Positions 1 through 43,056 of a stretch of DNA of 43,056 bases are shown here, piece after piece. A program made the translations under genes and the position numbers. Under the pieces are notes generated by a model. The model ran no database searches. It had not been told where the DNA came from and saw only the letters and a program-made list of their open reading frames with translations. Source of the stretch: Acidobacteriota bacterium (GTDB lineage: Bacteria; Acidobacteriota; UBA4820; DSQY01); NCBI GenBank assembly GCA_021813555.1, contig JAKAKG010000228.1, positions 1-43,056 of the forward strand, in the 5' to 3' direction. The number at the start of each line of letters is the position of its first letter. Position 1 is the first letter of the stretch.

Positions 1-153
1 CGCCGCCACCGCCTCCAGCGTTCCGTCCTCGCGCCACTGGTCCAGCCTGCCCAGGTTCGCCACCACCGACTGCCGGACCTTGCCCCCCACGCGCCGGTTC
101 TCCACCAGCTGGAGGTACTCCCGGTTGTCGGCACGCTTTATTCGGACAAACAT
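1..153 (-). CDS. IS1634-type transposase, N-terminal fragment cut by the window edge
   Basis: The minus strand from 153 encodes 51 residues beginning MFVRIKRADNREYLQLVENR and continuing through a GGKVRQ..VANLGRLD stretch. This is the typical start of IS1634-family (IS4 superfamily, DDE) transposases. The rest of the gene, including the catalytic residues, lies outside the window, so whether it is intact is unknown. The ATG is preceded by a good -10 box only 9 nt away and no Shine-Dalgarno sequence. The neighbouring giant gene starts abruptly 175 bp away on the other strand, consistent with the element having landed in or next to its 5' end. The family call rests on recognition of the N-terminal motif only. 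Confidence 0.75.
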   Translation of the reverse strand, partial: MFVRIKRADNREYLQLVENRRVGGKVRQSVVANLGRLDQWREDGTLEAVAA

Positions 154-327
154 GACACCACTATTATAACGTCGCAGCGAATAGAATACAAGTGCTATAT
201 CTCATGTATAGTCTAGATTCGTGGCACTACATTACCACCGAGTATCGCTCGCATCCAAACCCACTTCTTGAGTTATCAGCACCTTACAATCGCGGACTCC
301 TGTGGAAAACACCGCGCACTGTAGAAG
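154..327. other. IS end / junction with the truncated giant gene
   Basis: This gap is AT-richer than its surroundings. It should contain the outer end of the IS and any remnant of the host gene. In the frame of the giant protein it is open from 217 to 321, between TAG stops at 214-216 and 322-324. The conceptual peptide there (for example HFLSYQHLTIADS) could be an upstream piece of the same glutamine-amidotransferase-like domain, but I cannot verify this. No clear terminal inverted repeat was identified by eye. Confidence 0.4.
163..191 (-). promoter_or_regulatory. Probable sigma-70 promoter of the transposase
   Basis: On the minus strand a perfect TATAAT (163-168) is separated by exactly 17 bp from a weak TTGTAT (186-191). 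The -10 box ends 9 nt before the transposase ATG, so the transcript would be nearly leaderless. Confidence 0.4.
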
Positions 328-3300
328 ATGGGTCAGGCGCTGGAGGGCTTCGTCGAACAAGGCGGCGTTGTCGTCTCCTTCACACAGCCCTACGGGGACG
401 ACTTCTCGGCGCTGCCGGCGCCGTCTGGTGAAGAGCTTGAGGCGGCGGGGTTCAAGCAGGACCTGTCCTGTTTCGCAAACTCGGCGTATCCCACGATGGA
501 GCATCCCATTTTGTCCGGAATCACGGCCACGACGGTGACGGCGGGCTTCGACGGGTTCTTCCGGAAGATTCCCGCGAATGCGACGGTGCTGCTTAGGCGG
601 ACGATCTCCGGCGAACCCTGCCTGATTCTGTATCCCGTGGGCCAGGGTTATGTGGTGGCCTCCACGCTCTACGAGGACTGGGGGTATGCCAACGGGCAGT
701 CCACGGCCGACGGCCGCTCGATCCTGGCGAACATCCTCTCGTGGGCGAAGAATCCGAACCCAACCATTCCCGTCACGAATCTCTCCGCAGGCGGGAGCGC
801 CTCGGGCATCACTTTGACGCTCCACGTGCGCAACATGTCGGACACGGCCGCCGACCAGATGGAAGTCCTCGTGATGACGCCGGACCGGCAGACCCTGGCG
901 GTTCAGCTCACGCAGGCCGTCACAATCCCGGCTCACTCGGAGGCGGACGTGCCGGTCACGCTCGACCTCTCGTCCTACCTCGGGCAGAGCGGGGCGCAGT
1001 ACGGGATCTTCCACGCCGATTACCGGTTGCTGGCCATGAACTTGGCGACCAGCCAGGAGGAGGAGATCCAGCCCCAGGGAGAGACGGAGACGGGGCGGTT
1101 CGTGATGGAGGCCGTCGGGACCGGCCGGCAGGCGCTGAGCCAGACGGTCTTTTCCGTCCGGACGGACGATGACATCGCCGGCAACCCGGCCAAGACGGTC
1201 CACATCCACATCGAGGACCATACGGGCACGGCGAGGACGATGCACATGTGGACCTGCTATACCCACGACTATGGGATTCTCTTAGACACCATCACGATGC
1301 CCGCTAATGGCGTGCTGGACAAGGACGTCGTCCAGGATCTGAGCCGTCCGGGCCCATACCACTACTACCTGACCGACCCTAACTACGGCTCAAATTGGGG
1401 GCCAGAGTGGGCCTTCATGTGGGGGAAAGATCCCTGGAAGATGGCGGCTCAGGGCTACGCCTACATGTTCGGAAATGGCGGGCCCGACGGTTCGCAGCGC
1501 TTCGCGACTGTCTCGGCGATCGCGGGAACGGCCAGTTACTACGAACCGACGGACACCGTCACGGGCACCATGACGGTTGCAAATCCCCGGTCAGTGGCCG
1601 AAGACCTTACGGTCGTCTTCTCCCTCGTGGCGGCGGATCGAACGGTGACGCAGACCGAGACGATCCACCTGGAGGGTGGCGCATCGCAGGCAGTGCCCTT
1701 TTCGTTGACTCTTCCTGGACCGATCGCGTATTACACCCACAGTATCGTCAGTGCCGCCGTGTATCTGGGCCAAAGCCTCATGGGCGGAACCTCGGCTGAC
1801 ATGTACGTCAACCCGTGGCTTCCCAAGACGGTGCTTACGGCCCTCTGGCCTGCCTCACCCACCCTTGCCTCTCTGCCCACAACCCCCATCAGCGTGCACA
1901 TCGTGAATGAAGCGGGAACCCGCGTGGCGGACTGTGCGGGATACCAGGTGAGGGCGACCGTGTGGGAAGTGATCGCACAGGTACCCAAGACAAAACTTGA
2001 GGAGAAGGTCATTCCCATTCCGGACCTGCACCCCGGCGACGCCACGGACGTCACCTTGCAGTGGGCTCAATGGCAGCCGGCCTTGGGGAAAACATACCTC
2101 GTGCAGTTATGGGTGGAGCTTGCGGCGTCGCGGTCGCCCATCGGCGGGTATATCTCAAAATCTTACGCGCTGACGCCTCCCTGGCCGTCCGCAAGCCTTG
2201 TCCGAAGCCTGCCAGGCGAGGCAACGGTAGCTCTGCAAGGCCGGGTCTTCAACGGTGGGGATCTGGCATGGGACGGCCAGATGGCCTGGGATTGTCCCGC
2301 CCTCGGAGTGGCTTCCTCGCAGGCAGTCACGGTTCCACCGCAAGGCGAAGCCACCTCCACGTGGAGCGGGCCACGCCCGGATGCCCTTCCACCTGGAATC
2401 TATCCCTACACGGCCACCTTCACGGCACCGGGGCTCCCGGCGCCACTGACCACGCAAGGGCAGTTGCAGGTAGCAGCGCCGGCGTTGAGTCTAGCTTGGC
2501 CGGAGACGGCGCCCGGCTTCCGCCACGACCAGGATGGTGTTCTCCCTGTGTCCGTGTCGGTGACCGGCACCGCGGCGCCCCTTGCGGGGACCGTGGACGC
2601 CACGATGAACTGGGACGGAGGCTCGGTTCCAGTGGCATCGGGCGTGCCCGTGACGCTCGACCCGGCGCAAACCGGTGCGCTCACGCTGACTCTGCCCATG
2701 GCCCAGATGCCGGCACCGGGGCCCTTCACGGTTCTAGTGACGTTAAACGTCCAGCAAGGGGCTCTCGTGCAGCGCTGGAGCGCTCCCTATTCGCTCGCGG
2801 GGCCAGCATACGCAGGCGGCTTCTCCATCCTCACAGCCGCCCCTGGAGGTACGTTGGCCGGTGAGGTGCAAAACATCGGCGCCTTTGAGGGGAACGTGCA
2901 GGTTCAATGGAACCTGGCGGACGCCAAGGGGACCCTTGTGGGGGAGGACAACCAAACGCTGCCCGTTTCTATAGGCGGAACGGCGCCCCTTAGCGAACTC
3001 TTGCCGGCGAATCTCCTCCCCGGGCCGTACCAGAGCATCCTGCTCGTGACGGATACCGCCTCGGGAAAGACAACGTCATTTCGCCAGGCCGTGAACGTGA
3101 CGGGTACCTCACCTGTCTTGATCTTGTCCACTGACAGGAGTCTGTACGGCACGGCCGATACCGTCGGATTGGCGCTCCACGTGGAAGATCCCGGGCACGC
3201 GCTCGATAGCGCGTACACTCATTTGGAGATCCAGCGGTACCTTGGAATGGGCGGCCAGGGCGGGAGCCGCAGCGGTCCCCCTGGCGCATCTTGGAACACG

Positions 3301-6300
3301 CCCAGCGGAGATGGCTCCGGGAACCGCGTGGTCAACCCCAGCGCTTGGTTTATAGATCCCGCCAATGGAAGTGCAGCCTATGCGCAAGAGGTAAGCGATT
3401 ACCTGCCGTTAAGCGACGTTCCCCCTGTCGCCGCCGACGTGAACGGGGACGGGAAAGCCGAGTTCATCGGGCTGACCAGCGCCAGGCTGAGTATCGCCTC
3501 GGAGGGTGACCTCTATTCTGGAGAGGAGAAACGCTTCGCGCCCACGGCGCGCCGCCTTAAGGAGCCCAAGGTAATAAGCCCGTCGCGGCCCAGGGCGGAG
3601 GGCGCCTTCCAAATCTCGCTCGACATTCCGACGAGCACCTGGGGCCAGGAGGGCGATATCTGGAACGGAACCTTCCTGCTCGGCGTGAGGGATGACGGAT
3701 TGGGAGCCGCCAATCCATTCTGTTTGGGGCTCATGCGGATGAATGAGAGCATACCGGCGGCGGTACTCCTGGTCCGGCTGGACGGTACGGTCATATGGAG
3801 GCATGATTTCCCCGCGCCCTTTGACTCCAATCCGGTAGACGGGCCCGTGTTCACCGATCTGAATGGAGACGGGACCCGCGACGTCCTGTTCGAAGCCGGG
3901 GACACGCTCTACGCCCTGAATGGGGCGACCGGCCAGATTCTCTGGACCTTCGCTTGCCCGCAATACTCCGGTCCGACTTTCCGCGTCGGGCATGCGGGCG
4001 GCGCGACGCGGATTTGGGTGGCCTATTCGCTTTCCTCAGGTGACGTACTCACACTCCTGGATGCTTCGGGCCAAACGGTGTACCAGACGGTCCCCGCCGG
4101 AGGGCTGGAGCCATCGACGTTGGTTACAGGCGACGTGGATGGGGATGGGAATGATGAAGCGGTGATCGCGCAGGATGAACAAGAAGGAACTCCACCTTTG
4201 GAAGTTTTTCGCGTTGCCAGTCCATCCCCGGTTTCAACTAACCTGCTGCCAACCTTGCCACCAAGCCTTTTCGACATCAACGACGACGGGAGGGACGAGG
4301 CCGTCTTTCTGATGATCGCGGGAGGGTACGATGAAGCGCAAATGCAAGCTCTGGTAGCGGCGGACGTCAATACTGGGCAGACAGTTTGGACCGCTATCCT
4401 TCCGACCATCCCCCAATGGACCAGGGTGTTGGCTTTCACGTTGGTTTCTTGTCATACCTCTGCCGGAGGAAAGCACTTGGTATTGGGCGAAAGCGTTGGC
4501 AGCCTGGGCCTGCGAGAAAGCATGCAGCAAGATCACATGACTTTCCTTATCGATTCGCCCAGCGGGGTAATCGAGCAAACTGTGGAAAACGGGGGGCCAG
4601 CAGAGCTTGCAGGCGATTTCGATGGCGATGGGCTGACAGAAGTGCTTTCCAGCTTTGGCTACTACAGCACCTGGCTTCTCGACAACGGCTGCGCGGCTCC
4701 TGACGGCACGTTGGGGCCCTGCGCCGAATGGGAAACCGTGTGGCAGACGGATGACTGGCTGACGGAGAACGGCGACTCCACTCTGGACATCCCGTATGCT
4801 CCAGGGATGATGGCCACGCCGGGTACCTATCGCGCGCTGGCATCGGCCATCACGACCGCCGGGCAGCGCCTTGAGGCGAAGCCTTCTCCCTTCTCCGTCG
4901 TTGACACCGCGCTGGGCTTGACCATCTCGCCCGCCGCCGGTACCACGATTCGCACGGATGAACCGTTGAGCGGTTCGATCTCGCTCGTCAACGCCGGTAC
5001 GGCGGTGGAGACTTCCATCACCGTGACCCTTCTGGTGGATGGCCAGCCGTCGTCCACCTGGAGTGTGAGTGCCCTGGAGCCTGGAGCGACGGAGAGTTTC
5101 ACCTTCACCCTGGCACCCGCGGCCGCTGGCAAACACACCGTGGAGGTGCAAGGGGTCGAAAACGGAGCGGCCGTCGCCAGCCTGCGGTCCAGCTACATCG
5201 CGGCTGCCGCGATGGTGGACGTGAGCGTCGAGGCTCCCGCCTCCCACTCGGAGGAACCCTTCGAGATCGCCATCGCCGTGGCCAACAGCGGCGACGTGCC
5301 GGCCCACGTCGTACTGACTCCTTCGGACGACCCATCCCAGCCAACGTCCGTGGATTTGCAACCGGAGGAGACACGGTCCATCACGATCCAGCGGCAAAGT
5401 ACGAGTGCCTATGCGGCGCAAGTGGCCATATCCGGCGACGTCTCACAGGTCCTCAGCGTAGCTGTCCCCTACGCCTATCAGCTTTCGATGAGCGTGGCCG
5501 ACCTGGGCCCGCAACTTAGTGGGCTCATTACCGTGCCGGTCCACCTCGCGCAAGCGGGGCCTCAGCCATACGCCGGTTCTCTGACGGCGACCATGACGCA
5601 GGCCGATGGAAGCACCCAATCCTTTGCCTGGCCGGTGCAGGTCCCCGCGGGCGGTGCCGCGGACGTAAGTTTGCAGATTGAAGCCGCCGTCGCTGGGCAA
5701 GCGCACCTGCACATCGAGGCGTCATTCGTGCAAGAGGCGGTGGACAAAGACGTCCTCGTCTATCGTGACGGGGTAGGAACGCTCCAAATCTTCCTCCCCG
5801 TAACTCTCGGTGAGGGGTTGGTCCAGATTCCCTTCACCGTCCAGAATGGCCTGGCGGCGCAGGGGAGCTTCAATGTCCAATTGAACTGGAGTGCGGGTGG
5901 CACAACGCAGACGGTGGCGGAGGCCAACCTGTCGGTAGCGGGCTCGGGAAGTGCGGCGGGAACGCTCACCCCCGCTCTCGCCCACGGGAACGGAACGCTT
6001 CAAGCCCTGCTGAATGGCGTGCCAGTAGCTTCGCAGTCCATCACCATCCTTCCCCTCGTTCAGGCGGACCTCACACTCAATGCTTTGCAGCCGTCCGATG
6101 CTGCGCCTTCTGTGACCGCGGTTATTGAAAACTCAGGATTCGGGCCGCTGGACGGAACGCTGGAAGTGCGAACGGATGCGGTTTACGCAATACCGGTCCA
6201 TGTTGATGCAGGGAGCCAGTTGACACAAACCGTCTCCATCAATCCAGACGGATTCGGCGGAGATGATGCTCCCGTGTCCGTGGTGTTGCACCTGCCCGGC

Positions 6301-9300
6301 GGAAGTACCGTGGAGCGAAACCTGGCCCTCGCGTTGAAGGCGGCGAGCCTCTTTGTGGCTCCGCCTCCAAGCCCCGTGATCCTCACACCGGGTCAGCCGT
6401 CAACCCTGGGCTTCACCGTAACGAACGCGGGCGACCTCAAGGCGCCGGTCACGCTGGCCGTCGACTTGGAGGACGGCGAATCGGGCCACTTCGAACAGGC
6501 CACCGACGTGCCCGGCCACGGCTCCACCCAGGTGGAGGCCGCCGTGAACCTTCTGCCGGACATCCCGAACGGCGTCTCGAACGCCCACTACATAATCCGG
6601 CGGGCCGGCGGGTCCGGCGAGCCGCTGGCCGAGGGATATCTTCCCGTCACCATTCAGGGGCCTGCCGTCGCGGTGTCCGCCTCGCTGGACGGCGTGGCCT
6701 ACCCCGTGGGAGCCACGGCCACGGCCAATGTCGCCCTCTCCCTCACCCCGCCGGACGCATCACCCAAGGATGTGCAAGTGCGAGTCATCGGCGGCACCTT
6801 CGAGGAGGAGCGCTCCGTCACGGTCTCCGGGACCCAGAGCGAAAGCTTTGCCGTTCCCGTCTCATCTGATACGGACGGGGTTTCTGTGGAGGTAATCCAG
6901 CCGGGAGGCCGGTCCCTTTATATCAACCGGCTCCGAATCTATCCTGTGGGGACCGGGTTCGCCATTCATCCCGACAAGAGTGTCTATCAGGCGGGAGAGA
7001 GCGTCAGCGTGTCGGCGAACCTGCCTTCGGCGGGCGCGCTCCACTTGAACTTCATGAACCAGGACGTGACGCTCCAAGGCAGCGGAACGGTGAACCAGTC
7101 CTTCTCCATCCCCGCCGACGCGGCGGAGGACAGCTACACTGTGGCCTACGATTACACGCCAACGGATACGACCGTATCCCCCGCCTCGGGCGGGATGTCC
7201 GTGGATGTCCACGGCATCGTCGTCACGGGCGGCGAATCGCGCCTCGACAAGAGCGCTTACGCTATCGGGGAGAACTTGACTGGCCGCGTCGTGCTCTATG
7301 CCAATCAAAACCTTACCGGCACGCTGAAGTTCTGGGTCGTGGCACCCGACGGCAGTTATGGCTACGCGGGCGATCAGGCCGTAGCCCTCGCTCCGGGCGG
7401 AGCGCCGGGGCGCTTTCCGTTTACCTTCCCCTTCACCACGACCCAGGCCGGTACGCACCGCGTAGCCTTCTCGCTGGTGGGAAGTTCCGGCACTTCCTAC
7501 GTGGGGGGCTCACTGCCTTTCCACGTTGGAAGCGGCATCCTTCTCGGCGTGGCGGCCACTCAGGCCAGCTATCCCCAGGGAACGGAGGCGGCATCGGTAA
7601 TACTCCGAACCGCCGGCACGGGAGCCGCGGCCGTCATAGTGGAATTGGACGAAAACGCGGCTGCACAGAATAGCTTCACGCTGAATGGAATTCAGGCCTT
7701 GACGCTGGGCCTTGGTTCCGTGTCACCAGGCGAGCACGCCGTGAAGGCGACTCTCACCGACGGCGCCGGGCTCGTTTCAGTGGCCCGATGCCGTTTCCTT
7801 TATGGTTCAAGCCTGCCGGATCTCACGGGTTCGGTGAGCGCGGGATGCCGGACCGGCGACACTCTGCCACTCTTCCTCATGGTTACGAACGGCGGTGCCA
7901 GCTCGGCGGGAGCCAGCACCATGGCGCTCTACGACGGCAACCCCCAGGCCGGAGGCGTCCTGATCGCCGCCGTGCCCGTGCCGGCCTTGGCCCCGGGCAG
8001 CCAGTTCACGTTTGGATACGACTGGGCCGTAGCGGGCGCGGAAGGGCTCCATGACCTCTATCTCGCCGCGGACAGCCAGTCCGCCGTTCCGGAATGGGAT
8101 GAAAGCAATAACACCGCTCACAGCTCCGTAACCGTGGCGGCCACAGTGGCTGTAGACGTCATGCCGTCCGACAACACGTGCTCGGCCCAGCCCATCGTGC
8201 CCTTGGCTCAAACCACGCCAGAAGGGACGCCTGTCACCGCCACGCTGAACGGAGCGACCTATTCGTGGGGCACGCCGATTGCGAGCGAGGGGGACTACCA
8301 GCTCGTAGCCACCGCGTCCACTGAATGTGGCGCCGGAGTGAGCGTCACGAGGCACTATGTGATCGATACGACTTTCCCCGCCATTCAGATTTCGGGCGTG
8401 GAGGACGGAGCCACCTACACGACGCCCGTTGCACCTGCCTTCCAGGCCACGGACGCCAACCTCGGCGCCACATCGGCACTCTTGAACGACCAGCCGTTCA
8501 TGAGTGGAACCGCGGTGAGCGCACCGGGCAGCTACGCCCTGAACGTATCGGCCACCGATTGCGCAGGGAACCGGAGCCAGGCGACAGCCCATTTCACGCT
8601 GGATGGCTCACCCGTGCCTATCCTCCCGCCGATCGTTGGCATGTACGCCGGCTTCGGGTGCAACTCGGTGGCCGTCAATGGCCACAACAAAGTCTTCGGC
8701 GTAGCGTCCGTGGGAAGTACACAGGGTTTCGGCGGACATCTCGCCTCCAACGGGGCCATCACCATCAGCGGGCAGAACGTCGTCAACGGAAACGCAACGC
8801 CCGGCCCAGGAAAACAGGTCAAAATCACGGGTTCGAAAAGCCAGGTTCTTGGATCCACGGCTCCCGCCGCGGGCTTGGTCCCCTGCGAGGAACAAAACGT
8901 GGCCGAGTGGGCTTCGTACGCGCAAGTCCACAATGACAACTCCTCCATCCCGTCACAATTCCTGGATGGGCAGGGGAACTTCAAGATCAACGGGAACAGA
9001 ACGTGCACGCTTCTTGGGGGCACGTACTACGTGGCCTCCTTTACCATGACGGGGAGCTCGAAACTGGTCCTTGGCGATTCCGCTACCATGGTGGTCACGG
9101 GAGCCATCACCATCAATGGCCCTTGCCTCGTGAACCAGAACGGTGATCCATCCCATCTCATTCTGGTGTCGAGCAGCGCCTCTCCTGTGTCGCTCAACGG
9201 GACCGCCAGCGTGGACGCGATCGTCTATGCACCCCTGGCACCTGTCACCGTCAATGGGAACATCACGGGGTATGGAAACCTCTGGGGGAAGACTCTCTTG

Positions 9301-9381
9301 GGGAACGGGTCGTGCCTGTGGGGCCGGCCGACACCCGAGGCAGCACCCGCTACGGACGACGTCGCGACGGAGTCCCGGTGA
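328..9381 (+). CDS. Giant secreted Ig-like / FG-GAP propeller protein, 5'-truncated
   Basis: A 3017-residue open frame. Residues 1-145 look like the back half of a ThuA/glutamine-amidotransferase-like domain (HPILSG, then LYEDWGYANGQ near 115, then ILANILSWA). Two long series of CARDB/Ig-like beta-sandwich repeats follow (about 145-1000 and 1480-2700). Between them, about 1030-1450, is an FG-GAP/PQQ-type propeller with five Asp-rich calcium motifs (DVNGDGKAE, DLNGDGTRD, DVDGDGNDE, DINDDGRDE, DFDGDGLTE). A clear CARDB domain lies at about 2496-2605. The last 245 residues form a polar, Asn/Gly-rich beta-helix-like domain. There is no signal peptide, no Shine-Dalgarno sequence before 328, and a TAG at 322-324. 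I therefore infer that the real N-terminus was lost to the adjacent IS or to a nonsense mutation. The role is probably surface adhesion or binding; the exact function is unknown. Confidence 0.8.
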   Translation: MGQALEGFVEQGGVVVSFTQPYGDDFSALPAPSGEELEAAGFKQDLSCFANSAYPTMEHPILSGITATTVTAGFDGFFRKIPANATVLLRRTISGEPCLILYPVGQGYVVASTLYEDWGYANGQSTADGRSILANILSWAKNPNPTIPVTNLSAGGSASGITLTLHVRNMSDTAADQMEVLVMTPDRQTLAVQLTQAVTIPAHSEADVPVTLDLSSYLGQSGAQYGIFHADYRLLAMNLATSQEEEIQPQGETETGRFVMEAVGTGRQALSQTVFSVRTDDDIAGNPAKTVHIHIEDHTGTARTMHMWTCYTHDYGILLDTITMPANGVLDKDVVQDLSRPGPYHYYLTDPNYGSNWGPEWAFMWGKDPWKMAAQGYAYMFGNGGPDGSQRFATVSAIAGTASYYEPTDTVTGTMTVANPRSVAEDLTVVFSLVAADRTVTQTETIHLEGGASQAVPFSLTLPGPIAYYTHSIVSAAVYLGQSLMGGTSADMYVNPWLPKTVLTALWPASPTLASLPTTPISVHIVNEAGTRVADCAGYQVRATVWEVIAQVPKTKLEEKVIPIPDLHPGDATDVTLQWAQWQPALGKTYLVQLWVELAASRSPIGGYISKSYALTPPWPSASLVRSLPGEATVALQGRVFNGGDLAWDGQMAWDCPALGVASSQAVTVPPQGEATSTWSGPRPDALPPGIYPYTATFTAPGLPAPLTTQGQLQVAAPALSLAWPETAPGFRHDQDGVLPVSVSVTGTAAPLAGTVDATMNWDGGSVPVASGVPVTLDPAQTGALTLTLPMAQMPAPGPFTVLVTLNVQQGALVQRWSAPYSLAGPAYAGGFSILTAAPGGTLAGEVQNIGAFEGNVQVQWNLADAKGTLVGEDNQTLPVSIGGTAPLSELLPANLLPGPYQSILLVTDTASGKTTSFRQAVNVTGTSPVLILSTDRSLYGTADTVGLALHVEDPGHALDSAYTHLEIQRYLGMGGQGGSRSGPPGASWNTPSGDGSGNRVVNPSAWFIDPANGSAAYAQEVSDYLPLSDVPPVAADVNGDGKAEFIGLTSARLSIASEGDLYSGEEKRFAPTARRLKEPKVISPSRPRAEGAFQISLDIPTSTWGQEGDIWNGTFLLGVRDDGLGAANPFCLGLMRMNESIPAAVLLVRLDGTVIWRHDFPAPFDSNPVDGPVFTDLNGDGTRDVLFEAGDTLYALNGATGQILWTFACPQYSGPTFRVGHAGGATRIWVAYSLSSGDVLTLLDASGQTVYQTVPAGGLEPSTLVTGDVDGDGNDEAVIAQDEQEGTPPLEVFRVASPSPVSTNLLPTLPPSLFDINDDGRDEAVFLMIAGGYDEAQMQALVAADVNTGQTVWTAILPTIPQWTRVLAFTLVSCHTSAGGKHLVLGESVGSLGLRESMQQDHMTFLIDSPSGVIEQTVENGGPAELAGDFDGDGLTEVLSSFGYYSTWLLDNGCAAPDGTLGPCAEWETVWQTDDWLTENGDSTLDIPYAPGMMATPGTYRALASAITTAGQRLEAKPSPFSVVDTALGLTISPAAGTTIRTDEPLSGSISLVNAGTAVETSITVTLLVDGQPSSTWSVSALEPGATESFTFTLAPAAAGKHTVEVQGVENGAAVASLRSSYIAAAAMVDVSVEAPASHSEEPFEIAIAVANSGDVPAHVVLTPSDDPSQPTSVDLQPEETRSITIQRQSTSAYAAQVAISGDVSQVLSVAVPYAYQLSMSVADLGPQLSGLITVPVHLAQAGPQPYAGSLTATMTQADGSTQSFAWPVQVPAGGAADVSLQIEAAVAGQAHLHIEASFVQEAVDKDVLVYRDGVGTLQIFLPVTLGEGLVQIPFTVQNGLAAQGSFNVQLNWSAGGTTQTVAEANLSVAGSGSAAGTLTPALAHGNGTLQALLNGVPVASQSITILPLVQADLTLNALQPSDAAPSVTAVIENSGFGPLDGTLEVRTDAVYAIPVHVDAGSQLTQTVSINPDGFGGDDAPVSVVLHLPGGSTVERNLALALKAASLFVAPPPSPVILTPGQPSTLGFTVTNAGDLKAPVTLAVDLEDGESGHFEQATDVPGHGSTQVEAAVNLLPDIPNGVSNAHYIIRRAGGSGEPLAEGYLPVTIQGPAVAVSASLDGVAYPVGATATANVALSLTPPDASPKDVQVRVIGGTFEEERSVTVSGTQSESFAVPVSSDTDGVSVEVIQPGGRSLYINRLRIYPVGTGFAIHPDKSVYQAGESVSVSANLPSAGALHLNFMNQDVTLQGSGTVNQSFSIPADAAEDSYTVAYDYTPTDTTVSPASGGMSVDVHGIVVTGGESRLDKSAYAIGENLTGRVVLYANQNLTGTLKFWVVAPDGSYGYAGDQAVALAPGGAPGRFPFTFPFTTTQAGTHRVAFSLVGSSGTSYVGGSLPFHVGSGILLGVAATQASYPQGTEAASVILRTAGTGAAAVIVELDENAAAQNSFTLNGIQALTLGLGSVSPGEHAVKATLTDGAGLVSVARCRFLYGSSLPDLTGSVSAGCRTGDTLPLFLMVTNGGASSAGASTMALYDGNPQAGGVLIAAVPVPALAPGSQFTFGYDWAVAGAEGLHDLYLAADSQSAVPEWDESNNTAHSSVTVAATVAVDVMPSDNTCSAQPIVPLAQTTPEGTPVTATLNGATYSWGTPIASEGDYQLVATASTECGAGVSVTRHYVIDTTFPAIQISGVEDGATYTTPVAPAFQATDANLGATSALLNDQPFMSGTAVSAPGSYALNVSATDCAGNRSQATAHFTLDGSPVPILPPIVGMYAGFGCNSVAVNGHNKVFGVASVGSTQGFGGHLASNGAITISGQNVVNGNATPGPGKQVKITGSKSQVLGSTAPAAGLVPCEEQNVAEWASYAQVHNDNSSIPSQFLDGQGNFKINGNRTCTLLGGTYYVASFTMTGSSKLVLGDSATMVVTGAITINGPCLVNQNGDPSHLILVSSSASPVSLNGTASVDAIVYAPLAPVTVNGNITGYGNLWGKTLLGNGSCLWGRPTPEAAPATDDVATESR

Positions 9382-9395
9382 GGCTGATCCGCCGC

Positions 9396-9428
9396 GCGGG
9401 TCCTGGGTTTTGATAACCCCGGACCCGC
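9396..9428 (+). terminator. Strong hairpin after the giant gene
   Basis: GCGGGTCC (9396-9403) pairs perfectly with GGACCCGC (9421-9428). After one mismatch the stem continues for about five more pairs around a short loop. It begins 15 nt after the stop codon. There is no U tract, so it is either a non-canonical terminator or an mRNA 3'-end stabiliser. Confidence 0.5.
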
Positions 9429-9589
9429 ACGGCCCCAAACGGCAGGGGCGATAAAAGCTTCGAACATGCACCCGACCCGGAGCTGGGAGCAACCGTTGAA
9501 GGTTCGCGCACCTTGGCCGCCTGTTCGGTCTTCCCGCCCCTCCCTTGTCCTGCCTCTCCCTGGTCCCCCCATTTCCCTTCTCCTTGTGC

Positions 9590-9595
9590 TATACT
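9590..9595 (+). promoter_or_regulatory. -10 box of purF
   Basis: TATACT, preceded by GC, ends 9 nt before the purF ATG. No Shine-Dalgarno sequence and no convincing -35 box are present. The spacing suggests a leaderless or near-leaderless purF mRNA. Confidence 0.35.
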
Positions 9596-9604
9596 CCGCG
9601 GCTT

Positions 9605-10957
9605 ATGTGCGGGATCGTAGGAATCTACGGACAAGAGAACGCGGCGGGGTGGGCCACCGAGGCTCTCTTCTCACAGCAGCACAGAGGCCAGGACTCCTGC
9701 GGCGTGGCCACGGCGGACGGGAAGGATCTCTTCTGCCACCGGGGCATGGGCCTGGTGCGTGAATGCCTCACGGAGGAGGCCCTTCGCGGCCTGCCCGGGT
9801 CCCACGCCATCGGCCACGTGCGTTATCCCACCCAGGGCGAGGCGACCGTGAAGAATGCCCAGCCCCACCTCTTCGTGCGCAACGGAGAGGTTCTCTTCTC
9901 CCTGGCCAGCAACGGCGACATCACCAACCTCCCCCAGCTCGGAGCGGAGATCGAATCCCGCGGCTATCCTCTGGAGGGCACCAACGACGCGGAGGTCATC
10001 GCCAAGGCCATCGGGATTTGGGCCTACGACGATGGGCTCGGCATTGAGGGTGCCATCCGCAAGTGGATGGTCACGGGCATGGGAGCCTATTGCACGGTCC
10101 TCCTCACGCCGTCGCACCTTTATGCGTTCAGAGACCCCCACGGCCTTCGGCCCATGAGCCGCGGAGAAAAGGGCGGCGCCGCCGTCATCGCGAGCGAGAC
10201 GGTGGCCCTGGATATCCTGCGGGCAAAATTCGTGGAGCACGTGGCTCCCGGGGCCATTCTCAAGTGGGGCCCGGGCGGCCTCTCCCAGCCCGAAGGCGTT
10301 CCTCCCCGGGACCACCACCACTGCATCTTCGAGCTCATCTACTTCGCCCGGCCCGACAGCCGGGTCTTCAACGAGCGCGTCTACGAAGTTCGCCGCGCCA
10401 TCGGCACGGCCCTGGCGAAAGAGGACGACACGCCCGGCGACGTGGTCGTTCCCATCCCCGACTCCTCCAACTACATCGGGCTGGCCTACGCCACGGCCCG
10501 GGACCTGCCCATCGCCTTCGGCCTCGTGCGCAACCATTATATCGGCCGCACGTTCATCGCCCCCGAACAGCGCATGAGGGACGACGCGGTGCGGCTCAAG
10601 TTCAACCCCCTCCCCGGCTTCTTCGAGGGCAAGCGGGTTTTTCTCGTGGACGATTCCATCGTGCGCGGCACGACCATCCGCAAGCTCGTGCACATGGTCC
10701 GCGACCAGGGAGCCAAGGAAGTCCACCTCCGCATCGGGTCGCCGCCCATTCGGCACTCCTGTTACTACGGCGTGGACACCCCCGACCAGGACAAGCTCAT
10801 CGCGGGCGGCCGGACACCTCAGGAAGTGGCGGCCCTTCTCGGCGCCGATACCTTAAGGTACCTCAGCCTCGAAAGCCTCCGCACCACCGTCTTCACCCCC
10901 GATCATTACTGCTACGCCTGCTTCACCGGCGAATACCCCGCGGGCTGCAAAGCCTGA
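9605..10957 (+). CDS. purF: Amidophosphoribosyltransferase
   Basis: Catalyses the first committed step of purine synthesis, PRPP plus glutamine to phosphoribosylamine, in the cytoplasm. The 450-residue product begins MCGIVGIYG, so Cys2 becomes the N-terminal nucleophile once Met is removed. This fixes the start at 9605, although the frame is open further upstream. The glutaminase half shows QHRGQDSCGVAT and GHVRYPTQG. The phosphoribosyltransferase half carries the PRPP loop VFLVDDSIVRGTT and the late YYGVDTPDQDKLIAG motif. Length fits the family. It stands alone, with no other pur gene beside it. A -10 box 9 nt before the ATG and the absence of a ribosome site suggest leaderless translation. 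Confidence 0.96.
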   Translation: MCGIVGIYGQENAAGWATEALFSQQHRGQDSCGVATADGKDLFCHRGMGLVRECLTEEALRGLPGSHAIGHVRYPTQGEATVKNAQPHLFVRNGEVLFSLASNGDITNLPQLGAEIESRGYPLEGTNDAEVIAKAIGIWAYDDGLGIEGAIRKWMVTGMGAYCTVLLTPSHLYAFRDPHGLRPMSRGEKGGAAVIASETVALDILRAKFVEHVAPGAILKWGPGGLSQPEGVPPRDHHHCIFELIYFARPDSRVFNERVYEVRRAIGTALAKEDDTPGDVVVPIPDSSNYIGLAYATARDLPIAFGLVRNHYIGRTFIAPEQRMRDDAVRLKFNPLPGFFEGKRVFLVDDSIVRGTTIRKLVHMVRDQGAKEVHLRIGSPPIRHSCYYGVDTPDQDKLIAGGRTPQEVAALLGADTLRYLSLESLRTTVFTPDHYCYACFTGEYPAGCKA

Positions 10958-10982
10958 GCGGGCAGCCGAAATCCAGAGCTCG

Positions 10983-11010
10983 CAACTCTCAACTCACAAC
11001 TCTTAACTTC
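10983..11010. repeat. Heptanucleotide tandem repeat (AACTCTC type)
   Basis: Four degenerate 7-bp units of the form aactctc/aactcac/aactctt/aacttcc lie between purF and the YeiH-type gene. The last units supply the putative -35 box (TTAACT) of the downstream gene. Confidence 0.7.
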
Positions 11011-11030
11011 CCCTTCACCTGCTTTACAAT
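11003..11030 (+). promoter_or_regulatory. Probable promoter of the YeiH-type exporter
   Basis: TTAACT (11003-11008), 16 bp, then TACAAT (11025-11030). Transcription would begin near 11037, giving a leader of about 33 nt that contains the purine-rich ribosome site. Confidence 0.4.
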
Positions 11031-11069
11031 GGCTCCAGCGAACCTATATTGCAGGCAAAGGGGGGGACC

Positions 11070-12638
11070 ATGGCCGGCAAAGAAGTCGAGAAGCTCTGGA
11101 AGACCGAGGATTGGTGGTCGGTGTGGATGGGGCTGGGCATCGTGGCGGCGGCCCTGCTCACGTTCGGTTTGGGGGGCACCATCGCGCGGTGGGCCGTGAC
11201 GCCTCCCAAGTGGGCGCACCCCTCCGCGGTGCCCGCGGACCTCGCAGCCCATGCCCTCGGCTACTTGATCATCTACCTCGTCTTCGGATCCGTTTTCACC
11301 GCGTCCATGGCCATCATGGGCGTACCCGTGAAGCGATTCCTGCCCGGATTCACGCTGCTGTTCCTGGGTTCCCTGGCCATCTTCTATTTGGCGGGCTGGA
11401 AGCTCATGGAAGAGTACAACGTGGAGGCGCCCCTCCTGGCCCTCATGGTGGGGCTGCTCATCTCCAACGGCCTGAAGATGCCGGCGTGGTGCAAGGACTG
11501 CCTCTGCACGGAGTACTACATCAAGACGGGCATCGTGCTGCTGGGCGCGACGCTGCCCCTCACCCTCATCTTCACGGCGGGGCCCGTGGCCTTCCTGCAG
11601 GCCACCATCGTCTCCGTGTGCACGTGGCTCACGATCTACATGGCCGCCACCCGGCTCTTCCACCTGGAACCCAAGTTCGGAGCGGTCCTCGGGGCCGCGG
11701 GCGCCGTGTGCGGGGTGTCCGCCTCCATAGCCGTGGGCGGGGCGGTGAAGGCCAAGAAGGACCACATCTCCATCGCCATCGCGGTGGTCACCATCTGGGC
11801 CATCGTGATGATCTTCACCCTCACGATCGTCCTCAAGCATACGGTGCCCCAGCTCATCTCGCCGGGAGAAGCGGGAGCCTGGGTGGGCAACTCGGAGTTC
11901 GCCGACGCGGCGGGCTTCGCCGTGGTGGCCGAACTGGCCACGCGCTTCGGGGACGCGCCCATCAACGCCTTCACCCTCATGAAGGTCATCGGCCGCGACA
12001 TCTGGATCGGCATCTGGTGCCTCATCCTGTCGGTGGTCTCGGTCGTCTTTTGGGAGAAGGGCGAGGACAAGGGCCGTGTGGGGGCCGGTATCGTCTGGGA
12101 GCGCTTCCCCAAGTTCGTCATCGGCTTTCTCGTGGCCTCCGTGGTGGTGAGCCTCGTGTCGAGCCATTCCCCCGCCGGCCGCGCGGGCACGGCCAACGCG
12201 TCGGGCACCTACGGCGAGGCGCCGTACTCGGCCGACTTCTCGGCCTACGCCGTGCCCCCCGAACTAGCCTCCCGCTTCGCTTATGATCCGGCCAAAGGAG
12301 CGCTGAGTTTCAGGGGAACCATGAGCCGGGAGGACTACCAGGTTCTGTCAGCCGCGGCCACGACGCAGGACCAGAAGCGGGCCCTCAGCGCCCTCCAGGC
12401 CTCCTCTGACTGGTTCGGCGGCGTGCTCGGGCCCAAGGTGATCTCGCCCATCAAGAAGCTGAGATCCTGGGCCTTCGTGCTGTGCTTCCTCTGCATCGGC
12501 CTTTCGACCCGGTTCAAAGACCTGGCCACCTTCGGGCTCAAACCCTTCTGGGCCTTCACCATCGGCGTGCTCGTGAACGTTCCCCTGGGATTCTTCCTCA
12601 CCACGTGGGTCTTCTCGGCCTACTGGTCCAAGTTGTAG
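11070..12638 (+). CDS. YeiH-family putative sulfate exporter (Cons_hypoth698 type)
   Basis: A 522-residue polytopic inner-membrane protein with about ten or eleven hydrophobic helices. Diagnostic stretches are LALMVGLLISNGLKMP, a YYIKTGIVLLGATLPL helix, the Gly/Ala-rich AAGAVCGVSASIAVGG, and the closing helix pair FVLCFLCIGLSTRFKDL. The family is annotated as putative sulfate/anion exporters; the substrate is not experimentally secure. This member is longer than the usual 330-350 residues because of an N-terminal extension and a hydrophilic loop of about 90 residues (roughly 370-460) before the last helices. The ATG at 11070 follows a G-rich ribosome site (aaaggggggg). The gene converges with the MtfA-like gene. 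Confidence 0.85.
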   Translation: MAGKEVEKLWKTEDWWSVWMGLGIVAAALLTFGLGGTIARWAVTPPKWAHPSAVPADLAAHALGYLIIYLVFGSVFTASMAIMGVPVKRFLPGFTLLFLGSLAIFYLAGWKLMEEYNVEAPLLALMVGLLISNGLKMPAWCKDCLCTEYYIKTGIVLLGATLPLTLIFTAGPVAFLQATIVSVCTWLTIYMAATRLFHLEPKFGAVLGAAGAVCGVSASIAVGGAVKAKKDHISIAIAVVTIWAIVMIFTLTIVLKHTVPQLISPGEAGAWVGNSEFADAAGFAVVAELATRFGDAPINAFTLMKVIGRDIWIGIWCLILSVVSVVFWEKGEDKGRVGAGIVWERFPKFVIGFLVASVVVSLVSSHSPAGRAGTANASGTYGEAPYSADFSAYAVPPELASRFAYDPAKGALSFRGTMSREDYQVLSAAATTQDQKRALSALQASSDWFGGVLGPKVISPIKKLRSWAFVLCFLCIGLSTRFKDLATFGLKPFWAFTIGVLVNVPLGFFLTTWVFSAYWSKL

Positions 12639-12684
12639 CACGCGGACAGGTGTTTTTTGCAGGATTAAGGAGCAAGGGACTGAA

Positions 12685-12753
12685 CCGCAAAGGCGCAAAG
12701 ACCGCCAAGGAATCATTCACTTATTGAAATCTCTGACCTTTGCGCTTTTGCGG
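12685..12753. terminator. Inverted repeat between convergent genes, built from CGCAAAG repeats
   Basis: A 16-bp arm at 12685-12700 matches the reverse complement of 12738-12753 with a single mismatch, across a 37-bp spacer. The left arm belongs to a degenerate octamer run (cgcaaagg, cgcaaaga, ccgccaagg). The right arm lies inside the 3' coding end of the MtfA-like gene. It could act as a bidirectional terminator, but there is no U tract. Confidence 0.5.
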
Positions 12754-13601
12754 CGGGACTTTTTCTTGACGTCCTTAGCCTTGATTTGGACCGTCTCCTG
12801 CCCTCTTTCGCCCGTTCCCCCGCTCTCCTGCTCCATCCTGGCCGCCGGGTCCTGATTGTAGTACTCGGAGAGGACCCGGTAGAGATCGGGATGAAATTGC
12901 CCCAGGCGGCGCGGCCGTTCGAAGAAGGCTTCCGTGGCCACGGCGAAGGTCTCGGAAGCATCCTCGGCGCCATACGTATCCAGGACGGGATCGCGGCGGC
13001 CCTTCTGGTCCAGCTCATTCAGGAGGGCGTGGGTCTGCGTGAGGACACGGGCCCAGCGCGCGTGGGTATCCCTTTCGCCGGCGTCCACGGGACGGGCCGC
13101 GGCGAGAAAGTCCAGGAGATCCAACTGGTGGGCGAATTCGTGGAGGACCAGATTCCGCCCGTTCAGGTTCCGCGCGTCCTGCCGCAGGTCCGCCCAGGAA
13201 AGGACCACCTGGCCACGCTCCCAGGCCTCACCCTCCCGGTCCTCCAGGCTCTCGGTCACCACGCCCAGGTCGTCCTCCTCAGCCTCGGGCGCCATGTAGC
13301 GGTCCGGATACACGAGGATCGTGCGCACGTGGCCGAAGGCGTCCACGGACCGGCCCAGGGTGAGGACGCAGGCCAGCGCCGCGATGAGCGCCTTGCGCTC
13401 CTGGGTGAGGTCCAGGCCGCCGCAAGGCTCCCAGGTGCGTTCTGCCATGAATACCCGCAGGTCGTCTTCAAGCCTGCGCCTTTCTTCATCGGAGAGGACT
13501 CGCCAGAGGGCCGCGTCCCGATGAAGGGCCTTCCGCAAGGCCTCGGGAAAGGGATCCTCCAGGATGCGATGGCGCCTTCGGCGCCTGAACCAGGCCAGCA
13601 T
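12717..13601 (-). CDS. mtfA: MtfA-type zinc metallopeptidase
   Basis: A 294-residue protein of the MtfA family, cytoplasmic gluzincin-like aminopeptidases. In E. coli MtfA binds the repressor Mlc; no such partner is visible here. The metal site is HEFAHQLD, and the conserved downstream segment is YGAEDASETFAVATEAFFE, whose Glu would be the third ligand. The conserved domain ends near SEYYNQDP. The last 40 or so residues (GGTGERGQ... KKKSRRKSAKVRDFNK) go beyond the family and are encoded by repeat-like DNA. I start it at 13601 (MLAWFRRRRRH), matching family N-termini; an in-frame ATG at 13640 would add 13 residues. A TACACT 6 nt before the ATG and no Shine-Dalgarno sequence suggest a short leader. 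It is divergent from kup. Confidence 0.88.
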   Translation of the reverse strand: MLAWFRRRRRHRILEDPFPEALRKALHRDAALWRVLSDEERRRLEDDLRVFMAERTWEPCGGLDLTQERKALIAALACVLTLGRSVDAFGHVRTILVYPDRYMAPEAEEDDLGVVTESLEDREGEAWERGQVVLSWADLRQDARNLNGRNLVLHEFAHQLDLLDFLAAARPVDAGERDTHARWARVLTQTHALLNELDQKGRRDPVLDTYGAEDASETFAVATEAFFERPRRLGQFHPDLYRVLSEYYNQDPAARMEQESGGTGERGQETVQIKAKDVKKKSRRKSAKVRDFNK

Positions 13602-13731
13602 GGGGATAGTGTAAGGCCGGTGCCGCCCTCCATGATACAATTCATCCGGTCCCTCAGGGCGGTCCAGGCGGGCCCGGGGCGAGGAGTCTTACGACGATGG
13701 GTGCTGGGCCCGGCTCCTCCGGCGGGGAGCC

Positions 13732-15624
13732 ATGACAACCTCCGGCAACGGCAAGGCCCCCCAGCCCCGGGGGCGATACCTGCTCTTTCTCTCCATGGGT
13801 GCCCTGGGCGTGGTGTTCGGGGACATCGGCACGAGCCCCCTCTACGCCCTTCGCGTAGGCTTCGACAAGGAATTCGGGCTCCCCGCCACAGCCGGAAACG
13901 TCCTGGGCGTCCTCTCCCTCATCTTCTGGGCCCTGACCCTCACCATCTCCATCAAATACCTGGTGTTCATCCTCCGCGCCGACAACCGCGGCGAAGGGGG
14001 CATCCTGGCCCTCATGGCCCTGGCCCGCCCCGGAGGCGTACCCCGCCAGAAATTCGGCCTTGTGGCCTTCGGCCTCTTCGGGGCGGCCCTGCTCTACGGA
14101 GACGGCATCATTACGCCGGCCATCTCCGTGATGAGCGCCGTGGAAGGGTTGGAGGTGGCCACCCCGTTCTTCAAACCTTTCGTGGTGCTGATCACCATGG
14201 TCCTTCTCGTGGCCCTTTTCATGATCCAGCGCCGGGGCACGGCGGGCATCGGCGCCCTCTTCGGCCCCGTCATGGCGGTCTGGTTTCTCACCATCGGCCT
14301 CCTGGGCATCCACGGCATCCTTCAGGCGCCCCGTGTCCTGGCGGGCCTCAACCCCCTCCACGCCGTGCGGTTCTTCGCGGAGAACAGGCTCACGGCGTTC
14401 CTTGCCTTGGGCGCCGTGTTTCTGGTGGAGACGGGGGGCGAAGCCCTCTACGCGGACATGGGCCACTTCGGACGGCGGCCCATCCGCCTGGCTTGGTTCG
14501 CGCTGGTCCTCCCGTGCCTGTTGCTGAACTACTTCGGCCAGGGCGCGCAGCTCTTGCTGAATCCAGCCGCCGAGGAGAACCCCTTCTTCTGGCTCGCGCC
14601 GACGTGGGCCGTGTATCCCCTCGTGGCCCTCGCCACGGCGGCCACGATCATCGCCTCCCAGGCCGTCATCTCGGGCTCCTTCTCCCTCACCCGCCAGGCC
14701 ATCCAGCTCGGATTCAGCCCGCGCATGCTCATCAAGCACACCTCCGAGGAGGAGATCGGCCAGATCTACGTGCCCGTCGTGAACTGGGCCCTCATGGCGG
14801 CGACCCTGGCGCTGGTGGTGATCTTCCGGAACTCGGACAACCTGGCCTCCGCTTACGGCGTGGCGGTGACCACCACCATGGTCATCACGACGCTCCTCTT
14901 CTACGCCGTGGCCCGGGAGCGGTGGGGCTGGCCCGCGTGGGCCGCAGGACCCCTGTGCGGGGTGTTTCTCGTGGTGGACCTCGCCTTCTTCGGCGCCAAC
15001 ATCATCAAGGTCGAGCACGGAGGGTGGCTGCCCCTCCTCATCGCCCTGGGCATCTTCACCCTCATGTCCACGTGGAAGCGGGGACGCCAGGTTCTCGGGC
15101 GCAGGTTGCGCGAGGAAGCTCTGCCGGCGGATCTGTTTCTCCAGGACATCGCCCGGAAGCCCCCCCTGCGCGTGCCCGGAACGGCGGTTTTCATGACGGG
15201 CAGCGCCGAAGGCATGCCCACGGCCCTTCTCCACAACCTCAAGCACAACCATGTTCTGCACGAGCGGGTGGTCCTCCTCACCCTGCTTACGGAGGAAGTC
15301 CCCCACGTCCAGACCAGCCAGCGCCTTCAAATGACGGAGCTGGGCTCCAACATCTTCAGGCTCACGGGGCACCACGGCTTCATGGAAACACCCGACGTGC
15401 CCAAACTCCTGGAGCAGGCCAAGGACCTCGGCCTCGAGTTCGATCCCATGACCACCACCTATTTCCTCGGACGCGAAACCCTCATCCCCTCCGCCCGGCC
15501 CGGCATGGCCCGATGGCGGGAATGGCTCTTCGCCTTCCTCTCCCGCAACGCCCAGCGGGCCACCACCTACTTCAACATTCCGGTGAACCGTGTGGTAGAG
15601 TTGGGGCAGGAAGTGGAGATATGA
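13732..15624 (+). CDS. kup: KUP-family low-affinity potassium transporter
   Basis: A 630-residue inner-membrane potassium uptake protein of the KUP/HAK/KT family, presumed K+/H+ symport. The family signature [12 protein letters not shown] lies in the first helix. It is followed by about twelve helices including [19 protein letters not shown] and a [16 protein letters not shown] stretch. A hydrophilic cytoplasmic C-terminal domain of about 170 residues begins near [16 protein letters not shown]. Length matches the family. A GCGGGGAG ribosome site lies 3 nt before the ATG. A TACAAT at 13636-13641 may be its -10 box. The stop is one base from the nfo start, so the two genes are almost certainly co-transcribed. 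Confidence 0.96.
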
Positions 15625-15625
15625 C

Positions 15626-16489
15626 ATGACCGGCAAATTCGTAGGCGCCCACGTGAGCGCCGAGGGCGGCGTGCAGAACGCCCCCCTCAACGCCGCCGCC
15701 ATAGGAGCTACGGCCTTCGCCCTCTTCGTGAAGAACCAGAAGACTTGGAGCGCTCCTCCCCTCGCCGATGCCCAGGTGGAGGCCTTTCAGGCCAACTGCC
15801 AGGCCCACGGGTTCGATCCCTCCGTGATCCTGCCCCACGACAGCTACCTCATCAACCTGGGCAATCCCGACCGCGAGGGCCTCCTGCGATCTCGGGCGGC
15901 CTTCCTGGACGAAATGCGCCGCTGCGAACGCCTGGGCCTCCGCCTCCTCAATTTCCATCCCGGGAGCCACAAGGGAGAGATGGCGGAGGAGCCCTGCATG
16001 GACCTCATCGCCGAATCGGTGAACCTGGCCCTGGAGGCCACCCAAGGCGTGACGGCGGTCATCGAGAACACGGCGGGACAGGGCGGCTACCTGGGCCGCA
16101 CCTTCGAACAGCTTGCGTATATGATTGACAAGATTCAGGATAAATCCCGCGTGGGCGTCTGCCTGGACACGTGCCATCTCTTCGGGGCGGGCTACGACCT
16201 GCGCACGGCCGAAACCTACGAGGCGGCCATGAAGGACTTCGGCGAGATCGTGGGGCTGGCCTACCTCAAGGGCATGCACCTGAACGATTCCAAAGGAACC
16301 CTGGGCAGCCGGCTGGACCGCCACCACAGCCTCGGCGAGGGCGAACTTGGGCTCGACGTGTTCCGGTGCATCATGCGCGACCCCCGAGCCGAGGGCATCC
16401 CCCTCATCCTGGAAACCATCGAACCGGACCGCTGGCCCCGGGAAATAGCCATGCTGAGGTCCTTCGAAGGCACCGGGGAGGAGGGGTGA
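15626..16489 (+). CDS. nfo: Deoxyribonuclease IV (AP endonuclease)
   Basis: Cytoplasmic base-excision-repair enzyme that cleaves DNA 5' of abasic sites. 287 residues of the AP endonuclease family 2 TIM-barrel fold. Zinc-ligand motifs are visible in order: GAHVSAEGG near the N-terminus, NFHPGSH, the glutamate of [43 protein letters not shown], and a late ILETIEPD. All expected metal ligands appear present. It starts one base after the kup stop. The gap after its stop is filled entirely by heptamer repeats up to the convergent cardiolipin synthase gene. Confidence 0.96.
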
Positions 16490-16580
16490 GTTGAGAGTTG
16501 AGAGTTGAGACTCCCTGCTCCCTGCTCCCCGCTCCCCGCTCCCTGCTCCCTGCTCCCCGCTCCCCGCTCCCCGCTCCCTG
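16490..16580. repeat. Thirteen tandem heptamers filling the nfo/cls gap
   Basis: Three GTTGAGA units (16490-16510) are followed directly by ten CTCCC(T/C)G units (16511-16580), with no odd base. The array begins immediately after the nfo stop and ends one base before the cls stop codon. It is purine-rich on the left and pyrimidine-rich on the right. Confidence 0.95.
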
Positions 16581-16581
16581 T

Positions 16582-17973
16582 CTACAACAGCGGATCCACG
16601 AGCCTGACGAGGCCTTCCAGGGTATCGCGGATGGCGCCGGGGACAGGCAGGCGGTCCTTGCACCGGGCGAAGAGCCCCTCCATCCAGGCCTCCGTATCAG
16701 AGACCACCTGAGGCCCGTAGGCGAAGAGGGCCACTTCGTAGTTCAAAAAGAAACTCCTGAGATCCAAGTTGGCGGAACCGATGGCCACGATGTCGTGGTC
16801 GATGAGGGCGGCTTTGGCGTGCACCATGCCGGGCTCGTAGAGGAGAATCTTGCCGCCCAGGTCCTGGATTTCGCGCAGGTACGTTCCCCTGGCGTAATCG
16901 GCCAGGCGGTGGTTGGAGCGCTCGGGCACGAGAATGCGCAGGTCGATGCCGCGCCTGGCCGCCGCGCGAAAGCCCGAGGCCAGCGCCTCGTCGGGTACGA
17001 AGTAGGGCGTCACGAGCCACAGGCGGCGCTCAGCCGTATACAGAGCCGTGAGGATGGCGTCGTAGAGGGGATCTCCAGCCACGTCGGGTCCGGAGGGCAC
17101 CACCTGGGCCAGAACGCCGCCGGGCACCGCCTCGTCCCGTTCGGGGTGCAGCTCGATATCTTCCTTGGCCGCGAAGTGCCAGTCGGAGCGGAAGATCTCC
17201 GCGTAATGGTCCACCGCCGGGCCTTCCAGCGCGAAGGCCAGGTCCTTCCACCGCCCCGGCATGGGCGTGGGGCCCATATACTCCTGCGCGATATTGGTTC
17301 CTCCCGCGAGGGCGAAGCACTCGTCGAAGAGGGTGATTTTCCGGTGGTTGCGCAGGTTGTTCCGGCCCCGGAAGGGCCGGTGGAGGAGGGGGACGAACCA
17401 CGCCACCTTCCCCCCCGCCTTCCGTAAGGGCTTCAGGAGCCGCTTGCCCGTTTCGAAGGAGCCCACCCCGTCCAGGAGCAGGCGCACCTGCACTCCCGCG
17501 GCGGCCTTGCGGGAGAGGGCTTGGACCACGGACCGGCCCACGGGATCGTCGCCCAAGATGAAGGTGAGAATGTTGATGCTTTCGCGGGCCGCCTCGATGT
17601 GCTCCATGAGGCAGGCATAATTCTCTTCGCCTGAGGACAACAGCCTGATCCGGTTGCCCGCCGTGGCGCCGGGCAGGCCGTAGCTTCGGAAGAGGCGGTC
17701 CGCTCCGGAAGCCTGGTCCAGCGGCACCGTCTCTTTCATGACCAAGTGCAGCTTCTGCTTGCCTTCCGCGGCCTTCCGGGTCTTGCGTCCGCCCAGGAGC
17801 AGGTAGAGAGGCACGCCCACGTAAGGCACGAGGACGATGGCCAGGAGCCACGCGGCCGTGGCCTGGGACGACCTCCGCTGGCGCACGATGGCCCCGATGC
17901 CCACTACGGCCAGGAGAAACCCCACGACGATGGACAGGTGCTCCAGCAGAAGGCCCGTCAGCAGGTCCAGCAC
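16582..17973 (-). CDS. cls: Cardiolipin synthase, phospholipase D type
   Basis: Joins two phosphatidylglycerols into cardiolipin at the inner membrane. 463 residues: two N-terminal hydrophobic segments (LSIVVGFLLAVVGIGAIV and AAWLLAIVLVPYVGVPLYLLLGG), then two phospholipase D domains. Both HKD catalytic motifs are intact: HRKITLFDECFALAGGTN and HAKAALIDHDIVAIGSAN. Length fits the ClsA class. Translation starts at GTG 17973 behind AGGGAG with 7-nt spacing. It lies 61 bp downstream of the kinase-TPR gene on the same strand, so co-transcription is possible. Its 3' end abuts the heptamer array. Confidence 0.95.
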   Translation of the reverse strand: MLDLLTGLLLEHLSIVVGFLLAVVGIGAIVRQRRSSQATAAWLLAIVLVPYVGVPLYLLLGGRKTRKAAEGKQKLHLVMKETVPLDQASGADRLFRSYGLPGATAGNRIRLLSSGEENYACLMEHIEAARESINILTFILGDDPVGRSVVQALSRKAAAGVQVRLLLDGVGSFETGKRLLKPLRKAGGKVAWFVPLLHRPFRGRNNLRNHRKITLFDECFALAGGTNIAQEYMGPTPMPGRWKDLAFALEGPAVDHYAEIFRSDWHFAAKEDIELHPERDEAVPGGVLAQVVPSGPDVAGDPLYDAILTALYTAERRLWLVTPYFVPDEALASGFRAAARRGIDLRILVPERSNHRLADYARGTYLREIQDLGGKILLYEPGMVHAKAALIDHDIVAIGSANLDLRSFFLNYEVALFAYGPQVVSDTEAWMEGLFARCKDRLPVPGAIRDTLEGLVRLVDPLL

Positions 17974-18034
17974 GGCACGCTCCCTTGCGGTTCAGGCGAC
18001 GGAGACAGGATAGCAGGAATGAGGGAGCGGGCCA

Positions 18035-21000
18035 TCACGCCTTGCGGGCGGCGGCGGCCTTGCGGGCGATGAGGACGTAGCCTCGGGCCGAGGCGTCCTT
18101 TTCCAGCGCGGCCAGGCGGGCCCTGCCGGATGCCGCGTCTCCCGCGGCCATCTCCAGTTCGCCCAGGTAGAGACTGGCCTTGAGGGCCAGGTCCTGCCGG
18201 CCGGCCTTGGTGGCCTGCGCGAGGAGGCCGCCGAGGGCCTCGCGGGCTCCCGAAACATCCCCGGCCGCACCCCTGACCTTGGCCGAGGTGAGGCCCACGA
18301 TCACCGCCAGCCCCAAGTCCTCTTCGTCTTTCGCGAACCGCCGGGCGCGCGCCGCGGCCTCCTGGGCTTCGGGTACCTTCCCCAATGCCAAGCTTGAGCG
18401 GGCCAGGAGGTCGCAGGCCAGGGCCGCATCGCCGGAGGCCTTGCCCGCCTCGAAGGCCTTGCACAGATCGCCTGCATCGGCCGCCGCCTGGGCCGCCTTG
18501 CCCTCCTCCAGAGACAGGTTGGCCAGCGCCAGCCGGCTTTCGTCCGCCGCGCCCTTCTCGCCGAGCTGCTCTCTGAGGGCCAGGCCCTCCTCGTGCGCCT
18601 TGCGCGCCGCCTCCAGCCGGCCCCCGGGCAGGTGAACCTCGCCCAGGCCATAGAAAGCATAGGCTTCTCCGCTCTTTTCCCCCGTGGCCGTGAAAAGGGC
18701 GAGGGACTCCTCGAAGCGGCCCTGGGCCTTGGCCAGGTCGCCGCCCATGGCCTCCAGTTCACCGAGGGCGCAGAGGGTGTAGGCGCTGGCGCTCTTGTCC
18801 CCCACTTCGCGGCTGAGCGCCAGGGACTCCAGGTGGCGGCGGCGCGCAGCGGCGAGGTCCCCTTGCAGGAGGAGGACGTTGGCCAGGTTGCTCGAAACCC
18901 GCGCCGCGGAGCTCTTGTCGTCGATATCGCGGAGGACCGTGAGGCATGATTCGTAATCGCGCGCCGCCTGGGACAGGTCCCCCTGGTCGTAGGCCCGGTT
19001 GGCCAGGGCGTTGAGGATCATGACCGTGCCGCGCTGGTTGCCGATCTCGCGGTACGTGGCCAGGAGCTTCGCACCCAGGTCCTTGGTGCCCTTGGTGTCC
19101 CCCTGGGCGGAGAGGATGAAGAGCCGGACGGTCTGGGCGTGCGCCGAGCCCTCGCGATCGCCCAGGGCGTCGTAGATGGCCCGGGCCTCATCAGACGCTG
19201 CCAGGGCCTTCTGGGGCTCGCCCAGTTTGCGCCACGCCCGCGCCGCCAGCAGCCGAGCCTGGGCGAGGGTCCCCCTGGCGTTCCGGGCCGCGCTCGCCTT
19301 GGCCGCGCGCTCCGACGCCGCCTCCATGTGGGTCCAGTCCGAGAGGGACTGGGCCGCTTCCGCCTCGGCCAGGTCCACGCGAGGATCCTGGGCCGCTTGA
19401 GGAAGCCGGCGCATCTCCTCCACCGTGGCCAGGGCCTCTTTGCCCTTGCCTCCTTTGGTCAGCATGGCGGCGAGCTGGAGGCCGTACTCCACGTTGTCGG
19501 GGAAGAAGCCCCAGAGCGCGATAAAGCACGCCTGCGCTTTCTCCCATTGGCCCGCGGCGGCCCGGTAGCGCCCTTCCACCACGAGGCGCCCTTCCCTTGG
19601 GAGCGAAGCGGAAAGGTCGTAGGCCTTCTCCGCCTCTTGCCTCGCCCGGCCGTCATACCCGAGCGTGGACCAGGCCGACGAGAGGGCCGCGTGGATGAGG
19701 GGCTGGGAAGGCTGGGCCGCCTCGGCCTGCTGGAAGAAGCTCAGGGCCTGCGCCGCATTCATCAGGCGCATGCGGTCGAGCCCCAGGGCGTAGAGCCTGG
19801 CGGCCACGGGATCGGAGGGGACCATGGCCTGGGCGGCGGCCTCCTCGGTCGGGGTGACGGGGCCCGCGCCGAGTTTGGCTCTGAGGGCCTCCCCCGCCTG
19901 GGAGGCGAGGCCGAAGAGCTTGTCTTCATCCCCCGTCTCGGCGAGTGAGGCCACGGTCTCGCCCGCCGCCGTGTCTTGCAGGCGAACGTCCAGACGGAGG
20001 GTGGGGCCCGAGGGCCCCGGCAAGGCCACGAAGGAGCCCAAGACCACGTAGTCCGCGCCCAGGTTGGCGCGGATCTTCGCGAGGGTGTCGGGAGCCAGGC
20101 TCTCCGCTTCGCCGAGATCCAGATCCCGCTTCATCCGCGAGATGGTCTCGCCCGGAACGGTTCTGAGGTGCTCGCCCGCCGCCAGCTCCGTGGTGAGCAT
20201 TTCGGCCAGGGCCGTGGAGAGCCACGCCGTGTCCGCCCGTCCGGAGAGGTTCTTGAAGCCCAGGACGGCCACGGACCGCCGGGGGGCCAGAGGGACCGGG
20301 GAGCGCGCATGGCCGGGCCCGGAACCGTGTCTCGTGAGCCAGAAGGGAACGGCCACCGCGGCGGCGAGCAGAAGTGCAGCGGCGGCTCCCGCCCACAGCA
20401 GGCGGCGCCGCGTCGCACCGGTTCCCGCCGCCTCTTGCAGGGCGCGAAGGAGGTCTTTCCCGCCGCCGTACCGCCGGGCCGGCTCGCGCTCCAAGCACCG
20501 CAAGACAATGGGGGCCCAGGCACGTCCGAGGTTCTCTCCGCGCAGGGTCACGGACACGGAGGGGTCCCTCTTCTTGAGGCGATTGATGACCGCGGCGAGG
20601 GAGGCATCCCCCGCGAAAGGCTTGCTCCCCGTGAGCACTTCACACATAACCACGCCGAAGGCGTACACGTCCGTGGCGGGGCTCACGGCGCCGCCCTGGA
20701 GCTGTTCGGGTGCCATGTAGGCGGGGGTACCGGCGATTTCCCCCGAGGCGGACAGGCCCGTGGACACGCCGGGACGGGCGAGGCCAAAGTCCGTCACCAC
20801 GGCCCGGACCCCTTCCGCATCCGGTTCCAGCATGACGTTGGCGCTCTTGAAGTCCCGGTGGATCACCCCCGCTCTGTGGGCCGCGGCCAAGCCTTCGGCC
20901 ATCTGAAGCAGGAGGTGCATGGCGTCCCGGGGGGGCAGGGCGCCTTCCCGCCCGAGCCGCTCGGCGAGGGTTTCGCCCTGAAGGAACTCCATGGTGAGAA

Positions 21001-21412
21001 AGGCCACGCCCGGAGAATTCGGGGAGGTGCCTTCCCGGTGCCAGCCCACGTCGAAGATGCGACAGACGTTGGGATGAGTGACCTGCCGCGCGAGGGCGAT
21101 TTCCTGGCGGAAGCGTTCCAGCGCGCGCAGGTCCCCCGCCACCTCCGGGCGCAGGGTCTTGAGGGCCACCACGCCCCCCAGCTCCAGGTCTTCCGCCTCG
21201 TAGACCTCTCCCATGCCGCCGGCGGCCACGAATCGCAGGATCCGGTAGCGCCCCGACACGGCTATCCCCGGCGCGAACGTCCTCCCCGCATGAATGCCGG
21301 GCGGAAGGGGAGCTCCGGGAAGGCTCACCGTGGGCGAAGAGGCGGAGGCGAGCGCCCCTTGAAGGGGGGCCTGAACCTCGGTGTTCGGCTTGGGCCGGCC
21401 CTCTTCGTCCAA
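18035..21412 (-). CDS. Ser/Thr protein kinase with membrane anchor and TPR array (paralogue I)
   Basis: An 1125-residue bacterial Hanks-type kinase. Kinase domain about 56-325 with glycine loop FVAAGGMGEVYEAED, catalytic Lys85, HRD at 185-187 (HRDFKSANV), DFG at 208-210 and APE in GTPAYMAPEQ, so it should be active. One membrane helix at about 337-360 separates it from an extracytoplasmic part. That part begins with a FlgO/TolB-N-like alpha/beta region (SVAVLGFKNLSG, about 379-505) and continues as TPR-like helical repeats to the end. This layout is common in Acidobacteriota. The TTG start at 21412 is chosen because of GGAGGA just upstream and the lack of any nearby ATG. It is paralogous to the gene at 24298-27570. 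Substrates and signal are unknown. Confidence 0.93.
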   Translation of the reverse strand: MDEEGRPKPNTEVQAPLQGALASASSPTVSLPGAPLPPGIHAGRTFAPGIAVSGRYRILRFVAAGGMGEVYEAEDLELGGVVALKTLRPEVAGDLRALERFRQEIALARQVTHPNVCRIFDVGWHREGTSPNSPGVAFLTMEFLQGETLAERLGREGALPPRDAMHLLLQMAEGLAAAHRAGVIHRDFKSANVMLEPDAEGVRAVVTDFGLARPGVSTGLSASGEIAGTPAYMAPEQLQGGAVSPATDVYAFGVVMCEVLTGSKPFAGDASLAAVINRLKKRDPSVSVTLRGENLGRAWAPIVLRCLEREPARRYGGGKDLLRALQEAAGTGATRRRLLWAGAAAALLLAAAVAVPFWLTRHGSGPGHARSPVPLAPRRSVAVLGFKNLSGRADTAWLSTALAEMLTTELAAGEHLRTVPGETISRMKRDLDLGEAESLAPDTLAKIRANLGADYVVLGSFVALPGPSGPTLRLDVRLQDTAAGETVASLAETGDEDKLFGLASQAGEALRAKLGAGPVTPTEEAAAQAMVPSDPVAARLYALGLDRMRLMNAAQALSFFQQAEAAQPSQPLIHAALSSAWSTLGYDGRARQEAEKAYDLSASLPREGRLVVEGRYRAAAGQWEKAQACFIALWGFFPDNVEYGLQLAAMLTKGGKGKEALATVEEMRRLPQAAQDPRVDLAEAEAAQSLSDWTHMEAASERAAKASAARNARGTLAQARLLAARAWRKLGEPQKALAASDEARAIYDALGDREGSAHAQTVRLFILSAQGDTKGTKDLGAKLLATYREIGNQRGTVMILNALANRAYDQGDLSQAARDYESCLTVLRDIDDKSSAARVSSNLANVLLLQGDLAAARRRHLESLALSREVGDKSASAYTLCALGELEAMGGDLAKAQGRFEESLALFTATGEKSGEAYAFYGLGEVHLPGGRLEAARKAHEEGLALREQLGEKGAADESRLALANLSLEEGKAAQAAADAGDLCKAFEAGKASGDAALACDLLARSSLALGKVPEAQEAAARARRFAKDEEDLGLAVIVGLTSAKVRGAAGDVSGAREALGGLLAQATKAGRQDLALKASLYLGELEMAAGDAASGRARLAALEKDASARGYVLIARKAAAARKA

Positions 21413-21456
21413 GATTCCTCCGGGCCCCGGCGACAGGGCGTCATCCGATTGGTTCC

Positions 21457-21485
21457 ATCATACCGTTTGGAGGAGGAGGCTTCAA
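21457..21485 (-). promoter_or_regulatory. Sigma-70 promoter of kinase I
   Basis: Minus strand TTGAAG (21480-21485), exactly 17 bp, TATGAT (21457-21462). This gives a leader of about 35-40 nt to the TTG start. The ten bases ATGGAACCAA beginning in the -10 box recur at the same relative place upstream of the paralogous kinase gene. Confidence 0.5.
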
Positions 21486-21499
21486 TGGGTGAGAGGCGG

Positions 21500-21888
21500 G
21501 ATGCCGAGATGCCGGGATGAAGGGATGCCGGGATGCCGAGATGCCGAGACAGCGCCCCCAACCGTGCGTCGCGGTTTTCCCCTCATCTCCTCATCTCCTC
21601 ATCCCCTCATCTCGAACAGCGGGCGCCTTCGACGGACGCGGCGATGCCGAGATGCCGGGATGCCGAGATGCCGGGATGCCGAGACAGCGCCCCCAACCGT
21701 GCGTCGCGGTTTTCCCCTCATCTCCTCATCTCCTCATCTCCTCATCCCCTCATCTCGAACAGCGGGCGCCTTCGACGGACGCGGCGATGCCGAGATGCCG
21801 GGATGAGGGGATGCCGGGATTCCGAGATGAGGGGATGCCGAGATGGCGAGACAGCGACCCTCACCGTGCGTCGCGTTCATTTCCCAAA
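21500..21888. repeat. 143-bp foldback repeat unit in tandem, built of octamers
   Basis: Two full units (21500-21642 and 21643-21785, both 143 bp) and a diverged third from 21786. Each unit has a run of octamers GATGCC(G/A)(G/A)-type, then a core (GACAGCGCCCCCAACCGTGC, then GTCGCGGTTTTCC), then a run of CTCATCTC octamers, then a linker containing GAACAGCGGGCGCCTTCGAC. The octamer runs are roughly complementary to one another, so each unit could form a long imperfect hairpin. Units 1 and 2 have different octamer counts on each side but the same total length. The gap from 21413 to 22009 holds no believable gene. Confidence 0.92.
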
Positions 21889-21913
21889 TCCCAAATCCGA
21901 AATCCCAAATGCC
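21886..21913. repeat. Heptamer run AAATCCC
   Basis: Four 7-bp units aaatccc, aaatccg, aaatccc, aaatgcc directly follow the third foldback unit. A related ttccgaattccgaa stretch comes next. Confidence 0.8.
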
Positions 21914-21951
21914 CTTTCCGAATTCCGAACGCCTGTCCCCTTCTCTCACGC

Positions 21952-21957
21952 TATACT
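21952..21957 (+). promoter_or_regulatory. -10 box upstream of the 118-aa gene
   Basis: TATACT in the context GCTATACT, identical in its eight bases to the box before purF. It lies 52 nt before the ATG at 22010. No convincing -35 box. Confidence 0.35.
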
Positions 21958-22009
21958 GTCTCCACGGAGAACAACCACGCGGGTGGCACTCACACAAAGG
22001 AGACCGGCC

Positions 22010-22366
22010 ATGGCAAAGCGCGGGAAAGAAACCACCGGCGAGCAGGCGACCATGCTGCTTCGCGGCGCCAACGGGATGCTCTATAAGATCCCCATTTCTG
22101 AACTCCAGCGGTACGCCGTGCCGCCCGAGGAGCTGAACAAGGCCCTCAAGTCACTGGAGGCGGTGAACCCCCTCCTTGCCGCCCAGGACACCGGGGGTGC
22201 GGCTGCCGCCAAGGCGCCCCAGGTGGTCATCAACATCTACACCTCCGCCGAGGGAGGAGTGAGCATCACCAGCGAGGGGGCTCCTCCAGTTGCGAAGGCC
22301 TACAATTCGACACAACTTCCGATAGTCATTCCGGGGCCGACTCGAGCAAAAAAGCGAAAAAAATAG
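22010..22366 (+). CDS. Unrecognised 118-aa protein; possible peptide precursor
   Basis: I do not recognise this protein. The ATG at 22010 has a clear AAAGGAG ribosome site 7 nt upstream, although the frame is open further back through the repeats. The N-terminal half carries a leader-like segment (MLLRGANGMLYKIPISEL, then QRYAVPPEELNKALKSLEA) predicted to be beta plus helix. The middle is Ala/Gly-rich, followed by a hydrophobic VVINIYTSAEGGVSITSE stretch and a very basic tail, RAKKRKK. There is no signal peptide or membrane helix. The next gene on the same strand, 175 bp on, is a radical SAM enzyme, so one guess is a ribosomally made peptide precursor. A small structural or nucleic-acid-binding protein is equally possible. 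Confidence 0.7.
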   Translation: MAKRGKETTGEQATMLLRGANGMLYKIPISELQRYAVPPEELNKALKSLEAVNPLLAAQDTGGAAAAKAPQVVINIYTSAEGGVSITSEGAPPVAKAYNSTQLPIVIPGPTRAKKRKK

Positions 22367-22378
22367 GGCTGAAGGCAC

Positions 22379-22478
22379 GTGAGTAGGTGAGTAGGGGGTG
22401 AGGTGAGCAGCAAAGGATCGAACGAGCATCGCGTTGGTACTTCCTCTTCCTGCTCCCTGCTCCCTGCTCCCTGCTCCC
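22379..22478. repeat. Octamer-core-heptamer foldback repeat
   Basis: Four purine-rich octamers (gtgagtag, gtgagtag, ggggtgag, gtgagcag; 22379-22410) are followed by a core containing GAGCATCGCGTTGGTAC (22424-22440). Four exact TGCTCCC heptamers follow (22451-22478). The core resembles that of the 21500-21888 and 27614-27714 elements. Confidence 0.85.
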
Positions 22479-22541
22479 ATTCTCGTCTCATCACCTGATC
22501 TGAATGACGTCGATCACCTCTCTCCGATTACGAGGGTACTC

Positions 22542-23951
22542 ATGAGCAAGACTCCCGCCATGACCCTCTTCGACGTGGGGGGTGACTGGCCTTTCTACGA
22601 CGGGTATTCCCTGAGCGTGTTAGCGCTCCGGAACTTCCTGGAGCGCCGTGGCCTCGACGTGAACCTCCGGAGTGCGCGCGGCAAGGGGGCGGGCGACGAG
22701 CCCTCCGCCGAAACGGTGTCCCGGCTTTTCTCGGGAGGGCGGAAAGATCTCGGGAAGATCGTGGGCCTGTCCTGTACGTCGGACTACCTGCCCCAGGCGC
22801 TCTTTCTCGCGCGGGCCGCCAAGGACCTCACGGGGGCCTTCCTCCTCCTGGGCGGCGTGGGGCCTACCCTCCTGGCGGAGGAGATCGTGGGAGCCTATCC
22901 CTTCGTGGACGCGGTCTGCGTGGGAGAGGGCGAGTACACTCTGCAACAATTTCTTCAAACGGGCCGTGATCCCGATTCCTTGAGGCGCATCGAAGGCTTA
23001 GTGTTCCGGTCACCAGAAGGCGGGGTGGTGCGGAATGCCCCTCGGCGGCGAATCGCGAGCCTTGACGACCTCCCCATCACCCATTCGGTGATGGAGCTGG
23101 AGGACGATGCGCTGGGCTACGACGTCATGGTGCACCTCCTCACCTCCCGGGGCTGCCCCGGCGTCTGCTCCTTCTGCGGACACCGGGCGGTGTGGGGCGG
23201 CCGCCGCTCCACCCTCTCCATGGAGGCGCTCTGCGACTTTCTCCTGGAACACGGATACCAGGGAGACCGGACCCTCATGGTCTTCCACGACGACACGTTT
23301 CTCTTCCCACCGGCACGTTTGAAGGAGTGGGCACGGGCCCTTCGGGAGCGCCGGATGTCGGTCCGTTGGGCGCCTTTCGCGCGCATCGCGGACATCGGGC
23401 GAGACACGGCCCCTCTCCTGCGCGACACGGGATGCGACCAAGTGACCTTTGGGGTGGACGGTCTGTCCAAGGAGATTCTGGCCGGGATGAGGAAGGTCAC
23501 GGGGATGGCCGAGGCCAAGCGCGCCGTGGCCGCCCTCCTGGACGTGGGGGTGGCGGTGCGTGTGAACCTAATCTGGGACTGGCCCGGCGAAACCTTCGAG
23601 GACTTCGAGGCTCTGGTCCACTTCGCCTATGAGTCGGTGTGCCTGGGAGCCCTCGCCGGACTGTCGCGCCTCCAGGTATATCCGAGGACGCGCCTGCTTT
23701 CCCAGATCGGCTCGGGGATGGTCATGGACGAAGCGGCCCTGCGCGCCCTGCCTCCAGCGCTCGGCGAGGGGGCCTCCTTCGTCCGGGAGAACCCGGCTCT
23801 CTTCCCCAATTTCTTCCGCCACGCCTATTCGAGGGACACCGAAAAAAAGATCGCCCTCTTCGAAAAGATGGGGTTCATCTTCGGGGGGGACCGGACCAGA
23901 CAGACGCGGCATCCCGTTCGGTGGACGGGCCGCCGGGAGTATGCAAGTTAG
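22542..23951 (+). CDS. Radical SAM protein with B12-binding-like N-terminal domain
   Basis: 469 residues. Residues 1-150 form a Rossmann-like domain of the B12-binding type (DVGGDWPFYDGYSLSVLALR, then VGLSCTSDYLPQALFLARAA, then VCVGEGEYTLQQFL) but lack a DxHxxG base-off motif, so cobalamin binding is doubtful. The radical SAM core follows, with the cluster motif SRGCPGVCSFCGHR (Cys205, Cys209, Cys212), FHDDTF, and a WDWPGETFEDF segment typical of B12/rSAM proteins. It should cleave S-adenosylmethionine reductively; the substrate is unknown. The ATG at 22542 is chosen because GAGGG lies 6 nt upstream. The longer open frame from 22434 is encoded by heptamer repeats. It converges with kinase II. 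Confidence 0.9.
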   Translation: MSKTPAMTLFDVGGDWPFYDGYSLSVLALRNFLERRGLDVNLRSARGKGAGDEPSAETVSRLFSGGRKDLGKIVGLSCTSDYLPQALFLARAAKDLTGAFLLLGGVGPTLLAEEIVGAYPFVDAVCVGEGEYTLQQFLQTGRDPDSLRRIEGLVFRSPEGGVVRNAPRRRIASLDDLPITHSVMELEDDALGYDVMVHLLTSRGCPGVCSFCGHRAVWGGRRSTLSMEALCDFLLEHGYQGDRTLMVFHDDTFLFPPARLKEWARALRERRMSVRWAPFARIADIGRDTAPLLRDTGCDQVTFGVDGLSKEILAGMRKVTGMAEAKRAVAALLDVGVAVRVNLIWDWPGETFEDFEALVHFAYESVCLGALAGLSRLQVYPRTRLLSQIGSGMVMDEAALRALPPALGEGASFVRENPALFPNFFRHAYSRDTEKKIALFEKMGFIFGGDRTRQTRHPVRWTGRREYAS

Positions 23952-23973
23952 CCAGAGGACTCGCAGTGGCACA

Positions 23974-24033
23974 GGGAGCAGGGAGCAGGGAGCGGGGAGG
24001 CGAAGTTTTGAGTTTTGGGTTTTGAGTTATGAG
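23974..24033. repeat. Heptamer arrays GGGAGCA and TTTTGAG
   Basis: Three units of gggagc(a/g) (23974-23994), a short link, then four units ttttgag, ttttggg, ttttgag, ttatgag (24006-24033). The second array is nearly the reverse complement of the array at 24289-24316, so the whole 23974-24316 gap could fold back on itself. Confidence 0.85.
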
Positions 24034-24078
24034 TCTGAAGGGCGAGATCCGAGATGAGAAACGTGAGTGGTGAGCGGG

Positions 24079-24145
24079 GTAGGAGCCACCCTTAGGTGGC
24101 GATTGTGTACCGGGCGCGCCATCGCCACCTGAAAGTCGCTTCTAC
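24079..24145. repeat. REP/BIME-like palindromic element
   Basis: Two 25-bp arms (24079-24103 and 24121-24145) are inverted copies matching at 20 of 25 positions, around a 17-bp spacer. The left arm opens with GTAGGAGC and contains its own hairpin, GCCACCCTTAGGTGGC. The right arm ends GCTTCTAC. Outer GTAG and paired inverted units are hallmarks of REP elements mobilised by RAYT (Y1) transposases. No such transposase is in the window. Confidence 0.8.
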
Positions 24146-24155
24146 AAAACGAAGA

Positions 24156-24316
24156 ATTGCGGATTGCGGATTGAAAGAACGAGCGAGACGCCAGACGCAA
24201 GCAGGAGATGTCCTCTGGCTTTTATCCTTTGGCTTTTATCCTTTGGCTTTTGTCCTTTTGGCTTTTATCTTGTGGCTTTTATCCTTTAACTCAAAACTCA
24301 AAACCCATAACTTAAA
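24156..24316. repeat. Heptamer/14-mer arrays running into the kinase II stop codon
   Basis: Three attgcgg-type heptamers (24156-24176) are followed, after a short link, by several copies of a 14-bp GGCTTTTATCCTTT-type unit (about 24214-24286). Four heptamers actcaaa, actcaaa, acccata, acttaaa follow (24289-24316). The TGA of the kinase gene (24298-24300) lies inside the second of these. No gene is seen in the 23952-24297 gap. Confidence 0.85.
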
Positions 24317-27300
24317 CCTTGCTTCTTCATTGCGTCCTTGGCGTGGCTCGCCACGAGGAGCCAGCCCTTGGCGGTGGCCTCCTGCTGGAGGGCGTCCAGG
24401 CGGGCCGTACCTTTGGGCACATGGCCGGTCTCGAGCTCGATCTTCCCGAGGAGGAGGAGGGCGTCGAATCGCTGGGGCACGTCCCCACATGCCTTGCTCT
24501 TTGCGAGCACTTTCTCTGCGACCTTCTCCGCTTGATTGGATTTCCCTTCGGCGCGGAGGACTTCGGCCTCGCAGAGTTCGGCGTCCATATCCTCCAAGGC
24601 GGCGGGCCACCGGTGCGGAATGGCTGCCGCCCGGTTCAGGGTCTGGCGCGCCTCGGGCACTTTGCCCTGGTCCAGGAGGGTCCTCGTCAGGCACACAAGG
24701 GCGAGCTTCTCTTGATCTTCCAATTCCTTCTGGGAGGCCAACTCGGCGAGGACCGCCCGGCACTCGCGCTCTGCCTCGGCTGGGCGTCCCTGGTCCCGCC
24801 TCAATTGGGCTAGTACTAGACTCGCTTCCGATCCTAGAATCCGAGCGTCGGTGGCTTTAATCTTCTGAAGTCCGGTGACAGCATCCTGAAGTCCCGACTC
24901 GGCGGCTGGAAAGTCTCTCCGGCACCATGCCAGGGCGGCCATTTTCCAGATTGCCAAGTGTATCAACAAGACTTCCCCGCTGGCTCGGGCCAGATCGAGG
25001 CTCTCATCGTGGGTTTTCCATGCGGCCTGGAGATCGCCCACATAGTAGGAAGCATTACCGGCTCTGTACAGGGCTAGACACAGTTCTCGTTTCTCTCCCA
25101 ATGCTCGACAGAGCGCCACCGATTCCTGGGCCAACGCGTAGGCCTGCTTAAGGTCGGCACGGCCATAGAGCAAGACTTGGGAGAGGACCTGGAGCGCGGT
25201 CGCGAGCCTCGCATCGTCCCCGAGTCTCCGGTAGACGGTAACGCTTCTCTCCAGCGTCTCGATCAGCCCCTCACCATCCGAAGCCGCCATCCGCTCAGCG
25301 AATAGGGCTTGGAGAGTCTGGGCTTCACCACCGATATCGCCAAGGGTTTTATAGATGGAGAGAGCCTCGGCCAGCGACGCAGAAGCCTTCGCTGTGTCTC
25401 CCATATGCCTAAACGCTCTGCCTTCCGCCACGAGCCCGTGGGCGACCATCAGGCGGGCGCCCTCCTGCCTCGCCCGTGTCACAGCCCGTTGCGCGGCGGA
25501 AAGGACACCCGGATAGTCGGAAAGCGCTTCGTCCACCTTGGCCTCCTCCAGGTCAATTCGAGGATCCTCACCCGCCGGGCCGGGCAGTTTCCGAAGGCCG
25601 GCGAGGGTGAGCAAGGCCGCCTTGGTATCGCCGGCCGTTCGCTGGACATAGGCCAGGCTGAGGCCGTAGTCGAGGTCGTCGGGGTAGAAGGTCCAGAGGG
25701 ACCTGTAGATCTCCGCGGCCTTATCCCATTCGGCGTTGGCCTCGCGGTAGCGCCCCTCGATGGAGAGGCGCTCGGCCCTGGGCAGGCCGCGGGAGAGGTC
25801 GAACGCCTTGCGCGCTTCGGCCTTGGCCTTGTCCATGTAGCCCATGCCGGACCACGCATCGGCAAGGGCGCCGTGGGCCATCGGAGACTCGGGGCTGAGG
25901 GCCACGAGCTTCTCCATCTCGTCCTTGGCTTGAACGAACTCGAAGCGCCGCAGGTTTTCCAATCCGCGAGCATAGAGCCGGGCCGCCTCGGCGCCCGAGG
26001 GCAGGCCCGCCTGGGCCTCCGCCGCTTGCGCGGCCGTCACCGCCCCCGCGCCGAGCCTGGCGCGCAGGGCTGCTCCGGCGCTCGACGTGAGGTCGAAGAG
26101 CCGGTCTTCCGTCCCCGTCTCCGCCAGGGCGGCCACCGTTTCTCCCGCCGCCGCGTCCTGCAGGCGCACGTCCAGGCGCACGGGCGAACCGGCGCCGCCC
26201 AGGGCCACGTAGGAGCCCATGACCACATAGTCCGCCCCGAGGTTCGCGCGGATCCTAGCCAGGGTGTCGGGCGCCAAGCTCTCCGCGTCCGGCACGCCCA
26301 GTTCCAGCTTCATCCGCGAGACCGCTTCGCCGGGCACGGTTCTGAGGCGATCCCCCGCCGCCAGCTCGGTGGTCAGCATTTCCGAGAGCGCCGTGGACAA
26401 CCACGCGGCTTCCGGCTTGCCGGACAAGTTCTTGAAACCCAGCACCGCCACCGAAGCCCGTCCCGCGCGTATCGCGACAGACTGCGGGCCCTCCCTTCCG
26501 CCTCCCCTTCGGGATTGGACGTAGGGCACCGCCACCGCCAGCGCCAGGAGCCCCAGCGCCGCCGCGGCCACCCAGGTGATCCAGCCCCGGCGTCCCGCCG
26601 CCCGGTCCATGGCTGACAGAAGAGCCGAGGCGTCGTTGTAGCGCGAGGCGGGGTTGAGCTCCATGCACCGGCCGATGACGGAGGCCCAGCGGGCCTTCAG
26701 GGCGACGCCCTTCCTCTCCGGCGCGGCCTCCCCTTGCGCAGGGGTGGGGTCTCCGTCCCGCGGGCTGTCACCGGACAGGCCCCGGCGGCCCAGGAGGACC
26801 TCGCACATCACTACACCGAAGGCGTACACGTCCGTGGCGGGACTCACACTACCGCCCTCGAGCTGCTCGGGAGCCATGTAGGCAGGCGTGCCCACGATCT
26901 CCCCCCCGCTCGACCCGGCCTGGGCCGGGCCCGTCCGGGCCAGCCCAAAGTCCGTGACCACGGCCCGGACCCTGTCCTCCGTGGGCACGAGCATAACGTT
27001 GGCGCTCTTGAAGTCGCGGTGGACGACGCCGGCTTTGTGGGCCGCCGCCAGGCCTTCCGCCATCTGGTGCAAGAGCGGCAGGGCCTGCTCCGCCGCCATG
27101 GGCCCCTCCCGCCTCAGGTGCTCCGCGAGGGTCTCTCCCTTGAGGAATTCCATGGTCAGGAACGCCACCCCGGGCGAACCGGCGGAGGTGTCCTCGCGGT
27201 GCCAGCCCACGTCAAAGATGCGGCACACGTTGGGATGGGTAACCTGCCGCGCGAGGGCGATCTCCTGGCGGAAACGCTCCAAGGCCCGCGGGTCGGCCGC

Positions 27301-27570
27301 CACGTCCGGACGCAGGGTCTTGAGGGCCACCGTGCCCCCCAGCTCCAGGTCCTCCGCCTCGTACACCTCTCCCATGCCGCCGGCGGCCACGAACCTCACG
27401 ATCCGGTATCGCGCCGAGACGCCGGCCCCGGGCGTGAAGGTCCTGCCCCGATGGACGCCGGCCAAAGGCAGGCCTTCAGGAAGGCTCACCGTGGGATCCG
27501 ACAGAACAGACCCACTGCTTCTCGTGACCTGGTCTTGCGGTGGAGGTGTCTTATGGCCGTCCGAGCCCAT
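24298..27570 (-). CDS. Ser/Thr protein kinase with membrane anchor and TPR array (paralogue II)
   Basis: 1090 residues with the same architecture as the gene at 18035-21412: glycine loop FVAAGGMGEVYEAED, Lys84, HRD 184-186, DFG 207-209, GTPAYMAPEQ, one membrane helix at about 330-351, FlgO/TolB-N-like region from about 372 (SVAVLGFKNLSG), then TPR-like repeats. The kinase and FlgO-like parts are nearly the same as paralogue I, while the TPR part has diverged strongly. This suggests duplication followed by change of the sensing or partner-binding half. The region from 260 to 290, between kinase subdomains, also differs. The ATG at 27570 follows GGGAG with 6-7 nt spacing. The last few residues (LSYGF) are encoded within a heptamer repeat. 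Ligands and substrates are unknown. Confidence 0.93.
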   Translation of the reverse strand: MGSDGHKTPPPQDQVTRSSGSVLSDPTVSLPEGLPLAGVHRGRTFTPGAGVSARYRIVRFVAAGGMGEVYEAEDLELGGTVALKTLRPDVAADPRALERFRQEIALARQVTHPNVCRIFDVGWHREDTSAGSPGVAFLTMEFLKGETLAEHLRREGPMAAEQALPLLHQMAEGLAAAHKAGVVHRDFKSANVMLVPTEDRVRAVVTDFGLARTGPAQAGSSGGEIVGTPAYMAPEQLEGGSVSPATDVYAFGVVMCEVLLGRRGLSGDSPRDGDPTPAQGEAAPERKGVALKARWASVIGRCMELNPASRYNDASALLSAMDRAAGRRGWITWVAAAALGLLALAVAVPYVQSRRGGGREGPQSVAIRAGRASVAVLGFKNLSGKPEAAWLSTALSEMLTTELAAGDRLRTVPGEAVSRMKLELGVPDAESLAPDTLARIRANLGADYVVMGSYVALGGAGSPVRLDVRLQDAAAGETVAALAETGTEDRLFDLTSSAGAALRARLGAGAVTAAQAAEAQAGLPSGAEAARLYARGLENLRRFEFVQAKDEMEKLVALSPESPMAHGALADAWSGMGYMDKAKAEARKAFDLSRGLPRAERLSIEGRYREANAEWDKAAEIYRSLWTFYPDDLDYGLSLAYVQRTAGDTKAALLTLAGLRKLPGPAGEDPRIDLEEAKVDEALSDYPGVLSAAQRAVTRARQEGARLMVAHGLVAEGRAFRHMGDTAKASASLAEALSIYKTLGDIGGEAQTLQALFAERMAASDGEGLIETLERSVTVYRRLGDDARLATALQVLSQVLLYGRADLKQAYALAQESVALCRALGEKRELCLALYRAGNASYYVGDLQAAWKTHDESLDLARASGEVLLIHLAIWKMAALAWCRRDFPAAESGLQDAVTGLQKIKATDARILGSEASLVLAQLRRDQGRPAEAERECRAVLAELASQKELEDQEKLALVCLTRTLLDQGKVPEARQTLNRAAAIPHRWPAALEDMDAELCEAEVLRAEGKSNQAEKVAEKVLAKSKACGDVPQRFDALLLLGKIELETGHVPKGTARLDALQQEATAKGWLLVASHAKDAMKKQGLSYGF

Positions 27571-27613
27571 TCACGTCTCCCAGGGGCTTGGTTCCATGAC
27601 CGCACGACGGCGG

Positions 27614-27714
27614 GATGAGGGGATGAAGAGATGAGGAGATGAGGAAACCACCACGGGCATCGTGCAAGGTTCTACCTCTCTGCTTCCCGCTTCCAGCTCC
27701 CCGCTCCCGCTCCC
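27614..27714. repeat. Octamer-core-heptamer foldback repeat
   Basis: Four octamers gatgaggg, gatgaaga, gatgagga, gatgagga (27614-27645) are followed by a core with GGGCATCGTGCAAGGTTCTA (27655-27674). Five degenerate heptamers follow (tgcttcc, cgcttcc, agctccc, cgctccc, gctccc; 27681-27714). It lies between the divergently placed kinase II start and the 3' end of the flavin reductase-like gene. Confidence 0.82.
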
Positions 27715-27726
27715 TCGCGCTCATCC

Positions 27727-28350
27727 TCAGGGCAGCTTCGGCTTGCCAAGGCTGAAGCGTTCGCCCAGGCCCGCGTAGTTGGGAACGTCCACGCCTCCCC
27801 CGACGAGGCGGGAGATGGGCTCCCAGCGGTCCGCGCGGGCGCAGTCGAGGGCTTCGTCCCAGATTCGCTCCGCGGCGTGGGTCACCAAAACGTCCATGAA
27901 AACGATGTCCGCTCCTGGTCCCAGGGAGAGTTCCTGCCTGAACCTGCACTCCAGCGCCACGGGAGCGTCCGCGAGCCGGGGCACGGCTACCACCTGCGAG
28001 GGGACGAGGGCCAGCCCGAGACGCTCCACCTCGCTCACCTCCGGGGGAACCTCCTCTCCCGAGGCGTGGAGGGCCTGAAGGAGGGGCACGTCGGCGATGT
28101 GGACCACGGCCTCTTGGCGAGCCCTGAGATTGGCCTGGGTGTCCTTGAGGGAGCCGTCCGGGCGGCGTGCCACGTTGATGGCCAGGGCCGGAGGGACGAA
28201 AATCCCCATGAAGCTGGAGAAAGGCGCGAGGTTCACTCGGCCCGAGGCGCTGAGCGTCGCCACCCACGCAATGGGCCTGGGCACCACCAGGCTGGACAAA
28301 ACCCTGTACGTGTCCCTCCGGGACATGGAGCGCAGGTCGCGCGTGATCAT
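27727..28350 (-). CDS. Flavin reductase-like FMN-binding protein
   Basis: A 207-residue protein of the flavin reductase-like domain family (DIM6/NTAB type). These are cytoplasmic FMN-binding proteins that act as NAD(P)H:flavin oxidoreductases or related enzymes. Recognisable stretches are SSLVVPRPIAWVATLSASGR, VNLAPFSSFMGI and, later, ALECRF...GADIVFMDVL, matching the family's FMN-pocket strands. Length fits. The start at 28350 (ATGATCACG) has GGGAGG 8 nt upstream; a GTG nine bases earlier overlaps that site and is less likely. The electron acceptor and partner enzyme are unknown. It is divergent from the histidine kinase gene and separated from it by 200 bp with no other gene. Confidence 0.85.
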   Translation of the reverse strand: MITRDLRSMSRRDTYRVLSSLVVPRPIAWVATLSASGRVNLAPFSSFMGIFVPPALAINVARRPDGSLKDTQANLRARQEAVVHIADVPLLQALHASGEEVPPEVSEVERLGLALVPSQVVAVPRLADAPVALECRFRQELSLGPGADIVFMDVLVTHAAERIWDEALDCARADRWEPISRLVGGGVDVPNYAGLGERFSLGKPKLP

Positions 28351-28550
28351 GAGCGGCACCTCCCTCGATCAGTTTACTCCCAGGGCGGCGCTCTCGGGAG
28401 GGCACGAGGGCCGCGGAGAAATAGACGGGGAGGATGCCACGTTTTGAAATTAGCCAGCGCCATGGTCTGGAACCGGGGGAACCTCGATGGGGGCCGGGCA
28501 GAGCCCCGATGGCCGAGGAAGACGTCCCGGCGAGAAGGAGAGAGGCCACC

Positions 28551-30557
28551 ATGGGGGATTGGAGCCTTGCCCAGGAGTTCCGTAAAGAATTGCCCCTGGT
28601 AGGGCTCGGAAGCGCGTTCTGCCTCTTCTACTGGCTGGCCGAGGGATTTGTCGAATCCCAGATCTTCCAGCTGGGGCCCTTCTGGGAGAGGGTCGTCGCG
28701 CCGGACCCTCAGCAGATCACGGAACGGATCGCCGTCTCCATCCTCATCATCGCCCTGGCTGTCGCCGCCCGCTCGCTCCTCACCCACCGCCGCCAGTACG
28801 AAGCTCAGGTCCGGGCTGATGAGGAGCGGTACCAGCGGCTCATCGAGTCGGCGCAGGAGGGCATCTGGATCATCGATCCCTTCCAGCGCACAACCTACGT
28901 CAACCCGCGCATGGCCGCCATGCTGGGCTATACCGTGGAGGAGATGGCTGGCCGGCCCCTCTTCGATTTCGTGGATGCCCGGGGTACCAACACGGCTAGC
29001 GAGAGTCTGCGGCGAGGGACCGGGTCCCGTGAAGCCTACGACCTGGCCTTCGCCTCGAAGGACGGACGCCGAGTCCTCACCCGCATGTCCACGTCGCCCG
29101 TTCTGAACGGCGAAGGAGAGTACGCTGGGGCGCTGGCCTTCGTCACGGACGTGACGGTGGAACGCGAGGCCCTCTCCGCCCTCCGGCTCAGCGAGGAGAA
29201 GTTCGCCAACGCCTTTCGCCTGAGCCCAGATGCCATCACGATCTCACGGCTGGGCGATGGCGTTCTCATGGAAGTGAACGACGGGTTCACCCGGCTCACG
29301 GGGTACGCCCCCGAGGAAGCCGTGGGACGGAGCCTTCGCACCCTCGGCATGTGGGCCTCCATGGAGGACGGCGGCCGCATGCGGGACCTTCTGCGGGACC
29401 ACGGCACCCTGCGCGATCACGAGGTCCCCCTCAGAACCAAGGACGGCTCCGAGAAGATCGGGTCCATCTCCGCCACCCTCCTGGAGGTGGGTCCTGATCG
29501 GCTCGTACTCGCCACCACCCGCGACGTCACCGAACAAAGGAGAGCGGAGGAGGCCCTTCGGCGCAGCGAGGAGCTTTACCGGAACATTTACTCCACGGGG
29601 GCCCTGGCCTTCGTGATCTGGCGGGCGGACCGGCGCATTCTGGACTGGAACCGCCGCGCCGAGGAGCTTTTCGGGTGGAGCAAGGAGGAGGTTCTCGGCC
29701 TGGATTTCTTCGACGTTATGGTGCCAAGCTCCCAGAGGGCAAACGTAGAGGCCTTCGTGCGGGACATCCTCCAAACCCGGCGCGGCTCCGTGAACGTCAA
29801 CCAGAACGCCACCAAGGACGGCAGGGTGATCTTGTGCGAATGGTATAACGCGATCCTGCACGACCGTTCGGGCCAGGTGGAGGCGGTGGTTTCCATGGGC
29901 CTCGACGTGACCGAGCGGCAGGCCGCCGCGGACCGGCTCCGCGCCTCCCTCGAAGAGAAGGAAGCCCTGCTCCGCGAAGTGCACCACCGGGTCAAGAACA
30001 ACCTCCAGATCGTGTCCACCCTCTTGAGCCTCCAGGGAGCCCAGACCTCCGACACGGGAGAGCGGGCCCTTTTGAAGGAGAGCCAGAGCCGGGTCCGTTC
30101 CATGTCCCTGGTCCACGAAAAGCTCTACCAGGCCCCCAACCTGGCCCGCGTGGACTTCGGCGCCTACCTCTCCGATCTGGCGGCCCAGCTTTTCCGCGTC
30201 TACGGCATGGACCGCGGGCGCGTCACCCCCGTCATCGCCGTGGCCGGCGCGGAACTGCCCATGGACACGGCCATCAACCTAGGCCTCATCGTGAACGAGC
30301 TGATGACCAACAGCCTGAAGTACGCCTTCCCCAACGACCGCAAGGGAGAGGTCCGGATCTCCATGAGCCGAAACGGCCGCTGGTCTCTCGTCGTGGAGGA
30401 CGACGGCGTGGGCCTTCCGGAGGGCCTGGATTACCGGGCCACGGGAACGCTGGGGCTCATGCTCGTCATGACGCTGGTGGCCCAGATGCGAGGCGAGATC
30501 CGCCTTGCCTCCGCTCCGGGTACGCGATATACGATTACCTTCGACGGGCTCTCTTGA
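28551..30557 (+). CDS. Membrane PAS-PAS-PAS histidine kinase, HisKA_2 type
   Basis: 668 residues. Two membrane helices (about 13-33 and 58-77) with a short extracytoplasmic loop, three PAS domains (about 90-205, 213-330, 338-455), then a HisKA_2 dimerisation domain (EVHHRVKNNLQIVSTLLSLQ; phospho-acceptor His478 or His479). A HATPase_c domain follows with N-box VNELMTNSLKYAF and VVEDDGVGLPEG. The start at 28551 has AAGGAGAGAGG upstream; the frame is open to 28434 without a better site. It ends 11 bases before the sigma-54 response regulator gene, so the two form an operon and are presumed partners. The signal is unknown; the three PAS domains and small loop suggest cytoplasmic or membrane redox or ligand sensing. 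Confidence 0.93.
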   Translation: MGDWSLAQEFRKELPLVGLGSAFCLFYWLAEGFVESQIFQLGPFWERVVAPDPQQITERIAVSILIIALAVAARSLLTHRRQYEAQVRADEERYQRLIESAQEGIWIIDPFQRTTYVNPRMAAMLGYTVEEMAGRPLFDFVDARGTNTASESLRRGTGSREAYDLAFASKDGRRVLTRMSTSPVLNGEGEYAGALAFVTDVTVEREALSALRLSEEKFANAFRLSPDAITISRLGDGVLMEVNDGFTRLTGYAPEEAVGRSLRTLGMWASMEDGGRMRDLLRDHGTLRDHEVPLRTKDGSEKIGSISATLLEVGPDRLVLATTRDVTEQRRAEEALRRSEELYRNIYSTGALAFVIWRADRRILDWNRRAEELFGWSKEEVLGLDFFDVMVPSSQRANVEAFVRDILQTRRGSVNVNQNATKDGRVILCEWYNAILHDRSGQVEAVVSMGLDVTERQAAADRLRASLEEKEALLREVHHRVKNNLQIVSTLLSLQGAQTSDTGERALLKESQSRVRSMSLVHEKLYQAPNLARVDFGAYLSDLAAQLFRVYGMDRGRVTPVIAVAGAELPMDTAINLGLIVNELMTNSLKYAFPNDRKGEVRISMSRNGRWSLVVEDDGVGLPEGLDYRATGTLGLMLVMTLVAQMRGEIRLASAPGTRYTITFDGLS

Positions 30558-30568
30558 GGGAAAGAGCG

Positions 30569-32356
30569 ATGGCAAAAGCCAAGGTCATGGTGGTGGAGGA
30601 CGAACTCATCCTCGCCAAAGGGATCGAATTCCTCCTCAGACGGAACGGCTACGAGGTCTGCGGCCCCGTGACCACGGGCGAGGAGGCCCTGATCGTGGCC
30701 AAGGAGCGGAGGCCCGACGTGGCCCTGCTGGACATCGCCCTGGCGGGGCCCATGGACGGAGTGGCCGCGGCCGATCATCTCCGCCGCGAGATGAACATCC
30801 CGGCCATCTTCCTCACCGCTTACGGGGACCGGGGAACCGTGGAGCGGGCCTGCGCCGCCGAGCCCTACAGCTACCTCCTCAAGCCCTTCGACGACACGGA
30901 ACTGCTCATCGCCGTAGAAGTGGTCCTGGCCAAGGACAAGGTTCAGCGGGAGATGAACCAGCGGCTCGAACACAAGCGCGCCCTCCTCCAAGCCATCTTC
31001 GAGTCCATGCCCTGCGGGCTCATGGCCGTGGACAAGGAGGGGACCATCCGCGCCGCCAACGCCTTCCTGGGGCGCCTCATGGGCATCAAGGCGGAGGAGG
31101 TCCTGGGCCGCCCCATGAGCGCCATCTTCGGCTGTGCCGCCGCCCGCCAGGGCACGAAGGCCTGCGATGGAGAGACGTGCACAAACTGGTGCGTCTTTCG
31201 CCGCTGCGCCGAGGAGGCCTTCCTCCACAAAAGCTCGGGCCGCGTTGAGGTGGAGCATGACGTGACTGCGGGGGGCCGCACGAGCACCCTGCGGCTCTCC
31301 GTCACCGCCGCCACGGGGCAGCTGGAAGGAGAGACCCTGGCCTTCCTCCTCGTGGAAGACAGGACGGAGATCGACACCCTCCGGCGCGTTCTGCGAACGG
31401 AGGTCTCCTTCGCGGGCATCGTGGCGAAGGACGGCAAGATGCGGGATCTCTTCGAGACCATCCAGGAGGTAGCCGACGGCACCGTCCCCGTCCTGATTCA
31501 GGGCGAGAGCGGTACGGGCAAGGAACTGGTAGCCATGGCCATTCACAGCCAGGGGCCGCGGGCGGACAAACGATTCGTGGCGGTCAACTGCGGCGCCTTG
31601 CCCGACGGCCTTTTGGAGAGCGAGCTTTTCGGCCACGAGCGGGGCGCCTTTACGGGAGCCGTCCGCGACAAAAAGGGGCGCTTTGAGCTGGCCGACGGCG
31701 GGACCCTCTTCCTCGACGAAGTGGGCGAGCTCAGCCCCGCCATGCAAGTCAAACTGTTGCGCGTGCTTCAGACGGGGGCCTTCGAACGGGTCGGCGGGGA
31801 GAAAACCGTCCAAGTGGACGTGAGGCTCATCAGCGCCACGAACAGGAACGTGGAGAAAGACGTGGCCGAAGGGCGATTCCGCAGCGACCTTTTCTACCGG
31901 CTCTGCGTGGTGCCCGTCACCGTCCCTCCCCTGAGAGAGCGGCGGGGGGACATCCCCCTCCTCGTGGACCACATCCTGGAGCGCATCGCCAAGACCCACG
32001 GGCGGGCCGCCCTTCGCATCTCGCCGGAGGCCATGCTCCCGCTCCTTGACCATGCCTGGCCGGGCAACGTCCGGGAGCTCGAAAACGTCCTTCAATATGC
32101 CTTCATCAAGTCCAAAGGCGCCACCATCCAGCCCCAGCACCTGCCTGCCTCCCTCGTGCAGGAGGCCGCCGCCGAGCTCCTGCGGGCTCCGCGGCGTCCG
32201 GTTCTCACCGCGATCCGGGTCGCCGAGGCCCTGCGAACCACCGCGGGCAACCGGGTCCAGGCGGCCCGGCATCTAGGTATTTCGCGGGCCACCCTCTACC
32301 GGTTCCTGTCCGAGGGGGCGGAGGCTGGCCCCGTCCGCGATCCCTCCGACCCTTGA
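30569..32356 (+). CDS. Sigma-54-dependent response regulator (REC-PAS-AAA-Fis)
   Basis: 595 residues. Receiver domain 1-120 with acidic pocket EDE, phospho-acceptor Asp55, Thr83 and Lys105. PAS domain about 135-265, unusually rich in cysteine (Cys189, 199, 204, 208, 213). Sigma-54-interacting AAA+ domain about 285-510 with Walker A GESGTGKE (312-319), GAFTGA loop (359-364) and Walker B GTLFLDE (388-394). Fis-type helix-turn-helix at the end (NRVQAARHLGISRATLYRFL). All motifs needed to remodel sigma-54 polymerase are present. The ATG at 30569 follows GAGGGA; a TTG at 30554 is less likely. It lies just upstream of a near-perfect sigma-54 promoter, which I infer to be its target. Confidence 0.95.
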   Translation: MAKAKVMVVEDELILAKGIEFLLRRNGYEVCGPVTTGEEALIVAKERRPDVALLDIALAGPMDGVAAADHLRREMNIPAIFLTAYGDRGTVERACAAEPYSYLLKPFDDTELLIAVEVVLAKDKVQREMNQRLEHKRALLQAIFESMPCGLMAVDKEGTIRAANAFLGRLMGIKAEEVLGRPMSAIFGCAAARQGTKACDGETCTNWCVFRRCAEEAFLHKSSGRVEVEHDVTAGGRTSTLRLSVTAATGQLEGETLAFLLVEDRTEIDTLRRVLRTEVSFAGIVAKDGKMRDLFETIQEVADGTVPVLIQGESGTGKELVAMAIHSQGPRADKRFVAVNCGALPDGLLESELFGHERGAFTGAVRDKKGRFELADGGTLFLDEVGELSPAMQVKLLRVLQTGAFERVGGEKTVQVDVRLISATNRNVEKDVAEGRFRSDLFYRLCVVPVTVPPLRERRGDIPLLVDHILERIAKTHGRAALRISPEAMLPLLDHAWPGNVRELENVLQYAFIKSKGATIQPQHLPASLVQEAAAELLRAPRRPVLTAIRVAEALRTTAGNRVQAARHLGISRATLYRFLSEGAEAGPVRDPSDP

Positions 32357-32377
32357 CCCCTGCAGCCCGCTGAAGGG

Positions 32378-32402
32378 TGTCTCGGCTGTCTCGAATGTCT
32401 CG
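32378..32402. promoter_or_regulatory. Candidate activator-binding repeats, TGTCTCG x3
   Basis: Three exact TGTCTCG copies at a 9-bp period (32378, 32387, 32396), and a fourth at 32536-32542. They lie about 250 bp upstream of the sigma-54 promoter, within reach of an enhancer-binding activator. They could instead be one more member of the short repeat family. The rest of the 32357-32734 gap also contains a GGTAAC (32577) / GTTACC (32621) inverted pair. Confidence 0.35.
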
Positions 32403-32653
32403 CTGGCCTCCCCCAAGTCAGGGCACGCCCCCTTCCCCCGGCAGGCCCTGGCCCAAAGCGCCGTTCCGTGAGCCGCTAAGAGAATTCGTCAGCCCCTGAA
32501 TCAGGAACTCGGCCCAATCCCGCCGCCCGGCGGCCTGTCTCGGCCGCCTGTGCCATGGTTCCCCGGCCCTCCCCCGGGTAACGTCCCAAGACGATGACCT
32601 AACAGGCTGATAGTGAACAGGTTACCTCGTCCATCACGGGGCTGGGCGCGGCA

Positions 32654-32669
32654 TGGCACGGCGGTTGCG
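32654..32669 (+). promoter_or_regulatory. Sigma-54 promoter of the cupredoxin operon
   Basis: TGGCACGGCGGTTGCG matches the -24/-12 consensus TGGCACG-N4-TTGC at every defined base except the final weak A/T. Expected transcription start is about 32680, giving a leader of about 55 nt before the 64-aa gene. The activator gene ends 297 bp upstream. Confidence 0.88.
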
Positions 32670-32734
32670 CTGGAGGACCCGTCCCCAAGAGAGATCAAGG
32701 CTCGCGGCGGGGAAGCTTGCGAACGGGAGTGCCC

Positions 32735-32929
32735 ATGGATCACCGAGAGCACATTCAGAGAGCGTTGGCGCTCAGCGGCGGCCTCCTGACCCTGGCGGAC
32801 CAGGAGAAGTTGGACGGCGAGGACGATGGGTGCCTCGTGCTGGACGGCATCCTGAGGGACTGCGCCTACAAAATTCGCGGGGCGGCGGAGCGGCTGCACA
32901 ACCAAACAACGAAGGTGGAGAAGGAATGA
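32735..32929 (+). CDS. Unrecognised 64-aa protein, first gene of the sigma-54 operon
   Basis: I cannot assign a function. The 64-residue product (MDHREHIQRALALSGGLLTL at the start, then an acidic EDDGC, then LDGILRDCAYKIRGAAER) looks like an all-helical cytoplasmic protein with two cysteines (33 and 43) and no signal peptide. The ATG at 32735 follows GGGAG with 5-nt spacing. Its stop overlaps an in-frame upstream ATG (32926) of the next gene in an ATGA arrangement, which points to translational coupling. As the first gene behind the sigma-54 promoter, it may be an accessory or regulatory protein for the secreted products that follow. Confidence 0.7.
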   Translation: MDHREHIQRALALSGGLLTLADQEKLDGEDDGCLVLDGILRDCAYKIRGAAERLHNQTTKVEKE

Positions 32930-33000
32930 AGGCCGCCGGCCTGAATCGAAGCGGCGGCCTTGGGCAGGCTGGGTTTTGCGTGAAGGAAGGAGCGTTTTCC

Positions 33001-36000
33001 ATGCGGCACGACAAGGCAGGCCGAGATCCCGTCGGCCAAGGGCTTCGGTGGTGCGTCTTGGGCGCCATGTTGGTCGCGGCCCTTTGTGTTCCGGCCGCCG
33101 CGGCGGCGCAGACGACGACCTTGACCATCAACGTGGCGGACGTGGATGCGTCCCCGCCGCCCATAGGCGGGTTCTACTACACGGTGGAGGAGGACAACAC
33201 CCAGCTCGTCGTACCCGGTGTCCTCTTCGACCCTCTCAGCCCCGAGGTCAACATCACCCGGAGCCATTCCAACCTGCTCGCCTCGGGCGTTTCCGCCGGG
33301 AGTTCCGTGCAGGTCACCATCGACAGCACGAAGCGCTACTACGTTTCGGCCCTTCCCTGGCAAGGAGGACCTCCCGTAGGCAACGGTCCGGCTCCCGATG
33401 CCGTGTCATCGTTCACCCTCGGTGGAGCCCCCGTCGCCGCGGGCCAGACTTCGGTGACGGTGAAGGTGCACTCCACGCCCATTCCCACGGCCCAGATCTT
33501 CGTCCTTGCCTTCGAGGACAACTCCCCCATCAACGGCGCCCCGGATCAGCCCAGCGAAGCGGGCTTGCCGGGCTTTACGGTGCAGCTCACGGACACCCTC
33601 GGACGGGTGAGCCAGGATGCCTTCGGCAACCCCCTGGGCACCACCTACCAGCAGAACCCTAACGGGTCCTTCGTGCTGGGCGCCAACGGCCTGCCCATCG
33701 TGAACACCCTCGGCACGGGGGCCGTTACCACCGACGCCAGCGGCCAGGCCCTCATCAAGTTCCTCTTTCCGGGCAAGTACGGCGTGCGCATCACGCCGCC
33801 CACCAGCGGGCCCGATTCGGACATGATCCAGACGGCCACCATCGAAGGGACGCCCAGCCAGGACAACTGGGTCATGGCCGGGGAGCCGCCTTACTTCAAC
33901 GAGGGCGGCCTCACATCCTGGCACACGTTCATCGGATTCGTGCATCCCATGCAGGCCCCGGGCGGCTCAGGCACCATCACGGGCAGGTATGACGCCGTCC
34001 ACGAATCGCCCCCGCCCGCCCAGAACGCCATCACCGTGGGCCCTGCCATTCCCCAAGGCTGGGTGGGCCTCTCGGATTTGGGCAAGACCAACGAGGAGCA
34101 GATCTACGCCGAGCCCACGAACCCCGACGGCACCTTCACCATCTCGGGGGTGCCTCCGGGCAATTACCTGCTCAGCGTGTGGGACAGCCCCAACCTGGAC
34201 TACATCATCGACTACCGCAACGTGACCATCCCGCCCACGGGCGGGACCGTGGCCCTGGGTGACGTAGCCGTCTTCGCCTGGTTCGGCCACATGGAGGGCC
34301 ACGTGTTCGTGGACGCCAACGGCAACGGCCAGATGGACCCGGGCGAGGCGGGCATCTCCCAGGTCCCCGTGAAGCTGCGTTTCACGGACGGCAGCCTCAC
34401 GCCAGGAGGGCTCACGGTCACCGACTCGACGGGCTTCTACGCCTTTGATGAAGTCTTCCCCTGGTTCCACTGGGTCGTGGCCGAGGTGGACAATACCCGG
34501 TTCAAACCCACGGGCGCCACCATGGTGGTAGACGCGGGCGGCGGCCCCCTTCCCGATCCCAACAAGCTGCAGAACCCGCAGCTTCAGCCCAGCAACGGCA
34601 ATCTCCCCTCCCGGACGGAGACGACGCCGGCCCCGGGTGCCACCTCGTCCGGTGTCCTCACCGAGGCCATGCTCGACTACGCCGACCAGACGAACACCAT
34701 CGACTGGGGCAAGGCATACTACGCGCCGGGACAGAACGGGGGCATCTACGGCATCGTCTCCTATGACACGACGCGGGCCGAGGACAACCCCCAGTACGGC
34801 ACCCAGGAGTTCTGGCAGCCGGGCATCCCGCGCGTGATCATCAACCTGTACGCGTCCGATTCGAGCGGCAACATCACCAACGCCACGCCCATCCAGACCA
34901 CCCAGACCACGAGCTGGGACGATCACCTGCCCACGGGATGCGTGGGCCCGCCCCAGACCCTGCCCAACGGCACGCCCATCATGAACTGCGCCGACGACCT
35001 CCGGACCTGGAACCAGCTCCGTCCCGGCGTCTACGACGGCATGTACGCTTTCACGGGGCTAGCCCCGGGCTACTACGTGGTGCAGGTGGTTCCGCCCCCG
35101 GGTTACGAGGTGGTCCACATTGAAGACCGGAACATCTTCTTCGGGGCTGCCCCCACGCCATACGTGGTCCCGCCTCTCTGCGTGGGCGACACGTACACGG
35201 TGCCCCAATACGAGCAGCTCTTCCCGGGCCAGCAGATCCCCGTTCCGGCCCCCTATGCCGGATCCCAGGCCCAGGTCTGTGACCGCAAACTGGCCGTAGT
35301 GCGCGACGGCCAGAACTTCAACGCGAACTTTTTCCTCTTCACGGGCGCACCCGTCGCCGGGCGGATCTGGGGCGTCGTCCTCAACGACACGACCCTGGAA
35401 TTCAATCCCGCCAGCCCTCAGTACGGCAACAACTTGGGCGCCTCTTTCCTCCCCATCTCCATCAAGGATTACGCGGGGGTGGAGGTGAACCGGTTCTACT
35501 CGGACCAGTGGGGACGGTACAACGGCCTCGCGCCCTCCACCTACACCATCAACCCGCCCGACCCTTCTGGGGTGGCTCCCAACATCGTGCAGGTCGTCAT
35601 GAATGACCCAGGCCCCATCCCCGATCCCAACCACCCCGGCTCTTTCATCACCGATCCATTCTACAATCCCTCCTACCAGACCATCTCCACGGAGCTGGAC
35701 ATCTGGCCCGGCACGACCCTTACGGCCGACACCCCCATCCTCCCCGTGGCGGCCTTCACGGCCAGCACCTCACCCTTGGATTGCGAGGCGCCCGATAAGA
35801 CGCCCTACATCAAGCAGGTGGACGGGAGCGGCTCAGGCCCGTATCTCGTGACCACCCCCGGGGTCCTCACCCTCACCGCCGTGGGCCCCATGACCGTGGC
35901 GAACCCGGACTACGATCCCACGGTTCCAGGCAGCCCCACGACCATCGTGCGAGATTACGGCTTCGGCGCCACCCAGGGAACGGTGACCCTGAACGGGGTC

Positions 36001-38658
36001 AAGATCCCCGACGCCAACGTGAACTGGTCCAACCTGGCCCTCTCCGTCACCATCCCCGCGGGGAGCGTCACGGGCGAGCTCCTCGTCACGCGCGGCGACA
36101 GCGGCAACACCAGCCCCATGGGCATTACCCTACACATCGGCGACACCAACGTGGTGCACGTGGGCCAGGGCCAGTCCATCCAGACCGCCGTGGACAACGC
36201 CACGCCGGGCGAGCTGATCATGGTGGGCCCAGGCACCTTCAATGAAAACGTCATCGTCTGGAAAAAGGTCCAGATCCAGGGCACGGGCGCTTTCTCAACC
36301 CAGCTCCAGGTTCCCCCGCTCCAGGGGGACCAGACCACGGCGTGGCAGGCCAAGATGACGGCCCTGGAAACGAGCGGCGCCATCACCCTCGTGCCCGGAG
36401 AGCGCGCCGATTTCTACCTGGAGACGGGGGGCGGCTTCACCCTGGTGGGCAAGAACGACGGGAGCTGGGACAACAACCCGCCCGCCATGGTGGACGGCTT
36501 CGACATCGAGGGCGCCATCCAGGGCGGCGGCGTCTTCGTGAACGCTTACAACACCTTCACCCACGTGAGCAACAACCGGATCCGGGCCAATCAGGGAAGC
36601 CTGGGCGGCGGTATCCGCGTGGGAACGCCCACCATCGTGTGCGCCACGCCCGGCACGTGCGCGGGCCAGTTTGAAAGCTCCCACAACGAGGACATGGTCA
36701 TCGCCTACAATCAGATCAACCAGAACGGCGCCATCGACGGCGGCGGCGGCGTGGCCATCTTCACGGGGGCCGACCGCTATCAGTTCGTGGGCAACGACGT
36801 CTGCGGGAACTTCACCCTTCAGTACGGCGGAGGCATGGTCCATCAGGGGGTGAGCAACGGCGCCAGGGTCTCCCGGAACGTGTTCCTCAACAACCAGTCC
36901 TTTGACGAAGGCGGAGGGTTCATGATCGTGGGTGAGACGGTCCCCGCCGCCAACGTGGCCTCGGGCTACCTCTCCGACGGCTGCGGCAGCGTGAACATCG
37001 ACAAGAACCTCTTCGAAGGAAACCAGGGCGGGGACGACGGAGGCGCTGTGCGCCTCATGGCCGTGAACGGCGAGGACGTGCGCCAGCACCCGGCCGATCC
37101 CACCCAGTGGTATCAAACCCTTATCACCAACAACGTCATGACCAACAACGTGAGCGGCGACCTGGGCGGCGCCATCGCCATGCTCGACGCGGTGAACACG
37201 GACATCATCAACAACACCATCGTCCACAACGACAGCACGAGCACCAGCCAGGATTCCTTCGGCGGGCCCTGCATCCCCGCCGCCCCTCCCGGCCAGGCGT
37301 GCCCGGAGCCGAGCGTGGGCGGCGGAGGCCTGACGAACAGCATCCCACAGGTGGGAGGCATCGCGGCCCAGCTCACGAGCAGCGGCCTTCAGACGGCCAT
37401 GGCGACGTCCCCCGTCCCGGCCACCAACAAGGAATATTCAAACCCGGTCCTCCACGACAACATCATCTGGCAGAACCGGTCATTCTGGTGGGACGCCAAC
37501 GCCAACGGCGGCTTCGGAGGATTGCAGCCCCGCTCGGCCATCGCGGGATTCTCGGATTACTGGGACCTGGCCGTCTACACCCCAGACACCAATTACATGG
37601 ACCCCCAGTACTCCATCCTCACCACCATGGACCGGGGCGACGGCACCCAGTTCTCGCCCACGAACGTGGCGGCGGATCCGGCCCTCGTCAATACCCTCTT
37701 CAACACCTATCTAGCCACCTCCAAGGGCGCCGCGCTCGGCAACACCGTCACGGTGGTCTGGAAGCCTCTGGGACGGCGAGGAGACGCGCACCTGACCTCC
37801 GCCTCCCCCGCCCGCGGCCTCGGCGGCGGCGTCTTCGTGGCCTCCCTGCCTCAGCTTCAATTGGACTACGACCTGGCTCCGAGGCCCACGGGCACGGTCT
37901 TCGATTCGGGCGCGTCACAGTTCGTGTCCGCCGCCGCGGGAACGGCGGATCTGGGCATCACCGACGTGGGCTCTCCGCAGGGAGTAGTCTCGGGCGTCGC
38001 CACCGCCCTCACCTACACCGTGACCGTGACCAACATCGGGCCATCCGCGGCCAGCGGCGTCACCATCAACGACACGTTGCCCTCGGGCGCTTCGGGTGTC
38101 TCCGCCGCCGTTTCCCAGGGCTCGATCACCGTCTCCTCAAACAGCGTTGTGGCCGCCAGCGTGGGGGCTATGAACTCAGGAGCCACGGTGGCCCTTACGA
38201 TCCAGCTCACCCTGACGACCACGGTGCAGGCATCCAACTCGGCCTCCGTCGCCAGCGGCACCGTGGACCCGAACCTCGCCAATAATTCAGCCACCGCCAC
38301 CACCAGCGTCTTCGCGGCGCTGTCGCCCGTCCTGAACGTCAGAATCCTCTCCAACAGCCTGCCGGGACCCAACGCCGGCACCAACCTCACCTTTACGTGG
38401 GACCCGCCGGCCAGCGCGGCCAGCGGCTGCGGCACGGTGGTGTACGACGTGCTGCAGAGTTCAAACCCCGCGGATTTTGTAACCGCGGCCACGTGCGTCG
38501 CCACGGGAGTGACGGTGACCACGGCACCGGACGATGACCTCGTGCCCATGAATCCGGGCGAAGTCCGGTACTACCTCGTCCGCGACAGGGACGCCTGCGG
38601 CTCGAACCTCGGTACGGCCTCGGACGGCACGCCGCGCCAAGGGAGGACCTGCCCATGA
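33001..38658 (+). CDS. Secreted SdrD-like / beta-helix giant protein
   Basis: 1885 residues. Signal peptide 1-36 (CVLGAMLVAALCVPAAAAAQ ends at the predicted cut). Carboxypeptidase-regulatory/SdrD B-like beta domains follow, with a clear calcium-type motif FVDANGNGQMDPGEAG near 435. A TIG/IPT-like domain lies at about 954-1050. A long right-handed beta-helix runs from about 1054 to 1490, beginning GQSIQTAVDNATPGELIMVG and full of GGG and NN turns. A DUF11 repeat lies at about 1650-1774 (LTYTVTVTNIGPSAASGVTI). A C-terminal Fn3-like domain ends in a YYLVRDRDACG motif. No sortase or outer-membrane anchor is seen. The start at 33001 follows GGAAGGAG with 8-nt spacing; ATG 32926 is an alternative with a worse signal peptide. 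I infer a surface or extracellular scaffold for the cupredoxin proteins encoded next. Confidence 0.9.
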   Translation: MRHDKAGRDPVGQGLRWCVLGAMLVAALCVPAAAAAQTTTLTINVADVDASPPPIGGFYYTVEEDNTQLVVPGVLFDPLSPEVNITRSHSNLLASGVSAGSSVQVTIDSTKRYYVSALPWQGGPPVGNGPAPDAVSSFTLGGAPVAAGQTSVTVKVHSTPIPTAQIFVLAFEDNSPINGAPDQPSEAGLPGFTVQLTDTLGRVSQDAFGNPLGTTYQQNPNGSFVLGANGLPIVNTLGTGAVTTDASGQALIKFLFPGKYGVRITPPTSGPDSDMIQTATIEGTPSQDNWVMAGEPPYFNEGGLTSWHTFIGFVHPMQAPGGSGTITGRYDAVHESPPPAQNAITVGPAIPQGWVGLSDLGKTNEEQIYAEPTNPDGTFTISGVPPGNYLLSVWDSPNLDYIIDYRNVTIPPTGGTVALGDVAVFAWFGHMEGHVFVDANGNGQMDPGEAGISQVPVKLRFTDGSLTPGGLTVTDSTGFYAFDEVFPWFHWVVAEVDNTRFKPTGATMVVDAGGGPLPDPNKLQNPQLQPSNGNLPSRTETTPAPGATSSGVLTEAMLDYADQTNTIDWGKAYYAPGQNGGIYGIVSYDTTRAEDNPQYGTQEFWQPGIPRVIINLYASDSSGNITNATPIQTTQTTSWDDHLPTGCVGPPQTLPNGTPIMNCADDLRTWNQLRPGVYDGMYAFTGLAPGYYVVQVVPPPGYEVVHIEDRNIFFGAAPTPYVVPPLCVGDTYTVPQYEQLFPGQQIPVPAPYAGSQAQVCDRKLAVVRDGQNFNANFFLFTGAPVAGRIWGVVLNDTTLEFNPASPQYGNNLGASFLPISIKDYAGVEVNRFYSDQWGRYNGLAPSTYTINPPDPSGVAPNIVQVVMNDPGPIPDPNHPGSFITDPFYNPSYQTISTELDIWPGTTLTADTPILPVAAFTASTSPLDCEAPDKTPYIKQVDGSGSGPYLVTTPGVLTLTAVGPMTVANPDYDPTVPGSPTTIVRDYGFGATQGTVTLNGVKIPDANVNWSNLALSVTIPAGSVTGELLVTRGDSGNTSPMGITLHIGDTNVVHVGQGQSIQTAVDNATPGELIMVGPGTFNENVIVWKKVQIQGTGAFSTQLQVPPLQGDQTTAWQAKMTALETSGAITLVPGERADFYLETGGGFTLVGKNDGSWDNNPPAMVDGFDIEGAIQGGGVFVNAYNTFTHVSNNRIRANQGSLGGGIRVGTPTIVCATPGTCAGQFESSHNEDMVIAYNQINQNGAIDGGGGVAIFTGADRYQFVGNDVCGNFTLQYGGGMVHQGVSNGARVSRNVFLNNQSFDEGGGFMIVGETVPAANVASGYLSDGCGSVNIDKNLFEGNQGGDDGGAVRLMAVNGEDVRQHPADPTQWYQTLITNNVMTNNVSGDLGGAIAMLDAVNTDIINNTIVHNDSTSTSQDSFGGPCIPAAPPGQACPEPSVGGGGLTNSIPQVGGIAAQLTSSGLQTAMATSPVPATNKEYSNPVLHDNIIWQNRSFWWDANANGGFGGLQPRSAIAGFSDYWDLAVYTPDTNYMDPQYSILTTMDRGDGTQFSPTNVAADPALVNTLFNTYLATSKGAALGNTVTVVWKPLGRRGDAHLTSASPARGLGGGVFVASLPQLQLDYDLAPRPTGTVFDSGASQFVSAAAGTADLGITDVGSPQGVVSGVATALTYTVTVTNIGPSAASGVTINDTLPSGASGVSAAVSQGSITVSSNSVVAASVGAMNSGATVALTIQLTLTTTVQASNSASVASGTVDPNLANNSATATTSVFAALSPVLNVRILSNSLPGPNAGTNLTFTWDPPASAASGCGTVVYDVLQSSNPADFVTAATCVATGVTVTTAPDDDLVPMNPGEVRYYLVRDRDACGSNLGTASDGTPRQGRTCP

Positions 38659-38725
38659 TGCACCGATGCGCGGAGCGGGATGCGTTTTCCCCATGGTCCC
38701 GAAGCAGGAAGGAAGGAGCCAGGCC

Positions 38726-39979
38726 ATGAACGGCATGAGAGAACTGGGATGGGCAGCCCTGCTGGCAGCCTCGCTTATGGCCGCGCCCGCGGCCCGGGCG
38801 GACAACCTGCCGGGGTCCAGGCCCCCGGACCCTTACAGGTCCAGGACCGAGGGCATTGACATCCAGTGCCCGGGCGCCACGGACCCCAAGGCCGTCTGCG
38901 TGTCCATCGCCTGCGGAGACGGCTTCGTCAAGATGGCCGACGGCAGCGACCAGTACATCTTCGGCTTCCAGGACGTGGCGGGCATCGACCCCACGGTGAT
39001 GTGGAGTTACGGGCGCCTGGGGGCGGAATTCCCCGCACCCACCATCTGGGCCAAGGAGGGCCAGCACCTCTACCTCACCCTCACGAACCTGGGCATGATC
39101 ATGCGGCCCGACCTCTTCGACCCGCATACCATCCACTTCCACGGCTTCCCGAACGCCGCCTCCATCTTCGACGGCGAGCCCATGGCCTCCTTCGGGGTGA
39201 CCCAGAACAACAGCGTCACGTATTTCTACGACCTCCAGGAGCCGGGCACCTTCATGTACCACTGCCACCAGGAAGCCTCCGAGCACATGCAGATGGGCAT
39301 GCTCGGCCAGCTCTACATCCTCGCCGCCCAGGACGACCTGCCAGACGGGACCCTCCTGGGCACGTTCACCCACCACACGGGCTACAAATACGTGTATGAC
39401 GACGGAGACGGTTCCACCAAGTACGACGTGGAGGTTCCCCTCCAGATGTCCTCCTTCGACCCGCACTTTCACGCAGCGGACCTGGGCATTCAGCCGCCCC
39501 CCTTCGCCACCATGGTGGATGTCTATCCCATGCTCAACGGGCGCGGCTATCCGGACACGGTGAACCCGGGCGGCATCATGAACAACCGGAACGCGTACCG
39601 GTCTGACATCCCCAACAAGGTGGCCCAGAAGATTCCTGCCCTCATCACGTGCACCCAGGGGCAGAAGGTCCTGCTGCGGATTTCGAGCCTCTCCACCACC
39701 GAGTTCAACACCCTGACGGCGCCTGGCTTCCCCATGCTCGTCGTAGGAACGGGAGCCCACCTCCTGAGGGGGCCCGACAAGCCGGACGGCACCCCGGGCA
39801 AGAACCTGTACTACCTCACCCAAACCATCACCCTGGGGGGAGGCGAATCCACGGACGTGATCGTGGACACCACGAACGTCCCGCGCGGCACCTACTTCCT
39901 GTACACGTCGAACCTGAACGAACTGAGCAACGACAACGAGGACTACGGCGGGATGATGACCGAGTTCGTGGTCAATTGA
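38726..39979 (+). CDS. Secreted multicopper-oxidase protein A: type 1 copper plus half the trinuclear site
   Basis: 417 residues with a signal peptide ending ARA-D (about residue 25). Cupredoxin domain about 90-200 carries HTIHFHG (His134, 137, 139) and YHCHQEASEHMQMGM (His179, Cys180, His181, His187, Met192). By homology with canonical oxidases, His134, Cys180, His187 and Met192 form the blue type 1 site. His137, 139, 179 and 181 supply half of the type 2/3 cluster. A second cupredoxin-like domain fills about 235-417 without a second set of ligands. The order is unusual: C-terminal-type motifs sit near the N-terminus. The start at 38726 follows GGAAGGAG. It lies 67 bp after the giant gene in the same operon. 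Substrate unknown. Confidence 0.88.
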   Translation: MNGMRELGWAALLAASLMAAPAARADNLPGSRPPDPYRSRTEGIDIQCPGATDPKAVCVSIACGDGFVKMADGSDQYIFGFQDVAGIDPTVMWSYGRLGAEFPAPTIWAKEGQHLYLTLTNLGMIMRPDLFDPHTIHFHGFPNAASIFDGEPMASFGVTQNNSVTYFYDLQEPGTFMYHCHQEASEHMQMGMLGQLYILAAQDDLPDGTLLGTFTHHTGYKYVYDDGDGSTKYDVEVPLQMSSFDPHFHAADLGIQPPPFATMVDVYPMLNGRGYPDTVNPGGIMNNRNAYRSDIPNKVAQKIPALITCTQGQKVLLRISSLSTTEFNTLTAPGFPMLVVGTGAHLLRGPDKPDGTPGKNLYYLTQTITLGGGESTDVIVDTTNVPRGTYFLYTSNLNELSNDNEDYGGMMTEFVVN

Positions 39980-40029
39980 GGGCCCGGCCGGTGCGGGTCC
40001 GCGGACGCGGGTCACGCGGGAGGAACATC

Positions 40030-41628
40030 ATGAACCGAGAACGCAAACGCATGTGGACCAAGGAGGCAGCCACCCTGGCGGTGCTCCTCCTGGGGATCGC
40101 CGTGGGGAGTCACGCCACGATCCTGGGGCTTACGGGCACGAGCCCCAACCCCACCTTCAATTTCATCGCCAAGCAGGGGTACATCTCCACTCCCGACGGT
40201 AATTCGATTTACTGCTGGGGCTACGCGAACGGCGCCACGGGGGCGTTTCAGTTGCCGGGGCCGACGCTCATCGTGAACGAGGGCGACACGGTCACCATCA
40301 CCTTGCAAAACCAGATCTCCATCCCCGGCCCGCCCGCCGTGCCGGGACCAGCCGTGTCCATGATCTTCCCGGGCCAGCAGAACGTATCGGCCTCGGGCGG
40401 GACGGCGGGCGTCCTCACACAGGAAGCTCCCTCGGACGGAACCACCACGGTCACCTACACCTTCGTCGCCGCCCATCCGGGGACCTACACGTACTTCAGC
40501 GGCACTCGCATGGAGCTGGAGGTGGAGATGGGGCTCTACGGGGCCCTCATCGTGAGGCCCGCGGGGTTCGACCCCAACGTGGCCGCCAACCGGCGAGCCT
40601 ACGACGACCCCGCCTCTCAGTACGACCACGAGTACCTCTACCTCCTGAGCGACCTGGACCCCACCCTCCACCCCTTGGTGGAGCAGAACAAGCTGGACCA
40701 GTACGACAACACGACCTTCTTCGCCAACAACTGGCTCGTCACCGGCCGCTGTTTTCCCGACACCATGGCGGACCCTAACGTGGGCTACCTCCCCAGCCAG
40801 CCCTATAACACGGCGCCCCTCACCCACCCGGGGGAGAAGGTGCTCCTGAGGTTCATCGGAGCGGGGCACGACCTCCATCCCCTCCACCATCACGGCAACA
40901 ACGCCCTCATGATCGCCAAGGACGGACGGCTTCTGGAGAGCGCGCCCGGCGTGAGCGGGCCCGATCTGGCGGTGTCGGACTTCACCGAAACCGTGGCGCC
41001 CGGAGAGACCATCGACGCCATCTGGGTCTGGTACGGGTACCACCTGGGATGGGACGAGTACGGCCATACGCTGGGCGGTCCAGGCCCCTTCCAGCCCAAC
41101 GAGATTTACGCCCAGTCCACCCTGGCTTCATCCATCGGTGTGGCGGACACGACGATCAGCGTTCCCGCGGGCACGGGCCATGCGTTCCTGCCCCCGCCCA
41201 GGACCTTCCGGGCCATCATCTGGGGCGCGGGGTATGCCAACCCCGATCTCGATCCCAACCGGGAGGTGGTGACCGCGACCCGGAGTTTGACCAACCCCGA
41301 CACGTTCACCATCACCCGCGCCCAGGAGGGCACCGCCGCCCAGGCGTGGTCCGTAGGCTCCATCATCGCCGACACGGACCACGGCCTGCCGCTGCCCGTG
41401 ACCATGCCCAGCATCCAGAACCTGGAGTTCGGCCAGTACGCCAGCGGCAGCCCGTTCCTCGGCCAGTCGGGCGCGCTGCCGCCCTTGCAGGGCGGTTTCA
41501 ATCCTTACAACGGCTATTACTACATGTTCCACTCTCACAACGAAAAAGAAATCGTGAACAACAACGTGTTTCCCGGCGGCATGCTGACCATGATGGGGGT
41601 CTTGCCGTACGGTGCTCCCATCCCGTGA
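40030..41628 (+). CDS. Secreted multicopper-oxidase protein B: other half of the trinuclear site
   Basis: 532 residues with a signal peptide (about 1-29). First cupredoxin domain about 30-175, with HPGTYTYFSG and MELEVEMGLYGAL but no complete copper set. Second domain from about 180 carries HPLHHHGNN (His283, 286, 287, 288) and, near the end, MFHSHNEKEI (His501, His503). These match the N-terminal-type HxHG and HSH motifs of multicopper oxidases. There is no type 1 cysteine. Between the two motifs an approximately 100-residue insert (355-455) resembles a phage-tail-like beta module (ASSIGVADTTISVPAGTG ... RAQEGTAAQAWSVG). The motifs resemble the MofA/MnxG class in memory; not tested. ATG 40030 follows GGGAGGAA. 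Confidence 0.87.
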   Translation: MNRERKRMWTKEAATLAVLLLGIAVGSHATILGLTGTSPNPTFNFIAKQGYISTPDGNSIYCWGYANGATGAFQLPGPTLIVNEGDTVTITLQNQISIPGPPAVPGPAVSMIFPGQQNVSASGGTAGVLTQEAPSDGTTTVTYTFVAAHPGTYTYFSGTRMELEVEMGLYGALIVRPAGFDPNVAANRRAYDDPASQYDHEYLYLLSDLDPTLHPLVEQNKLDQYDNTTFFANNWLVTGRCFPDTMADPNVGYLPSQPYNTAPLTHPGEKVLLRFIGAGHDLHPLHHHGNNALMIAKDGRLLESAPGVSGPDLAVSDFTETVAPGETIDAIWVWYGYHLGWDEYGHTLGGPGPFQPNEIYAQSTLASSIGVADTTISVPAGTGHAFLPPPRTFRAIIWGAGYANPDLDPNREVVTATRSLTNPDTFTITRAQEGTAAQAWSVGSIIADTDHGLPLPVTMPSIQNLEFGQYASGSPFLGQSGALPPLQGGFNPYNGYYYMFHSHNEKEIVNNNVFPGGMLTMMGVLPYGAPIP

Positions 41629-41645
41629 CGCGGGGAGGAATGGAC

Positions 41646-42983
41646 ATGACGATGCAAGGAATGACCCGATGGCTCAAGCCCGCCGCCCTGGGGGTCCTGC
41701 TGTGGGCCTCCCTGGCCGGCCCCGCCCGCGCCGCCGACTTCTACCTCAAAGCCGCGGCCATGACCAAGACCATGCCCAACGCCGGGCCCGCCATCACCAT
41801 GTGGGGCTACGTCTTGTGCGACGCGACCTTCACGCCCCTCGCCGGACAGGTGGTCCAGGTTCCCGGGCCGCGCCTGGTGGTACCACCGGGGGATACGACC
41901 CTGAACATCCACCTTTTGGACGGGCTGCCCAGCGCGGGGTCCGAGACCAGCAACACGTCCCTGGTCATCCCCGAGCTTCCAGCCACTATGGTTCCCACGT
42001 GGACCGACGGCACCACGGGACCCAGGACGAGCACCACGCAGCGGGTTCGCTCCTTCACCCAGGAAGTGGCCCCAGGCGGGTCGGTCACCTACACGTGGAC
42101 CTCCCTGCGGCCGGGAACCTTTCTCTACGAGAGCGGCACGCACCCCTCGGTGCAGGTGCAGATGGGCCTCTACGGCTGCGTCACCATTGACGCCGCCGCT
42201 GGCCCCCCGGCCCAGGCCTATCCCGGCGTTTCCTACGACAACGAGGCGGTCCTCGTCTTCAGCGAGGTGGACCCGGCGATCCACGCCGCCGTCGCGGCGG
42301 GCACCTACGGCACGGCGCCCTACACGTCCACCATCAACTACACGCCCAAGTACTTCTTCATCAACGGCGCCCCCTATCCCGATACCCTCGCCGCTCCCAT
42401 TTTCACCAAGCCCTTCGTGCTCGGCCAGAGAATCCTCCTGCGGTTCCTCAACCCCGGAGAAGAAACCCACGTCCCCGTCCTCCAAGATCTGTACATGACC
42501 GTGGTGGCCCAGGACGGGTATCCCCTGCCCTTTCCCAGGACGGAATACTCCCTCATTCTCGAGGCGGGCAAGACCTTCGACGCCATCGTCACCCCCACCA
42601 CCAGCGGCCTCCACGGGCTCTTCGACCGGAGGCTCCGGCTGACCAACAACATGGCGTCCAACGGCGGCATGCTCACATATCTGACAGACAACGGCGCCGC
42701 GGGCGGATGCCCAGGAACCGTGGGCTCGACCTTGAAGCTCTCCAAGAGCGGAGGCCAGATTCTGTTCACATGGGGCAACATCGCCCTCGCGTCCTCTTAC
42801 ATCGTCTACCAATCCAATGTCGCGTCGCTCGCTCCCTTTACCCAGCAGGACACGCTGAACCCTACCGCTCCCGCGGACGGGACGACGGGAGCCACCATGC
42901 CCATGCCGCCGGACAACCTGGTCTTCTTCCTCATCGCCGGGGACAACCTGGCGGGAGGCGGATGCGTGGGACCTCAGAGGTAG
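41646..42983 (+). CDS. Secreted cupredoxin-fold protein C lacking copper ligands
   Basis: 445 residues with a signal peptide (about 1-30, ending ARAAD). It is paralogous to protein B: RPGTFLYESGTHPSVQVQMG aligns with HPGTYTYFSG...EMGLYG, and LLRFLNPGEETHVPVLQDLY aligns with B's LLRFIGAGHDLHPLHHHG. The HxHG histidines have become HVPVLQ, and the HSH motif is replaced by LFDRRLRLTN, so no copper site remains. A C-terminal Fn3-like domain (LKLSKSGGQILFTWGNIA to the end) resembles the tail of the giant protein. It starts 17 bp after gene B at ATG 41646, with GGGGAGG 7 nt upstream; ATG 41640 is too close to that site. Probably a structural subunit. Confidence 0.85.
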   Translation: MTMQGMTRWLKPAALGVLLWASLAGPARAADFYLKAAAMTKTMPNAGPAITMWGYVLCDATFTPLAGQVVQVPGPRLVVPPGDTTLNIHLLDGLPSAGSETSNTSLVIPELPATMVPTWTDGTTGPRTSTTQRVRSFTQEVAPGGSVTYTWTSLRPGTFLYESGTHPSVQVQMGLYGCVTIDAAAGPPAQAYPGVSYDNEAVLVFSEVDPAIHAAVAAGTYGTAPYTSTINYTPKYFFINGAPYPDTLAAPIFTKPFVLGQRILLRFLNPGEETHVPVLQDLYMTVVAQDGYPLPFPRTEYSLILEAGKTFDAIVTPTTSGLHGLFDRRLRLTNNMASNGGMLTYLTDNGAAGGCPGTVGSTLKLSKSGGQILFTWGNIALASSYIVYQSNVASLAPFTQQDTLNPTAPADGTTGATMPMPPDNLVFFLIAGDNLAGGGCVGPQR

Positions 42984-42984
42984 G

Positions 42985-43008
42985 AAGTGAGGAGATGAGG
43001 AAATGAGG
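42985..43008. repeat. Octamer run after the cupredoxin operon
   Basis: Three octamers aagtgagg, agatgagg, aaatgagg begin right after the last stop codon. They are followed by GAACAGCGGG (43010-43019), the same ten bases that follow the octamers in the 143-bp units at 21614 and 21757. Confidence 0.7.
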
Positions 43009-43056
43009 AGAACAGCGGGACCAGGCATGACGAGAGGAGGGGCCCTCTGGGCCCTC

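Follow-up and report, generated by a model that had tools for sequence, protein, structure and literature searches.

A putative multicopper oxidase with its copper ligands divided between two adjacent, paralogous cupredoxin proteins

Two adjacent genes of an Acidobacteriota bacterium encode proteins, here called A and B, that each carry half of the ligands of a trinuclear copper cluster. We consider it probable, at roughly three chances in four, that A and B, together with the product of a third gene, C, form a secreted heteromeric multicopper oxidase having a single active site and most likely built as a 1:1:1 ring. The window analyzed (the whole stretch of 43,056 nucleotides of contig JAKAKG010000228.1) ends in four co-directional genes on the forward strand. 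The first is an open reading frame for a very large secreted protein with matches to SdrD B-like and DUF11 domains (32653-38658), the true start of which is probably downstream of 32653. It is followed by the open reading frames of A (417 residues, 38726-39979), B (532 residues, 40030-41628) and C (447 residues, 41640-42983). The coordinates that the sequence-only reading had given for A plus B (38726-41628) were correct on checking the open reading frames. A, B and C each have two cupredoxin domains and a Sec-like hydrophobic N-terminus, and each matches Pfam multicopper oxidase domains, the match of C being weak. A further giant open reading frame of 3017 residues (328-9381) falls outside these findings.

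Multicopper oxidases require a type 1 copper site (two His residues, a Cys and usually a Met) plus eight His residues arranged in four HxH motifs. A and B hold this set jointly and neither chain holds it singly. In A, domain 1 contains the type 1 site and four cluster His residues and domain 2 is ligand-free. Motif I (HTIHFHG, 39125-39145, forward strand) provides the type 1 ligand H134 and the cluster ligands H137 and H139, and motif II (HCHQEASEHMQMGM, 39260-39301, forward strand) provides the cluster ligands H179 and H181 plus the type 1 ligands C180, H187 and M192. In B, domain 1 is ligand-free and domain 2 carries the other four cluster His residues and no type 1 site. Motif III (HPLHHHG, 40876-40896, forward strand) contains H283, H286 and H288, of which the latter two are cluster ligands and H283 occupies a type 1 position and is not a cluster ligand; motif IV (HSHNEKEI, 41530-41553, forward strand) contains the cluster ligands H501 and H503. 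No HCH sequence is present anywhere in the 532 residues of B. C, in which both sites are lost, supplies neither type 1 nor cluster ligands. The ligands that the sequence-only reading assigned to A (type 1 plus four cluster His) and to B (the complementary four and no type 1 Cys) are thus exactly those found, and they are conserved. Its statement that neither chain is complete and that together they make one full set also stands, as eight cluster His residues, four per chain, are found at all 46 loci described below.

Profile comparisons indicated that the three proteins are end-to-end paralogues (A-B, 7e-35; B-C, 1.3e-55). In profile alignments the columns of the domain 1 site of A are occupied by VSMIFPG and FSGTRMELEVEMGL in B and by TSLVIPE and ESGTHPSVQVQMGL in C, with the HCH...EHMQMGM segment of A aligned to FSG...ELEVEMGL of B. 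At the domain 2 site of B (HPLHHHG), the aligned stretches of A and C are free of ligands. Note that profile-profile alignment was used for the motif IV region of A and C, where the joint alignment had misplaced that motif. As A domain 2 and B domain 1 are ligand-free at matching positions, the sites decayed reciprocally. Outside the copper motifs, A residue H249 is invariant in 33 of 33 A proteins and lies within a DPxxH motif common to A, B and C. B also contains an insertion (window 41107-41373, residues about 360-448) of low model confidence that is shared only with L019 in the alignment, and which we presume to resemble a repeat domain often seen in phage tail proteins.

The A-B-C cluster was found in 46 loci of several phyla by a search that covered Acidobacteriota, the class of a Sulfuricella MAG, the phylum of a Deltaproteobacteria MAG and plasmids. 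The sources include Sulfuricella, Sideroxydans (MAG, L016), Cupriavidus metallidurans CH34, Paraburkholderia, an Anaerolineales MAG and MAGs of Gammaproteobacteria and Deltaproteobacteria. We aligned 33-34 homologous pairs (38-61% identity) column by column; two plasmid-record rows were left out of the sets used for structure prediction. The A residues H134, H137, H139, H179, C180, H181, H187 and M192 were unchanged in 33/33 sequences, B residues H286, H288, H501 and H503 were His in 34/34, and H283 was His in 33/34. Motif I of A and motifs III and IV of B were present in 46/46 loci, and motif II conformed to the strict pattern in 45/46, the exception (L091) having HCHFEAPEHIQL with the axial Met aligned. 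Since the ligands are invariant or nearly so both across homologous pairs and across the 46 loci, the split arrangement is, as judged from the sequences, not due to chance.

The order A-B-C on one strand was found at every locus, with one formal exception, L077, where a long spurious frame precedes B and accounts for the departure. Where a genome has two or three clusters, every one of them includes A and B, and in a sample of 198 genomes every strong B match adjoins an A match. At none of the 46 loci does A or B carry both halves of the trinuclear site, and no A-B fusion was seen among them. The long open frames in G375, G488 and G603 were inspected; those of G375 and G603 were judged spurious because they read like translation out of frame, and B and C are separate genes in all three. 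Stray HxH sequences occur in A domain 2 (2/46 loci), in C (3/46) and in B ahead of motif III (14/46, mostly HMH just upstream of that motif in a subfamily with a long C), all of them outside the ligand columns as judged by eye. A and B distances are correlated (r = 0.897, 0/500 label shuffles), which partly reflects shared descent. The sequence-only reading had named a homologue of A or B that is a complete oxidase alone as one of the observations that would overturn it. No complete orthologue was found in the 46 loci, and complete single-chain proteins appear only as distant relatives.

AlphaFold models of A (pLDDT 83, pTM 0.83, with a low-confidence loop at residues 141-154 beside motif I) and B (pLDDT 81, pTM 0.79) both gave as best PDB match 2zwn, a metagenomic two-domain laccase, with 3g5w (the Nitrosomonas blue copper oxidase) and 3gdc high among the matches. 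These type C two-domain oxidases are the best matches in both sequence and fold. The cluster of a two-domain oxidase is shared by neighboring monomers, one contributing its domain 1 and the other its domain 2, and in type C the type 1 copper is in domain 1 (PMC13151041). A domain 1 and B domain 2 appear to be exactly the two cluster halves of such an enzyme. Of the three, only A combines two cupredoxin domains with a domain 1 type 1 site as type C enzymes do; B and C are homologues that lack type 1 ligands. Single-chain relatives having all four motifs are found in Chloroflexota (L018, at 27% identity, and L127). In the tree the type C single-chain relatives form one clade with A, B and C (support 0.996), within which B and C group together (0.99) and the single-chain proteins are weakly placed beside A (0.61). 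This refines the sequence-only reading: the parent would be a type C oxidase of two domains and not a three-domain laccase that was cut. The simplest history is that a complete two-domain enzyme was triplicated and that all but one active site was then lost. Two further two-domain oxidases (L133:1176-2585 and L134:3687-5009) have HCH motifs in both domains, a type A-like pattern, and a paralogue without HxH copper motifs lies 1.8 kb downstream of that in L133.

A second split family was found in genomes of another phylum as nine adjacent B'-A' gene pairs (L132, L138, L139 and L155-L160), five of which are in one genome (G1158). The type 1 site and the domain 1 half are found in A', the domain 2 half in B'. 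All eight B' proteins with the start present carry a twin-arginine motif, RR[DEN]F[IL]K, and no signal-like hydrophobic N-terminus was seen in the A' proteins. As A' without a signal of its own needs export and its partner has a Tat signal, these sequences suggest, and are best explained by, export of A' as a passenger folded with B' in a preformed complex. The B'-A' family is independent support for the principle of a split site, although not for the complex of the window itself. One A' copy (L156) is interrupted by a stop, and the L132 and L138 pairs are near a gene for a peroxidase-like cytochrome. In the tree B' groups with B and C (0.97) and A' is unplaced, a grouping that could be biased by shared motif loss. 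No B'-A' pair was found in 217 genomes of the window's own phylum, in a search that had no positive control there.

The genes around the A-B-C cluster make an extracellular metal or mineral oxidase role plausible. Downstream of the proteobacterial clusters are a small lipoprotein-like gene, a subtilisin-type protease, SCO1/SenC and a cytochrome c/binding-protein fusion, and the protease carries Ig repeats of the same families as the C tail. In about half of the loci a large SdrD-type open reading frame precedes A. Such an upstream frame was not seen in the long-C subfamily, and both C tails tested from that subfamily contained an SdrD-like domain, near the family cut-off. The occurrence of SdrD-type sequence upstream of A and in C tails ties an adhesin to the oxidase. 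The SdrD/DUF11 protein of the window is a probable surface anchor.

We would predict the following for the complex, its stoichiometry, its copper loading and its substrate. A, B and C would be secreted separately and then assemble outside the inner membrane, most likely as a 1:1:1 ring of six cupredoxin domains. The type 1 copper of A domain 1 would take electrons from the substrate, probably a metal or mineral-bound iron, and pass them by the His-Cys-His bridge to a trinuclear cluster, to which A domain 1 and B domain 2 would each give four His residues and at which O2 would be reduced. C and the ligand-free domains would only close the ring, leaving one of three ancestral active sites, and the SdrD-type adhesin would anchor the complex to the cell surface. 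The obligate heteromer with a shared trinuclear site put forward by the sequence-only reading gains support from the reciprocal decay, the constant A-B-C order, the matches to 2zwn and the Tat signal on one partner of the second family; it is changed in that C probably takes the third place in the ring and the parent would have had two domains. The fullest version of this model is an obligate A:B:C heterotrimer derived from a triplicated homotrimeric two-domain ancestor, in which two of three sites were erased without fusion, acting as a surface-anchored mineral or metal oxidase and having B'-A' as a second form. We hold that version at slightly better than even odds.

C is part of one unit with A and B and is a probable structural third subunit. 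Alternatively, A and B may share the cluster, as a heterodimer or in some larger A/B assembly, with C a separate surface scaffold outside the ring, a possibility we take seriously while doubting it. The second family has only B' and A' side by side, no third paralogue being seen beside any of the nine pairs, and a C-containing trimer is therefore not general. The adhesin tail borne by C of the long-C subfamily is well over 1,000 residues long, and A-C distances are less well correlated (0.74) than A-B distances (0.90). Against this, C is paralogous to A and B, has two domains as they do and is found in order in 46/46 loci, and the known two-domain oxidases are rings of three (PMC13151041).

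That A and B act independently, A as a type 1 copper electron carrier or a metal oxidase without oxygen chemistry and B as a copper-binding partner or chaperone, seems unlikely. Each chain of the A-B-C family does have its own secretion signal. However, exactly one full set of eight cluster His residues is distributed four per chain at homologous positions in all loci, and without a cluster there would be no reason for the invariance of A residues H137, H139, H179 and H181. It is very improbable that A is a copper nitrite reductase-like protein with mononuclear copper. Nitrite reductases are among the sequence and fold matches of A, but the best matches are two-domain oxidases, and the positions that we take to be those of nitrite reductase Asp98 and Ala137 are cluster His residues in A (within HTIHFHG and HCH), an invariant oxidase pattern on which we rejected this assignment. 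Finally, although the three genes are adjacent and homologous, a single oxidase broken or mis-annotated through frameshift, pseudogene formation or assembly error is refuted by the three-gene layout that recurs in 46 loci of independent assemblies, by the start, signal and stop of each chain, and by A and B being full-length paralogues rather than consecutive pieces.

Our search of the open-access literature for heteromeric or split multicopper oxidases returned nothing on a shared cluster; the multicopper oxidases of the surveyed literature have a complete ligand set per chain and are monomers or homotrimers. As far as we found in that literature, a split arrangement with a shared cluster is undescribed for multicopper oxidases. 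If the proposed heteromer is correct, then, being widespread and strictly conserved, it would show how symmetric enzymes lose redundant active sites, it would provide a testable stage on the proposed route from two-domain to six-domain oxidases and a living parallel to the proposed origin of the ceruloplasmin-type enzymes, and calling A or B an oxidase on its own would be a misleading annotation. Functional studies of these clusters in iron-oxidizing bacteria would then need A, B and C expressed together.

Related clusters have already been noted in iron oxidizers. Sideroxydans lithotrophicus ES-1 has three tandem cupredoxin genes with SCO1 and a cytochrome (Slit_1812-1818), and the cluster was more abundant on magnetite; in the parts of that report available to us, two of the three cupredoxin proteins are described as having typical oxidase motifs and one as lacking them, and no shared active site is proposed (PMC12016527). 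An earlier survey had listed the three tandem genes (PMC5566968). We infer from its layout, and from the Sideroxydans MAG with an A-B-C cluster (L016), that the ES-1 cluster may be an A-B-C cluster. Two different subunits are also found in the POXA3-type heterodimeric fungal laccases, but there the large subunit holds all of the copper and the small subunit is unrelated. The type C enzymes resemble A and B in having two cupredoxin domains per chain, domain 1 with two HxH motifs and the type 1 copper, domain 2 with another two HxH motifs. However, their halves are on one chain that forms a homotrimer, whereas here the halves are on separate gene products and C has neither. The six-domain oxidases (ceruloplasmin, hephaestin and MnxG) are thought to go back to a two-domain protein that was triplicated and lost sites within one chain (PMC3600357). 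Like the proposed A:B:C complex they have six cupredoxin domains and one surviving trinuclear site, but they are single chains with type 1 copper in the even-numbered domains, whereas A, B and C are three chains encoded by separate open reading frames and the type 1 copper would be in the N-terminal domain.
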